Positions 1 to 64,000 of a DNA stretch of 64,000 bases are shown here, piece after piece; the first letter of the stretch is position 1; every line of letters starts with the position of its first letter. This stretch comes from Aurantiochytrium sp. KH105. Lineage: Eukaryota > Sar > Bigyra > Thraustochytrida > Thraustochytriidae. The translations under genes and the position numbers were made by a program. The notes under the pieces were generated by a model. The model saw only the letters and a program-made list of their open reading frames with translations. It did not search any database and was not told the origin of the DNA. The stretch lies in assembly GCA_003116975.1 (NCBI GenBank), contig BGKB01000044.1, forward strand, positions 1,004,940 to 1,068,939, written 5' to 3'.

Positions 1-3000
1 CTTGGCAGACTCGACAAAGATAATGACGCTTCGAGGTGTAGGTGACTGCAGAAATTTGGACAGAGGCATGTCGACGCCAAAGTCAGCGCGAAGTCTGCTC
101 ATCATGCGCGCCGCAGAGAGCGAGTGTCCACCTTCCTCGAAAAAATCCATCGTGTCCTCGAGGTCTTCCGGACGACGACCAAGACTCTCTGCAAAAATTT
201 TGCGAACGCTCTGAGCAAGCTCTGAGCTCTGCTCACTAGGTCCGCGACGAGTTCGTGAGCCTGTGGTCGAGTTTGAGTCGAAGCGTCGTGGCCGTGAGCT
301 CCGCGAGACTCCCTCGGCGTTCTTATCTCGACGAGCGGTCGCACCTGGCGCCGGAAGCGCGTGTTTATCGACCTTGTGATTTTGCGTAAGAGGAAACGAC
401 TTCATGGAAATGAGCGCGCTTGGCACCATAAAGGCCGGGAGCGACGCGCTAAGAAATTTGCGCAGCGCAGACGAGGATACTTCTGCTCCTTCACGCGGCA
501 CAACATAGCCAACGAGGAACTTGTCCCGGTCGCGCTCGCTGACAACTACAACAGCTTCTCGGACAGCGGGGTGTTGCAAGAGAACAGACTCGATGGCCAC
601 GAGCTCGATGCGGTTGCCTCGAATCTTCACTTGCGTGTCTCGTCGACCAAGGAACTCGATATGGCCGTTTTCGCGCCAGCGTACAAGGTCTCCTGTGCGG
701 TACATACGCGGATGGTCGCCCAGAAATGATGGACAGTCAATGGCGAGGTCGGCCGGGACCGGTAGAAAACGCTCCTTTGTGAGCTTGGGAAGGTTGAAAT
801 ATCCCCGACCGACCTGCTCACCAGCAATAAATAACTCGCCATACACTCCTACTGGCAGCGGCGTAAGGTGTTCTTGATCAAGCACGAGGCAAACTACCCC
901 AGAAGCAGGCTTTCCAATGCTTGGAGGCTCGCGCATCCCTGGCGGGACCGTCGTCATTGTGGCATTGATGGTCGTCTCTGTCGGTCCATAGATGTTGACA
1001 AGACGATACGGCGCATCCTTGCGGGCACCAAAGTGAAGCCGATCTCCACCTGTATAGAGGAGGCGAAGTGACCCAAGATTATCGCGAGGATTCTCCGTGT
1101 CTTCCTCCAGGACCATTTCGCAGAGCTGGGTTGTTAGAAAACCCATCGTCACCTTTTTCTCAGCAATCCAGTCCAAGAGTCGTGGTGCAACGACGCTAAT
1201 ATCGGAGTCGGTGACAGGTACCAGACAGGCGCCCACGGCAAGCGTGGGCCAAGTATCCGCCATGGCCGCGTCGAAGGCAAGACCAGCGCAGGCGAAGACG
1301 CGATCATCGGGCGTCATTTGGTAGTACTCGAGATGCCAGCGAATATAGTTCAAAAGGCCCGCATGTTCGAGGAGGACTCCTTTGGGCTTTCCTGTGGAAC
1401 CCGAGGTAAAAATAGCGTACGCGAGTTGCTTGCTTGTGTGATCCGAGGTGCTAACTTTGGCATCGCTCGCCAGAGAGATGACTTCGTCCCAGTCGCGATC
1501 GATGACGACTCTCCTTCCCGAAAAACTCGAAGGAATGCCGCCAAGGAGAGCCTCCTCGGTGATAACGAGAGACGAGTCGGCGTCCTCGAGCATGCCGCGC
1601 ACACGCTCGGCAGGGTACTTGGGATCAAGGGGCATGACAGCACCGCCAGCTTTGAGGATAGCTAGCCAGACCACGATGAGATGGGCACTGCGAGAGAGAA
1701 AGACAGGGACAAGGCTCTCTCGTCGGACACCTGCAAAGCGCAAAAAGTTAGCGAGGCGATTCGACCTTCGATTGAGCTCTTGATATGTCAGCGAAAGTGT
1801 CGGGGTCTCAATGCAAATTTTATCCGGTGTGCGTGCTGCCTGTGCTTCGACAAGAGCATGGACCGTTGCCGTCGCCCCCGCAGGTGGGCCACTGGTTCTC
1901 GCTGAGTTGAACTCGGTCAAAACCCGCGCGCGCTCTTCGTCAGCGAGCAAACGGATGTCAGAGATGTGAGTACGCTCTGGGTCTGCGGCGGCAACATGCG
2001 TTACGATACGTTCCAAACCGGACACGAGGCGCGCTATGGACTCGTCCTTGAAAACGTCGGTGCTGTATTGCATTGATCCCGCCAGCTGGCCGTCCTCGAG
2101 GCACAACATGAGGGTAAGGTCGAACTGGGCGTGCCTATGCGGACAGCTCAGTGATTCCATGACAGGGACGCCATCGCCAAAGTTGAGTTTCACGCCGTCG
2201 AATCCAAGAAGGGACTTGGCCAAGCCCGGGCGCTTCACGTGCGGACGTTGCAGCACAAAGGCAACGCTAAAGAGTGGATTCTCTCCGCTACTCCCTCCGG
2301 TACGAGTTGCCCCAGACTGCGCCTGCTGCTCCGCAAGGACGGGGAACGGAAGCGCTTGGTTATCAAGACCTCGCAGCATGACCGCTGCAACGCGGTTCCA
2401 AAGCTGCACCAGAGTAGGATCTCCCGCGAGGTCGGTCCGCACGACAATAGGATTGACAAAGTAGCCGATGAGATGCTCAAACTCCTCACGCCAGCGTCCT
2501 GCGGTTGGAACTCCGACCTGAACCTGGTTGCTTCCTGCAAATGATCGAAGGAGAATGCTAAAGCAAGAGAGCAAAATCACCGAGAGCGTGAAGCTTGTTT
2601 TGGAGCAAATGCCAAGAAGCTGTTTAGTGACATTGCGATCGAGCTCGAAGCGAATGGCCGCTCCTCGAAAAGACTTGACCGCAGGCCGGGGTCGATCGAA
2701 CAAGAGATCGAGGGAGTCCTTCGCGTCTTCGTCGCGGAGACTGCTCAGCTCACGCATCCAAAAGTCAAGCAAACGCTTTCCGCGCCCTCCGTGCACGAGA
2801 TTGTGTTGGGTCGCAATAAAGTGGCTGTACGTGTAGGCACCATTCTCATGTGATGACGCGGGATCATCATCCCGGTAGGCATCCATGAGCCGGTCCAGCA
2901 AAAGCACCATGCTCCAAAGGTCAGTGACGATATGATGCACGACGACGAGAAAAATTTGCCGGCCTTCCCATGCCTCGCTATTTCCCCCGCTTGCGGTAGC

Positions 3001-6000
3001 ACGAAGATTGGCAAGACGGACTCGCAACAATGGGCCCTTGGCAAGATCAAAGGGAGCGTATGTTTCCTTTTCGAGCCATTGCTTGATATCGGACTCGATC
3101 GCGACATCCAAGGTCGATTCAGCCATGTCAATAAGCGCTGAGCAGTCTCGATCATCATTTCCCGCGGGTAGAATGACACGGTCCACTGTAGCGTCCGCGC
3201 GGGAGGCTGGGACGTACGTGGCTCGGAGGGCCTCATTGTCGCGCGTGATCCGCACAAGAGCTCGGCGCATCTTGGCGGCGTCAAAGCTGTGTCTAGGTGC
3301 TAATTTGCACGAAAAGGAGACATTGTATGCTCGACTGGCCATCTCTGTCTGTGCCTGGCACACAAGCCAAAGCGACTCTTCATTATACGAGGCTTGTTTT
3401 TCGCTTACTGGAGCCGCCAGGGCCAGATCGCGCTCGTCTGCTTCCTGTAAAATGCCCATGCCAAAATTCTCAGAGGACGAGGGGGGCGAAGCAGACGAGG
3501 AGACCGCAATATCATCGATTCGCGCAGAGCTCGATGACGATGCACTGGTTGCAGCAGCATGACAGTACGCTTCCAGTCGAGGGAACTTGTACAAGAGGGA
3601 AACGGGAATGTCGGTATGTAAAAGACGACTCATTTGCGCCGTGACGCGCCCTGCACCGAGCGAGTCACCTCCAGCTTCGAAAAAGTGCAGACTTCGCGGA
3701 CTCGCACGCACCATGTCTTGTTGGCTCATGCTAAGAGCTTCACAAAAGGTGGACCACATGTTATCGACAAGCGCACTGTACTTGCTGCGGGACTCAGTGG
3801 CAGCGCGTGCCGCGCGATCTCCGCCCCCACTTTCACCACGGGAGCTGTCTTGTGTGCCTTTCACCTGAAGTCTCAGATTTGATGTCGTCTGCGACAGCGA
3901 GGCTGCGTCGTCGCTGTCTTCTTGTGCTTGATGCGAAGACGTGCCACGCGATGGCATTGGCGCAGGAAGACTGCGTCGATCAACCTTGTGGTTTGCTGTG
4001 AGCGGAAAGCTCTCAAGATCAACAAATGCCGAGGGAACCATGAAGGCCGGCAGCTCGTTCGCAAGAGCGTCATGAATTGATGCGGCAAGCTTGCTGCGTT
4101 CGCTGTCGCTTCGGACACCATCTTTGGCAATGTAGTAGGCCACAAGACGCTTGTTCCCGGGCTTGTCCTCGCGGGCAATGACGATGGCATCCTTGACGCC
4201 TGGGCACGAGAGCATACACGATTCAATCGCAGTAAGCTCGACGCGATTTCCCCGGATCTTGACTTGCGTGTCAATGCGTCCGAGAAAATCAATCTGGCCA
4301 TCGGGGAGCCAACGACAAAGATCGCCTGTCCGGTACATGCGTTTCGAACCGATATCAAATGGATTGATAAGAAAGCGTTCTGCAGAGAGCTCTGGCAGGT
4401 TGAGATATCCGCGTGCAAGCTGAACACCCGCGAGAAAGAGCTCGCCGAAGACCCCGATGGGAACCGGTGTGAAGGACTCTGGATCAAGAATGAAGCATTG
4501 CGTGTTAGGTGCTGGAGATCCAATTGAGGGAGGCGTCCGAAGGCCTTCCTGCACATACGTCATGGTCGCATTGACTGTGTTTTCGGTAGGGCCATAAATG
4601 TTAACAAGTTCATAAGGAGCGCCTTTGCGCGGACCCATGTGCAGGCGATCTCCTCCAGTGTATATGAGCCGCAGGGACCCGAGATCCTTGCGCGGATGCG
4701 AAGAGTCTTCTTCGAGAACCATTTCACAAATTTGCGTGGTGAGAAAGCCCATTGTTGCCCTTTCGCGCACGATCCAGTCGAGCAAACGAGGCGGAACGAT
4801 TGCAATGTCTGCGTCGACGATGGGCAAGAGGCAGGCGCCAACGACGAGCGTGGGCCAGGTGTCGGCGATGGAGGCGTCGAAAGCAAGACCTGCGCAGGCA
4901 AAGACGCGGTCCTTTGCAGACATGTGATAGTATTCGATGTGCCAGCGAATATAATTTGCAAGCGCGCCGTGCTCGAGCATGACGCCCTTGGGTTTCCCCG
5001 TGGATCCGCTCGTGTAGATGACATATGCCAGACTCGCCAGCTTTTGACCCGGATCCTCTGGTGGACGCAGCACGGGTGGCTGTGGGCTACCAAGCTCGAC
5101 GGCGCGATCCCAGTCGCGATCGATAAGAATAAGACGTGTCGATGTGCCCGCAAAGTGATCTTCGAGCGAGGAGTCTGTGATGGCAACGCTGCAGCGCGCG
5201 TCCTCGAGCATGACACGAATCCTGGACGCCGGGTATTTCGTGTCGGTCGGCATGATGGCTGCCCCTGCCTTGAGAACAGCGAGCCACGCCACGGTGAGCA
5301 TCGGCGAGCGCGGCAAGAGAACCATGACGGGATCTTCGAGACCGATGCCAACGAGTTGTAGAAAGTTTGCAAGCTGATTAGCCTTTGCCACGAGCTCACG
5401 ATACGTAAGGCTTTCCCGACCGCCATGTACAGAAACGGCAACGGCGTCTGGTGTGCGAGCGGCCGCTCTGTCGACGAGCTCGTGAATGTAAAGATTGTCC
5501 ATGGTCGAATCAAAGGTGCGCACAGTCTCATTGAATTTTCGAAGAACGATCTCTTCTTCAGGTGCCGACAGGATGCGAAGGTCGGAGATACGGACATCAG
5601 CAAATCGACGTACCACATCCTCGAGCAAAGTTTGGAAGTGAGAGCACATTCGTGCAACGGTGGCCTCTGACAGTACGCTGGACTTGTAGTGAAATGCGAG
5701 TCGAAAGACTGGCGAAGTGGTACCGACCAGGCGCAGGTCATCGTCCCCGCGCTCCATCAAGAAATGAAGTGGAATTGAGTCGAGTCTCACGCCTCCCAGC
5801 ATGAGTGGTTTGGTCTGTTGCTGCGTGTGCAGGGAGGAAAAGGTATCTAGTGAGGATGGCACGGAGAAACGGTCCTCCTCTTCCTCCTGGCGATTGTCAG
5901 CGCCGCCACCAGACGACTGCGAACCATGCTCGAGGCCGAGAATGAAGCGCATGACGCGAGAACTAATGAGTGGGAGGCCGTAGTCTTCGACGATATTCCC

Positions 6001-7149
6001 ATACACCTCAAATCCTGCCTTGAAGAGCGACTCTGAGCAGCCGACTGAACGCATGATGTCGTCAAGAGGGATTTCTGCGTTGGCTTCTGCATCGGCAAGT
6101 CCCTGACCACAGCGCTCAGCAAACTCGCGGACAGATGGGTGATCAGCGCTTTGCAGGCGAAGTGGAGCCCAGTTTTCAAAAGCGCCAACGATATTTTTCA
6201 GCTCAGCGTGTTGCGTGCGTCCCGAGACGTGGCAGCCGAGGATAATGTCAGTATTTCCGGCGTGCTTTGCCAGGAGCGTGTGAAAGGCAGCAAGCAAGAG
6301 GGTTCGCAACGCGAGGTCTTCTCGCACCGCAAGCACACGAAGGCTATCGCAGAGCTCGGGGGGTAGAGGCATTGCAAGCTGGGCAGCAAGGTTTCGACTG
6401 CCTTGTGACCGGGGCGGTGCATGGGCGGTGGTCGCGGGGTCGGGTGGGAGCTCGAGTTTGGGCAGCGGCCCCGCAAGGTGGTGTTGCCAAAAGCTCGTCT
6501 GGGTGTCCTCGCCCGCAGCTTTGGCTGCTTCGCGTTGATCGGCACGCCAAGCCTTGTACTCCTCGAACTGCACCTCGAGCGGCGCCAGCGAGAAACCGAC
6601 GCCAGATTCGTAGAGCAGCTTGACGTCAGAGAGCAGCAGGGAGAAGGAGAGCGGGTCAATAAAGCGTCTGTCGGCGACGATGACGAGAATGTCCTTGCCC
6701 GGAAAGCATCGTAAGAGACGCACGACTAGCACATTTGACTCCTCTTGGCGGCCTGAAAAGTCGATTGGGGCGAGGGCTTCTTGCGCAAGGTCGACGTCGC
6801 TCTTGCCCTTTTCGTGCGCGTCGTGGACCGTGAGGATCTTAAAGTTGAGTCTTCCCGGCCCCGCCAAGAGTGCCTGGCGCTCGCATGCTCGGGTAACGCT
6901 TGACTCAAGGGCTTCGGCGTCGAGACTGCCTGTGCTCGTGGCCGCAAACTGGACGACCGAGACCCGAGCGGCAGCAGCGGAGGCTCGCGCCCTTTGCTCT
7001 GTCGGTGGGGAGGTCGGGGAGCTCGATGCAGTTGATGGGGATCGGGACGAGGACGAGGATGACGACGATGACGACGATGAGCTCGTCGTCGTGGACACTG
7101 ACGAGGCAAGAGCCGAGGCCCGGCCTGCCGAAGGCGGCGGGTTCAACAT
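1..7149 (-). CDS. Non-ribosomal peptide synthetase, C*-A-T-C-A-T, 3' end beyond window
   Basis: This is one uninterrupted frame of 2383 codons that starts at the ATG at 7149-7147 and runs off the left edge. The next in-frame codon block upstream contains a TAG with no other ATG, which fixes the start. Residues 1-60 are a Ser/Pro-rich leader. Module 1 has a condensation domain (about 65-500), an adenylation domain (TSGSTGKPKG at 713-722, YGPTEN from 852, then a YRTGDL motif) and a carrier domain (GGDSL, phosphopantetheine Ser1163). Module 2 has a condensation domain (HHIVTDLWS from His1405), an adenylation domain (SGSTGKPKG ending about 1924, YGPTET) and a carrier domain (GGHSL, Ser2343). The first condensation domain lacks its catalytic histidines (DRRFID at 160-165). 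The multimodular carrier logic is known for the family and predicts a peptide product; the product itself is not readable here. No termination domain lies in the window. Confidence 0.95.
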   Translation of the reverse strand, partial: MLNPPPSAGRASALASSVSTTTSSSSSSSSSSSSSRSPSTASSSPTSPPTEQRARASAAAARVSVVQFAATSTGSLDAEALESSVTRACERQALLAGPGRLNFKILTVHDAHEKGKSDVDLAQEALAPIDFSGRQEESNVLVVRLLRCFPGKDILVIVADRRFIDPLSFSLLLSDVKLLYESGVGFSLAPLEVQFEEYKAWRADQREAAKAAGEDTQTSFWQHHLAGPLPKLELPPDPATTAHAPPRSQGSRNLAAQLAMPLPPELCDSLRVLAVREDLALRTLLLAAFHTLLAKHAGNTDIILGCHVSGRTQHAELKNIVGAFENWAPLRLQSADHPSVREFAERCGQGLADAEANAEIPLDDIMRSVGCSESLFKAGFEVYGNIVEDYGLPLISSRVMRFILGLEHGSQSSGGGADNRQEEEEDRFSVPSSLDTFSSLHTQQQTKPLMLGGVRLDSIPLHFLMERGDDDLRLVGTTSPVFRLAFHYKSSVLSEATVARMCSHFQTLLEDVVRRFADVRISDLRILSAPEEEIVLRKFNETVRTFDSTMDNLYIHELVDRAAARTPDAVAVSVHGGRESLTYRELVAKANQLANFLQLVGIGLEDPVMVLLPRSPMLTVAWLAVLKAGAAIMPTDTKYPASRIRVMLEDARCSVAITDSSLEDHFAGTSTRLILIDRDWDRAVELGSPQPPVLRPPEDPGQKLASLAYVIYTSGSTGKPKGVMLEHGALANYIRWHIEYYHMSAKDRVFACAGLAFDASIADTWPTLVVGACLLPIVDADIAIVPPRLLDWIVRERATMGFLTTQICEMVLEEDSSHPRKDLGSLRLIYTGGDRLHMGPRKGAPYELVNIYGPTENTVNATMTYVQEGLRTPPSIGSPAPNTQCFILDPESFTPVPIGVFGELFLAGVQLARGYLNLPELSAERFLINPFDIGSKRMYRTGDLCRWLPDGQIDFLGRIDTQVKIRGNRVELTAIESCMLSCPGVKDAIVIAREDKPGNKRLVAYYIAKDGVRSDSERSKLAASIHDALANELPAFMVPSAFVDLESFPLTANHKVDRRSLPAPMPSRGTSSHQAQEDSDDAASLSQTTSNLRLQVKGTQDSSRGESGGGDRAARAATESRSKYSALVDNMWSTFCEALSMSQQDMVRASPRSLHFFEAGGDSLGAGRVTAQMSRLLHTDIPVSLLYKFPRLEAYCHAAATSASSSSSARIDDIAVSSSASPPSSSENFGMGILQEADERDLALAAPVSEKQASYNEESLWLVCQAQTEMASRAYNVSFSCKLAPRHSFDAAKMRRALVRITRDNEALRATYVPASRADATVDRVILPAGNDDRDCSALIDMAESTLDVAIESDIKQWLEKETYAPFDLAKGPLLRVRLANLRATASGGNSEAWEGRQIFLVVVHHIVTDLWSMVLLLDRLMDAYRDDDPASSHENGAYTYSHFIATQHNLVHGGRGKRLLDFWMRELSSLRDEDAKDSLDLLFDRPRPAVKSFRGAAIRFELDRNVTKQLLGICSKTSFTLSVILLSCFSILLRSFAGSNQVQVGVPTAGRWREEFEHLIGYFVNPIVVRTDLAGDPTLVQLWNRVAAVMLRGLDNQALPFPVLAEQQAQSGATRTGGSSGENPLFSVAFVLQRPHVKRPGLAKSLLGFDGVKLNFGDGVPVMESLSCPHRHAQFDLTLMLCLEDGQLAGSMQYSTDVFKDESIARLVSGLERIVTHVAAADPERTHISDIRLLADEERARVLTEFNSARTSGPPAGATATVHALVEAQAARTPDKICIETPTLSLTYQELNRRSNRLANFLRFAGVRRESLVPVFLSRSAHLIVVWLAILKAGGAVMPLDPKYPAERVRGMLEDADSSLVITEEALLGGIPSSFSGRRVVIDRDWDEVISLASDAKVSTSDHTSKQLAYAIFTSGSTGKPKGVLLEHAGLLNYIRWHLEYYQMTPDDRVFACAGLAFDAAMADTWPTLAVGACLVPVTDSDISVVAPRLLDWIAEKKVTMGFLTTQLCEMVLEEDTENPRDNLGSLRLLYTGGDRLHFGARKDAPYRLVNIYGPTETTINATMTTVPPGMREPPSIGKPASGVVCLVLDQEHLTPLPVGVYGELFIAGEQVGRGYFNLPKLTKERFLPVPADLAIDCPSFLGDHPRMYRTGDLVRWRENGHIEFLGRRDTQVKIRGNRIELVAIESVLLQHPAVREAVVVVSERDRDKFLVGYVVPREGAEVSSSALRKFLSASLPAFMVPSALISMKSFPLTQNHKVDKHALPAPGATARRDKNAEGVSRSSRPRRFDSNSTTGSRTRRGPSEQSSELAQSVRKIFAESLGRRPEDLEDTMDFFEEGGHSLSAARMMSRLRADFGVDMPLSKFLQSPTPRSVIIFVESAK

Positions 7150-8157
7150 GACGCCGCTAGGCCCAAGCCTCCGAGGCGCGCAAAGCGACTCGGCAGCTTG
7201 CAGCAAAGGGCCGCACGGCCGCGCGGAGGGCTACGGCCCAGACTGCTGGCCGGGCTGCCCCTTCGCAGACCCTCGCCGGCAGGTGTGCTGCGCCGCGGCT
7301 CTCGGTATCTATCAGAATTGCGGCCACAAACGGGGTCACGCATCCCCCCTCTGACTCTCTGCCGCGCTGCTGCCCAAAAAAAGATACGTATACTTGGCGG
7401 AACAGGTCCGGAACCAGTGCAGAACTTGAGGTGAGGATGAGCGACGTGTGTCTTGGCAAGGAGATAGCGATCTCGCGCATGATGATCATGTTGTACCGAA
7501 CGTTTTGGCTCGCTGATTGCTGTGTAGGGTTCATCGCTAAACATTGTTTTGCTTGTTCTGGCTGGCTGCTTCATGTTGAGCGGATGAAATTGTCAGACGG
7601 AGGTGAACGAAACTAACATCGGACAGGCCGCTGTCGCTGGCAACATTGAAGCTTGTCGTCTTCTGTGGCGTGCTGCGAGAGAAGTTTCCTCGCTCATTCT
7701 TCCCTTGTGATTAAAAACGGGCTACCTATTTGATAGCATGCTGTTTGACCTTTTCTTTCATGGTATAAACCTTAAAAAACCAATTGAGGCGCGGAAACTG
7801 GCCGGCCATTCAGGTCTTAAAGTCAAAGCGGCACTTACATGTCAGCAGCACAAGTTGTTGCCATCATCGGTCGTTTTGCAATGGTCATGATGATGACGAT
7901 TGCGCGCACCGCCTTTGGGGCCGTAACCATTGCTAGGAAATGGGTTGTCCACCCTCACAGCAAAGGCATAAGGGCCTCCACTGTCAGTCACCATGAAAGC
8001 AAAGGCAAAGCGGCCCTACCTGTCACCACCGCGTACTCGCCGTCAAGAGTGAAGTGAAGGGCGAAAGCAAATCGGGAGCGGCGCGACCAGGCAGACAGAT
8101 CGGCAGGCGGCTGCGAAGAAGGCCGCGCCGCGATAACGGTGCAGCGCATTAGCAGAG
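7150..8157. promoter_or_regulatory. Divergent intergenic region between the peptide synthetase and TANGO2
   Basis: About 1 kb separates two genes transcribed away from each other, so it must contain both 5' flanks. I see no convincing open frame, RNA gene or strong repeat. Base composition is more A+T rich in the middle (7680-7800) than in the flanking coding DNA. Confidence 0.4.
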
Positions 8158-9105
8158 ATGTGCATCACCTTTGTGTACGTGGGCGACGGCTCAAGCCCGT
8201 ACAAGTACATCATTGGCGCGAATCGCGATGAGTTTATGGCGAGGCCGTGCAAGCCCGCGCATGCGTGGCACAAGCCGGCGGAAGGACACAAGTTTACCTT
8301 TGCTGGGCAGGACCTGACCGCGAAAGGGACGTGGCTCGGTGTCCGTGCCGAGTTGCTGCGCACAGGTGCAGAGCAGAGCCTCCTTGGGCCGAAGCCAAAG
8401 CCAAGTGATTCCGAGGCCAGCTTTAGGCTCGGGCTTGTGACAAATGTCCGTGAGAAAGCTGCGCCACCATCAGAGGCGGCCAAGCTCAGGTCGCGTGGCG
8501 ACCTCATTACTCATTTCCTCTCGGGCAAGAATCCGCTCGACGCTCACGCGACCTCCGCTGAGTTGGCGAAGCAGGGCGAGAGTTATGCTGGTTACAACCT
8601 ACTTTTGGGCGACAAGGAGGGCCTGTACTTTGTGTCAAATCGTAACATGTCCAGCCCCTCGCCTGTGCACCTGCAACCCGGCGTGCATGGTATGAGCAAT
8701 GGTACGCTCGATGACAATTGGCCCAAAGTTGTTTCCGGAAAGCAGATGTTTGCTGATGTTGTGGAACACCACATTTCCAAGGGTGGTCGCATGGCGGTCT
8801 CTGGAGAAGGTCTTCTCATCGATGGTATTTTCCGTATCATGGCAGATACTACGCCTCATGGGGTGGACAAGTACACGGGTGCTTTTGATCGAGAAGTAGA
8901 ACACCACTTTTCAAGCATCTATGTGAAGCAGATATCTGTCCACCCTAGAGCAAGCGCGCCGAGCTGGTACGGGACAAGGAGTACCGCGGTCATTTTGGTG
9001 CGGGAGGATGGCACCGTGAGCTACAGTGAAAAGTACACGCCGGGCACGCAGGATGATGATTGGATTGCGGAGCGCTACGAGCTCATTTACAACCCTTCCG
9101 CATGA
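8158..9105 (+). CDS. TANGO2: TANGO2/NRDE-family protein
   Basis: The 315-residue protein begins MCITF, matching the conserved N-terminal Met-Cys of the TANGO2 (transport and Golgi organisation 2, formerly DUF833) family, and has the family NRDE motif in GANRDEFMARP at about residues 20-30. Further family-like blocks are GTWLGV (about 60) and LVTNVRE (about 95). The length is slightly above the usual 250-280 residues. Known members are cytosolic or mitochondrial and linked to lipid or haem handling and secretory organisation; the reaction is not settled. There are no membrane segments and no signal peptide. It faces away from the peptide synthetase and converges on the amino-acid permease. The start at 8158 is the natural one because residue 2 must be Cys if the N-terminal nucleophile model applies. 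Confidence 0.9.
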   Translation: MCITFVYVGDGSSPYKYIIGANRDEFMARPCKPAHAWHKPAEGHKFTFAGQDLTAKGTWLGVRAELLRTGAEQSLLGPKPKPSDSEASFRLGLVTNVREKAAPPSEAAKLRSRGDLITHFLSGKNPLDAHATSAELAKQGESYAGYNLLLGDKEGLYFVSNRNMSSPSPVHLQPGVHGMSNGTLDDNWPKVVSGKQMFADVVEHHISKGGRMAVSGEGLLIDGIFRIMADTTPHGVDKYTGAFDREVEHHFSSIYVKQISVHPRASAPSWYGTRSTAVILVREDGTVSYSEKYTPGTQDDDWIAERYELIYNPSA

Positions 9106-9862
9106 GCTGCGGCGGATGTTGTGGACGAGTCACTTTTTTCGTTTCCGCGCGTTCCCCGAAGAATCGCTGGCATGCCAAACCCAGAAATGTTGTCATCGAT
9201 CTCGGTTCTTCCTAGTCAACCCGTTTAGCAAGTAAGTAAGTTATCGAATTCTATCGTTTCTCAGCCTTTTTCTACATACATTGGAGCGCTGCTGCCGATG
9301 ACTTGTTGAGGATCACAGTTCGGCAAGGTCTTGATTGGATATTGTATCTGTGACATACCACGCCAGTGTTGTTTCCTTGTTTTCCAAAAAGCACTCGAGA
9401 AAGGAGCTCACGGTCAGACAGAAAAGAAATCGATGTATGGTTTCTACTTCTTTTTTTCTATTTTTTTTTTGGNNNNNNNNNNNNNNNNNNNNNNNNNTGG
9501 GAAGAGTGTTTCAAATCTCGAGTAAGGTCGACAACCTTGTTGTTCGAGGTCTTCGACCTTATTGATCAATCAGTCAATCCATCCATCATGCAGTACACCC
9601 GCTCTAAGAGAAAACAACCGAATAAGCGCACCAGTTGGGCAGATCTCCTCGGCTGCGCCGCGTTTGTCAAAGACAACGTCTGCGACACGTTGATTGTGAG
9701 GAGGGGAATGCACAGGTCCACAAAGATTACCGATGGGACCCAGTCCGCCTGCTGCCTATTATTCGAAAGACTTTTTCTTTTTCGGATTTCCTTTCGCAGA
9801 ACGGTGCCAGAAGCAAGGCAGCAAGCACTTTGCTCTCATGTTCTGTGCCGTGAATGAAGAGG
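9106..9862. other. Convergent intergenic region with assembly gap
   Basis: This region lies between the 3' ends of TANGO2 and the amino-acid permease. It is A+T-richer than its surroundings and carries poly-T runs immediately before the gap. I see no coding signal. Confidence 0.5.
9473..9497. other. Run of 25 N (assembly gap)
   Basis: Twenty-five undetermined bases follow a long T-rich homopolymer (9450-9472). The location suggests failure to read through the homopolymer; the true gap length is unknown. Confidence 0.95.
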
Positions 9863-11581
9863 TCAGGGTGAGCTTGGAGAAGACGTAGCATCGGCTCCCA
9901 GCTTGGAAAAAAGCTCTTGGCCCGCATGAATGGTGCCAATAATACCAAGGATAGTGCCTACGACGATGATGGTCACGTCAACGACACAACCCATTTTGGA
10001 CATTTGCGCAGCGCAAATGCGAAGGTGGAAATAGGCGGGCAACACTAGGGCCAAAAGGGCACAGGCGCCAGCGCCTACGAGCGAGATGAAGTCGCCAAAG
10101 TTTGGAATTCCGATGGCAATAAAGACGGCTCCGAAAACAATGACAATGCGAACAACACTCTTGACACACTGCGACTGGTGAACAATGAGAGGCGAGGTCT
10201 CGATGATGGTGTACACAGGGAACATCATGAGCGGAAAGGTAAAGAAGAGGCCAGTCGAAAGAGCAAGTTTGACGACCTTGGTTGGGACACCGGCTCCAAG
10301 GTTGAGGGTAATGATCTCCTTTGTTGCTGCGCCATAGGCAATGTAGCCAAGTGAGCCAAAAACAACATAGACCATGGTGACGGCGGTCATGGTCGTGACG
10401 AGGATTCTTCTAAAGTTCGTCTTGTTCTGCATGGACTCTTGAATGTTGAGAATGACGCCGACGCCCTCATAGCAGTAGATTGCGACGCCAAAAAAGTACG
10501 GAAGATTGGCGAACACGATTCCAAAAACGACATCGCGCAGGGGTGACTGCATATGAGTCTCGTGTTCGCGAAAGACCTCCACGTCAAAGGAGATGACGAC
10601 GAGCATGCCCAAGATGTTGGCGACGTCGGCAACGAGGGCAAAGGGGGAAAGATGCTTGATGTGGCGGAAGAGGGCCAACAGCGAGAGCCCAGGGATCGTC
10701 AGGAGGATGATTGTCGAATTCGAAAAGGATGGCATGACGCTGTGCACATTTTCGCCGATAAAGAGGATGTAAGCGCAGCAAAAGGCGACCTGTGTGAGAA
10801 TGAGCAAAAAGTCGACCACACTGGAACCTGTGCTCCCGAGTACGCCAAAGGCGATGTCGCCGTAGCCGCGAATGAGTTTCCCCTGCTGCTGCAGCTGGAT
10901 CTTACAGTCGACGAGAATGGACATGGCGTAGGTGGACATGGACCCGACGATGGATACAACGAGGACAGAACCGAGGAGACCCGTTTTCATAAAGGCGTAG
11001 GGCAAGCCAAGGACGCCAGCTCCAACAAAGGAGATGAACATGTGCGCCGCGGTGGATCGGTCCGAGTTGAGCATGGCCGGCGCGACCGTGTCTTCGCGCG
11101 CGAGCTTGCTCTTGCGCTCGTCGTCATCGTCGCCTCCGAGACGGTTGTCATCGTCGTCGGCGCCGTTGAGGACGAGACTGACGTCATCTTTGTCATCGTA
11201 ATCGTCAAAGCTGGTCTCGCGGTGGGGTTCATGATCGAATTCTTTGGGTGCGGAGGCTCTGAATGCGTCTGACTCGCCATAGCCGCTGCCGCTGCTGTCG
11301 GCGCGGTTGAGGTCAAAGCTGCCCCGTCTGCCATCCCAGCTGTGCATGGACTGGGCGCTGGCGGCATCGTCAAAGTCTCTGTTTTGCGTGGGAGCGTACG
11401 CGTAAGCCCCGCTGGACCCGTTGGCAAGCGAGGGTTCCGGTCGCGGCGGCCTGCTGGCGCTGCCGCCGCCGTTTGCGGCGCTGCCGACGCTGGACAGCTC
11501 CATGCCGTTTTGGCTCCGTTTCCGGGACGCTGCGCTCCGCCTGGGGTGGAGGCTGGCGCGGTCCTCCTCGCCCTCGAGCAT
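9863..11581 (-). CDS. Amino-acid/auxin permease (AAAP, SLC36/SLC38 or vacuolar AVT-like)
   Basis: The 572-residue protein has an acidic, Asp/Ser-rich cytosolic N-terminus of about 180 residues (runs such as NGADDDDNR) followed by about 11 hydrophobic segments. The first transmembrane helix contains the family signature SFVGAGVLGLPYAFMKTGLLG, typical of the AAAP transporter family (Aa_trans). A glycine/proline-kinked later segment (GVPTKVVKLALSTG) and NFGDFISLVGAGACALLAL near the C-terminus also fit. Members move neutral or cationic amino acids by proton or sodium coupling, at the plasma membrane or the vacuole/lysosome. The long acidic N-terminus resembles vacuolar AVT3/AVT4-type or SLC36 proteins more than bacterial permeases. 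Substrate and membrane cannot be deduced. It diverges from the DnaJ gene across 1.5 kb. Confidence 0.93.
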   Translation of the reverse strand: MLEGEEDRASLHPRRSAASRKRSQNGMELSSVGSAANGGGSASRPPRPEPSLANGSSGAYAYAPTQNRDFDDAASAQSMHSWDGRRGSFDLNRADSSGSGYGESDAFRASAPKEFDHEPHRETSFDDYDDKDDVSLVLNGADDDDNRLGGDDDDERKSKLAREDTVAPAMLNSDRSTAAHMFISFVGAGVLGLPYAFMKTGLLGSVLVVSIVGSMSTYAMSILVDCKIQLQQQGKLIRGYGDIAFGVLGSTGSSVVDFLLILTQVAFCCAYILFIGENVHSVMPSFSNSTIILLTIPGLSLLALFRHIKHLSPFALVADVANILGMLVVISFDVEVFREHETHMQSPLRDVVFGIVFANLPYFFGVAIYCYEGVGVILNIQESMQNKTNFRRILVTTMTAVTMVYVVFGSLGYIAYGAATKEIITLNLGAGVPTKVVKLALSTGLFFTFPLMMFPVYTIIETSPLIVHQSQCVKSVVRIVIVFGAVFIAIGIPNFGDFISLVGAGACALLALVLPAYFHLRICAAQMSKMGCVVDVTIIVVGTILGIIGTIHAGQELFSKLGADATSSPSSP

Positions 11582-13107
11582 GGCTGCTGCGCCGCCGAGC
11601 TTGCGCGTCTGCGTGCGCGTCTGTCTCCGCGCGGCCAGCGTTTCTGCTCGGCGCGCCGTCGCGTTGGAGTCGTTCGTTCGTAGCCTACTCGGCCTCCTCT
11701 CCGACGGTCAAAACTTGACAGAGAGACTGGCCGGCCGACGAGAGTCAAGGCAAGGCAAGGCACGCAGGCTCGCAGCCTAGCCTGGTTTGCGTGCCGGGCG
11801 CGACGTGTGGCGGGTGGACGCCTGGCTGGACGCAGGCGGTGCGGCGCGCGCGCACGGCAGCGGGCCTGGTCGTTCGTTCGTCTGCTGGTCACGTTGTTGC
11901 TGACAAGTTGGGAAGGCGCGAGCCCAAGTGAGAGGCTGTTTTCTGCACTTGTGATGGCCGCATCGAAGTGGAGCAATTGCGGCGCGCAAGTACACAGTAG
12001 GCTATATACCACAAAAGGCGGCTCCCAAGCTGTCATCGTCGCCGCTCCCAAGATGACCGGTGAGACGCCAGCCAAACAACATTGGCGACTCGTGAAAAAC
12101 TTGTGCCTGCTGCAGCTGCAGCTGCTGCTGCTGCTGATGGTCGCTCACCGCCGACCAGACATGCACGCCTGTCTTGTTTACAGCCAGCCCTCAGACGCCT
12201 GTCTTCACCTCGCAGGGTATTGCCGCGACGGCAACGAAGACTCGGCGCGAGCAGCCATGATGTATCTGTAAATGCGTCCCATGGCTGGTCGTGCGGCCGG
12301 CCAAAGTAATAAGCTCTGACCGCACGCGACAGCGACTGGCTTGCTGTTGGCTTCCGTCGCAGTCGTCGCCTCTTTGATTTGGCGTGCGGCCGCCAAACTC
12401 GCTGCACGTGCCGCCATTCGCAGCTGCAGCTGCATGCAGCGGCCTCACGACCGACTTCGGATCCCGAAAAGCCGTGGCGCCCTCGAGTTCTTCTTCGTGG
12501 AGATCCCATCCTCGACGGCAGTGCAGCAGCCAGCCAGACGAGATTACTCTCCCACCAGCCAGCTAGCCAGCCAGCCAGGAAGAGGCGCAACAGCCTGAAG
12601 ACGACGGCACCTCGGAGACGAGTCGAGTCGAGTCGAGACAAGTCGATCGAGACGAGACGAGACGCCGAACCGAAGAATCCGAGACCCGCATCGCATCGCA
12701 GCAGCGAGAAAAGCTTTCCCGCGCGTCGTCGCCGCGCGCGAGCGCGCGAGCTCCGCCAGCCAGCCGCGCGCGCGCGCGTGCAGCAGAGCCGCGCGCGAGA
12801 TCTCGCGCGCACCCCGATCCGATCCGGGGCCGGGGGTGCGCGCGTGCGAGCGAGCGTGCAGTGCGCGCAGTGCGTGCAGGTGGGTGGGTGGCTGCGAGGC
12901 GAAGAATCGCGAAGGCGCGGAGGCGAGGCGCTCGCGGAGGGAGGCGAGCAGAGCGGGATCCTCGCGGGCGGCGGCAGGGCAGCGCAGCGCAGCGCAGCGC
13001 AGCGCAGGGCAGCGCAGGCAGGCAGCGGGGCCGCGGCGTGCGTGCGCGCGTGCGCGCGTGCGTGCGAACGCGCGAGGGCGCGCGCGAGCGCGATCAGATA
13101 GGAGAAG
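11582..13107. promoter_or_regulatory. Divergent intergenic region, GC-rich with pentamer arrays
   Basis: This region separates the divergently transcribed permease and DnaJ genes. It holds CAGC-rich stretches (about 12115-12140), CCAGC repeats (about 12528-12585), GAGTC/GAGAC repeats (about 12610-12665), CG-only tracts (12755-12800) and a GCAGC array just before DnaJ. Both strands are open for hundreds of codons because the DNA is G+C rich; none looks like a protein. Confidence 0.45.
12973..13027. repeat. GCAGC pentamer array upstream of DnaJ
   Basis: There are about nine nearly perfect GCAGC/GCAGG units in tandem, ending about 80 bases before the DnaJ start codon. It is probably in the 5' UTR or core promoter. 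Confidence 0.85.
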
Positions 13108-14460
13108 ATGTGGGCCAGACCCGCGGCGCGGCAGGTCTGCTCGTCGTGCGCGGCGGCGCAGAAGCGAGAGCTCGCGTCGCTGACGGCGCAGCAGGGCCTC
13201 GCGCAGAGCGGCGCGAGGAGGGCAGCGGGCGCGGAGGCCAGGTCGGCCGCGAGAAGTGGCGCCGGGAGCAGACCGCTGGGCTCGACGCTGCAGTCTTCAG
13301 GCGGCAGCGGCGGTGGCGGCGGCGCCACGAACTCGTGGAGGCGAGGGTTCCACGGTTCGTCGCGGTTACTCAACAAAGACTATTACGAGGTCCTCGGCGT
13401 GGGACGCGACGCCGACGAGAAGACGCTCAAGAAGCGCTACCGCGAGCTCGCAAAAAAGTACCACCCAGACTCGAGCTCAGAAGAGGATGCCACGGCGCGC
13501 TTTCAGGAAATCACGCAAGCGTACGAGGTGCTTTCGAACCCGGAAAAGCGTCAAGCGTATGACAACTTTGGGCCAAACTTTGAGAACATGGGCGGCGGCG
13601 GTGGAGGCGGAGGTTTTGGTGGATTCGGCGGCGGCGGCGGCTTCGGCGGCTTTGAGGATTTCTTCTCGGGCGGCTTTTCGCAGCAGGGCGGCGGTCGCGC
13701 GGCGAACACTGCCGGCGAGGATCTTGGGATCCGCGTGAACCTTACGTTCGATGAGGCGGTTCGTGGTACGACCAAGACCGTCAACTATTTGGCAGACATC
13801 AAGTGCTCTTCGTGCAGTGGCTCTGGCGCAAAGGAGGGCGAGTCACCGGACTACAAGACCTGCTCAGCTTGCAATGGTCAGGGCGTCCGTATGAGCTTGG
13901 TGGGCGGCTTCATTCAGGTCCCTACGGCCTGCGAGGTGTGCCAGGGCGCGGGTCGCACTATCAAGAACAAATGCTCTACATGTTCGGGTTCTGGCGTTGA
14001 AAAGGATCAGCGGCAAACCATGGAGCTGGATATTCCCGCTGGCGTGGACAATGGCATGACCATGACACGCGCTGGCCTCGGCAGCGCCGGCGTTCGCGGC
14101 GGGCGACCGGGAAACCTGGTGATTGAGTTTGGCGTGCTGCCAGACAAGTATTTTCGTCGCCGCGGCGCCGATGTTTACACGGACTGCACAATTTCGCTGG
14201 CCCAGGCTGTCTTGGGCGGCAAGGTCCCCGTGCGGACGCTCGACGGCGAGATTGACCTCAAGGTGGCCACGGGTGTCAGTAATGGCGAGACGCACCGTCT
14301 GCGCAACAAGGGTATTTCCCAGGTGAACCGCCCCGGCGCGCGAGGTGACCACTTTGTTAAGATTGAGGTTGAAATGCCTACGGAGCTCACGGACCGTCAG
14401 CGCGAGCTCATGAAGGAATTTCAAGAGGAGGAGGAGGCCAAGAAGCAAAAGAGCAAGTAG
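13108..14460 (+). CDS. Mitochondrial type I DnaJ (Hsp40) co-chaperone
   Basis: The 450-residue protein has a long Ala/Arg/Ser-rich, acid-poor N-terminus (1-88), typical of a mitochondrial presequence and ending near RRGFHGSSRLLN. The J domain starts at KDYYEVLGV (about 90), with the HPD motif at about 118-120. A Gly/Phe region (about 165-200) follows, then four CxxCxGxG zinc-binding repeats (CSSCSGSG from 233, CSACNGQG, CEVCQGAG, CSTCSGSG), then the substrate-binding C-terminal domains with LGGKVPVRTLDG. This is the complete DnaJ/Mdj1/Tid1 layout. It stimulates the ATPase of mitochondrial Hsp70 and delivers unfolded proteins. The start is the first ATG in frame and keeps the presequence. No introns are seen. 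Confidence 0.95.
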   Translation: MWARPAARQVCSSCAAAQKRELASLTAQQGLAQSGARRAAGAEARSAARSGAGSRPLGSTLQSSGGSGGGGGATNSWRRGFHGSSRLLNKDYYEVLGVGRDADEKTLKKRYRELAKKYHPDSSSEEDATARFQEITQAYEVLSNPEKRQAYDNFGPNFENMGGGGGGGGFGGFGGGGGFGGFEDFFSGGFSQQGGGRAANTAGEDLGIRVNLTFDEAVRGTTKTVNYLADIKCSSCSGSGAKEGESPDYKTCSACNGQGVRMSLVGGFIQVPTACEVCQGAGRTIKNKCSTCSGSGVEKDQRQTMELDIPAGVDNGMTMTRAGLGSAGVRGGRPGNLVIEFGVLPDKYFRRRGADVYTDCTISLAQAVLGGKVPVRTLDGEIDLKVATGVSNGETHRLRNKGISQVNRPGARGDHFVKIEVEMPTELTDRQRELMKEFQEEEEAKKQKSK

Positions 14461-15765
14461 ACGCACAGCTAGGAGTGCTGATTTGAGTTGCCAATGTAGA
14501 GCCAAAGCTTTTTTAGAATTTCTTCTTTTTCCTTTTTGATGTGAAGCCAACTATAGTTCCAATCCTTGGTTGTCGTGATCCTCATCATCTATCTCGCGAG
14601 TCAATGCATGACCTTGCCAAGAGAATGGAGCTGAGTCGGCAATGTCGAGCCAGCCAAACTCAACTTTTAAAAATTGATTTTCTTTCGTTGTTGAGGTCAT
14701 GATCTCCACCACGCCTAAAATCTCAAAATTATAGGCTCTGCTAAGACACCATATCAGCGAAGGGAAGTCTTGACATGAAAGTCCTTGCGGATTAAAAGCG
14801 AGAAGGAAGAGACAGATTAGTATTCATTCGTCGACGACCCATGACGGCTTTTTCTCTGCCTTCCTCTTTCCCTTGGTCTCTTGCCTACCACAACCTTGCG
14901 ATTTCGAGTCGGCCTCGTCAGGCAGGTAGAAGCACGGTAGCCCACAAGAAGTAAGCAGAAAGGAAAATGAAGAAGAAATTTGACGTCCCGGTCCGGGACA
15001 CGCTCAGCTGGCTTGATTTTTGCGCGTCTTGTGTCACCGGTCGGTCACAAACACAAGACATCGCAGTTAGCCAGGCTGGCCACAATGAGCAAGGGAGGCA
15101 CGTATAGTCTTGTCACTGAAGAAACAACCGATGCGGTCTGTCATCGCGTTGGGCCCTGGTCCATCAATCAACCCCGTCGCAACGTCAGATCATCCGACGA
15201 GCTCGCCATCTCTCTCTGCGCAGGTCTCTGGCTGGCTCGCGTGCCGTGCAAGGGGATTTCGCGTGCCTCGTCGACGAGCGTCCTCGCATCGGACGCAGAG
15301 CGGCGCGTGTGAATTTTTAGCACCTAGATTGACTGCGAAAGAAGAGATAAAAGCGAGAGAAGAAAGACCGACGAGTGGCCGCGTGCGGCCGGCCAACTAG
15401 TGTATACTCGCTCTTCCTTGGCAGCCCGCAAAAGCAAACAACCAACCCCGTCTGCAGCGTCCGCTCCGCTCTGCGCAGCACGCGTCGCGTCGAGGCTCGC
15501 GGCGCGCCCCGCTTCCCCGGCCTGCCCGCCTGCCTGCGTGCCTTTCCCTCCGCGCAATCGCATCCTCGTCGCGGCTGCGAGCCTTGGGACCCGGAGCAGC
15601 GAGCAACCAAGCAGCCAGTTGCAGATAGCGATCATCCATCCCCGCTCCCGCGGCACCTGCAGCGGTCGGTCGATCGATCCGAGGCGCCCTCGCAGGCGCA
15701 AGCGCGCAGCAGGCCGAGCCCAGGCGCACGCGCCCGGCGGCGTCTCGCCGTCTCGCCCCGCGCCG

Positions 15766-15766
<1 letters not shown>

Positions 15767-15800
<34 letters not shown>

Positions 15801-15802
15801 CT
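15767..15802. repeat. (TGCC)n tetranucleotide microsatellite
   Basis: About nine uninterrupted TGCC units lie in the G+C-rich intergenic DNA. Confidence 0.9.
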
Positions 15803-16754
15803 TGCCGTCGGCGACAATCGGCCAGCCCGAGCAAGCTTCGCGCAGCGGCCTCCCGACTCGACTCGAACTCGGGACAACGCGCGCACCAAACTGCACAACG
15901 CGGTCGCGCGGCGGCCTCAGCGGGAGTAGAACGCGTACCAGCCAGGAGAACACCCCGAGTTGGAACGCAAGGACGGACGCGTTCAGTCCCGTAGTGCGGT
16001 CGGTTGGAACGAGAGAACGTTCCGCCGCGTTCATCGCCTGGCAAGGTAAGAGGAACGAAGGGGGGACACACGCGTGTCTGTCTCTAGCGATGGGCGGCGG
16101 AGTGCTAGCGGTGGCTAGAGGGTGGGAGAGGGAGGTGCTAGTGCTAGCCGGCCAGCGCACACCTTTCTGACACGCCGCTGGCTCGTGAGGTGCTAGGCTG
16201 CGGGTAGGGCGTCGTCGCTACTGTTGCAGCGCAACTGCGAATTCACCTCATTTGCTGTGCCCAGAGTATGGGAGCGGGTGTCCAGTGGGGCAGAGAGGGG
16301 GAGATGGTACACACGTTGACTTTGAAACTGACTGATCCCCTGCGACAATTTGTTGGCTTTCCGATGTGAAGGTTTCGCAGCACAGCGACGCCGAAGTCAT
16401 CACGTTCGATCCTCCGTGCACGTGATTCTCGAAACCTACTCGTCGTACGGGTCCATCACGAAGAAAAAACTCTGATCGCAAAGATCATTTGATCTCTTGA
16501 GCATTTACGCCGAGCCGAGCATTTCTCGCGCGTCTTGTAGTGTAGGCTCTCTCTCTGTCTCTGTCTGTCTGTCTGTTTGTCCGCACAAACCAAACAACCG
16601 CTCGCTCGCTCAGTCCCTTTCGCGCTTTGCACCCGCTTCTTCTCGGCTGCGCTGCTCCACGCACGCTCTCGAGGTCGGGGACTCTACTCCGTGCCGGCGA
16701 AGGTCGGTTAGTCTGCCAGCGCGGTCCCGCACGCTGGCTGTCTGTTTGTTTGAG

Positions 16755-16832
16755 CCACGCCACGCCACGCCAAGACTAGCCAAGAAAAGCCAAGACAGGC
16801 CACGCCAAGCCAAGTCAAGCCAAGCCAGCCAC
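16755..16832. repeat. CCACG/CCAAG pentamer array
   Basis: Roughly fifteen imperfect 5-bp units (CCACG, CCAAG, with AAAAG/ACTAG variants) lie about 300 bases upstream of the large membrane protein gene, so the array is promoter or 5' UTR DNA. Confidence 0.8.
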
Positions 16833-17142
16833 GGACGCGACTGCCTTCCTTCCTTTCTGACGCTTCCAGCCATCCAGCAAGCCAGCCGACCAGCCGAGGC
16901 TGCGACGCGGCGACCGGCCAGCGAAAGCGGACGAGAAGGTAATCAAAAGGGCAAGAGCTGCCTAGGAGTCCTACCCGCGGGGTGGGTGTGCGCTCGAGGC
17001 CGCCGCTCGTCTTCCTCTTGCCCGACTGACTGACTGACTTTCCTTTCTTCTTGTTACTGTTAGTACTTTGCGTGCACGAACACGCGCTGCGAATAGCCGC
17101 GGCGGCCAGCAGGCGGCCAGCGGGCGAGAGAGAGAGAGACGC

Positions 17143-19704
17143 ATGTCCCTCGCCGCCTCCGCAGACTCGGATCGGGCGCGCAGGCCCGGCAGCGACGAGA
17201 GCGTGGGCGCGGACTCGTCGGAGAGCGGGAGCACCAGCTTCGTGGAGACGCAAAGCGACGAGAAGACCGCGACCATGGGCGCCAGTGCGCGACAGGTCGG
17301 CCTCGCGGAGGAAGACCCCGTGGACAAGAGGGCCTCGGTCAGGTCCATAAGCAACGCGCTCGAGCGCCAGGGGTCCATTATCCTGGAAAAAGGCGAAGAG
17401 GCAACGCTTCCCCAGCAGGTCTTCATCGTGCTCCTGGTCATCGCCACCGCACTCCTCTTCCTCTTCCTCTTTAGCGGACTCCCGTACTGCCTCGGAGAAA
17501 CCATCTATGTCGGGCTCAGCAGCGTGTACAACCTCTTTCCTTATGTGTTCTTGGGCTCGCTCGCCGCCGCCACCTTTCTCTATATTTTCGACGTGCGGTT
17601 CTGGAGAGGACCCTGGATGTACCTCGGCATTCTGCTCGTCGCGGGAACTGTGTTAGGCTTCTCCACCGCCATGCTGCTGGCCACGCGCGACTACGTCGTG
17701 GCCCCCATCGCCGTCTTCCTCTTTGGCGCCCCCTTTCTCTTTCTCAGTCTCAAGGTCACCATCTTTACGCGCATGGACGCCGTGCACCTTCTCAACGCAC
17801 TGTGCGCCGGTCTCTGGCTTGTCTTTGCGCTTGCGCTCGGTCTGTGGCTCAGCTGGATCATCGTCGAGGACAACTGGTGGGACCTGAAAACGCGCGTGGG
17901 CTTTTACAAGCGCATGGACTGCTCCCTCGAGAACTCCACGTCGACGATTACCCTGGACGACCTGACCGACGAAGTCATTAACTCCCTGAGCACCGAGGCC
18001 TACGCCGAGGCTGATGCTATCGTGGCGGGATGCACGAGTGCATTCGTGCTCTGGCTGCTGCCCTTTATCCTCTCCCTTTGGGCCTTTACCTTTTCCGGCG
18101 TGCTCTACTTTATCGCTCGCGCTCTGGAGCAATCGCGCTCGGCGACTGCGAACACGCGGTCCATGGACCCTCTCGCGCAGGCCTTCCTCATGTTTGTCTC
18201 GCTTGGCCTGCTCGGCATTTACATGGCCTCCGGAATCGCCGGCGCAGAGATGGCCATTACGAACATGGTGCTCGCCCTGGGCTTTCTTGCACTCGTCATA
18301 GCGGCCATTGTTGTTGTTGCCGTCTTTGGCTGGGCAAAAGTCACGCAAAATCTGATGCAGACGCCGCTCGGAAACCGTCTTCTCGAGTTCGCCAGCTCCG
18401 ACTGGGTCAAAGCCATGATGCTCATGCTCATCTCCCCAGTCTTTCTCTTGTACCTCGTGCTCAGCGTCTTCACCCAGGCAAACCGCAAAATGTGGTCTTG
18501 CACCAAGCCGCTCGAGCCCGAACATCGCTCGTACATGATCACCGCAAATGCGCACGAGATGTTTCAGTCGGTCCGCGCATGGAATTGGTCCAGTGTCTTG
18601 ATCAAGGTCCTTTGGCTGGGCGTCCTCTTTTTCCTCTTTTCCGTCGGCGTCACGCGCCTTACCACGCTCTTTCTGTCATGGCTCAATGGCGAGCTCGCTT
18701 CGGTCTCCTTCGGGATTACGACCGTCATCTTCTTCCTCGTTGGCATTTGCATGTTTCTCTTGCCACCCGTTCCGGGCGTGCCCGTTTATGTGTCTGGCGG
18801 CATCATTCTCGTTTCGGGCGCGGAGCCCACATTGGGCTTTTGGGGCGGCATCGCCTTCACTATGGCCATTTGCTTTTCGCTCAAGATGCTCGCCATTGTC
18901 ATTCAACAAAAGTACTTTGGCGAACACCTGGCCTCGACTCGCGTCTGGGTGCGTAGCTTTGTGGGCGTGAACAGCATTGAGATGCGCGCGATCAGGGACA
19001 TCTTGCTGAAGCCTGGCCTCACTTTGCCCAAAGTATCGGTCCTCTGCGGCGGCCCGGACTGGCCTACTTCTGTGACCACGGGCATTTTGCGCCTCTCGCT
19101 TGTCTCCATGCTTATTGGCTCTTTGCCCATTATTTTTCTCATTGCGCCCTGCGTCCTGGCGGGTGCGATGCTGTTGCGCGCCAACGAGGGCGGCATCTGG
19201 TCAAGTCTCTCTACCATGACGCTAGCCTTGGCTGTCGTCACGCAAGCTGGAGCCATGCTCATTGCAGTGCACTTTATCGCGAAGACCTCTGTGGAAAAGC
19301 GCGAGGAGCTGATGCAGATCCCGCCAGACGAGGAGGTCCTCAAACTCGAACGCAACAGTGAACGGCGCAACAAGTTGTATTCGGTGATTTCGTCGTGGGA
19401 GCACTCGGGATACTTTCTTCGCTTTATGCTCGTCTTTTCGGCGCTCTGCATGACGATCTCTTGCTACATGTTCCAGCTCTTGGGTTCGTACTGCTTCGTT
19501 TCATTTGAGGTGAGCGATTCGATCGAAAATGATCTTGGAGGCAATGCGCTCAATATCGTAAAGCCGCTCGGATGGTATGCGCTTCTCCTCTTCGCGTTCC
19601 CTACTTGCTTTCTCATCCTCTACAGATGCTTCATGAATCACATGGTCTCCATGGCGTACAAGCAGCCGGATCATTGGGCCCAAGACGGCAAAGATGTGGC
19701 ATAA
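17143..19704 (+). CDS. Large multi-pass membrane protein, possible VTT/DedA-like segment
   Basis: I chose the ATG at 17143 (853 residues, MSLAASADSD). An in-frame ATG at 17068 would add 25 Arg-rich residues that look like translated 5' UTR. The first 120 residues are polar and acidic; the rest carries roughly 15-16 hydrophobic segments separated by short loops. One block, about residues 560-600, reads LPPVPGVPVYVSGGIILVSG and is followed by FWGGIAF. The Pro-Gly plus Gly-rich pattern recalls the re-entrant loop of VTT/DedA (SNARE-associated Golgi, TMEM41/VMP1) proteins, which are lipid scramblases. This is a resemblance by eye only. Outside that block I recognise no family. It is intronless and convergent with nitrate reductase. 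A role in endomembrane lipid handling is conjecture. Confidence 0.75.
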   Translation: MSLAASADSDRARRPGSDESVGADSSESGSTSFVETQSDEKTATMGASARQVGLAEEDPVDKRASVRSISNALERQGSIILEKGEEATLPQQVFIVLLVIATALLFLFLFSGLPYCLGETIYVGLSSVYNLFPYVFLGSLAAATFLYIFDVRFWRGPWMYLGILLVAGTVLGFSTAMLLATRDYVVAPIAVFLFGAPFLFLSLKVTIFTRMDAVHLLNALCAGLWLVFALALGLWLSWIIVEDNWWDLKTRVGFYKRMDCSLENSTSTITLDDLTDEVINSLSTEAYAEADAIVAGCTSAFVLWLLPFILSLWAFTFSGVLYFIARALEQSRSATANTRSMDPLAQAFLMFVSLGLLGIYMASGIAGAEMAITNMVLALGFLALVIAAIVVVAVFGWAKVTQNLMQTPLGNRLLEFASSDWVKAMMLMLISPVFLLYLVLSVFTQANRKMWSCTKPLEPEHRSYMITANAHEMFQSVRAWNWSSVLIKVLWLGVLFFLFSVGVTRLTTLFLSWLNGELASVSFGITTVIFFLVGICMFLLPPVPGVPVYVSGGIILVSGAEPTLGFWGGIAFTMAICFSLKMLAIVIQQKYFGEHLASTRVWVRSFVGVNSIEMRAIRDILLKPGLTLPKVSVLCGGPDWPTSVTTGILRLSLVSMLIGSLPIIFLIAPCVLAGAMLLRANEGGIWSSLSTMTLALAVVTQAGAMLIAVHFIAKTSVEKREELMQIPPDEEVLKLERNSERRNKLYSVISSWEHSGYFLRFMLVFSALCMTISCYMFQLLGSYCFVSFEVSDSIENDLGGNALNIVKPLGWYALLLFAFPTCFLILYRCFMNHMVSMAYKQPDHWAQDGKDVA

Positions 19705-20267
19705 TAGGACCGAAAGTCCTATTCTCCAGATCTCAGCTCCACGCCTGCTTGGAATTTCATCAGTTTAGGTCGCAACTCGGCGGTCTTTAGCCCCACAGGA
19801 TATGGTGCGCAGGCTGAACGGAGAATTCAAGTCCACAAAATGCAGTATCTTTCTCGCCGTATTCGTGCCCTCTGCTGTGAAGGCAAAATTGGCCCAAGGT
19901 TCAAATCATCTGCTGGGTAATATGATACCAAGCAGGAACGCAGCAGAGACCACGGCGAAGCATGGCATTGCCGTTTCCACTCTGAACCTCAAGATGTGCG
20001 CGAGCTGTTTTACTACTACGTCTGTGTCGCTACTGTCGCCGCTTCTCTTGTTGCCGAGATAGGTGTTTTTTGGCAACGGCCCCCTCCTCCTCTTCTTGCT
20101 CCTCTTTTGAGACTCGAGCAAGCAGATATGAGATAAAACATGACAAAAATACTTTGTTTGATTTGCAATCTTGTGTGCGTGTATTGCATGGCGATGTATT
20201 TCGCCCCTTATATTTTGTGATGGTCGCGGACCGCGCGGACGAGGCTCTCATGAGGAAATCGGAAAAA
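19705..20267. other. Convergent intergenic region, nothing recognised
   Basis: This region of 563 bases lies between the 3' ends of the membrane protein and nitrate reductase genes. It is A+T-richer than the coding flanks, as expected for 3' UTR sequence. I see no gene or strong repeat. Confidence 0.5.
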
Positions 20268-22907
20268 TCAGAAACAATCGAAGCGGTCCGTCCCGTAGCC
20301 GATCTTTTCCAGGCTTGGAATGCAAGCAAACTTGATCATCGGCGGAGGACCGCAAAGACCAACAAAGTTGCGCGCACCTGCCGGTGGCATGTTGGCGCGC
20401 ACCATGTCTTCATTGATAAAGCCGATGCCCCCCTTCCACACCTCGTCTTCGGGCGGATTGGAAACCGTGTAAAAGACATGAAGACGATCGGGGTGCGCCG
20501 CTGCCATCTCGTCAAGCTCAGCACGAAGTGCAATGTCGGCCGTGCTGTTATTGGCATAAATGAGCCAAAATACAGTCTTGTCGTCAGGATTCGCAAGGCC
20601 AGATTCAATCACACGGAAGGCGGGCGTAATGCCCGTACCTCCGCACATGAAACCAAGATTGTCGATCTCAATGTCCTTGGAACCGACGCGCAATTGACCT
20701 GCACGCGGGTACTGGATGTGACCACACGGTCCCTTGACCTGGACGAAGCTTCCCTCTGAAAGCGAATCAAGAACCTGGGACATCTTGCCGCCCTCTGGGA
20801 ATTTGGGGTGTTCGTTGGCACGGTAGACCTTGACGAGCATCGTGAACTCATCGCGGTCCTCGCTACGCGCCGCGAGCACAATTGGCGTGTACGGGCGAAT
20901 GACGGGACTGCCGTCTGGCATTTTCGATTTGATCATGACATGCATTCCCACGGGAAGACCGAGCGGGCGCTCGCGCTTCTCATCACGATGCCGGGGAGCA
21001 AAGCGCAAGAGAATCGTGTTGCTCGTGATGTCCTCCTTGCTGACAATCTCAAAGTCGACCCAGGCCTTCGGCTGAAGCCAAGGCTGGTTCTGCATCTGCT
21101 GCGGCGTCGCCGCGGGCTCGCTGCTGACCTGCTCGAGCTGCTTGCCAAGCGGCGCCGAGGCGAGGCGGCCAATGAGGTAGTCACGGAGCATGCCGATGGC
21201 CTTGGGCGAGTGGATGGCCTCGACGTCTTCCGTAGCGTCCGCGCCAGCAGCCATCAGGATACTGGCAGGACCGCCGGGATGGTCCTCCATGAAGGGCGTG
21301 CAGTCATAGACTTTGTCGCGCACAACGATCCAGGCGCTCTCCTCGGTATCGTGGCGGGCGACCTCGTCCAGCGTGAATTCAGGGAGCGACTTGAGGAGAG
21401 CCAGGTCTTCCTCGTCCATCTGCGCCGGGTCCTCATCGTCGTCGCCCATGCTCACGCTGCTGCCCTCGGTGTCGTCGCTGCCGGGGGCATCGGGAATCCG
21501 AACAGGTGGTACTGCAGCGGGCGGGCGGTGGTTGGCGGTCATCCATCCAACCGTGGACATGCCGGCCTCCTGCGTAGGATGCACGAAGCACAACTCCGTG
21601 CTGCCATCGTCGCGGACGCGGTGGTCGATGCGCACGCCAAAGATGCAGTTGTTGCCCATGCCCATGACATTCCACGTAAGTCTGTTGGGCTGAGTGTTGC
21701 TCGATTGGTCCCAAGCACGGCAATGCATCATGCGATGCGGCGTTGCCAGCTCTTCGGCCGTGGCCTCGTACGACCAATGAACCCAGCACCAGTACATGCC
21801 GTAGCGCGAGGGGCGCTCTTGCACGTGGAGCTCTGCGAGTTTCCACGTGTGGCCGTAGTCAAAGCTGACCTCTACGCGAGTAACCCGCTTGCCAGAGCCC
21901 GTGTAAGCATAGCCCTTGAGCGTGAGCGCAGGTTTGTTCTCGGATTGAGTTGTGGGCAACACCAGGGTGTCCTCGTGGAATGGAGTGACGATGGCGCTGT
22001 TGATGTTGAGCTCGTTAAAGAGGTACTCTTTGCGCATCCACCAGCCTTCCTTGTCAGCGAGCTCCTTGGTGATGCCAGGCGGGAGAATTCGGTTGTCAAA
22101 GTAGTGGTAATAGCTGTCGCTCTCACCCTTTCGGACCTCGAGACGTTTGAGCCACTTGACCATGCGACCGCCAATCCAGCCGGGGACAACCACGCGCACG
22201 GGGTAGCCGCGATCGGGGGGCAAAGGCTTGCCGTTCACCTCAAACGCGAGGATAACGTCACTCGCTAGGTTCATGGCGAGGCCGAGGGGAATGCACGTTC
22301 CGTAGTTGCCCTTGGGAAGATCATCAGCACCGACCATCCAAAGGTAGCGCTCTTCGAGGGGATACTCGTCATCCTCGTCTTCGTCCTCATCGGAGCGCCA
22401 AGGGAGGTTGCAGAGTTTGAGCAGAACGTCGCGCATGCGCACGCCGCGCCACTGTGCAGTTGAAACAGCGCCGGTATTCCAGCTAAAGCCCACCGTCTTG
22501 TCGGTCAGGTTCTCCTCCTTGCGACGATTTCCGGCGCACGTCAGAGTGGCCGTCACGGAGACGGAAGGGAGCGCAATGAGCTCGTCCATGGACAAGCTCA
22601 CATTCGTGAAGCCGCGCGCCACGTCTTCCTCGTCTGCGACGATCTCCAGCTTGTGCGAGTCCCAGTCGAGCTTGGGCACTGGGCCATGGTTCCGCGTGTA
22701 GTGAATGCTCGTCGGGGTGATGAAGCCGGCCTCCATGAGCTTTTGCGCGGGGGACTCCGCGTTGAAGGGGTGGATTCCCGTCAGTCTCACCATCTCCGGG
22801 TGGCGAGGGACCCAGGCATCAGGGGTCTTGGCGTCGCGCGGGTCGGGGACCACGTCCTCTGCGTACAGAGACTCGTCCACCTCGTACTTGAGCTTGCGCG
22901 TCTTCAT
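20268..22907 (-). CDS. Eukaryotic assimilatory nitrate reductase
   Basis: The 879-residue protein has the full eukaryotic layout. The molybdopterin sulfite-oxidase-fold domain (about 60-330) has the Mo-ligand Cys124 in TLTCAGNRRK. The Mo-dimerisation domain (about 340-480) follows. A cytochrome b5 domain has haem ligands His543 in DHPGG and His566 in AIHSPKA. The C-terminal cytochrome-b5-reductase half has RPYTPI for FAD (about 670), GGTGITPA for NAD(P)H (about 756) and CGPPPM near 855. It reduces nitrate to nitrite in the cytosol using NAD(P)H. The N-terminus is polar with no targeting signal. It is divergent from nitrite reductase across 2.2 kb. All catalytic residues I checked are present. 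The length is normal for the family (850-950). Preference for NADH or NADPH cannot be called. Confidence 0.97.
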   Translation of the reverse strand: MKTRKLKYEVDESLYAEDVVPDPRDAKTPDAWVPRHPEMVRLTGIHPFNAESPAQKLMEAGFITPTSIHYTRNHGPVPKLDWDSHKLEIVADEEDVARGFTNVSLSMDELIALPSVSVTATLTCAGNRRKEENLTDKTVGFSWNTGAVSTAQWRGVRMRDVLLKLCNLPWRSDEDEDEDDEYPLEERYLWMVGADDLPKGNYGTCIPLGLAMNLASDVILAFEVNGKPLPPDRGYPVRVVVPGWIGGRMVKWLKRLEVRKGESDSYYHYFDNRILPPGITKELADKEGWWMRKEYLFNELNINSAIVTPFHEDTLVLPTTQSENKPALTLKGYAYTGSGKRVTRVEVSFDYGHTWKLAELHVQERPSRYGMYWCWVHWSYEATAEELATPHRMMHCRAWDQSSNTQPNRLTWNVMGMGNNCIFGVRIDHRVRDDGSTELCFVHPTQEAGMSTVGWMTANHRPPAAVPPVRIPDAPGSDDTEGSSVSMGDDDEDPAQMDEEDLALLKSLPEFTLDEVARHDTEESAWIVVRDKVYDCTPFMEDHPGGPASILMAAGADATEDVEAIHSPKAIGMLRDYLIGRLASAPLGKQLEQVSSEPAATPQQMQNQPWLQPKAWVDFEIVSKEDITSNTILLRFAPRHRDEKRERPLGLPVGMHVMIKSKMPDGSPVIRPYTPIVLAARSEDRDEFTMLVKVYRANEHPKFPEGGKMSQVLDSLSEGSFVQVKGPCGHIQYPRAGQLRVGSKDIEIDNLGFMCGGTGITPAFRVIESGLANPDDKTVFWLIYANNSTADIALRAELDEMAAAHPDRLHVFYTVSNPPEDEVWKGGIGFINEDMVRANMPPAGARNFVGLCGPPPMIKFACIPSLEKIGYGTDRFDCF

Positions 22908-23420
22908 CGTCTTGTCCTTCTTTCCCTTTCACAAGCGGCGACGGCACCAGTGGCAGGACTTGTCTTGATTTGCTTTGGTGACCTTCGAAGAGCGCTCGCT
23001 GCTTGCTGCGCGATCACGGTGGCTTGAGACTCCGTGGTCGGTCAGATCGCACGGAGCTATGTATGTATAGTATGTATGAAGAAGGCTGTCTATACGCAGC
23101 AGACTCCGACTTGCCGCCGGAGAGCCAAGCTACGCGTTGCAGGTCGCAGTCGCTGTCGCGTGTTCGCGGACTCCGAGACCAGGCCGTCCACACGCGGGCG
23201 TCTGCACCCGCGAGAAGCCAGGATCTGTCTGGTCTGTTTGCTGCAGACTCGGGCCGCGCGGGAGGAGGCTAGTGATGGGTCGGCTTGTCTGCCAGGTACG
23301 GCGAGCAAGCGGCACACGAAGGGCTCTCGTTCTTACACACAACAGGATAGCTCGCGCTGAAAGAGCATCTACCTGACTGGGGCGTCCCTAGCGCCCTGGC
23401 GGCTTACTTGATCGACCGAC

Positions 23421-23446
23421 CGATCGATCGATCGATCGATCGATCG
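23421..23446. repeat. (GATC)n microsatellite
   Basis: There are six perfect GATC units, with related GACC units just before them. The array is self-complementary and could form a cruciform in the shared nitrate promoter. Confidence 0.9.
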
Positions 23447-23957
23447 CCAGGAAAACGGGGAGGCCACAAGAAACGCGTGCAACTGCAACGCGCGCAGTGC
23501 AGGTTTCGCTGCGAGTATGAGCGACACGAGCCGGCCGACCAGCCCTCCGTCTGGCAGGCCCGCCGGGGGAAAGAGGTGGCGGTGCTTGCTTTGTTCTTGC
23601 AAAACTCGGCCGCTCGCGCGCTCGATCGCTGCAGTCGCTCGCGCGCGCTCGCCCACTGATTTCTTGTGCAGAAACTGGAATTCGAATTCTAAAGAACCTC
23701 CCCGTTTCCCTTCATCCCGCGGCGTCGAAGAGGAAAAGCTCGCGCCTCCACAGCTGGGCGTCTCCCGGTCGCAGCACCCATTGCTCGCTCGCATGTCGAC
23801 GCAGCGGGGCGTCGCAAATGGGAAGCGAATAGGAAATGGAAGTTGTCGAAGTACGCCCTGGTGTGGGTCTCCACTGGCCTTGCTTCGATGGGCGGCTCTG
23901 ACGGATCGCCGACGATGACGAGTTTGATGGCTTGGCTGGTTTCCTTCCTGCGCACAA

Positions 23958-23967
23958 TGATAGATAA
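23958..23967 (+). promoter_or_regulatory. Overlapping GATA-factor site pair
   Basis: TGATAGATAA contains two overlapping HGATAR sites (TGATAG and AGATAA) in one orientation, near the middle of the divergent nitrate promoter. Such pairs bind AreA/NIT2-type factors in fungi. Binding here is untested. Confidence 0.4.
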
Positions 23968-24941
23968 ATGAACGTGGCAGTGGCCGCTGTCTAGCCCTCG
24001 ATCGGAGAGGAGGCAGAAGCGGCGACCGCGTGGCTGGTGGCTGAAAACTCGCTCGACAGCGGTATAGCACCTGCACAAGCCGCAGCTGGCCGGCTGCTTT
24101 TTCTCGCTCTCGCGTGCCCCATGGCCGGCAGCGGCGGAGGCGGACGCGATCACGCTAACATCTCAACTTGCGTTCGAGCGGGAGCCTCTCGCTCGCCGCC
24201 GGCAGAGGCGACGGTGACCACGTTCGCGATCGCGTCGCTTGAGCCAGAATTTGCCATCGATCGCTAAGAAGGAACAGGAGCAGCGACGGCAACCAGTCCC
24301 CTGCCCGCCTACGTCCCCCGCAGCGCCAGTGGCGAGCATCTGAGGGAACTGGTGTGGCCCACAGCGAATGACCGAGGCTGAAGGGGGTTCGGGGAGCGTG
24401 GGTTGCTCGCCAGTCCCTCGTTCTCCCCAGCAGACTTTTGCTGGCGGTCTGTTGGCTGGTCGGTTGGCTGGCCGGCTCGCTGGAGAAAGAGATTTCTGAG
24501 CGAGCACCTGCAGCCGCGGCCGCGAACGCGCACGGGTTTGTCCGGCTTCTCCCGGGCGGCTCCTGCGCGGATCGCTGGCCGGCCAGCCGGCCGACCGGAG
24601 GCGCGTGCGGGCACGACGTGGATGCGCCGCCGCCAGCAAAGAATTTCTTTCTCTTCCCATTTCTTTTTTTTTTTTTTCATTTCTCCCTCATTCTCCTTCT
24701 TCCTCTTTTCTCCTATTGTCTGCGCGAGAGGTCGCATCAACAGCGAGCAAGACAAGACAACACAAGACAAGAGTTGCGCGAGGACGAGCTCGCGTGGCAC
24801 CCACTCGCCTTTCGCGGTCAAGCGCCCGCCGGATTTGAGTTGAAGTCCACGCCGGCGCGGCCATTCGCGGTTCTTGTGGCGGGTCTGGCGGTGTCTCCGA
24901 GGCGAGCCGGGTTGCCGGAGGGAGCGTCGCGTTGCACGAGA

Positions 24942-25010
24942 TCGCATTGCATCGCGCAGTACTGTATTGCATTCAAGTTGCATTGCATTGCGTTGTACGC
25001 TGCATCGCAC
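24942..25010 (+). repeat. ATTGC-rich array upstream of nitrite reductase
   Basis: There are five ATTGC units, two of them directly adjacent in TTGCATTGCATTGCG, mixed with GCATCGC variants. The array ends about 115 bases before the start codon. A similar array in the same relative orientation lies upstream of the nitrate transporter gene. Confidence 0.7.
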
Positions 25011-25126
25011 CCGCCATAGCAAGGAAAGGGCGGCGTAGAAGAAGGCGACGGGCAAAGCACAAACGAGGCGCGCCTGAGCGCACAGGCAAGAGGCGCAGAA
25101 AGAGGACACGAGAGGGAGGAAGAACG

Positions 25127-28100
25127 ATGGCGCCCGCGCGGGAGAAGATCGTGGTCGTGGGCCATGGCATGACCGGCCAGCGGCTCGTGGAGAAGCTTGT
25201 GGAGCACAGCGCCGGCTTAGACGCGGAGCAGCGGCCGGAGATCGTGGTGTTCGGAGAGGAGTCGCAACCCGCATATGACAGAGTCAAGCTGACCTCGTAC
25301 TTTGAGCACATGGATCCCATGCGTCTGCACCTCCAGCAGCGTGAGTGGTATGATGAGAACAAGAGCCAGGTGACGCTGCGCAGCGGCGACCGCGTGGTGG
25401 CCATCGACAGCGCCAAGCGTGTGATCAAGACGCGCGAGGGCGACGAGCTCGGATACGACAAGCTGGTCCTGGCCACCGGCAGCGTGCCTTTTGCGCCGCC
25501 CATTGAGGGCGTCTGCAAGGACCACCTGCTCGCCCAATTCTACGGTGGTAGCGACGGGGTTTCTTCTTGCGCTTGCGGACCCGAGGCGCATCCTAAGGGC
25601 GTCTTTGTGTACAGGACAATCGACGACCTCGATGCCATGGTCAAGTACTCCAAGGAGCACAAGATTAAGGCCGCCGCCGTCATTGGCGGAGGTCTGCTGG
25701 GCCTCGAGGCCATGCGCGTTTGCTCGGAGCACCTCGGTGTTGAGGACGTCCGCGTGCTCGACAGCTCGCCGCACCTGATGCGCCGCCAGCTCGACGGCAA
25801 GGGTGGCCGCCAGCTCATCCGCACCATTGAAAGCATGGGCTACAAGGTTCACACCCGCGCGCGGACCTCCCGCATCGAGGCCGAAGATGGCCTCTGCAAG
25901 AAGCTCTACGTGGGCAAGGCCGGCGCCGAGGGCAGCTTCGACATTGACGTTGACATGGTCATCCTCTCGGCCGGTATTCGCCCTCGCGACGAGCTGGCTC
26001 GCACTGCGGGAACTCTGACCATGGCTGATGCCACGGGCGGAGGCATCCAGGTCGACGACCACATGGCCACCTCGGATCCGCATATTTTCGCTGTCGGCGA
26101 ATGCGCGAGCCACAACGGCATGTGCTACGGCCTCGTTGGACCGTGCTACGATATGGCTGCCGTGCTCGCGTACAACCTCGTCAACCCGAGCGCCAAAGAG
26201 GAAGCCAAGACGTTTTCCACCGGTGATGTAAGCACCAAGCTCAAGCTCATGGGTGTCGATGTCGCTAGCTTTGGCGACTACTCGATCGAAGAGGACAAGG
26301 AGAACGACGACAATGCTCTTTCGCTGGTCTTTCAGGACCCTCTTGCGGGCATCTACCGCAAGCTCACCTTTACGGCTGACGGCAAGAACCTTCGCGGAGG
26401 TATCTTGGTCGGCGATGCCGAGGACTACGGCACCCTGTCAATGCTCGCCAAGAGCTCCAAGCCTCTCAAGGTGTCCCCCACCTCGCTGCTGCCTCCGCCG
26501 AGTGCGAACGGCGGCTCGGGCGGAGCTGGTGTCAGTATTGTGGACATGGACGACGACGCCCAGGTGTGCTCGTGCAACGACGTGAGCAAGGGCGCGATTT
26601 GTGCATCGGTGCGTGACCAAGGCTGCGAAACGGTCGGTGCCATTGGCGGCTGCACCAAGGCCGGCATCAGCTGCGGAGGTTGCAAGCCGCTCCTGCAAGA
26701 GCTTCTCGTCGACGAGATGGGCAAGCTTGGCAAGACGGTGGACAAGAGCCTTTGCGAGCACTTTCGTTTCACGCGCCAAGAGCTCTTCCACATTGTGCAG
26801 ATCAACAAGATCAAGAGCTTTAACGAGCTTTTCGAGTCCCACGGCTCCGATACCGCCAGCGTGTACCGTGGATGCGAGATTTGCCGTCCGGCCGTGGCAA
26901 GCATCTTGGCCTCGTTGTGGAACGAGCTGGTGATCAGCAATGACAATGCCCCACTTCAAGACACCAACGATCGTTTCCTTGGCAACATTCAGCGCGGCGG
27001 CTCGTACTCGGTGGTGCCTCGCGTTCCCGGCGGCGAGATCACGCCCGCCAAGATCATTGCCCTCGGCGAGATCGCCCAACGCTATGGCCTGTACTCGAAG
27101 ATTACCGGAGGCCAGCGCATCGATCTCTTTGGTGCCGAGCGCCACCAGCTTCCGCAAATCTGGGAGGACCTGGTCAACGCCGGTTTCGAGAGCGGCCATG
27201 CCTACGGCAAGGCCTTGCGAACAGTCAAGTCCTGCGTTGGCTCGACGTGGTGCCGCTTCGGTATGCGCGACAGCGTAGGCTTTGCCATCGAGCTTGAGGA
27301 GCGCTACCGTGGCATTCGTTCTCCGCACAAGCTCAAGGGTGGTGTCTCGGGCTGCATCCGCGAGTGCGCAGAGGCGCAGAGCAAGGACTTTGGTCTCATC
27401 GCGACGGAGCAAGGTTACAACCTGTACGTTTGCGGCAACGGCGGCAGCAAGCCGCGCCACGCCACCCTCTTGGCATCTGGCATTGATGAGGAAACCTGCA
27501 GACGTTACCTGGATCGCTTTCTTATGTTCTACATTCGCACTGCCGACAAGCTGCAGCGCACGGCTCGCTGGCTCGAGGGCCTCGAGGGTGGCATCGACTA
27601 CCTCAAGGAGGTTGTGGTGAACGACAAGCTCGGCATCGCCGAAGAGCTCGAGGCTCAGATGGCTCATCTCATTTACACGTACAAGTGTGAGTGGAAGGAA
27701 ATTGTCACCGACCCGGAGCGCCGCAAGATGTTCGCGCAGTACGCGAACGAGCCCTCCAAGTCGGAGCGCGGCATCGAGTTTATCAAGCAGCGCGGTCAGC
27801 AGCGGCCTGCGGACTGGCCCAAGACCTGGGACGCACTCCCGCATGTGCCCAAGCCTTCGAACAACCCTGTCATCGCGCTTGAGCCGGAGACGGAGGAGAG
27901 CATCGAATCCAAGGATCCGTCGTCCTCGCCAATGATGTCTTCGCAGCGTTTCCCTGGTGGCGAGACTTGGGTGGATATGGTGCACGTCGACGACGTACTC
28001 ATGGACTCTGGCGTCACGCTGCGCTACGGCAGGTCGGAGCTAGCACTTTTCAAGCTCGCGACCTCTGCCAAGACTGGCCCCAAATTTCGTCTCTTTGCCA

Positions 28101-28477
28101 CACAGAACATGTGCCCGCACCGCAACTCGTTCGTTTTATCGAGCGGCTTGGTTGGTGACGCGGGCGGGCTGCCCAAGGTGGCCTGCCCTATTCACAAGAA
28201 GCGCTACATTCTCACGACGGGTAAGTGCCTTGATGACGAAAACTACGAGCTCTGGACCTTCCGCACGCGTCTCGATCCCTCGACGGGCCGGGTCTCGCTT
28301 CTTCTTCCGTCCGAAGCGGACTTGGACGAAATCCTTGCGAGCGAGAAGTACCGTGTCACCTCGGCAATGAAGGACTACAACCCGGCGGAGCATACCATCG
28401 AGGTCGAGACGTCGCTTGCAGACGGCGGTGAGGCCAAGAGCACTGCATGCTGTGGTGATTCGAAGCTTGAATGGTAA
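25127..28477 (+). CDS. NAD(P)H nitrite reductase with C-terminal Rieske (NirBD/NiiA type)
   Basis: I start at 25127 (1116 residues, MAPAREKIVVVGHGMTG). The upstream in-frame ATG at 24932 only adds Arg-rich sequence derived from the ATTGC array. Order of domains: FAD/NAD oxidoreductase (VVVGHGMTG at the N-terminus, VIGGGLLGLEAM near 185), a BFD-like [2Fe-2S] domain (CSCNDVSKG about 480, CGGCKPLL), nitrite/sulfite reductase half-domains, the 4Fe-4S/siroheme cysteines (SCVGSTWC about 702 and SGCIRECAEA about 742), and a NirD-type Rieske domain (NMCPHRNSF about 995, ACPIHKKRY). It performs the six-electron reduction of nitrite to ammonium with NAD(P)H in the cytosol. This fungal/oomycete form differs from the plastid ferredoxin enzyme. 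It needs siroheme, whose precursor is made by the methyltransferase at 34725. Confidence 0.97.
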   Translation: MAPAREKIVVVGHGMTGQRLVEKLVEHSAGLDAEQRPEIVVFGEESQPAYDRVKLTSYFEHMDPMRLHLQQREWYDENKSQVTLRSGDRVVAIDSAKRVIKTREGDELGYDKLVLATGSVPFAPPIEGVCKDHLLAQFYGGSDGVSSCACGPEAHPKGVFVYRTIDDLDAMVKYSKEHKIKAAAVIGGGLLGLEAMRVCSEHLGVEDVRVLDSSPHLMRRQLDGKGGRQLIRTIESMGYKVHTRARTSRIEAEDGLCKKLYVGKAGAEGSFDIDVDMVILSAGIRPRDELARTAGTLTMADATGGGIQVDDHMATSDPHIFAVGECASHNGMCYGLVGPCYDMAAVLAYNLVNPSAKEEAKTFSTGDVSTKLKLMGVDVASFGDYSIEEDKENDDNALSLVFQDPLAGIYRKLTFTADGKNLRGGILVGDAEDYGTLSMLAKSSKPLKVSPTSLLPPPSANGGSGGAGVSIVDMDDDAQVCSCNDVSKGAICASVRDQGCETVGAIGGCTKAGISCGGCKPLLQELLVDEMGKLGKTVDKSLCEHFRFTRQELFHIVQINKIKSFNELFESHGSDTASVYRGCEICRPAVASILASLWNELVISNDNAPLQDTNDRFLGNIQRGGSYSVVPRVPGGEITPAKIIALGEIAQRYGLYSKITGGQRIDLFGAERHQLPQIWEDLVNAGFESGHAYGKALRTVKSCVGSTWCRFGMRDSVGFAIELEERYRGIRSPHKLKGGVSGCIRECAEAQSKDFGLIATEQGYNLYVCGNGGSKPRHATLLASGIDEETCRRYLDRFLMFYIRTADKLQRTARWLEGLEGGIDYLKEVVVNDKLGIAEELEAQMAHLIYTYKCEWKEIVTDPERRKMFAQYANEPSKSERGIEFIKQRGQQRPADWPKTWDALPHVPKPSNNPVIALEPETEESIESKDPSSSPMMSSQRFPGGETWVDMVHVDDVLMDSGVTLRYGRSELALFKLATSAKTGPKFRLFATQNMCPHRNSFVLSSGLVGDAGGLPKVACPIHKKRYILTTGKCLDDENYELWTFRTRLDPSTGRVSLLLPSEADLDEILASEKYRVTSAMKDYNPAEHTIEVETSLADGGEAKSTACCGDSKLEW

Positions 28478-29064
28478 TCGAAAAGCTCAAACTCTATCGT
28501 AACTGCAAAAACATGTCAAGTTCTTTTTCTTCTTTCCAGTATTCTATTGCTCACTTGCTTGCTGTTTCGCTCGCCACAGAAATTTTTTTGCACTTGCAAT
28601 GAAATCTTCAGCCACGACGACCGACACCATCATTCACCTTTTGCATGAGGTGCTCTTGGACACAGGAAGCACCGCGGGGAGAGGGAAATGACTGACTTGC
28701 ATGAAGGATCTTTCGCTTCCGATGGGTCGGCACGTGAAGGCCTTCATAGAGCCAAGAACAGTAGGCGAGGTCACGTGGTTCTGATCGACTAGAGATGTTG
28801 ACGTTGGTGCGATACTTTGCACCTTTGACGGACAAATCGCAATTTTTGGCTAGGGGCGAGGCGGCGGCCTGCAGAGACGTTCTGATGTCCTGGAGGGAGA
28901 AGAAGGGTGCTGCATGAGCATTACCAAAGCAATGAAGCTGAAGGTAACAAGCTTCGCGACCAGCAGCGGCAGCAGCAGTAGGATTGACAAAAGACACCAA
29001 TTATTGTTATCAAAACTGGGAATCAGGATGCAGGTTCGCAAATCAAACAGTCCGGACAGCTCAC
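28478..29064. other. Convergent intergenic region, nothing recognised
   Basis: This region lies between the 3' ends of nitrite reductase and the nitrate transporter and is A+T-richer than the genes. No coding or repeat signal is seen. Confidence 0.5.
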
Positions 29065-30621
29065 TTAGGCCTGCACGGTTTCCTTCGTGCCATGAATGGA
29101 GGAATCGCCAATATCCTCGGATGCCTCGGACGCGGTCTCAACTGAGGACAAAGGCTTGGAACGGCAGCCAAGGAGGTACTGACCCTGAACAGGGATAAGC
29201 GACACGAAGGCGGCGACGCCAAAAATGATGAAGGCAAGGTAAAGGTAAGCATCGCGCTGGCTGTCGATGCTCTTGAACATGGTCGACCAGGACACAGCGC
29301 CGATGTTGCCACCAGCGCCCACAATACCAGCGACGTTGCCGATGTTGCCCGGGTTGAGGAAAGGAACAATGGCAAAAGTCGCGCCCTCACTGGCCTGGAC
29401 AAAGATGCTAAAGCAAACGAGGAAGCCAATGGCAGTGGGCACGGCGGTGACTTGGCTGAAGACAACAAGCATGGTTGCCTCGCCGAGCAGCGTGAACATG
29501 AGGACACCAAGGCGTCCGCGCATACCAAAGCGGTAAAAAGCAAAGTCACTGCCCACACCGCCGAGAGCGCGAGCAAAGAGGTTCATGAGGCCAAAGAGGG
29601 AAGCGATCTGCGAGGCTGTGTCCTTGCCGAGAGTAGAGCACGAGGCAGGGTAGCTCGTGCTGATCTGCACGGCAAGGTCGGTGCAGCTGGGGTCGGCGTC
29701 CGTGTTAAAGTAGCGGTAGAGGAAGCCCGAGAGCGAGTTGTTGAGCGCGAGCTCGACACCGAAGCAGGCAGCGTAGATGAGAGCCAAGAGCCAGACGCGG
29801 TAGTCAAGGACGACGTCAAGGTGAGAGGCTTTCTTCGCAGGGGCGTCCTTGACAGGGGCCTCCTCGTCCGCGATCTTGTCAGCGCTGGGGTCGTTGTAAA
29901 GACGGTTGCTCCAGTGACCCTGAGGGCAATCGTCACTGAAGAGGAGCATGGGGATGGCGACACAGATCATCATGAGGCCCGGAACAATTAGGGCATAGCT
30001 CCACGCCGTCTCGTCTTCAACGCCGCTGGAGCGGATGCCAGAGATGATGGAGGCCACGAGAGCAAGCGCAGCACCACCGCCCAGGTTGCCCCAGCCGCCA
30101 GCAAAAGCGTTGGCAGTACCCACGACGCGAGTTCCGAACATCATGGTAGTCCAGTACTGGCACGGGACGAAAGCACCACCCACGAGTCCGATGAAGAAGC
30201 GGATCGCGAGCAGGCCCGAAGCTGAGTTAACAGAGGAGGAAATGAGCACCAGGGCGCCACCTCCCAGGAGGAGGACGGCCTGTGGGCGACGGGCACCGAA
30301 GCGCTCACAGACAGGGCCGAGCGCGAAGCGGACAAAGATGGTGCCGAGCACCGAGACGATGTTTGAGGTCTTCTTGACATCGTTGGTGATATCGTTGCTA
30401 GTGTCAGCAACAATGTACTCGAGGCAGGGCACGATGGAGAACCAGCCCAGGAAGGCAACAAAGAACGAGACCCACGAGGCATGGAAAGCGCGGTACCAGG
30501 GGCGCATGCACGAAAAGACCTTGAAGTCAAGGGCGCGTCCATACTCGTCGGTGGGGATGCCCTTGTACTCTTGGTTCTTGATGTCGCGGGAAATCCCGCC
30601 GGTGGCGCCAAGAGCGACCAT
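29065..30621 (-). CDS. High-affinity nitrate/nitrite transporter (NNP, NRT2/NrtA-like)
   Basis: I start at the ATG at 30621 (518 residues, MVALGATGG). The in-frame ATG at 30822 would add 67 Lys/Arg/Ala-rich residues without family character. The protein has about 12 hydrophobic segments of the major facilitator fold. Both nitrate signatures are visible: AFAGGWGNLGGGAALAL (about residue 165) and GAGGNIGAVSW (about 450). The tail IKNQEYKGIPTDEYGRALDFKVF at the N-terminus also matches NRT2 proteins. Members import nitrate with protons at the plasma membrane. The C-terminus is a short acidic tail. It sits three genes into the nitrate cluster, convergent with nitrite reductase, so uptake and both reduction steps are adjacent. 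Confidence 0.95.
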   Translation of the reverse strand: MVALGATGGISRDIKNQEYKGIPTDEYGRALDFKVFSCMRPWYRAFHASWVSFFVAFLGWFSIVPCLEYIVADTSNDITNDVKKTSNIVSVLGTIFVRFALGPVCERFGARRPQAVLLLGGGALVLISSSVNSASGLLAIRFFIGLVGGAFVPCQYWTTMMFGTRVVGTANAFAGGWGNLGGGAALALVASIISGIRSSGVEDETAWSYALIVPGLMMICVAIPMLLFSDDCPQGHWSNRLYNDPSADKIADEEAPVKDAPAKKASHLDVVLDYRVWLLALIYAACFGVELALNNSLSGFLYRYFNTDADPSCTDLAVQISTSYPASCSTLGKDTASQIASLFGLMNLFARALGGVGSDFAFYRFGMRGRLGVLMFTLLGEATMLVVFSQVTAVPTAIGFLVCFSIFVQASEGATFAIVPFLNPGNIGNVAGIVGAGGNIGAVSWSTMFKSIDSQRDAYLYLAFIIFGVAAFVSLIPVQGQYLLGCRSKPLSSVETASEASEDIGDSSIHGTKETVQA

Positions 30622-31742
30622 CCTTGTGTACTTTCTTGCTCTACTTGCTTGTCTTGCTTGTTTAGCTTTGGTTTGGTTGACAAAGTTTTGCTTTACAGGT
30701 TTGCTTGCTTTGGTTTGTGCTGCGCTCGCTTTCTTTGCTCGAAATAGTCTCCTGAGGCGGCGCGACGGATGCCCAAGCAAGGGAAGGCAAGGCAGAGCAG
30801 GGTATGGCTGGCAGTTATTCAATTCTTTTTCCTATTCTGGCACGAGCGCAAAGAAAGACGATGCAGGCGACTCCCCCTTGCACTTCAAGCGGTCGTGTGA
30901 AAAAAGGTTGTTTGGGGCTGCACGGGTACAGAGAGAGAGCCAGAGTGCGGGCGAGAAAGAGGAAACAAACGAATGAACGAACGCCCCAGCTGCAGCGCTC
31001 GCTTTGCCGCCTCTCCATGCAACTGCATCGCGAGCAGGACTTTGCCGGCTGCGGGCCAGCAGAGGAGCTGGCTGCGGGTCGCCGCGCAGGCTCCGTTGCT
31101 GATGCCTGCCGAGCCCACCCAAACAAATGGTCCGCGCGCTCGCTGCCTTCCCGTGGCTCTGCGGACAATGCAAAGTCGCTGGCGATCGCACGCGTGTGAG
31201 AGAAGATCACGTAAGCTCCATCCACGTCGCGGGTGCAGAGCCAACGCCGCCCGACGACGCGAGCTGCACCGCTGCCAGCGCCGACCCCGACTCGACTCGG
31301 CCTGGCTCGGCTCGATTCGACTCGATTCGACTCGACAGGCTTTTTGGAAAGTCGGACCCCAAACAGTCCCAGATCGATTTGTACCTTCCTCGACTACCGC
31401 AGGTGCTCGGGCCGAGCAGCGCGGAGAAGGGAGCTGGAGAAGGGCGCTGTCCCGGCCTGAGCCTTTTTCGGGTAAACGCTGCACCGCGCATTGCGCACCC
31501 AGCGAGCCTGGGGCCGAGGCTGCGTGTCCCTGAGCCCCCCCCCCTTTTCTCGCCATCCTCTCTCTCCGCATTGCTTGCATTGCGCCGGGGAGGACAGGCT
31601 CGCCGACCGCGTCGCCGGCCAGACCAGGCCCTCGCCGCCGTCGGCGCCGGGGGGTGGCCAGCACCGGCTGCGGCAACGAGCCGAAGCTGTCGACACGAGC
31701 CGGGAGACGCTGCATGTTTTCATCGCAAGAAAACGCTGCTTC

Positions 31743-31794
31743 GCGACAACAATGCAATGCAATGCAGGGCAATGCAATGCCACGCAATGGATTT
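31743..31794 (-). repeat. ATTGC-rich array upstream of the nitrate transporter
   Basis: Read on the minus strand, the same strand as the transporter gene, it gives GGCATTGCATTGCCC and TGCATTGCATTGCATTG, about six ATTGC units, 1.1 kb upstream of the chosen start. Further single ATTGC motifs lie at 31483-31588. It parallels the array before nitrite reductase. Confidence 0.7.
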
Positions 31795-32521
31795 CAAGCG
31801 AGCGTGGCATTGCACCTCTTCTTCCTGCGCCACAAACAACCTCGTGATGATGTAGCGACCTCGGGCCGTCGCTCGACCTCGGCGACGCAGGCTTGATTGT
31901 GCTGCGTTCCTGCAGCTCGCCACGTGCTCGGCGTTGGCCCGTCGCCTGGCGTGCGCACCTCTGTCTCGCGCGCTTCGTCTGCGCGCACGCACGAGTGCGT
32001 CCGGGCGTCGCCGGCTCGCACGCTGGCGACGGATGACGCCCTTCTGGGCTTTCCCCACACCTCCCCCGCGTTGCGATCTGCGCGTCTACGAGCAGTATGC
32101 CAAAGCTGCAGCTTTCGACTGTGGCCGCCGCCACTCGAATCCCGCTCGCGCGTCGAGGCCGCGGCCGCCGACTCTGCTCCGCCTCGTCTTGCCTCGCCTC
32201 GCCGTGGCGGCTGCACAGCGCCCCCGCCAGCACCGCCGCCGCGCGCATGCCGCAGCCGCTCGCAGCTGCCGCAGGGTCGTACCGCCACCAGGCCCTGCCG
32301 CCGCACCGATGATCGAGCGCGCACTTGTTGGGGCAGAGAAAGCTGGCGCGTCACGTCCCCTCACACAGCTCAGCCGTCACACAGCGGAGGGAAGGACAAG
32401 CCCCGGAAAGGGGGAGAAGGGCGTGTGGCATTTCAGCGCGGCAAAGAAGGTTAATGGCTGCGGGAGGCGGCAACGGGGCGCGAGGGAAATGGGTACGCGG
32501 CGCACGCATGGAGGAGGAGCC

Positions 32522-32545
32522 CGATAAAGCTCTCCGTCTTTATCG
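32522..32545. promoter_or_regulatory. Perfect inverted repeat of GATA sites
   Basis: CGATAAAG, an 8-base spacer, then CTTTATCG form a perfect 8-bp inverted repeat with two opposed CGATAA sites. The spacing allows either a hairpin or a bipartite GATA-factor site between the transporter and siroheme genes. Confidence 0.4.
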
Positions 32546-32830
32546 TGTCGCAGAGCAGCGCCAGGTGCAGCTAGATGCAGGGCTCTCTCGCTTGCAGTTG
32601 CTAACCTGTGCTTGCTTTTGCCTGCTCGCTTTGCTGCTGCTGCTGCTGCTTGCTTGCTTTTTTGCTTGGTGAACGTGAGGTCAGGGTCGGAGCCAAGAGA
32701 AAGCCCCCGCCAAGCTAGCCATGAGCGAAAATTGCCGCTGCGGACCAGAATGTTAGGCCTGCAGCACTTCGTAGCTTGCTTAGCCCCCGGGGCTGCAGAA
32801 GCAAGAAGAAGTTGCTGAAAAGAACGGTAT

Positions 32831-32901
32831 TGCTTGCTTGCTTGCTTGCTTTCATGCTTGCTGGCTTTATTGCTTTCATGCTTGCTTGCGTGCTTGCTTG
32901 T
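32831..32901. repeat. (CTTG)n microsatellite
   Basis: Imperfect tandem CTTG units are interrupted by CATG and GGCT variants in non-coding DNA of the nitrate cluster. Confidence 0.85.
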
Positions 32902-34472
32902 TTTCCAAGTACACGCGCGGCCTACCTGCCCTCGCTTCGCCTCACTGCCGCCACTAGCGACCAGCTAGGTGATTCACGATGGCCAGTGCGAAGCCAGCAA
33001 GCCGGCCACTGGTCACCATAGCTCGCGCTGGCTGGCTGGCTGGCTGGCCGGTGTCTCTCTTTTATTTTAAGGGCGAGGGAGTGAGGGAGCGAATGACGCG
33101 AGCACTACAAGTGTGCGTACACAGTAGCCATGGTAGGTATAGATAGTTAGGTGGCTGGTGGCTGGCCTGCGCCGAGCCAGTTTGCTCGCCGGCGGATGGA
33201 GCCTCCAAGATCTGGTCCGCGAGAATGCGGCCGGGCTGGCGGCGCCCGGTCGCCAACGCGGGTGGCGAGTGCGCCACTCCGCTTCCATGGATGTGCTGCT
33301 GCTGCTATCTGTGCACCAACCGAGGCGACAGACATACGCGAACAGACAACATACGCGAACACCGCTTGTGATGATGACGAAAACGGAAAGAGTCTGGCTT
33401 GGCCCCGCACAACCCACACTACTCCGACAGTGCAGACCCACACAAGTTATGGTGTGGGAAATTTGTTTGGCTTATGCGGGAGTTTTGTTGCATGGGACCC
33501 ATTGCATATGTCCCGGATTCCCTCCTGCCATCTCTCCACAGATGATCAAAATACTTTTCACGTCCCCCCCAGTCATCAGGAAGATAGATTGCATGATGTC
33601 GACGACGCGCCACGAGCAGCAGTGGCAGAGTTCGAAAATTGTTTTCCATTTCGGTGATTCGTAGACCTATCATTGGATTTTTTTGTGGTAACAAAATTAC
33701 TACCAGATCACGAACTTTTCCTGGCAGCAAATCGAGGGCGGGAATTTGCCTACCGCGCGGCAGCGGCCTGGCCGTAATGGGTCGAAGCCACGGTAGACGC
33801 CTCACGTGTGGCTCTCGGTGTTGGGGGCGTCACTGGACTATTTGTAGGTGGGTGTTTGCCTGCCGCGCGTGGCGGCGGCGGCCTGGTCGTGACGGCTCGA
33901 GGGACGGGATACGCCTCCTGTGTGGCACTCGCCGCGAACGATCGCTACACTAGGCGCGTGTTTCTAGCCACCGACTGACTGACCGACCGATCGGCCACGA
34001 GTCGGATGGATGGGACGGGCGCCCCGAGGCGGCGCGGACAAAGCCGTGTCTCGCCGCCTGTCCTTGGGCGCTTCCCTGTCGTCATCATACCGCCGGCGAA
34101 AGCAAGGCCCTGGACGCCAACCAAGCGAGCGAAAAAGCAAGAAAGCAAGCAACAGCAAGCAGCAGCACCCAGGTGCGGGCTGTGGCTGGGACATACATCG
34201 GCGGTGCGGTTGCCGTCACACTACTGCCACGCGACCCGGCCTTGCTCGTGTGTGGGCGACGGCGAGCACCGCGAGAAAGGAAAGAACGACGCAGCGCCGA
34301 CGACCGTGACGACGCAGCCTGGCGGCCGGCGTTCGGGGTTGAGGGCGAGCGACAAGAAGAAAAGCGGCTGCACAAACCGCTGTGGCCCTCGGACCAGGCT
34401 CAGGCCGAGCAGCTCCTGTTTGTTTGTGCAAGACCCGCGGCCGTGCTTTGGACAAGCAATACATTTCTTAGT

Positions 34473-34538
34473 ATTGCAAGCGCAGGGCAAGCGCGTTGCA
34501 AGCGCAGGGCAAGCACATTGCAAGCGCAGGGCAAGGCA
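34473..34538. repeat. 22-bp tandem repeat, three copies
   Basis: Three consecutive 22-base units (starting at 34473, 34495 and 34517) share TTGCAAGCGCAGGGCAAG with one to four differences at the ends. They lie 190-250 bases upstream of the siroheme methyltransferase start and are followed by GGCAA-rich degenerate sequence. Confidence 0.9.
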
Positions 34539-34724
34539 AGGTCATTTCTACGGTGACCAACCAGCAAAGAAAGCCCAGGGGCAAGGCAAAGCCATCTTGA
34601 AGGCAAAGCCAAGGCGAAAGTAAGCCAAAGCCGAAGCAAAGACCAAGGCAAAGCAAGTCCCAAGGGCAGCCCAGCCCGGTCTGCGTTATCGAAGAAGAGG
34701 TTCTCGCGCACACAGCGGGAGGAG

Positions 34725-35744
34725 ATGCACGAGGTGGTACTCCGCGCGAGCCTCGGCGCGGCCGCCGAGGCGTCGTGGAGCGCTGGCATCCTCGCGACAG
34801 CTTTGACGCTGGCGCTGGCGCTGGCACTCGTGGCTCTCGGCGTGCGCCTTGAGCAGAGCGGCTGGCTCCTGCGAGCTCGAGCGGTGCTCTCACGCAAGGC
34901 AGTCGCATGGACGACGGGACGTTCTCAGGCGCGATGCAGACTCGTGGGCGCAGGACCCGGCGACCCGGCGCTGCTTACTTTGGCGGCGCGAAGGGCTCTC
35001 GCCGAGGCTGACGTAGTCATCGTAGACCAACTCGTACCCGAAGGCATCGTCCAGGTCATCCGTGGTCGTGTGGTGCACTCGCGCAAGGTCAAGGGCTGCG
35101 CCAATTTTGCACAGAACGAATTGCACGAATGGATGATCGAGGCACTCGAGCGCGGCGAGGATGTCGTGCGCCTTAAAGGTGGCGATCCCTTCCTCTTTGG
35201 GCGCGGCGGTGAAGAGGTTGATGTTGTCCAAAAGCATGGATTTGCCATCGAGGTAATTCCCGGCATCTCCAGTGCGCTTGCCGCGCCTTTGTCCGCAGGC
35301 TTGGCCGTCACGACCCGCGGCGTTGCCGATCAGCTGGTCATTGCCACGGGCCATGGAAAACATGACTCCGTCCCGCGCCTCCCTCCGCAATTCGACGAGA
35401 GTCGCACCGCGGTCTTCCTCATGGGCGTCTCGCGCATGGAAAACCTCGTCACGAGGCTACGCACCCGATGCGCATACCCTGCGTCGACCCCTGTCGCAGT
35501 CATCGAGCGGGCCACTCTGCCAAATCAGCGAGTTATTCGGGGCTCGCTTGAGGACATTGCTGCACTGAGTCGAGCGGCCGCCGTTATCTCTCCAGCAACG
35601 ATTGTCATCGGAAGAACCGCGCACGCGCTTCCAGAGGCTTCATATGTTCCCGGCACGGGCGCTGTACGCTACGAGGCTGAGTCGCTGCCTACTACAACGA
35701 AAGCAGAGGCCTTCCCCGGCATGCCGGCAGGTTTTCTCATCTAA
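34725..35744 (+). CDS. Uroporphyrinogen-III C-methyltransferase, membrane-anchored
   Basis: The 339-residue protein carries the SUMT/CobA signatures: VGAGPGDP (about 75-82), DVVIVDQLVPEGI (about 95), VRLKGGDPFLFGRGGEE (about 150), VIPGISSALAAPLSAG (about 180) and HAxxxATGHG-like ATGHGKHD (about 205). It adds two methyl groups from S-adenosylmethionine to uroporphyrinogen III, giving precorrin-2, the first step to siroheme. Siroheme is the active-site cofactor of nitrite reductase, which explains its position here. Residues 20-42 (ILATALTLALALALVALGV) form a hydrophobic helix, so the enzyme is probably tail-out membrane anchored or organelle targeted. There is no dehydrogenase/ferrochelatase domain as in CysG, so another protein must finish siroheme. 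The start is the first in-frame ATG after the repeat region. Confidence 0.95.
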   Translation: MHEVVLRASLGAAAEASWSAGILATALTLALALALVALGVRLEQSGWLLRARAVLSRKAVAWTTGRSQARCRLVGAGPGDPALLTLAARRALAEADVVIVDQLVPEGIVQVIRGRVVHSRKVKGCANFAQNELHEWMIEALERGEDVVRLKGGDPFLFGRGGEEVDVVQKHGFAIEVIPGISSALAAPLSAGLAVTTRGVADQLVIATGHGKHDSVPRLPPQFDESRTAVFLMGVSRMENLVTRLRTRCAYPASTPVAVIERATLPNQRVIRGSLEDIAALSRAAAVISPATIVIGRTAHALPEASYVPGTGAVRYEAESLPTTTKAEAFPGMPAGFLI

Positions 35745-35994
35745 TTCTAATGTTTGTACTGGACCTACACGTCATGGAAAGCTTGAAAGACTCTGTTTGA
35801 CAAAGCACGAAGAATCAGATGGCACTGCATGTGAAGGAATCATGCTTGTTTGCGGGCGCGCGCGTATGCGTGTGCGCGGGCACATAGAGGATCATCCTTT
35901 TCTAATTTATAAAAAGAAGTTCATTTGGAATGCATGTTCGCGATCCTTGGTGGCTTTACATTAAAAGGCAACCACTGTCACTTCGACCCGTTTT

Positions 35995-37353
35995 TCATGC
36001 TTGCTTCGCACGAACACTTTCCACAGCGCGCGCCAGGCGATTGAGACCTTCGTCAAGCGTTGCGCGCGGGCAAGCCAAATTCATCCGCACATAGCCCTGA
36101 AACATGTTGCCCTCCCCAAAGGGCGCTCCGTCGTTGAGCCCGACGCCAGCCTCACGCTCGATCCATGTAGCCACGTTTCGAGCCTGCGTCGCCGCTGCAA
36201 GCTCGCGGGCATCAAGCCACGCAAGGTAGGTCGCCTCTTGGCTGTGCTCAAATTTGATGTACGGTGCCAAGTGCGTCTCGGTAAAGCTACGCAGACGGTC
36301 CACGTTGCTTGCAATTTGTGACACGAGCTCACCCCGATAGGTTGCAAAACCGCCCTCGCGGTCAGCGCAAGCCTCTTCGAGAACCGTGTAGCCCAGTGTT
36401 GTAATGTCGGCCGTAATGCCAGGCATTTCGCGTTTGAATCGAAGTCGCAGATCTTCGCCAGGAATAATGGCGTACGACGTCGAGTAACCTGCCAAATTGT
36501 AGGTCTTGCTTGGGGAATGGAAAGCAATGAGATGGCGATCGAGACCTTGGGCTTCTGAAAGGACGCTCGCAAATGGCACATGGCGGTTCTCGCCAAGGAC
36601 CAGGTCGCAGTGAATCTCGTCCGCGCAGACAACAATGTCTCGCCGCATGCAAAAGTCTGCGAGGGCCTTGAGCTCCTCTCTCGTGTAGGCATGGCCCATG
36701 GGATTGTGCGGATTGCACAGCACGAAAACACCTACACGCTGGTTGCCAGCGAGACTGGCGTCGGCAGCACGCTCCATGGCGTCAAAGTCAAATGAATAGT
36801 GCCCCACGTCGTCGCGCCATTTGAGCGGGACTGGCACGCTTCCCGTTTCTGCATTTTTGGCGCAAGAAAGAAATGGCGGGTACACGGGTGTGGCCGTCAT
36901 GAGGGCCTCGTTGCGTCTAGCTGCCATGCGGGCCAGAAGATTGAGGCCAACAACGAGGCCAGGCAAAAACACGAGATGCTCAGCCTTGACACCTTCGACG
37001 CCGTGCACGCGGGCGTGGTAGTCGCAAATGGCATTCTTGACCTTGTAATCAGGGCCAGTGTACCCAAAGATGCCGTGATCGATTCGCTTATGCAGCGCTT
37101 TGAGCATTGGTGCCGGTGCCCGAAAGTCCATGTCGGCGACCCACATGGGAATCACATCCTTGTAACGCATCTCGGGACGATCTCTGTCCACAGCATACCG
37201 ATCGTACTTGATGCTGCGCGTGAATTTGCGGTCGATCGTCTCTTCCCAGTCGTACGCCTTTGCTGCAAGCGTCCGTTTTGCCGCGCGCGGCACGCTCTCT
37301 TGTCTCAAGCGCGTGAGCGAGCGCGTCCTTCGGCCGACGATGCGCTGCATCAT
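35995..37353 (-). CDS. PLP-dependent C-S lyase, PatB/MalY-type aminotransferase fold
   Basis: The 452-residue protein has the fold-type I aminotransferase layout. IPMWVADMDF near residue 70 is the hallmark of the PatB/MalY cystathionine beta-lyase group. VFVCNPHNPMG-like LCNPHNPMG (about 205-213), VCADEIHCDLV (about 235) and the PLP lysine in SPSKTYNLAG (about 275) follow, with RMNLACPRATL near the C-terminus supplying the substrate-carboxylate arginine. Such enzymes cleave the C-S bond of cystathionine or cysteine conjugates, giving pyruvate, ammonia and a thiol. Residues 1-35 are rich in Arg with few acids (MMQRIVGRRTRSLTRLRQES), suggesting a mitochondrial presequence. It is convergent with the siroheme gene and divergent from the helicase. 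It is intronless and complete. Exact substrate is uncertain. Confidence 0.9.
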   Translation of the reverse strand: MMQRIVGRRTRSLTRLRQESVPRAAKRTLAAKAYDWEETIDRKFTRSIKYDRYAVDRDRPEMRYKDVIPMWVADMDFRAPAPMLKALHKRIDHGIFGYTGPDYKVKNAICDYHARVHGVEGVKAEHLVFLPGLVVGLNLLARMAARRNEALMTATPVYPPFLSCAKNAETGSVPVPLKWRDDVGHYSFDFDAMERAADASLAGNQRVGVFVLCNPHNPMGHAYTREELKALADFCMRRDIVVCADEIHCDLVLGENRHVPFASVLSEAQGLDRHLIAFHSPSKTYNLAGYSTSYAIIPGEDLRLRFKREMPGITADITTLGYTVLEEACADREGGFATYRGELVSQIASNVDRLRSFTETHLAPYIKFEHSQEATYLAWLDARELAAATQARNVATWIEREAGVGLNDGAPFGEGNMFQGYVRMNLACPRATLDEGLNRLARAVESVRAKQA

Positions 37354-38079
37354 CGTCCTTGTTTGCGCGTTCGTTCGTTCGTTCGTTCGTTCCTTCGTTC
37401 GTGTCGTCGGTCACCTCGGCTGCGAAGAGGGTCTTTCTGCAAAAGTTCTGTCGCCTCGCCTCGCCTCGTCTCGCCCCGATTCGCTTGGCAGACTGTCGTG
37501 CAGCTCTCCTTCGCTCGGCCGTCCGAGCTTTCAGTTTGTTTCCCGAACAGTCCCGGCAATTTGCCAGCCGGAGAGAAAAAGATACAATAGGCAAGCTCTT
37601 CTTCGCGCTGTTGCTGTGGCTGCCACAGCCGACCCGAGTCCTTGTCAGTCTGTAAATTTCTTGCTTTGGTCTGATTGCTGTTGCTTGGTTCAACCCGGTT
37701 GCACCACGAGCGCCTGCGCTTTGCCTAACCGGGTTGCCACAGAGGCTGAGACGGTATACAGGTCTCCCCGTTTTGGGCCGTGCGAAGGGCCGATGAAAAG
37801 GGGTTCTGCACACACCTTTGCCGATCGGCTGGCTGGGCGCGTTCTACGGGAACGCGGCTCGAGCTCGGCGGGTGGTGGGTGGTGGCGGCGAGGACCCGGG
37901 CTCGAGCGCAGTCCGGATTGGCCGACAGCGAGCCCGTCTGGACGAGGGGAGTCCGCGCGACGCGGCGCGAGCTGCTCCTCCGCGGAGAGTGGCCGGGAGA
38001 GAGCCGCGAGCAAAGGCCGCGCAGGACAGCGCAGGCGAGGGAGAGCGACCGAGGAAGAAGGAATTGAAAAACAGCCAGA
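37354..38079. promoter_or_regulatory. Divergent intergenic region between lyase and helicase
   Basis: This 726-base region must include both 5' flanks. It carries a (GTTC)n array at 37369-37402 and CCTCG/CTCGC repeats near 37450. No other gene is seen. Confidence 0.45.
37369..37402. repeat. (GTTC)n microsatellite
   Basis: About eight GTTC units with one substitution lie directly upstream of the lyase start on the opposite strand. Confidence 0.9.
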
Positions 38080-39885
38080 ATGTCCGGACCCCGGTCCCTG
38101 ACGGAGGACGTCTTCTCGAGCCTCGTGGGCGGGCTCAAGTTCGATAAGAACGCGAATGCGCTGGCGTTGGACGTAATGCGCAAAAGACCTCGTGTCGACA
38201 ACGAGAAATCAAAGGACGAACTAAATTCTGGAGCTGCAAAGAATGGCGACAAAAAGCGGAAGAGCGCCCTCGATTTCTTTGCGGCAGGTCCCGCCAAGAC
38301 TGCCGCAGCTACGTCAAAAAAGCAGAACACAAAGAAATCCGAGGCAAAGCGCAAGGACCAAACGAAATCCAAGGCCCACGCTGACTCTGACGAGGACGGC
38401 GATCGCGTCGAGGAGGCCGAGACTGAAAAGGCTGTAGCTGATGCGAATGCTGACGCTGACGCCGACAAACTCTCCGTGAGCGAGGTGCGCGCTCTGCGTA
38501 AACGCATGCGCATCAAGGTGCGCGGGTCAGACGTGCGCGATCCCATGTTGAGCTTTTCAGTTGCCGGCTTGCAGGCTGGAGCGACGGCAGCAGGCCCCGC
38601 GCTTAGAGAACGCGCGCAAACGATTTGCGATAATGTCGAGCGCAGCCGGTATACCGAACCGACGGCGATTCAGATGGAGTCGCTACCGGCCCTTCTCGCG
38701 GGTCGTGATCTGCTAGGTTGTGCGCCCACCGGTTCTGGTAAGACGGCTGCGTTCTTGCTACCCATGTTGATGCGGCTACGAACACGGCCTGCCAAGGTGC
38801 GGGGGCCAGAGGGATTAATCATCGCGCCAACCCGCGAGCTCGCCGCGCAGATTGTGCGCGAGTTTGAAAAACTTGCGCTCGGCATCAAGGGTCTACGCGT
38901 AGCGCTTTTACGCAAGGGCATCAAGTCGCCGGGGCGCTTCGACGCGCTCGTAACGACCCCTGAGCGTCTGGCGGCGATGGTAGCTGAGAAGCGTGTCGAC
39001 TTGTCGACGGTTCACTACTTGGTGCTCGACGAAGCGGACAAGCTCTTTGAGATGGGATTCCTGGAACATGTCGACGAGATTATCAATGCGTGTGGGCCTG
39101 AAACGCAGCGCGTCATGGTGAGCGCCACTATGCCCCCCCAGATCGAAGAACTCGCGCAGAGCGTGTTGCGCGATCCCGTTGAGGTTGTCGTGGGCACGAA
39201 AAACGCTGGCGCCGCCACAATTGACCAAAAGCTCATTTTCGCAGGGCAAGAAAACGGGAAAATGACCGGTCTGAAACAGCTCATCCAGGACGGAGAGTTG
39301 ACGCCTCCGACGCTTATTTTTGTGCAGACCAAGGAGCGCGCCCAGCAGCTTTTCGAGGAGCTCGTCTACGATGGCTACAAGATTGACGCGATTCACTCGG
39401 ACCGGACGCAGCAGCAGCGAGATGATGTGGTGCGCCGCTTTCGCGCGGGTCAGGTTTGGATTCTCATTTGCACGGAGCTTCTGGGCCGCGGCATCGACTT
39501 CAAGGGCGTCCGATGCGTCGTCAATTATGATTTTCCTACTTCTGCTGTCAGTTATGTGCACCGCATCGGCCGCACGGGCCGCGCGAATCAGCTTGGCAAA
39601 GCGTACACGTTTTTCACGCACGATGACATTGAGTTTTTGCGACCTATTGCGAATGTGATGCGGTTGTCGGGCTGCGAGGTCCCAGATTGGATGCTCAAGC
39701 TGCGCAAGCCTTCCTCAAAGGAGCGCAAGGCGATGCAGCAGCGACCACCGAAACGGGCGGCAATTTCGTCGCGGCCTTCGGCCAAGAAGCGGCGAAAAAT
39801 GGCCACCAAGGACGGTCCAAGCCGTGACAACAAGACACGTCCCCCTAAAACACATGTGTCAAACAAGTCGGAGTCTGATGCCTAA
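38080..39885 (+). CDS. DEAD-box RNA helicase, DDX52/Rok1-like
   Basis: The 601-residue protein has a Lys-rich, acidic N-terminus (1-150) and a complete DEAD-box core: Q motif (YTEPTAIQMESLPALLAGRD), Walker A APTGSGKTAAF (about 215-225), PTRELAAQ, Walker B VLDEADKLFEMGF (about 312), SATMPPQ (about 347), then ICTELLGRGIDFKGVRCVVN, VNYDFPTS and HRIGRTGR (about 493). The block LLGRGIDFKGV plus YDFPTSAVSYVHRIGRTGR is close to DDX52/Rok1, an ATP-dependent helicase needed for 18S rRNA processing in the nucleolus. The N-terminal extension and the basic C-terminal tail fit a nucleolar protein. It is intronless. Assignment to the subfamily is by recognition of these blocks; a close paralogue is possible. 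Confidence 0.93.
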   Translation: MSGPRSLTEDVFSSLVGGLKFDKNANALALDVMRKRPRVDNEKSKDELNSGAAKNGDKKRKSALDFFAAGPAKTAAATSKKQNTKKSEAKRKDQTKSKAHADSDEDGDRVEEAETEKAVADANADADADKLSVSEVRALRKRMRIKVRGSDVRDPMLSFSVAGLQAGATAAGPALRERAQTICDNVERSRYTEPTAIQMESLPALLAGRDLLGCAPTGSGKTAAFLLPMLMRLRTRPAKVRGPEGLIIAPTRELAAQIVREFEKLALGIKGLRVALLRKGIKSPGRFDALVTTPERLAAMVAEKRVDLSTVHYLVLDEADKLFEMGFLEHVDEIINACGPETQRVMVSATMPPQIEELAQSVLRDPVEVVVGTKNAGAATIDQKLIFAGQENGKMTGLKQLIQDGELTPPTLIFVQTKERAQQLFEELVYDGYKIDAIHSDRTQQQRDDVVRRFRAGQVWILICTELLGRGIDFKGVRCVVNYDFPTSAVSYVHRIGRTGRANQLGKAYTFFTHDDIEFLRPIANVMRLSGCEVPDWMLKLRKPSSKERKAMQQRPPKRAAISSRPSAKKRRKMATKDGPSRDNKTRPPKTHVSNKSESDA

Positions 39886-40456
39886 ACCTAGGCGCAGGTC
39901 AAGGCGCAGTGACAAGAGTCTACTAAAAGAAAAGAGCGGTGTAGATGCAAGGCGCACAAAGTATTCAACTGTATTTTTCGCAATGTTTTGAAGTTTGCAT
40001 TTTCAGAGCTAGTAAACGTCGCACAGGACTCAAATGACGCATCTACGACGTAGGACATCTTCCGTTGCCTGCTGATATCAATGCGCAACTTTGACTCAAA
40101 GACGCTTCCCGTCAAATCACTTCCTTCCGCTTTATGCAAGGGCTTTCTCAGCAAGAGAAAAACGGATTGGGAACAAGCAAAGGCAAACAGGTTGTATGGG
40201 ATGTCGCTTTAAAAAAAAAGTCAGATGCCTTGGATAAAAAGAAGTGATGAATCTCGTCAAGCCAGTCCGTTCGCCCGCCAGCTGGATAGCCAGCCAGCCG
40301 GCCAGCCAGTCCCTCCCTAGCAGGGTCTGTCTGTTTGCGTGTCTGTCAGACGAGCGGACGAATGAGCGAGCGAGATCTCAGACATGACGATCGTGCAACT
40401 ACATAAATTCATGCTGACCTCTTCGAGCAGTCAAATCAGGTGCGGGTAAATCTGGT
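39886..40456. other. Convergent intergenic region, nothing recognised
   Basis: This A+T-richer region separates the 3' ends of the helicase and the His/Gln-rich protein. CCAG/CCGG repeats occur at 40275-40310. No gene is seen. Confidence 0.5.
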
Positions 40457-42076
40457 CTAGGTGCGCACGCGTTTGGCCTTGCCGTGCTCTAAACTTTCTT
40501 CGAGGTAGGCAAGCCTGCCGAGGGCGTGCTGCATACGTCGATCGAGGCCGTTCAGCTTCATGGACATTTCCTCCATTGTATTTGTAAACTTTTCGGAGAA
40601 CTCGGTGAGCACAGGAAGGCTTAGCGCAGCGCCATGGGCCGTTGACATAATGGAAACATCGGGTGACTTATCCCCTTCGTTGTGGCCGCCGCCTTGCACG
40701 TGCGAGTCATGCGACATGTGGCCACGGCCAATCTCGAGGGAGGAAGAGTCCAAGTCTTGTGACGAGGAGGCATGATGGAGGTGGTGCTGACGATGTTGTT
40801 GTTGTTGTTGCTGCTGTTGATGGTGGTGTTGTTGCAAGTGGTGGTGCTGTTGCTGCTGCTGCTGGTGCTGATGGTGGTGCTGTTGTTGTTGATGATGGTG
40901 ATGATGTTGTTGTTGTTGCTGGTGTTGTTGGTGGAGAAGATGGTGGTGTTGCGGTTGTTGTTGGTGATGCTGCGTGTGCTGCTGCTGTTGGTGATGGTGT
41001 TCGAGGAGACTGTTGACAACATTTGAATGTTGGTGAGACATGATGGAAGGGGTGACGGGAGGAATGGTTTGATCGCCCATGTAGCCAATCATGGCCCGCT
41101 TGCGCGTCTTGCGATTAAGCTCCCGTGCCTTGACGTGCTTTTGTTTTGCGCGAGACTTGCAATACGCCTGCCAGAGCTCGTCCTCCGCCGCAAAGAGGCC
41201 CGCGAGATACGAGGTCACCTTGACGGGAATGTTCCGGTTCACGCCCTCGCAAGTTTTCTTGATGGTGGCGAGGTTGGCCATATAGTCCCTGCGAAAGCGG
41301 GACATTTCGTCCGAGCCGATATACCTGTTCTTGGTGTGGACTTCGACGAGATTGGTTGCGATCGACTGTGTGATGCCGATGCCACGTCCGCGGAGAATGA
41401 GCGTGTAGGTGAGACGGACAATAAGGCGATTTTGGTGACCGTTGTGGTTGTTCTTGAATGTGATTCTCGACGCGTTGCGCGGTTTCAAAGAGATGAGTTC
41501 AAAAAAATAGCCTCGCGATGGTTGCAGAGATACTAGCGGGATGGCCTTGAACTTGTCGGTCAAGCTTTGGCTGGGTGTGCGCACAAAGTTCTGCTCGACT
41601 TCGAAGCGCTCCAGCGTGACGGCGACGTCGACGTCGGAGACGAGGTCGCTGTTCGGCCCGGTCGAGTGGCCCCAGGGGTCGCCAGGGTCCGAGAGCGTCT
41701 TTGTCTTTCCGTGCCACTGTACAGCGATGGTGATGCCGTTGGTGTCGACACTGCTCATGAGCCACGTTTTTGGCGAGTGGCCCGCGATGCTAACGCGGCC
41801 GACGCGCTCAATGTCTTCGCCTTCGGGTGCCTTGAGAGAGGGCAGGCTTTGGGGCAGGGGTGCGGCTGCGGCGGCGGAGGTTGCAGACTCGGCCATTGCA
41901 GTGTGGTGCATGACGCCACCCTTGTGGTGCATGCCTGGATGTCCGCCGCCCATGCCTCCGCCCATGACTCCGCCGTGATGGCCTTGCCCGGAGCCGTCAT
42001 CCATGATCATGACGTTGGCGCCGGGGGCGTTCACATTCCCACGCGCGTCGCCGCCGATCATAATTCCTGTTCGCAA
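40457..42076 (-). CDS. Uncharacterised His/Gln-rich protein, probable regulatory protein
   Basis: The 539-residue protein is not recognised. The N-terminus is Gly/His/Met rich. Residues about 110-310 form a single compact, beta-rich domain with no repeats (for example QNRLIVRLTYTLILRGRGIG) ending in a basic stretch (KARELNRKTRKRAM) that could be a nuclear signal. From about 345 to 430 the sequence is almost only His and Gln, followed by a C-terminal helical segment (FSEKFTNTMEEMSMKLNGLDRRM) suited to a coiled coil and a basic tail (GKAKRVRT). A folded domain, basic patch, His/Gln tract and coiled coil is the usual build of a transcription regulator. This is inference; I cannot name a DNA-binding family. 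It converges on the helicase and diverges from the bromodomain gene. Confidence 0.8.
   Translation of the reverse strand: MRTGIMIGGDARGNVNAPGANVMIMDDGSGQGHHGGVMGGGMGGGHPGMHHKGGVMHHTAMAESATSAAAAAPLPQSLPSLKAPEGEDIERVGRVSIAGHSPKTWLMSSVDTNGITIAVQWHGKTKTLSDPGDPWGHSTGPNSDLVSDVDVAVTLERFEVEQNFVRTPSQSLTDKFKAIPLVSLQPSRGYFFELISLKPRNASRITFKNNHNGHQNRLIVRLTYTLILRGRGIGITQSIATNLVEVHTKNRYIGSDEMSRFRRDYMANLATIKKTCEGVNRNIPVKVTSYLAGLFAAEDELWQAYCKSRAKQKHVKARELNRKTRKRAMIGYMGDQTIPPVTPSIMSHQHSNVVNSLLEHHHQQQQHTQHHQQQPQHHHLLHQQHQQQQQHHHHHQQQQHHHQHQQQQQQHHHLQQHHHQQQQQQQQHRQHHLHHASSSQDLDSSSLEIGRGHMSHDSHVQGGGHNEGDKSPDVSIMSTAHGAALSLPVLTEFSEKFTNTMEEMSMKLNGLDRRMQHALGRLAYLEESLEHGKAKRVRT
40781..41003 (-). repeat. CAN-triplet repeat encoding a His/Gln tract
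   Basis: On the minus strand this is almost continuous CAA/CAG/CAC/CAT triplets. The mixing of all four codons indicates selection or long history at the protein level, not simple slippage of one triplet. Confidence 0.85.
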
Positions 42077-42852
42077 ATCCTGGGCAAAGGGAGACCTTCA
42101 GAACTTGCTTGGGCTTTTGCGCGTCCTCGTCGTTGCAATGCTGAGCACGAGCACGTGGGCGAAGAAAGGTGCTCCCTCCCTCGAGGCTTTGAGGACACCT
42201 TGTTCTCAAATCACTCACTTACTCACTCGCTCCCTCGCAAGCAAACTTGATTTCCCCCTCCTTGGTCTTCTTCACAGCGTTCGCTTCGTCGGGCGCTCCG
42301 CGTCGAGGTCTGCCCCGCTCCCGCGAGCGTCCGTGGCCGCGGCGTGCCCGGGCAGCGGGTCGGGTCGGGTCGCCTCGCCTCGCTGGCCGGGTTCGCGCTC
42401 TCGCCGCTGGTCCTGGCACGAACGATCGCCCGCCTGACTGTTAGGATGCGGGCGGCAGGCGCCGCGCCCGAGCCGGCCGCGCGCTCCCCCGCGCGCCGCG
42501 GGCTGGCTGGCCGGCCGGCGCGTGGCGTGGCCTCGCCTCGCCCGAGGGTCTCGCCTCGCCTCGCGTCGCGGTCTCGTGGCGCGGGTTTGTCGCGGGCCCG
42601 AAGTCGCGGGCGCGGCAAAGAGAGAGGGAGAGAGAGAGAAAGAAAGAAAGAAGGAGAGAGAGAGGGAACAGAGGAGAGAGAAAGAAAGGAGCGCGACGCC
42701 GCCTTTTTTTTCGGCGGCGCAAGGGCCTATAGCGGCCGGCGCGCACTTGCGGCGGCGCGGCGCAAGTGCGCTATGCGCGGCGCAAGTGCGCTTTGCGGAC
42801 GCCAAGTCGGCAGTCGACTTCAACGACCGCGCGCCGAGGGAAAAAAACGCGC

Positions 42853-42960
42853 CTGCCGCCTCGCCTCGCCTCGCCTCGCTTCGCCCCGCCTCGCGCAGCT
42901 CGCCTCGCCGCGACTCGCCTCGCCGCAACTCGACGCGACGCGACGCGACGCGCCGCGCTC
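42853..42960. repeat. CTCGC and GACGC pentamer arrays
   Basis: Tandem CTCGC-like units (42858-42930) run into GACGC units (42931-42955). The array lies about 800 bases upstream of the His/Gln-rich gene. Confidence 0.8.
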
Positions 42961-43958
42961 CGCGGCGCTCGCAGACGCGCACGGCGCGCCCGCGCGGAGA
43001 CGGCGGCGGTCGGCGCGCGGGGGCGGGAGCGGAGTGGGCGCTCTTGGCTTTCTTTCTTCCCTGGTTTCCTGCAGCGCGACCCACTCGACGCAGCAGCAGC
43101 AGCAGCAGACCGCGCCGGCTCGGCTTGGGCTTGGCGGTTTGCTTTGGCCTGGCGTGGCTTGCGTCGCGTGGCCTGGCCTGGCTTGGCTTGGGGGACGAAG
43201 GACGACGAGCGGAGCGGACGAATGGCGAAGAACGGGAATGCACGAGCGAGCGGGATTCGAGGTCTCTTGCGAGGTCGCTCGCTCGCTCGCTCACTTGCGT
43301 GCTCGCTTGCTCGCTTGCTCGCTTGCTTGCTTGCGTGCGTGCTTGCGTGCTCGCAGACCTCGCTCCGTTGGACGTCCGCCTTCTGCGCGACGCTGCGGCG
43401 TGGTCTGGCCGCTAAACAAACTACGAGCAGGCGAGCGAACGGGCGTGCATGCGCGTCGCAAATTCAGGTTGGTTCTGCAGAACAGCTGCGGTGCGGCGCT
43501 ACGACTCCGCCGCAGAGGAGGAGGAGGAAGAAGAACAAGATCAAGATAGGTGTCGAGAGGCGTCGCCGCCCGGGCCTCCGCGGTCGATCACAGTGCGCAG
43601 GGGTTCTCCCAGCCGCCGGGAAGCGGCCGCATCATAGCATAGAATACTTCGCAGGCTCCCTTCGTCGCGATGCTCGTCGCTGCTTTTGCCTCTGGCCAGC
43701 CCACCGGGCCTCGCACGCATTGCGATCGATTCGACCCGACTCGGGTCGAGTCCACCTCACCGTCAATCAACTTGAAGGCAACTTGAAGGCATCATGCGAG
43801 GACCGAGCGCCGCACATCCCGCCTCGAGTCAAAAGCCTTCTTTTCTTCTCCGCGTCATGCATGCACGCATGCATGCAAATCCCGGCTCTCCGCTCCTCTC
43901 GATCCCGGCTCTCCCCCGTGTCCTCTCTCCTCTCGCCAAGCCTGCCAGCGTCTACTCT

Positions 43959-43988
43959 TGCGTGCGTGCGTGCGTGCGTGCGTGCGCG
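43959..43988. repeat. (GTGC)n microsatellite
   Basis: About seven perfect GTGC units are followed by alternating CG and by GCATGC repeats, a purine-pyrimidine alternation that favours Z-DNA. Confidence 0.9.
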
Positions 43989-46298
43989 CATGCACGCATG
44001 CCATGGCGGTCTTGCCCTTCCTCATTTATCTTGCGCATCCTCCTCTTCTCTGCCGGGAGGCGACTTGTCCTTGAAGCAGCTTTTCTACTAGTAATAACAG
44101 ACAGCAGCAGCGCAGCGCACAGCCCGGCCTCGACGCGCCCTCCGTGCGCCGTGCCTTCTTCTCCGCCTGCTTCTTCGCCTTCTTCCCCGCGTCTCTCGAA
44201 ATCGTCCTCGCCGGCGTCGCCGCCGCTGCTGCTGCGTTGTCTTTTCTTTTTTCGCTTGTCCTCCTTTGCTCGCTCTTCTTTTCTTTCCTTTCCTTCCCTT
44301 CCCTTTTCGTTTCTTTTCTTTTCTTTTCTTTCCTCTTCCCTGTCTTCTTGTCTTTTCTTTTTTTCGACTCGAGAAGGACCCGTTCCAGCCGTTCTCGCGC
44401 GCGTTCTTCCGTGAAGCACGCCGCGCACCCCGCCGCGCGTGCAGAACTAGGCGGAACCTGGCAGAACTCGCCGGAATGGTGCCCTGCCAGGGCCTGGATT
44501 CCTCGCTGCACTTCGATGCATGCGAGGCGTCTGGTCTGTCTGTCTGCAGTGTTTGTGCTTGTCTGGCTGGCTGGCAGGCAGCCTGGGGAAATAAATGTAA
44601 CGCAGCGACCCAACTGCCTGCACGGCGCGGATGAGCCTTGTAGTGCCTGGATCATCTGTGGTGGCCGTCGATCAACGATCACCACCACCACGAAGACCTC
44701 CACCACAATCTCTATACCAAGGAGAGCCTCGATTCCGGCTCGTTCGCAAGCGCATTCTGCCGTTTTCTCAGGGGGGGAGAGGGAGTAACGCGGAGAGAGT
44801 GGGTCGATGTTGCTCGTGGGACGCACGGAAAAAGAAAATTCTACCCGTACCGACGGGTGAGCGAGTGCCTGCCTACCCTACGTTGCTCGTACAATTTCGG
44901 ATCCTGGTGAGTCATTTATCCAGACCAAGCGAGCGAAAAAAATTCCCGGACTCGGACGAGTTGAAGAGCTGCGTGTGGCTGTTTGTCCGCGGCGTGGACG
45001 AATCACAGCAGAAGCTCTGTTTTTAGCCAATGCAAGCAAGAACTCGCAAGACCGACGACCAGCGACATCTCAACGACGATACCCAGCCAGATTGTCGGCG
45101 CCTCGCACAGGACAAGACAAGACGGGACAAGTGGAAGAAAGAACAAAACAAGACAGAGTAAAACAAGACAAGACGCTACTCGGGAACAACTTGAAGGGAG
45201 AAAAGGCCATGACGAGTGTAGCATCTTCAGGCAGGTCACTCTCATGAAAGTGCTGCTGGCTGGTGGTGTGGCGAGCAATTTTTTATGCGGAGAAGTCGTC
45301 TAATCTGTGCAATCAACTCTCTGATTCTGCTGTGCATCTGCTGTGCAAACTTGCTGCGCTGGAACTGGAGCTGGCCGAGGCTGGCCGACCGGCAAATTTG
45401 AGCACGAACAGCTGAAACGTCAGATGGCGTGGAGATCTGAGCCCGCTCCGGTGGCTGGCTGACTGTTCGCGCCGTGGAGAGAGCATGTTTCTCGAGCTTC
45501 ATCGGCTCCAGTGCTTCAAAGTTTGCCATGCGGGGAAATGCGAGCAAACCGCATAAACGCGGCGAGCCAGCCAGCCAGCCTGCCAACATAGCCAGCCAAA
45601 CTTCGACGGGCCAGCCGTGTCCACCAACTCCCAAAGGCGTAAAACCAAGAGCCGCGAAACATAGCGGTACGACTACGCAGCGGACAGACCGTGCTGTTTG
45701 GCCTTTTGCGCGGTTTTGTTGATGGGCTGCTGCTGCTGATAATGATGGTGACAGGCCAACGAACGCAAAGGCGGGGGAAATGAAAGGGCAAAAGAACTCA
45801 TTTGACGAGTCCTCGCAGTCGGCAGCGGCGTCAGAGCGTTGGCGGGAGGAAAATTCTCCTTTTCTCGAGTCAATAATCGACAATGACCGAGAGGAACTTG
45901 GAGGAGGAAGAAAATAAATCCTTGGCGTCCATGGAGATGCAGGCCGCAGTTCGCATCAGCCAGTCAGTCAGCTAGCCAGACGAGACGCGTCGTTCATCCT
46001 CGTTCCCTCGCGCCTTTGACGAGCACGTGCAGACGATGTACTTCAGACACCGCATAACCACGAGGAACGTTGGCGGTGGGGACCCGCACTAATGAAGGAT
46101 ATTAAAGATCCTACAGAAAAAGAAAGAAAACCTTTTTTAGCAAGGGTTTATTACGGACCATGGAGGATATTCAAGAATGAGCTGCTTTGACTCGGCGATG
46201 ATAGGACCATCTTAGACGGTAGCTATGGAGTCGTCGTTTGGCATCATTGGACAAAAACCGGCAGCAGGCACGGCAGACGCGCAGCGCAGGCAGGCAGT

Positions 46299-46345
46299 CC
46301 CGCCGCCCGCCCGCCCGCCCGCCCGCTCGCCCGCGCGCGCGCCCG
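46299..46345. repeat. (CCCG)n then CG tract
   Basis: About eight CCCG units run into CGCGCG. The array lies about 180 bases before the bromodomain gene start. Confidence 0.9.
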
Positions 46346-46522
46346 CGGGAGTGAGTGCGATCCCAAGCGAAGCTTTTGTTCTCCCTTCCTGTCGTGCCCT
46401 TGCGCTTCGTCAGCCGGCGCGCATCGTCGCGCGAAGCCAGTGGCAGGCAAGGGGGAAAAAAGCGGAGCGGCGAGGACGCGAGTGCGCTCCAACTACCGCT
46501 CGCGCTCGACGCGGTACCGACC

Positions 46523-47894
46523 ATGGGCAAACCGGATGAAGCGCTTTGGCGCGCCGAAGCCAACCGCCTCGTGCAAAAGTTTGTCGACGATCCGGAATCA
46601 GGTACGTAATATTTTGGCGAGCTTTATTCACATCAGTGTCTGTCAAACCAAGGTATCTAACCTCTTCTGCCTACGTGCCTGCCTTCCTGCCTGCCTACTT
46701 GCCTGTTTCACTTGCGACCATCATGTACAGATCCTTTTCGTGAGCCTGTATTGTGGAAAGAATGGGATCTTCCAGACTATCCCACGATTGTTAAAGAGCC
46801 CATGGATCTCAGTACCATCAAAGCCAATCTGGACAAGAACAAGTACTCGAGCTTTGACGACTTTGTGCGCCACATGCGCTTAATATGGAGCAATTGCATG
46901 GCCTACAATGCGGTACGTTGGACTTTTGCTTCTTGCCTTGAGAGAAACAATGAAAGATCGACGCTTCGCGCGAAAGATGAAAGAACAACCTAAGACTGAC
47001 CTCATACGTACACGACCGACCGAACAAACAACCAATTGGTTGACCAACCTCTCTCTCTCTCTCTTTCTCTCTTTCTCATCGAACAATGCCTTACTCCTTG
47101 TTCGGAACACACAGGATGGGTCCGACTTGTACAAGGTGGCTCTCAAGCTGAAGCGCAAGTTTGATCGTGATCTCTCGCGCGCGGCAAAGAAACTTGACCC
47201 CACGGGCGCGAATAGCAGCAGTAATAACAACAACGGGGCCACACCAAACCGAAGCAAGTACGGCAAGACGCCTTCGCAGGCCGAGGTCGCCGACTTTTGC
47301 CGGCTCATTTACGAGATAGACGAGGTCCAACTCGGTGAGCTCATCATCAATATTGAGGAAACCTGCGAATCTGCGCTGCGCAAACGCTCCAGCGATGATG
47401 TCGATATTCTTGTCGATCGTATCGATGTCTCCAACTTTCGCCGTCTCGAGACCATGCTCAAGCAGTTTACAGAGCAAAACAAGTCACTCAGGCCTGCGCG
47501 AACGAAAATCGAGAGCGCATCTGCATCCAGCACTGTTGCTGGCGTCAAGCGGCCTGCGAGTGACGACACCTCCATGGAAGACGCTGCCGGCGAGCCCACG
47601 AAGAAGCCAAAGGCCGAACCAGCGCCTGCAACTGCAACTGCCCCAACACCTGCTGCGCCTGAAGCAAGTATTCTTCCTTCTGCGGACCCTGTCGTTGCAG
47701 CTGCTACTGCTCGTCCTCCTGCTGCTGCTGTTGAGGCTGTTGAGCCGCCTGCTGCGCCGGCTGCTCCTTCTGCACCGGCTGCTGCGCCGGCTGCGGGGGA
47801 CGTGGCTGCCGCGGAGTCTACTGCCTCAGCCGCACCTGCGTCATCTGCCCCTGAGCCAGCTGCTGCAAACGCCAATGGGACTGACGCAAGTTAG
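46523..47894 (+). CDS. Single-bromodomain BET-family protein, three exons
   Basis: I assemble exons 46523-46601, 46731-46912 and 47115-47894 (346 residues). Both introns are GT-AG with GTACGT donors, and the joins keep frame. The product has a bromodomain built across all three exons: DPFREPV, the conserved YPTIVKEPMDLSTI at about 43, the acetyl-lysine Asn in NCMAYN (about 83-87), then LYKVALKL. The end of exon 3 start region carries a NET-like domain (FCRLIYEIDEVQLGELI through VDRIDVSNFRRLETML, about 170-230). An Ala/Pro-rich tail with a basic patch (KRPASDD, KKPKAEP) follows. BET proteins bind acetylated histones and recruit transcription machinery. One bromodomain plus NET resembles plant GTE proteins. 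The start ATG sits in CGACCATGG. Confidence 0.88.
46602..46730 (+). other. Intron 1 of the bromodomain gene
   Basis: This is 129 bases with donor GTACGT and acceptor TGTACAG, in phase 1. Without removal the bromodomain is interrupted; the intron itself contains GCCTGCC repeats typical of this DNA's non-coding sequence. Confidence 0.85.
46913..47114 (+). other. Intron 2 of the bromodomain gene
   Basis: This is 202 bases with donor GTACGT and acceptor CACACAG, in phase 0. A CT-rich tract (47050-47077) precedes the acceptor. Splicing joins the acetyl-lysine-binding Asn region to the last bromodomain helix. Confidence 0.85.
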
Positions 47895-48583
47895 GCTTGA
47901 TTCCCTCTTTCTTTACTCTCACAAAAACGTACGTATATACATATGCCTTTACCTCCTTTTGCACGCTACATTGCACGCTACGTTGCGGAAAATGTGTCAC
48001 GCCAGACTCGCTTCTTTGGAATCTTATCTGACTGCAGACCCGCTCCTTGGAAATTATGCTCAATTGAAGTCTCAATACAATGAACGAGAGCTCATCCCAG
48101 CGCTGGCTTTGATGAATGACTGCTCGCGCCTGCTTTCACAAGGAAAAGCGCCGCAACCGAGCTCAAAATTCCCCCCAAAGAGCACGATTTCTTGACCGGC
48201 AGCATCCCTCAAAATGGAAAGAAAGGGAATACATTTGCTTGTTTGCCGCTCTTCAAACCGTGGCCACCTGCTAGTACGCAGAGTTACGCGCGTCGTTTCT
48301 TCTCCATTCTAGTAGAGGCCTCGTACGTTCAAGCTCTGTGGTCTGAAAGATAACATGGGGAGAAAGGGGAGATCTTGTCTTGTGCTTCCGAGTCCGAGTC
48401 TTACTTGGCCTTGGCGCGCGACAAAACAAATCGCTTTCGCGCCCATTCGCAGGCGAGCGCGACGAGGGCGAAGACGACGGTGCTGTGCGGCGGCGGTGGT
48501 GACCGCTCGCAGCCGCGTGCAGCCGCAGACGCAAAGTTAGACGTAGAGGAAGCGACGCGAGGCTCTGCACGGGCAACGGCGTC
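47895..48583. other. Intergenic region between BET and TFIIF-alpha genes
   Basis: This region of about 690 bases lies between two same-strand genes and presumably holds the 3' UTR of one and the promoter of the other. I see no additional gene. Confidence 0.5.
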
Positions 48584-50347
48584 ATGAGCAGCAGCAGCAG
48601 CAGCAGCAGCAGCGGCGGCGGCGGCGGCGCTGCTGGTGGAGGCGAAGACGCCGGCGAAAAGGAGGCGCCCGCGTACACAGAGCTCGAAGTGAGGTCGTCC
48701 TTTGCAGAAACGCGAAAGTACTACAATGCTCTCTTCCCGTACGCCAAGATCGAGATGGAAAAGGCCGTCAAAGCAGGACAGCTAAGCGCCGAAGAAGGCA
48801 AGGCACTCGCCTACCCACCCTTTGGGACCAAGGCGTGGCCCGCGCCCGTGCATCTTCGCGGCGAGGAAATTGGCGAGGACAAAGGCTCCGAAAGTGAACC
48901 GGATGATGACGATGATCCGCGCCCATTCAAAAGGCGGCGCCAGTACAAGATGCGCAAGGAGACCCGATGGGTCTTGACGGATCGTAAAAAGAAGAACGTC
49001 TTGCACGGACAGCTGGAGAGCCAATCGGCGCGGTACTACATGATGATCCCGCCGCCGCAGAGCAATCCAAACGAGCCTTTTCGCATGGTGCCCATTCATG
49101 AATGGATCGAGTTCAAGAAACCGCCAAATTATCACACGCTGAGCATCAGTGAGGCCAAAAGGCTCGAAGAAAGCAAGACGTCCATGAGCAACGTGGCCAA
49201 GTTTATGGAAGAAAGACAGCGCATGCGCGAGGAGGAAATGGAAAAGATGGGATCCCATGAAGAAATGCGCAAAGGCGCAGTGTCCAAAGTGAAACGTGAA
49301 AAGATACCCGAGCGAGGCAGTGGCGAGATTGGCGACGTCGATGGAGATGACCTGCTCATGAGCGACGACGACGCCGAGTTCAAGACGCGAAAGAAGATGC
49401 GCGGACGTGACATTGGTCTCGAGGCAGATTCTGACGATGGAAATGATGAGGAAGATATTGACGTCCTCGCCATTGATCGTCAAGATGCGGGCCGAGGCGA
49501 AGGCACAGGTGACGCTGATTACCAGCAAGAGTTTCAGGACGATGAAGATGACGGAGCTCTTATTCAGGAGGAAGAACTCCAGCACAATAACGAGGATGAC
49601 CTTATCGACGGCGCCGAGGACCTTCAAGAGGCCATCAGCGACGACGAGGACGAGGAAGATGACGAGTTCGATGAAGACGAGGACGAAGACGACGAGGATG
49701 AAGACATGGCCGATGCCGACGGCCCTGAGGGACGCGTCGCCCGCACGCCTATTGATGCGCAGCGCGCGCGCGAACAGGCCCAGGCTGAGGCGCGTGCCAA
49801 AGTCGTCAAGGAGGGCGGCCCGGCTGCAACGTCTGGGGCAGCTTCGACTTCGGCCAACGGGGGCTCGACGTCAACGGACCCGGCAGCAACTTCTGCTGCC
49901 TCGGGTGCAGGAGGCGCAGGAGGTGCAGCCTCCTCTGCGGGATCTGCAGCCTCATCCAGCGGAGCAGGCGGCGCAGGGGCTGGCACCGACAGATCAGCAG
50001 CAGGAGCTGGTTCTGGATCAGGCGCAGCTGCGGCTAAAACCGGCAACGCGGCTGGCGCTGCCCCTGGAACTGGTGTCGGTACCGAGAAGCGAAAGCAAGC
50101 AACAGGCCTCGATGCCTTTCGCGCCGCGGTCCTGGAGATTATGCGTAGCGAGGGCGGAACCATTGACATCGAGACTCTCTTGAAGTTGGGCACCAAAAAG
50201 AAGCTGCTCAAGTTGCTCAAGCAGGCCGGCATCAAGAAGAAAGACGCGTCAAAGCATCTTTCCAATGTCGCGAGGGAGATTGCTGATTTTGGCAACGACC
50301 CTATCAGTGGCGCCATGATCGCCAAGCTGAAACAAGAGTATATTTGA
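48584..50347 (+). CDS. Transcription factor IIF alpha subunit (RAP74)
   Basis: The 587-residue protein begins with a Ser10/Gly run. Residues 115-210 match the TFIIF-alpha N-terminal dimerisation domain: RWVLTDRKKKNVLHG, YYMMIPP, FRMVPIHEWIEF, then YHTLSISEAKRLEE and FMEERQRMREEE, in the same order as in human RAP74. A long acidic region follows (for example DEDEEDDEFDEDEDEDDE near 360), then an Ala/Ser/Gly-rich linker, then a small C-terminal helical domain (FRAAVLEIMRSEGGTID to LKQEYI) in the position of the RAP74 winged helix. TFIIF binds RNA polymerase II and supports initiation and elongation in the nucleus. It is intronless. It follows the BET gene on the same strand. The 3' flank contains the 23-bp minisatellite. 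Confidence 0.9.
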   Translation: MSSSSSSSSSGGGGGAAGGGEDAGEKEAPAYTELEVRSSFAETRKYYNALFPYAKIEMEKAVKAGQLSAEEGKALAYPPFGTKAWPAPVHLRGEEIGEDKGSESEPDDDDDPRPFKRRRQYKMRKETRWVLTDRKKKNVLHGQLESQSARYYMMIPPPQSNPNEPFRMVPIHEWIEFKKPPNYHTLSISEAKRLEESKTSMSNVAKFMEERQRMREEEMEKMGSHEEMRKGAVSKVKREKIPERGSGEIGDVDGDDLLMSDDDAEFKTRKKMRGRDIGLEADSDDGNDEEDIDVLAIDRQDAGRGEGTGDADYQQEFQDDEDDGALIQEEELQHNNEDDLIDGAEDLQEAISDDEDEEDDEFDEDEDEDDEDEDMADADGPEGRVARTPIDAQRAREQAQAEARAKVVKEGGPAATSGAASTSANGGSTSTDPAATSAASGAGGAGGAASSAGSAASSSGAGGAGAGTDRSAAGAGSGSGAAAAKTGNAAGAAPGTGVGTEKRKQATGLDAFRAAVLEIMRSEGGTIDIETLLKLGTKKKLLKLLKQAGIKKKDASKHLSNVAREIADFGNDPISGAMIAKLKQEYI

Positions 50348-50885
50348 GTCTCTTCTCGTGGAATACTCTGCGTTCGTTGCAACAGGTTAACCAAAAAGAT
50401 CAACATGACTTCACCAACGCATGCAACTACTCTTGCAAGCAAGCTGAAATTGGAAAAAGGGATTTGATCTTGAATCTTGAGTTCATTTTCCTTTTTATAA
50501 ATCGAAAGAAATGATGTTTCGTGATCAGGAGACACGTTCGTTTTGTGGTCACAAGAGAGGAGTTCTTGCAATTGAGAGAAACGATTCTTGTGATCAGAAA
50601 ATACGACTGTTTGTGATCAGAGGAGATGGGCGTCTGTAATTGAAAGAAATTATTGGTTGTGATCAGAAGACACGATAATTTTTGTTTGCTTTCGTGCCAT
50701 TGCCTCGTGACCTTGGTCAAAGAGAGGTACGAAGGGATCTGGCAACAAAGAGACGAGCAGGCTTCTTCTCCCTGCGCATTGGAGACATTTGCAAAAAGAT
50801 TGACGCCGAAACAAACTCGTGATCGGGCCATGAATCCTGTCGAGTATGACGAAGCGAGGATCAGCAATGCGCTGATCACTCACGA
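50348..50885. other. Convergent intergenic region with a minisatellite
   Basis: This region lies between the 3' ends of TFIIF-alpha and the SNARE gene and is A+T-richer than both. Its centre is the 23-bp repeat annotated separately. Confidence 0.5.
50498..50681. repeat. 23-bp minisatellite with 69-bp higher-order period
   Basis: There are eight consecutive 23-base units, starting at 50498, 50521, 50544, 50567, 50590, 50613, 50636 and 50659. Units starting at 50521, 50590, 50613 and 50659 begin GTGATCAG; the one at 50544 is a GTGGTCAC-like variant; those at 50498, 50567 and 50636 are of an AATTGAAAGAAA type. The order repeats every three units, so GTGATCAG recurs exactly every 69 bases. Confidence 0.85.
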
Positions 50886-51488
50886 TTACCCCAGAACAAT
50901 CAAAAGCACGAGCACAACGGTGAGGACCAGAATCGTCATCCATAACCGACACGTAGATCCATTGTCAGCGACTTCGCCAGCCTCACGGTTCGCCGCGCCC
51001 ACGCGGCGGACGCCCTCATCCATGCCAGTCTCGAGATCATCAAGTAGACCCGTCTGCAACGTGACTTCCTCGTTAATGCTGCGCCCTATTTGTCCCACGC
51101 GCGAGAGCTGCTCGGCAATCTCGTCGAGCGAGCGGTCCTGCTGCTGCACGGCGGTCTGCTGGACGGCGAGGATCGTCCTCGTGTCGACGCGACCGCCGCG
51201 GGCGTTGAATTCTCCAACGAGCCGTGACCACTCGCTACGCAAACGGTCGGCAGTGCGCTGTGCGCTTGACTGGCCTACGGGCGCCGTCGCTTTCTGTCGC
51301 AGGAGCGAGTCGAGGTCGTCAAGTCGTACCTGGGCCTCGTTGAGAGCTGCTCCGCCGCCATCTGCACCGTCGCGCCATCCATGGGCTACGGCAGTCTGCG
51401 CGGTGCGGAGCGCGCGCTCCGCCTCCGCCGCGGCCCGCTGCCATGTGCTTTTGCCCTCGCTCGCGCTCCCACCCGCCGTGGGCGCCAT
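50886..51488 (-). CDS. Qc-SNARE, syntaxin-8-like
   Basis: The 200-residue protein has an N-terminal helical region (about 15-95), a SNARE motif (about 118-172) with heptad hydrophobics and the zero-layer glutamine in NEEVTLQTGLLDDLE, a short linker with Cys-Arg, and a single C-terminal transmembrane anchor (LWMTILVLTVVLVLLIVL). The SNARE motif and membrane-proximal segment line up with syntaxin 8 (INEE...Q...LLDDL, then RVGAANREA). Qc-SNAREs of this group act in endosomal or vacuolar fusion. It is a tail-anchored protein facing the cytosol. It is complete with no introns. The gene precedes the ABC transporter on the same strand. Distinguishing syntaxin 8 from SYP5/6-type Qc proteins needs a tree. 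Confidence 0.85.
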   Translation of the reverse strand: MAPTAGGSASEGKSTWQRAAAEAERALRTAQTAVAHGWRDGADGGGAALNEAQVRLDDLDSLLRQKATAPVGQSSAQRTADRLRSEWSRLVGEFNARGGRVDTRTILAVQQTAVQQQDRSLDEIAEQLSRVGQIGRSINEEVTLQTGLLDDLETGMDEGVRRVGAANREAGEVADNGSTCRLWMTILVLTVVLVLLIVLG

Positions 51489-51889
51489 CCTCGCTCGCCG
51501 TTCAGGGTTCTGCCTCTTGCTTTGCTTCCCGAGAGTGGTTACTGCAACGTGAACGATCGAACGTCAACGTGGATCTAGGATCCAAAGCTCTGCGATGGGA
51601 AGCGGAACAGAGCGAAAGGTCCTATTTCCAAGTGGATCATGGAGCTGCGAAGCAAGAAGAATGGTTAAAGAAGATTGCTAAAGTACGGGCGAGGCTCGTG
51701 AGCTCCTCTTCCAGGGCGCCAGCATGGAACTGGTCGGCCCATGCTGTTTTTGTTTGCTCCTCGTATTAGGTGAACAGGAATGGTCTTCGGGGACCAGAAA
51801 TGATCTTTTCGGCCGAGAGTCTTGATGCTGTTTTTCGGCATTGACAGTGAAAGAGAAAAGTGCGCAATGCACGCAATACCAAAATCGAA
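51489..51889. other. Intergenic region between the SNARE and ABC transporter genes
   Basis: These 401 bases contain the promoter side of the SNARE gene and the 3' flank of the transporter. Nothing specific is recognised. Confidence 0.45.
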
Positions 51890-54028
51890 TCAGGACAGGG
51901 ACACTTCTCGCGAACTTGACGACAAGTTTTCCAGGAACGTGGGCGTGTCCAGCAATGCGTTCGCCATGCCACGTTGGAGTTTGCCAATGTCCAAGACGGA
52001 CTGGCAAAGATCTTCAATCGTGTCGTGCGAATGCGTCACAACCAAGGTAGTTTTGTCTTTGAGAAACGCCTTGAGCTCCTTTGTCACTGCCGAGCGCATG
52101 AGAGGGTCGAGAGCGCTCATGCACTCGTCCAAGAGTACAAAGTGTACATTTTCGCGACAGAGGAGGCGAGCAATTTGCAAGCGCTGCGCTTGGCCGCCAC
52201 TGACCATCTTTTCCGACGCAAGGACTGTATCGAGGCCCTGCCCAAGGCCTTGTGCCCACACGGCGAGCCCGAGCGCAGTCATGACGCTCCAAATTTTCTC
52301 GTCGTTGGGCACTCCCGTGTTGCCAAACCAAATGTTGTCGCGGATGCTGCGTGCAAACAGCTCCGAGTCCTGGCTCACAAAGCCCATGCGCGCACGAATT
52401 GCATGTTTTGTTGCGCCGTTGAGCTCCACGTTTCCAAATTTGATGCTGCCCGTGTGATGAATCAGAGCAGATGCTGCCCGAAAGAGAGTCGACTTGCCAG
52501 CCCCACTTTCGGCAACAATCGCCATCGCCGTACCTTGCGGGATCGTAAAGCACACGTCCCGAACGGCTGGCGCTGTGGTGTCGGGGTACTGCACGGAGAC
52601 CGCAGAAAAGGTAAGGGCGCCTGGGCCGACGAAGGTGTCTTCGTTGTCGGCAGGGGTTGCGTTATCAACGTCGGCGTTCATTGGCTTATAATGGGGATCT
52701 GCGGCCAAGGCTGCTTGGCCGTCTGCGAGAATTGAGTTGATGATAGTGAGTGAGTGCTTGTACGAGACGGCAGACTTTGCGGTCATCGTGAGACGATTCA
52801 AACTCTTGTGGAGCTCATCGATGATCATGAGCATCGCCAAGAGAGCGAAGAGCTCGCTGGCGATCGTACGAGGATCGTCGGCCCTCTGAAAAAGAGCCCA
52901 GCAGAACCCAAGTAAAGCCGGCAACATGATGCCCATGAGAAATATGGTAAAGCTCATGACGCGGAACATTGTGCGTCCCGTGTTGCGGTCAATCTTGACT
53001 CCTGGGGCCTCCATGGAATGGAGCGCTCGACTTTCTGTAGTCTCGGCGTTGTGCATGGCCACAACGTCTGCACCCCGCAAGACGTCGAGGAAATTGGCTT
53101 GCACACGTTGGAGGAGCTTGAACTTTTGCGCGAGATGAGGTTCTACCAAACGCTGGTACAACACGAGATCCAAGGCGAGAATTGCGCCAGCAAGGGCGGC
53201 GGCGAGGAGAAAACCTTGCCAGAAGATGATGAGGCAAAAGACGGCCACGATTTTGATGTTTTGCGCCTCTCTGATGCGCAGGAACTTGGTATCGGCCTCA
53301 AATTCTGAGAGAACATGGATCTGCTCGAGAAGATAAGAAGCAGTGTACTTGCTCTCCGCGATGACCATGGTATTGAGAGAAATGTCAAAGAGAAGAGCTC
53401 GACGGGCACGGGCCAACGCCCCAGAAAGACGGAGCGGAAGCGTGTTCTCAAATCCGCCAAAGATTCCCAAGGGGATGGACAAAGCGCATGCGATGCCAAG
53501 AATGCTGAAAAAATCGAAGTTGACGAGAAATACAGCTTTCCAAAAAGGCGAGACGACGTCGCCAAGTACGCTTTCGCCGACGTCGAACTTTTCCTCGACC
53601 ATGATGAAGACTTTGCGCAGAAGCACGGCTGTGAGCCACTTTGACGCGACCAAGCTCAAGTTTGAACAGAAGCAGACAAGGTGCGTCATGCGCGTGAGCA
53701 TGCCGAGCCCCTCAAACTTTACGCTGGCTGTCGCCTGCGTACGTTGGCTTGGTACATGGTCGTCGTCATGGGTACTGCCACCGCCACGTGAGTTCGCTTC
53801 GTTGCGCTCTGGAGTCACCTCCGGTCCGGATTCTTCGTCAGGCTTGTTGCCCCCGGACGAGAGTGCTGCGCCCCACGTCCCCCTGCAGCAGCGCGACAGG
53901 AGTCGCGGCGTCATCGCAGCGTCCCTCCTTTCGTTCCACTTTGAGGTTTTGAAGTCACCACTCCTGCACGCGCGGGTACCCCTTCTTTCAAGACCGCACA
54001 GTTCAAGTTGGACTGACAAACTGGACAT
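51890..54028 (-). CDS. ABC half-transporter with altered P-loop
   Basis: The 712-residue protein has an N-terminal membrane domain with about six hydrophobic segments (residues 120-440) and one C-terminal nucleotide-binding domain. The domain has Walker A at about 506-515 (VAESGAGKST), the Q-loop in GFVSQDSELFARS, the signature VSGGQAQR (about 604), Walker B FVLLDECMSALD and the switch histidine in LVVTHSHD. The first P-loop glycine (VG in most ABC proteins) is Ala, and DEATSALD is DECMSALD. Half-size with membrane domain first is the layout of ABCB/ABCC-like exporters, functioning as dimers. Substrate is unknown. The first 38 residues may be untranslated: an alternative start is the ATG at 53914 (MTPRLLSRCC). 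It ends 175 bases after the following phosphatase gene's stop. Confidence 0.88.
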   Translation of the reverse strand: MSSLSVQLELCGLERRGTRACRSGDFKTSKWNERRDAAMTPRLLSRCCRGTWGAALSSGGNKPDEESGPEVTPERNEANSRGGGSTHDDDHVPSQRTQATASVKFEGLGMLTRMTHLVCFCSNLSLVASKWLTAVLLRKVFIMVEEKFDVGESVLGDVVSPFWKAVFLVNFDFFSILGIACALSIPLGIFGGFENTLPLRLSGALARARRALLFDISLNTMVIAESKYTASYLLEQIHVLSEFEADTKFLRIREAQNIKIVAVFCLIIFWQGFLLAAALAGAILALDLVLYQRLVEPHLAQKFKLLQRVQANFLDVLRGADVVAMHNAETTESRALHSMEAPGVKIDRNTGRTMFRVMSFTIFLMGIMLPALLGFCWALFQRADDPRTIASELFALLAMLMIIDELHKSLNRLTMTAKSAVSYKHSLTIINSILADGQAALAADPHYKPMNADVDNATPADNEDTFVGPGALTFSAVSVQYPDTTAPAVRDVCFTIPQGTAMAIVAESGAGKSTLFRAASALIHHTGSIKFGNVELNGATKHAIRARMGFVSQDSELFARSIRDNIWFGNTGVPNDEKIWSVMTALGLAVWAQGLGQGLDTVLASEKMVSGGQAQRLQIARLLCRENVHFVLLDECMSALDPLMRSAVTKELKAFLKDKTTLVVTHSHDTIEDLCQSVLDIGKLQRGMANALLDTPTFLENLSSSSREVSLS

Positions 54029-54054
54029 TCTTATTTACCTTACCACCAAAAGTA

Positions 54055-54142
54055 ACAACAACAACAACAACAAGACCGACACCAACAACAAACCAACGAC
54101 ACCACCACCACCACCAACAACAACACCACCAACAACAAGGGA
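54055..54142. repeat. AAC/ACC trinucleotide repeat
   Basis: Tandem AAC units run into ACC and AAC mixtures in the 175-base space between the ABC transporter start and the first phosphatase stop, so the repeat serves as either promoter or 3' UTR DNA. Confidence 0.85.
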
Positions 54143-54203
54143 GGGTCCGAGAGCAACGATTATTCACATTTTACGAGGCCTTCACGATTCTTTCCTTTTT
54201 TCT

Positions 54204-55523
54204 TTAGGCAAGCCCAGAGCGTACGAGAAACATAGGAGCAAAGTACATTATGCCGAAGCCGAGGAACTCGTAGATGATGAGCTTGGCGATCATATTTCCG
54301 AGAATGTCGGTGTCGCGAGAAAAGAGACAAACGATGTCGTCACTTTCCGGCGCCAACGCAGGCTCTTTTGGAGCCGGGGACTGATGTGCTTCGCCATCCG
54401 CCTTGCGACCACCAGGAAGAAACCCGACCAAGCGCAAAATTGGCATCGTGATGATTTCAGCCAGCGTGCGCACGAGATGAACGACCACCATACCAACGAT
54501 GGTGCGAACAAGGACTGCAAAACGAGGCCAGGCCAAAGCCCAGGCGCGAATGAAAGCCACCGCGGCCGAAGGCCACGTCCCCACGTGCGTGACATGGTCA
54601 TTGGAGAGAAATACACCTGCACTGTTGTTTGCAGACGGCAGAAATCCACAATCTATCATGGCCCGGGAGCCTAGGACTGCGCCTCCCATCGCACCAACAA
54701 GGAGCGCATTGCGCAGGACAGTTGGGGTAGTAAAGCGCGGTTGAGGAATGATGAAAAAAAGAAATGCCGAAAGAAGAAAAACTTGGAGTCCAAGCCACGA
54801 GCTTGTGACAATGTAGCGATCCACCATCGCTGAGAAAGGAAAGTAGAGGATCACCCATAGTATACCGATAATCGTCCCTGCGCGCAAATCGGTAGGTGAA
54901 TGCATTCCGAGGTAAAGACGCGAAAAGGTTACAGAAACGTAGTATGCAACGCAGAGCAGAATCCAGACGTGATTGTGCGGATCAGACATGGCATGCGGCA
55001 CACACGAGGCAAAGCTTGTGTCAGGGTCGCAGGTGGCCGAGAGGAAAAGAAAGATGCTGCTCGCGATCGCCGTCGATGCATGCGCCGAGGGTAATCCGTA
55101 ATCTCTGTTCGAGCTCACGCTCTCTTTGCCCTTGGGTTTCCAAACGGGCGGCGACGCGGGTCTGGGGAGCTGGAAGATGTCTTTGTAGATATTGGCAATA
55201 AAAAGGCCCATGCACACGAGCAGCAGCAACTTGCGGCCCAAGGCGTGGCCCACATTCCACGTCACGAACGATATGGCAAAGATGATAAAGTCCTCTTCAC
55301 CAAGCAAGGATATGAGCTGGAAGAGAGCATCGAGCTCGCGCGTGCGCATGCGACCCTGGAGCCTCGCAATGAGTTGTGTTCCTGATGCCACTTGTTGCAC
55401 CTGGCTTTCGCGAAAGCTCTCAACGTTTGTATGAAAGTGTAGCCAGACCAAGGGCATGGCCACAACATTGGCTGCTTTGGTCCGCAGCACATGGAGCCCT
55501 GCGTCGAGGCGTTTCTCCAGCAT
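54204..55523 (-). CDS. PAP2 phosphatase, sphingosine-1-phosphate phosphatase-like (copy 1)
   Basis: The 439-residue, multi-pass protein has the three PAP2 motifs: KDIFQLPRP (Lys114), PSAH (145-148) and SRLYLGMHSPTD (Ser201 to Asp212). The catalytic His pair is therefore His148 and His208. LPRPASPPVW after motif 1 and the loop before PSAH resemble sphingosine-1-phosphate phosphatases (SGPP/LCB3 type), which hydrolyse long-chain base phosphates in the ER lumen. Two hydrophobic segments follow motif 3 and a long C-terminal extension ends in SRDTDILGNMIAKLIIYEFLG, shared with the next gene. The start is at MLEKRLDAGL, which aligns with residue 46 of the paralogue. It lies between the ABC transporter and its paralogue, all on the minus strand. 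Confidence 0.9.
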   Translation of the reverse strand: MLEKRLDAGLHVLRTKAANVVAMPLVWLHFHTNVESFRESQVQQVASGTQLIARLQGRMRTRELDALFQLISLLGEEDFIIFAISFVTWNVGHALGRKLLLLVCMGLFIANIYKDIFQLPRPASPPVWKPKGKESVSSNRDYGLPSAHASTAIASSIFLFLSATCDPDTSFASCVPHAMSDPHNHVWILLCVAYYVSVTFSRLYLGMHSPTDLRAGTIIGILWVILYFPFSAMVDRYIVTSSWLGLQVFLLSAFLFFIIPQPRFTTPTVLRNALLVGAMGGAVLGSRAMIDCGFLPSANNSAGVFLSNDHVTHVGTWPSAAVAFIRAWALAWPRFAVLVRTIVGMVVVHLVRTLAEIITMPILRLVGFLPGGRKADGEAHQSPAPKEPALAPESDDIVCLFSRDTDILGNMIAKLIIYEFLGFGIMYFAPMFLVRSGLA

Positions 55524-56815
55524 GCTGATCGCAGTCGCTCGCGTTGCTCGTCCGTGTCTGTTCGTCTCTATCGCTCGTCACGCTCTTTCGTCTGCCCGCC
55601 GGTCCAGGGTTTTCGTTTTGCCGCCTCACTTCATTCACTGTCAAGCTCCGAATTTGCTCGGACCGGGTACCCCCCCCATCGAGGATAAAGAATGACGCCA
55701 CAGTGGCTGGAAGATAATGTCAACGTTTCCCCCTTACGAAGTGTCATGTGAAGCCTTTACAGCGATCAGTGTGCTAGCTGAGGGCAGACTACAAAGTCAT
55801 GGCAGTGCACATCTCCTACCCAGGAAGTGTGACGAAGTCCCGTGCTCCTCACCAGCTCCTCTGCACATAATTTATCCAAGTCTCGGACCTGGCGCCGAGG
55901 CAAAGCAGTCCCGTCACGAGCACACCCGAATCACCCGTAGATAATCAGCGTTAAAGCTCTCGTGACCTCGACGCGACCAAACCGGGAAAAACTCGAGTTT
56001 CACTAGTATGGGGGCCGGGGAAATAAGTTGAATAGAGAGGAATCGGCATACCTTAAACTCTTTGAATTCTCCGTTCACTCGGTACCCCCCTCCATATAAA
56101 CAAGGTGATTGACTGTGCACTAATTCGGGAAAATTATTGCTACTTCGGGAAAATTTGTGCATGTATCACACTTTTATGCGTCATCGAAGGTGCACATCAC
56201 TTTAAGGTGACAAGTTTGCAACCTCCGTAGTTGTGCTCTAGTACTCCTACTCTTAAAAAATTATTCCGTGAGGAGCTCGACCCAGTTAAGCTGGATTAAA
56301 TTTTAAGGATTGTACGCTTGCGGCAATTGTATACAAATTTGTTGACAGTGTGAGGTAACACCCCCCCGGACCCACGACACCTCAAACCGGGTGTGCAAAG
56401 CGAAGCTAAGGTGGTAAAACTGTTTTTGCATCATCGTATCCCGTCCACTGAGCAATCTTCCGTGAGAGATTCGAAGTTGTTATGTTAAAATCCTTGGGCC
56501 TGGGCCATTCTGAACCGGGAAAATCTTGAAACCGGGTAAACAAGCTGCTGCAAAGTAATGATTTGATTTTGACAATTCTAATTCTCGATTCAGCCGAAGT
56601 TCGCAAATACCCCCTCTACACAGTTGTAGAATGGGCCTACACGACCATTTTGTTGCTCATCGTTGAACTTCAGAGACTTGGAGTGTACATGCATCTTCGG
56701 CAAACCAAGCGACTGAGCTTAGGAGATGATGCATAGCAGCCCCGCTTCGCAAAAAGCTTGTATGCACGTAGAAGAAAGCAATAAGGCAACGCGGGGGTCA
56801 TTCAATCCGATGCTA
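55524..56815. other. A+T-richer spacer between the phosphatase paralogues
   Basis: This 1.3 kb region differs in base composition from the rest of the window. It contains repeated CGGGAAAA-like motifs (55981, 56124, 56144, 56513, 56530) and several runs of C (for example 55671-55678 and 56361-56369). No gene is supported. It could be ordinary promoter DNA or an old degraded insertion. Confidence 0.45.
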
Positions 56816-58315
56816 CTACGATGATGGCTGTGACAGCGTCGAAGAGCTCCCCAAGCCAATGCAACTATAGACGATTGGTACAAAGCAGGTGATGCCCCAG
56901 GCCAGTGTTGCATATACTGTGACCTTGACAATTGCGTTTCCGAGGATATCAACATCTCGCGTCAAAAGACGGACAACACGCTTTGACGAGCGGCGAGGAG
57001 TCTTGCGCTTGCCTTTTCCATATTTTGAAGACCTGCCCTCAGGTTTAATCTCCTCCACCTTGGGCTTGATTGAGATGCCGAGGAGACTGAGCGCAGCAAT
57101 TGCGAGTGTCTTGGCGATAACTCGCAGCAAGAGCACGATGATGTAGCCCAAAATCGTCCGCAGCACAACGGCAAGCCGAGGCCAAGCTTGCGCCGAGACT
57201 TGAACTTGATGCGCCGCAGAGGGAAGCCATGTCGGAGCCTGCGCGAGCAGACGAGCGTCGCGAAGAGCAACGATGTTGCCAAAGTCATCCATGTGCACGT
57301 CGCCAATGTCCTCGAAATGGCGCGAGCCGAGAATGCAGCCGTACACGAGGCCGGTAAGCAGCGCATTTTGCAAAAACGTGGGCGTCGGCGGACGAGGCTG
57401 TGGGTTGAGCAAAAGCAGGATGATGGCCGCGAAGAGAAGTTTGAGCGATAGCCACGAGGTGGAAAGATAGTAGCGGTCAAATTGGGCCGAGACAGGAAAG
57501 AAACAGGCGATCCAGATGGCACCGAGGGCAAGGCCACCGCGGAGGTCTGTGGGTGTATGCGCGCCCAGGTAGAGACGCGAGAGACTGAGAGAAACAATGT
57601 AGACGAGGCAGAGCGCGATCCAGAGTCTGTTTTCCGGGTCTGTTACGAGCTTTAGCGCAGCGGCGCCATCCCAAGCGTCTGGGTCACAGGTTGCGTAAAG
57701 GAAGACGAAGACGCTGTTGGAGACTGAGTTCATGGCGTGCGTAGAGGGGAACCCGAAATCGGCAAGGTTGGTCGAGTCGACGGCTTCCTGAATCGCGGGC
57801 CGCCACACGGGGGGCGAGGCCGGGCGCGGAAGCTGGAAAACGTCCTTGGCGAGGTTGCCCATGATGAGACCGACGCAAATAACGAGCGTGAGCCTGCGTC
57901 CGAGGACGCGATCAATGTTCCAGATGATGCAAGGGAGCGCGAGAAGGTAGAATTCTTCCTCGGCGCAAAAGGAGAAGACCTGAAAGTATATGTCGAGGGC
58001 ACGGCAGCGCAGGCGTCGTTGGATCGATACAACTGTCTGCGTGCCGGTTTCCACGACGCGAAACTTGCGTTCGCGGAAGGAGGCGATGCTAGGGTGCAGA
58101 CAGAGCCAGGCAATGGGTAGGGATAGCGCCAGGGCAAAGGCTGTGCGCAAGGCGTGGAGACCTGCGTCGAGGCGGCGCCCAATGGAAATGCTCTGGGTCA
58201 CCTCGACTTCGCTCTCCCAGCCGGAGCTCTCTTCGCCCTCGGCGAGCGCAGCGTCTTGCCGGAAGCTCCCGCCCCATCGTCCCAGCACCGAGTTGTCGCT
58301 CCGCCCGCCCTGCAT
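56816..58315 (-). CDS. PAP2 phosphatase, sphingosine-1-phosphate phosphatase-like (copy 2)
   Basis: The 499-residue paralogue of the previous gene has KDVFQLPRP (Lys157), PSTH (190-193) and SRLYLGAHTPTD, so all catalytic residues are kept. It differs by a longer acidic N-terminus (first 45 residues), Thr in place of Ala within PSxH, and a Lys/Arg-rich loop before the end (KYGKGKRKTPRRSSKR). The C-terminal block TRDVDILGNAIVKVTVYATL matches copy 1. Like copy 1 it probably dephosphorylates long-chain base phosphates or phosphatidate at the ER. The two genes are tandem and divergent enough to indicate an old duplication. Start at MQGGRSDNSV is the first ATG in frame; a (CTTTG)n array follows upstream at 58360. 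Confidence 0.9.
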   Translation of the reverse strand: MQGGRSDNSVLGRWGGSFRQDAALAEGEESSGWESEVEVTQSISIGRRLDAGLHALRTAFALALSLPIAWLCLHPSIASFRERKFRVVETGTQTVVSIQRRLRCRALDIYFQVFSFCAEEEFYLLALPCIIWNIDRVLGRRLTLVICVGLIMGNLAKDVFQLPRPASPPVWRPAIQEAVDSTNLADFGFPSTHAMNSVSNSVFVFLYATCDPDAWDGAAALKLVTDPENRLWIALCLVYIVSLSLSRLYLGAHTPTDLRGGLALGAIWIACFFPVSAQFDRYYLSTSWLSLKLLFAAIILLLLNPQPRPPTPTFLQNALLTGLVYGCILGSRHFEDIGDVHMDDFGNIVALRDARLLAQAPTWLPSAAHQVQVSAQAWPRLAVVLRTILGYIIVLLLRVIAKTLAIAALSLLGISIKPKVEEIKPEGRSSKYGKGKRKTPRRSSKRVVRLLTRDVDILGNAIVKVTVYATLAWGITCFVPIVYSCIGLGSSSTLSQPSS

Positions 58316-58359
58316 GCTCGGGCTGCGCGTCGGAGATTGTAGATGCTCAAGGCTCAGGA

Positions 58360-58390
58360 TTTGCTTTGCTTTGCTTTGCTTTGCTTTGGT
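58360..58390. repeat. (CTTTG)n pentamer array
   Basis: Six CTTTG units lie directly upstream of the second phosphatase gene. Confidence 0.9.
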
Positions 58391-61300
58391 CGGCTTTGGC
58401 CCAAGGTAGTATAGTAATCGAAGGAGGCAGCAGTGGAAAAAGACGGGAAAAGAAACAACAGACAGACAGACAGACAGATCTCGCTACCCATCGAGATTGG
58501 CCACTAGAGATGTGGTCATGGCTGTGTTCTTTGACAGAGACAACCGAAGACGACGGTGATGGTGACGATGGCGATGACGATAAAGAGAAAGAAAGTCTCT
58601 CGGATCTTCCTTGCACTTTTTCCAGCCCTTCGATTCCCAGATTTTGGTTGTCGAAACCGAAAAAAGGACGGCGAGGCCACGAAAGCATCGTATGACCATA
58701 TGACCAAGACGATGTTGATTCGAGAAAACGCGCAGCTGATTAATTTGGAAACTCCAATGCGCTGTATTTCACTAAATCTCGAGTTGCAAGCTTGCACGTT
58801 GGGAGCTCGCAAGTAAATTGTCGAACCTCACAATGCAAATAGCTGGAGATTACTCGGTGTCTACCTGCGATTTGATCGAGTTTGCAAGAATCCAAGGAGG
58901 ATTTTTCTTTTTCTGTTACTCCTGGCCTCTCTCTCTCTCTCCTGTTCAAGTGCTTTTCAAGATTGTAGGCAGACAGACAGCGCCCGAAAAACGCCAAGAT
59001 TGACGACGTGCCCCCTCCTTTACCACCAGGTCCTCTCCGCTTCGTCTTTGGTGTCTGCCGTAGCTGCACGGCCTTCAGGCTTTGCACAATCATGGACATC
59101 CATCAATCGATGCATTCTTCCCTGCATCCATGCATCTATCCATCCATCCACCCTTTCGCCAGCCACTCCTGTAATGTACGAGAGTGTGTGTTGCTCGTTG
59201 TGTAATCGCACGAGATGATGACGAGACGGCGGCCGCCAGGCATGGCGCGCGAAACTGAGACGCCCCTCACTGCACGCCCGCCTGCAGGTGGGGCGGGAAA
59301 CCCTGTCCAAGTAGGGCTGTCCTAGCGGAGGGCCTTACGTCCAACCGACAAGCGCCGCGCTCGCGCCTGCCTGCCAGCCTGCCTGTGCTGCCGCGCGACG
59401 CATCTTTCGCCCTCGCAGGCTTCGCTAAAGCTCACCGCGCCGTTTCTGGCTGCAGCCTGCAGGCGCTGCGCTGCAGCTGCTGCTGCTCCGGCGCAGCTGC
59501 GCGAGCTGTGCGCAATTGGAGGTATCGGGTTGCACGAGTGCACAAGAAAGAAGGAGAGAAAGAAGGACAGAAAGAAGACATGAGACTCGATTGACGGCGT
59601 GAAAGAAGGTCGCGGCGGTGACCCCCGAGAGGATGAAACTCGAAGCGCGCGAGCGAGCGAGCCAGGCAGAGCTCGCGGCCGTCGCTGCGCTCCTCAGGGT
59701 TGATTGGATATGCCAACCTACCTGCGCGCCTCGCAAGGCCGGCTGGCTGCTTGTGCTTTCTTGCGCCTGCTTTGGTTGCTCTGGCGGCTGGTGGGTCGCC
59801 ATCGCAGCGAAAACGAAGGGAGCAAAAAGAAGCAAGCAACAGCGAGCAAGTGGTTGGTTACATGGACCGTGACAACTGGAAAAATAGGACAAGCGCGCAG
59901 AAGCAAGAAAGCAGAGTCTGACCTACAAGCAACCATACCAAACAAACCCCCATTGACCCATCCATCTGCCGGCGCCCCTGCCGCCCGTCGCGCAAGCCTA
60001 GGCCACGTCCGCGAACCTCCCCCTCCTTGCGGCGCTCGCACGTCGCCCGAGCCGCGCGCTCCCCCCGGGGAGACGAAACCAGGCGCGGCGAGGCCTTCTA
60101 TTCCTCCCCGCGCAAACCGCAAGACCCATCCTCGCGCCCCGTTCGGGCTCTGGCTCAGCAGCCGGGCTCTGGCTCTGGCTCTGGCTCCGGCTCTGACGCA
60201 GAGCGCAAAGACGACGCCTCCGTGGCGGCCCAACGCGTGAGTCCGCGAACAGACCCAAGATCGCGCCCCTCGATCGGAGCGAGGCACGCTGACGAACGCG
60301 GTAGGCGCTCTCGACGGCAGCTTGGCGCTGCTTGTGCTGTGTGTATACAGCAGCAGCGCGCCTTGCTGCGGTACACACCACCTTCCTCGGCGGACCGCCG
60401 TTCTCGGGCGGGAACGGGAACGCCTGTGTGAGACCGCCTCTAGCCTTCTGACAGGGTCCGGACGGGGACTGACCGACTGCCAGTCTGCGCTACTGCGCTA
60501 CTGCCTGACTGCCTGGCTGACTGACTGCCTGGCTGACTGATACGCAGCCGGACTCTCCTCTGCGCTGCCGCGCGGCCGGTTCTCTCGGTCCCTCGCACGG
60601 CCCTCCTTCCCGCGGACCGGCGACCTGCCCGCTGCCGGCGCGTGCCGCAAGAAAGGAGAGAAACAGCGAAAACCCAGGCCATCTTTTCCATCAACCTCCT
60701 CGCCGGCGGCGGCGTCTCCCGGCCCACCCCCTCCCGGGACCTCCTCGCTCGCTGCCTGCAAATCTGCAGCTGCAGACGGCGGCCGCTGCGACGGGCCGGC
60801 AGAGCGCAGCCGCAGCGACGGGCAGGCAGAGCGCAGCCGCAGCGACCGAGCCCTCGCTCGCTCGCGGGCGCCGGCCAGCCGCGTTCTCTTCCGCGTTCCG
60901 TTCTCTCGCGCAGTCCCTCGGCCCAAAGACAAGCCGAGGCAGGTTGTGTATCCATCTCCCCCGGAGGTACGCCCGCGCGCCTCTAGCCGACCGCGCCCCG
61001 CCGCCGGCCGCGCCGCAGCCGCTCGCCTCGCATCGCATCGCATCGCCTCTCCTCGCCTCGCGTCGCGCCCGCGCGCGCAGCAGCAGAGCGGCGCGCGCTG
61101 CGCCCGGAGGCCGGCCGCCTGGCTGGGACGCGGGATTTCACGCGGCGCAGACCAGAACCGGCGTTTTCCGACCGCCACGGGCGCAAACCCGGCGGCGAGT
61201 CCAGACCCGCCTCTAGCGGGGCTCTAGCGGGGCCTAGCGGAACAGCGGCCGGGAACAGGCAGGCAGGGCGGCGGGTCGATCCATCGCCACCAGCAGCAGA

Positions 61301-61335
61301 CAGGCAGACAGACAGACAGACAGACAAACAAACAG
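61301..61335. repeat. (CAGA)n microsatellite
   Basis: CAGA units with CAAA variants lie about 200 bases upstream of the acidic ORF start. Confidence 0.85.
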
Positions 61336-61524
61336 ACAGGACGAAAAGACGAAAAGACGAAAAGACTCGAGTGACGGGACGAGAAGGCGAGGCGAGACAG
61401 ACGCGGAGGCGGGAAGCAGACCCCCATCGAGCGCAGCGCGGGCGCGGAGAAGGACCGCGCGGGCGCGAGCAGCGGCAGCGGCAGCGGCAGCGGCAGCGCG
61501 GCGGGCGCGAGGAGAGCGGGCGCG

Positions 61525-62185
61525 GTGGATGCGATGACGGCGCGGGATGCGGGCGGGAACATGGGCATGGAGATGCCGCCGGCCTGGGACGCGCGCGAGT
61601 CCCGGATGCGCGGCAAAGCCGCGGCCATGGACGCAGGAGAGGCGCGCGCGGGCGGCCTCCGCGCAGCCGCGGGCGCCNAAGCCCGCGCTGCGCGAGTCGC
61701 AGCTTCTGAGCAGGCGCAGGAGACCTCGCGCCCAGCCTGCGCCCGCGGACCTCCTTATCTGGTTCAGTATCGACGGCGAGGACGAAGACGACAACGACGA
61801 CGAGGAGGAGGAGGTACTAGAGGGGTCCTTTGACTGCACCGACGCCGAAGACTCCATCGTCGTCAGCAGTAGCAGCAGCAGTAGCGAGAGCATCCTTGGC
61901 CCCAAGGACATCGCATGTACAGACTTCAAGCACATTCACGGCAGCGCCGCAGAGGACAAACACGAGGACGGGGAGAATGCGAGCGTCGACCCCGCAGCAG
62001 GGCCGCATGACCTGAGTCGATCAAATTCGGGAGAATCATGCGTGTCCGCGAACCCAGAGGACGAGGAATCAAAAGACGCTGAGCGCGCCGAGTTCCCGCC
62101 ACACACAATCGAGACGCACAGGAAGAGGACTCCACCTGTATCACCAGTTCTTCCACATCATCGCCATCGACCCGCATATCTTTAA
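61525..62185 (+). pseudogene. Small acidic ORF broken in frame at an undetermined base
   Basis: The frame starting at 61525 (MDAMTARDAGGNMGMEMPPA) looks protein-like until the N at 61678. Past the N, protein-like sequence continues in the next frame (LLIWFSIDGEDEDDNDD, then a Ser run and acidic stretches) to the stop at 62185. The likely explanation is one miscalled or missing base, not a true pseudogene. The product would be about 215-220 residues, acidic and Ser-rich with no membrane segments. No family is recognised. I list it as broken because the sequence given cannot be read through. Confidence 0.5.
61678..61678. other. Single undetermined base
   Basis: One N lies in a G+C-rich run and coincides with the apparent frame change of the acidic ORF. 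Confidence 0.95.
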
Positions 62186-62613
62186 CTGACTGATGCGATA
62201 GGCAGCGAGCTAAGGCTCTGGTTCACAGCTCGACCAAACCCTTTTTTCCCCCTCCTGTACTCTAGTTTGTTCGCGACGACGCTTTCCGCGGTACGATGTA
62301 TGTATACTGGCCTTGTACCCACGCACAGTCTTGTCGTCCACTTATATAATCATATCAAATCAAATCAATTTCACATCATAAGAAACCTGCTTGCCTGACC
62401 GTCCGCAAGATCAATGCAAAGTTAAGGGAAGGGCTTCGTGGTCGCGAAGCGCAGTCAGCAAAAGCTTTGTCTGGAAATTTACAAATCAACTTTCTCTTGT
62501 CTCTGATTCGTTCGCGACGATACTTTATATTGAACGACTTGATGCCTTGTACTCGCGCACAGTCTCGATTTCGAGTCAATCGTTCCACATTTATTCTTCG
62601 TCGTTAATAGTAC
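62186..62613. other. Convergent intergenic region
   Basis: This 428-base A+T-rich region separates the acidic ORF and the last gene. Two related blocks, around 62270-62325 and 62510-62570, share TTCGCGACGA and a CCTTGTACxCxCGCACAGTCT stretch, so part of the region is duplicated. No gene is seen. Confidence 0.5.
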
Positions 62614-64000
62614 TCATCTACACTGCCGCGACTGAGGCAAAGGACTCAGACCGTACTGCGAAGCAATATCATCAAGAGACCGCTCCGTGACCTCCTCCAA
62701 ATACGTCTCCATGCAATGTGGGTTGTAAGCGAGCGCGCGATGCGGTGGACGGCGCAACAAAACCTCGCGTGCCGGAGGTCCCACGCCGAGACTCTCGCTG
62801 TCGCCACACCGACTTGCCTCAACGTCTTCAAGCACGAGAGCTCCAAGCTGACTTTGCACGAATCGTCGGGCGAGCGGCGAGCGCAAGAGATCCCTGAGCG
62901 CGTCAACATTCGAGACGGTATGCAAATCGGCTGCCTCGACATCAAGAACTTCTTGTCGAGCCACAGATGAGTCACTCTCCGCAACGTCCATATTGAAAGC
63001 CTCGTCGGCAGCCTCTGCAGCCACGGGTGTCGCCGCCATAGAGCTTGCGCGGGAGCGCTTTCGGCCGCGGAACGAAGATGTCAAACGCGTCCAGACTGCG
63101 GTGGCCGCTCCGTCAAACGAGTGTGCCCGACCACGGCGCGTAAGCGAAGCTGGCTGCTGCATTCCATCTTCAGAGTTCTCGCCCTCCCGAGCGGTTGTCG
63201 GGAACTTTTTGCTGGTGTCGGTGATCATGCTGGTGGTCATCGCCCCGGCAGGCTCTCTCTGCAACGCACCGAGCAAAGATGCAATGGCCGCGTCCGCACG
63301 TTCAGCAAAGGGTTGCAAAACCTCGGCATGTAACATCTCAGAGAGCGCGTTTTCCAACGCGCAAAGTCCGTACGGGTCAAGATGGCCAGACGGCGCCAAG
63401 ACGCTGGGCTGCAAAGAGACCAAGACGCGTGCGAGAATCATTCCTTCAAAGGCCACTATAGCAAGAACGCGAGGTTCGAGCACACAATTTGAACCAGGAC
63501 GTTGCGCTGCAAATGTTGGTATGCGTGCCCCGGTATCGCGGTCCACCGCAGCATACAGACTGATGACGCGGCGCGTCGGACGACTCGTATGAAACAGATC
63601 GCCCTCAATCGTAAGGGTTCGAAAGACATCGTGAACATCCGCTGCGCAAAGTGAAGAATGCACGAGCGCGCCGTTGGCCAGAACGAGAGAGCCGACGCCA
63701 AGACACAGGTCAGCCTCGTCAAAGGTATCGTTGTGCGCCTCGACATGCTGATCGACGAGGTCCATGGCCTCCTCAATGTCGGTTCTCGCGTCCGCGTGCT
63801 CGAGTTCGACAAAGCTTGGCGCATCAAAGATGACGTCCGCGTAAACTCTTGAAAGAATTGAAAAGATGCGATTCGTGAGGGGACCGCGAAGCGCAAGTGG
63901 ATGGAAAAAGGGTACGAAAACATCAAAGACGAGCGGGTCGACAACTGCGCGTATCCATGGCGCGTGATTCATCCATCGCGACGGTGGGCCAAGACGAACA
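62614..64000 (-). CDS. Uncharacterised protein, frame open at the right edge
   Basis: The frame ends at 62614 and stays open to the window edge; the first in-window ATG is at 63972 (452 residues), but nine more codons upstream are also open (VRLGPPSRW), so the 5' end may lie outside. The first 230 residues look like one folded domain with alternating strands and helices (GSLVLANGALVHSSL, RVLAIVAFEGMILARVLVSL). The pattern loosely recalls longin-type domains of CCZ1/INTU/HPS proteins, but I do not assert it. A polar, Ser/Arg-rich middle with a basic patch (RGRKRSRASS, about 305) and an acidic C-terminal part follow. No membrane segment and no catalytic motif is visible. Confidence 0.7.
   Translation of the reverse strand, partial: VRLGPPSRWMNHAPWIRAVVDPLVFDVFVPFFHPLALRGPLTNRIFSILSRVYADVIFDAPSFVELEHADARTDIEEAMDLVDQHVEAHNDTFDEADLCLGVGSLVLANGALVHSSLCAADVHDVFRTLTIEGDLFHTSRPTRRVISLYAAVDRDTGARIPTFAAQRPGSNCVLEPRVLAIVAFEGMILARVLVSLQPSVLAPSGHLDPYGLCALENALSEMLHAEVLQPFAERADAAIASLLGALQREPAGAMTTSMITDTSKKFPTTAREGENSEDGMQQPASLTRRGRAHSFDGAATAVWTRLTSSFRGRKRSRASSMAATPVAAEAADEAFNMDVAESDSSVARQEVLDVEAADLHTVSNVDALRDLLRSPLARRFVQSQLGALVLEDVEASRCGDSESLGVGPPAREVLLRRPPHRALAYNPHCMETYLEEVTERSLDDIASQYGLSPLPQSRQCR

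Follow-up and report, generated by a model that had tools for sequence, protein, structure and literature searches.

The window analysed here, a stretch of 64,000 nucleotides from the thraustochytrid Aurantiochytrium sp. KH105, corresponds to C44:1004940-1068939 (contig BGKB01000044.1) of an assembly comprising 76.0 Mb in 367 contigs. Its left end is occupied by a minus-strand reading frame which, in an ORF scan of the window, stays open over 2402 aa between position 7206 and the edge and codes for the N-terminal part of a nonribosomal peptide synthetase (NRPS). We extended the contig leftward, as a first-pass annotation of the window had proposed, and read a third module and a terminal thioester reductase in the same frame. 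In the contig, the gene occupies one uninterrupted frame of 4476 aa between two stop codons on the minus strand (C44:998739-1012169), and from its first methionine it comprises 4449 codons, coding for a protein of 486 kDa. The window holds the N-terminal 54% of the gene at positions 1-7149 of the minus strand (2383 of the 4449 codons), while the remainder lies to the left, down to C44:998739. The first ATG (7147-7149, minus strand) is located 27 codons past the preceding stop and has an identical position in a second copy of the gene (see below); the previously proposed gene start at 7149 was thus exact. The longest open frames in 100 single-base shuffles of the 13.4 kb reached at most 363 aa (mean 206), the longest frame elsewhere in the window measured 1212 aa, and the NRPS frame itself is free of internal N or X.

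Searches with Pfam and NCBIfam profiles and for sequence motifs resolved the protein into ten domains in the order C1-A1-PCP1/C2-A2-PCP2/C3-A3-PCP3-R, representing three modules of condensation (C), adenylation (A) and carrier (PCP) domains with a reductase (R) at the end. Within the N-terminal 2029 aa, Pfam alone reported two matches each to A and C domains and one each to AMP-binding_C and PP-binding, and all three C domains were placed by a PF00668 search of the organism's own genome. All features of the window lie on the minus strand. The condensation-like domain C1 (5560-6942, Pfam E-value 3.6e-24) carries the sequence DRRFIDP (6652-6672) in place of the HHxxxDG motif and is followed by A1 (3925-5502; PF00501, profile positions 2-384 of 384) and by PCP1 (3535-3744), which was placed by Pfam, its motif and the domain boundaries. 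The second module consists of C2 (1915-3402; Pfam and motif alignment) with the motif HHIVTDL at 2917-2937, A2 (325-1902; Pfam, motifs and pocket code), which is 57% identical to A1, and PCP2 (10-219), assigned in the same way as PCP1. Because PCP2 ends at about base 10 with our hand-set boundaries, the window contains C1-A1-PCP1-C2-A2-PCP2, which confirms the earlier description of two full modules followed by a third outside the window. The first of these modules needs a qualification, as C1 lacks HHxxxDG and the 69 residues preceding our cut at residue 70 are mostly serine-rich and contain nothing that resembles the beginning of a C fold.

The motifs expected for a working synthetase were present in the rest of the protein. 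All three carrier domains keep the phosphopantetheine serine (GGDSL, GGHSL and GGHSL), and PF00550 scored above its cut-off in both halves of the protein. The same applies to TIGR01733, with 603 and 542 bits against a cut-off of 317, and the core motifs are intact in all three A domains. The catalytic HHxxxD is kept in C2 (HHIVTD) and C3 (HHIAMD), but not in C1. The reductase domain scored 249 bits with the thioester reductase model TIGR01746 (cut-off 213), has intact Rossmann (GATGFLG for GxxGxxG) and YxxxK (YAQTK) motifs and reaches the last residues of the protein, which can be aligned with the termini of seven R domains from bacteria. The aligned C-terminal part is broken by a low-complexity region well in excess of 100 residues, and poly-serine runs occur inside both A3 and R. 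Pfam listed no thioesterase in the NRPS, and a PF01370 "Epimerase" match of 28 bits falls inside R and represents the general NAD-binding family. We saw no separate NRPS epimerisation domain, because the search with PF00668 found no more than three domains in the protein, each located ahead of an A domain. As judged by its domains and motifs, the protein is complete and probably a functional, trimodular, reductase-terminated NRPS.

The reductase was compared with bacterial reductase-terminated NRPSs, namely the MxaA structure 4u7w and four cyanobacterial loci (L013, L014, L019 and L020). It matches MxaA and shares the GxxGxxG and YxxxK motifs and the alignment of the domain end, whereas it differs by an identity of at most 36%, by long low-complexity inserts and by belonging to three modules in one eukaryotic protein. 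The A-PCP-R order of the last module is also that of the α-aminoadipate reductase Lys2, which in contrast to the NRPS does not contain three modules. Membership in the Lys2 family was rejected, since the protein scored 617 bits with TIGR03443, below the cut-off of 1030; the pocket of A3 presumably does not match the Lys2 code either.

The second copy of the gene is located at C141:37522-50952 and also contains 4449 open codons. The two regions are colinear over 28 kb, with blocks matching at 95.4-97.4%. Over 4448 aligned codons, we obtained a dN of 0.0084 and a dS of 0.083 (ratio 0.10), and the differences were distributed over the three codon positions as 52/32/258. The seven large domains (C1-3, A1-3 and R) showed individual dN/dS values of 0.018 to 0.154, and the linker between PCP1 and C2 (44 codons; residues 1206-1249, window 3403-3534) is nearly unconstrained with a value of 0.77. 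Because the second copy keeps length and frame with a dN/dS of 0.10, the protein is maintained by purifying selection. The two copies most likely represent the two haplotypes of a diploid host, as we infer from the observation that the other genes looked up in the assembly also seem paired. The two copies of the region are about 4% apart overall, and the dS of 0.083 seems high for alleles and might point to a hybrid.

The altered domain C1 is matched by its Pfam profile only between positions 142 and 349 of 456. Among 185 reference C domains extracted from the fetched bacterial loci, 149 carried HHxxxDG and 172 carried HHxxxD, and the second histidine was kept in 175 and missing from ten. Between the two copies, C1 showed a dN/dS of 0.105, like the other domains. 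From its sequence, we consider it most likely that C1 is no longer catalytic yet still needed; the observed constraint could likewise be that of a C domain which is active but unusual. A structure model of C1 was of low confidence (mean pLDDT 58.3, pTM 0.53), and a fold search with it ranked C domains at the top and the teicoplanin X domain 4tx2 in third place; because of the low confidence of the model, this search supports a C-like fold and nothing beyond. X domains of glycopeptide synthetases recruit P450 enzymes and occur towards the end of the assembly line. C1 would resemble them in having a C fold whose active motif is lost, but differs from them in its N-terminal position, and there was no sign of recruitment in this analysis.

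The substrate pockets were compared by their codes, and bacterial control domains gave codes of the Pro, Leu, Gly, Ser and Asn types. The pocket codes are DAAFYGIVNK for A1, DAAFYGIINK for A2 and DPLLYGHVMK for A3. They were set against 280 A domains of bacteria from two groups of loci, namely the 80 best of at least 594 matching stretches and eight plasmid loci. There was no exact match; the best agreements were 6 of 10 positions for A1, 7 of 10 for A2 and 6 of 10 for A3, with best overall identities of 48%, 46.5% and 47%, respectively. In a tree of 69 A domains calculated by a quick method, A1 and A2 formed a sister pair with an SH-aLRT value of 100, and they therefore go back to a duplication within the history of this protein; A3 had no starred group in that tree. 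The nearest domains by identity were mostly of the Leu type for A1 and mixed (Ser-like and others) for A2 and A3, and the nearest by tree path were cyanobacterial Leu-type domains for all three. Relative to DAWFLGNVVK, which we take to be the Leu-type code, the pockets differ at four (A1), five (A2) and six (A3) of ten positions. Judging from these codes, A1 and A2 probably load the same or a similar, perhaps hydrophobic, residue, and A3 a different one. Because the pockets differ from the known codes, we limit the prediction to the same or a similar residue twice, followed by another.

Further genes of the genome were searched for possible partners of the synthetase. In the 76-Mb assembly, PF00668 gave six matches (searched in six frames and by single exons, so that counts are minimum values), corresponding to three domains in each of the two copies, and no C domain was found beyond those of the NRPS. 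PF01648 also gave six matches, apparently three pairs. One of these pairs, in frames of 331-332 aa, codes for a phosphopantetheinyl transferase and is a candidate for the activator of the carrier domains. An MbtH-like helper gene was not detected in the genome with a profile that matched in two of 14 control genomes; not all A domains require such a helper. The genome also contains other large synthases. A pair of genes resembling subunit A of polyunsaturated fatty acid (PUFA) synthase was represented by a best TIGR02813 piece of 930 bits (cut-off 1010) with other pieces on other contigs, where TIGR02813 also matched below its cut-off in 11 of the 14 control genomes. The PUFA-synthase-like genes carry ketosynthase, acyltransferase and carrier domains, and a fatty acid synthase (FAS)-like frame of 4171 aa ends in a ketosynthase and a phosphopantetheinyl transferase (ACPS). 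Taken together, a PUFA synthase and a giant FAS with a terminal phosphopantetheinyl transferase are marks of thraustochytrids, and the genes seen here speak for such a host but do not prove it. In addition, frames of 5708 and 5831 aa were observed at C27:303609-314666 and C56:295285-306354, each with four ketosynthase-region matches to TIGR02813; they apparently represent a giant modular polyketide synthase (PKS)-like gene, one per haplotype.

We propose that the gene codes for a single-protein trimodular NRPS of a diploid protist, which would produce a linear tripeptide and release it reductively. A1 and A2 would load the same or a very similar, perhaps hydrophobic, amino acid onto PCP1 and PCP2, and A3 a different one onto PCP3, after activation of the carrier domains which the separate phosphopantetheinyl transferase of about 330 aa could perform. 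C1 has probably lost its activity; chain growth would then begin from a free amino acid, and C1 itself may be retained as a structural or docking piece. C2 and C3 would then join the residues to the tripeptide. R domains of the thioester reductase family can yield aldehyde, alcohol or cyclic products. The R domain is predicted to use NADPH and to release the tripeptide as an aldehyde, which might possibly be converted further to the alcohol or be cyclised. The best reading of the product class would be a tripeptide aldehyde (or alcohol). Resting on sequence features, this model as a whole, including an inactive C1, has a probability of roughly 0.78 in our estimate.

The NRPS gene was previously assigned to a eukaryotic genome, and a place in the nuclear genome is supported by its setting. 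The contig is 1.1 Mb long and carries eukaryotic genes on both sides of the NRPS, with genes for a myosin and a PH-ankyrin protein to the left and for TANGO2, DnaJ and nitrate reductase to the right. Of 20 long frames scanned, 16 matched a Pfam family at an E-value of 0.001, where two of these matches stayed below the curated cut-offs, and further families among the neighbours include chorismate mutase, an amino-acid transporter, nitrite reductase, MFS and others. The GC content of the NRPS gene (0.565) and its codon distance (0.073) are within the range of the neighbours, and its GC3 value of 0.596 is at the low end, in a comparison that flatters the neighbours since they are part of their own reference pool. 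Bacterial contamination, which had been named as a finding that would overturn the assignment, might be suspected from the intronless gene and from the bacterial origin of the nearest sequences. It is made very unlikely by the eukaryotic flanks and the colinear second copy, with codon use resembling that of the neighbours; against an assembly chimera speaks that the sole N run of the examined C44 stretch (25 bases) lies outside the gene, and we regard either explanation as practically negligible. The weight that had been put on the lack of introns is not supported, since large neighbours are also single open frames, e.g. those for myosin (at least 1269 aa in the examined stretch), nitrite reductase (1181 aa) and nitrate reductase (879 aa), as are the FAS-like (4171 aa) and PKS-like (5708 aa) frames elsewhere in the assembly. 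Because the scanned frames were chosen for length, we give no intronless fraction for the genome. An inherited gene that no longer works would agree with the lost catalytic motif of C1, but such a relic is highly improbable for a gene with 4449 open codons in both copies and a dN/dS of 0.10 overall and of 0.02 to 0.15 in the seven large domains, including C1.

As to the origin of the NRPS, its closest counterparts in the searched collections are bacterial, though only distantly similar, and none of them can be named as a donor. The solved structures nearest to the NRPS are bacterial among the best 60 of 168 and the best 60 of 135 sequences, and an alignment-based scan of nearly all-bacterial collections gave a best identity of 45% among at least 594 matching stretches. 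The best plasmid-borne A domain reached 46.6%; pattern matches obtained in genome_contigs with query P0002 (22) and in viral_contigs with query P0001 (one) were not confirmed in any case. The phylogeny of the C and A domains, as suggested beforehand, placed bacterial domains nearest, at great distance, but resolved no donor lineage in these nearly all-bacterial collections. In the C-domain tree (58 rows), the end branches of the NRPS domains measured 2.39-4.71 changes per column, and the starred group containing C3 is not trusted because long branches meet there. Recent horizontal transfer of the gene from one given bacterium, e.g. a cyanobacterium, would fit the cyanobacterial domains nearest to A1-A3 by tree path and the R domain, whose four best matches among 108 plasmid records were cyanobacterial (34-36%), but a cyanobacteria-rich sampling may bias these nearest rows. 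We consider such a transfer unlikely, given that the A domains are at most 48% identical to the bacterial ones, the C branches are very long, no close relative was confirmed in genome_contigs, poly-serine runs interrupt A3 and R, and the gene resembles its neighbours in composition and codon use; as a firm claim, it was rejected on the A-domain and plasmid identities and the dominance of long branches in the C tree. Compatible with the great distance from the bacterial sequences compared is an old protist NRPS shared with Aureococcus and Bigelowiella. In the accessible text of one study, an NRPS of Bigelowiella natans is described with ten domains, three C domains and 490 kDa, and one of the stramenopile Aureococcus anophagefferens with the same arrangement, three C domains and 460 kDa (PMC4661987). 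The NRPS of KH105 agrees with them in C count, domain count and nearly in mass (486 kDa), as taken from printed counts, sizes and the mention of the arrangement; the likeness in size and count could be convergence. Furthermore, the accessible text of another paper reports an epimerase in the three-module enzyme of B. natans, which is absent from the KH105 protein, and reductive release at the end of other enzymes of this species (PMC7073580). We hold the shared ancestry of these enzymes as a tentative possibility, at somewhat worse than even odds. A still more specific version appears rather doubtful to us, namely an old tripeptide-aldehyde synthetase common to thraustochytrids, the pelagophyte Aureococcus and the rhizarian Bigelowiella, in which C1 would have lost catalysis and become an X-like recruiting platform. 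If it were true, protists would share a conserved small product that acts as a signal, as a protease inhibitor or in defence.

The previous notion that multimodular synthetases are rare outside bacteria and fungi holds insofar as they are uncommon in protists, but they have already been reported in relatives. As far as the accessible text goes, NRPSs were present in seven of 32 algae, where peptide synthetases are called rare and their products mysterious in almost all cases (PMC4661987). Table 2 of another study gives NRPS counts of three for Phytophthora cactorum, two for P. capsici, nine for P. parasitica and four for a fourth species, which is P. sojae going by the table title (PMC5916904), and two proteins of Pythium insidiosum are reported with an NRPS as best match at 29% (PMC5841299). 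The suggestion of a little-known stramenopile pathway is thus fair, with the restriction that stramenopile NRPSs are in print for Aureococcus and Phytophthora. In the accessible thraustochytrid literature, NRPSs appear as a class sought by antiSMASH (PMC6050695), as NRPS/PKS best hits in a database (PMC8660808) or, for their carrier proteins, in general terms (PMC7457351). We found no description of such an NRPS in the accessible main texts on thraustochytrids, Aurantiochytrium or labyrinthulomycetes. The KH105 enzyme is a good further example and not a new kind of enzyme. Because the gene is complete, in one frame, under selection and the only C-domain gene found, a product could be assigned to a protist NRPS by combining one knockout with metabolomics. 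A genuine likeness to the enzymes of Aureococcus and Bigelowiella would point to an old shared pathway and not to scattered gene captures.

Some further observations concern the surroundings of the gene. A gene with a chorismate mutase domain (prephenate dehydratase just under the cut-off) and an amino-acid transporter gene are located near the NRPS, and a biosynthetic gene cluster was considered and rejected, as nothing links either of them to the pathway. The frame downstream of the NRPS (C44:995067-998246, 1059 aa) contains several copies of a motif like DVDAIMDxIDFGITTPTPLARASK; its first 748 aa gave no Pfam match, and 854 aa of its C141 counterpart gave no NCBIfam match. Finally, window positions 20268-35744 hold closely spaced genes for nitrate reductase, a tetrapyrrole methylase, an MFS transporter and a nitrite reductase with NIR_SIR and Rieske domains. 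Their arrangement resembles a nitrate-assimilation cluster, to which a sirohaem enzyme may belong.
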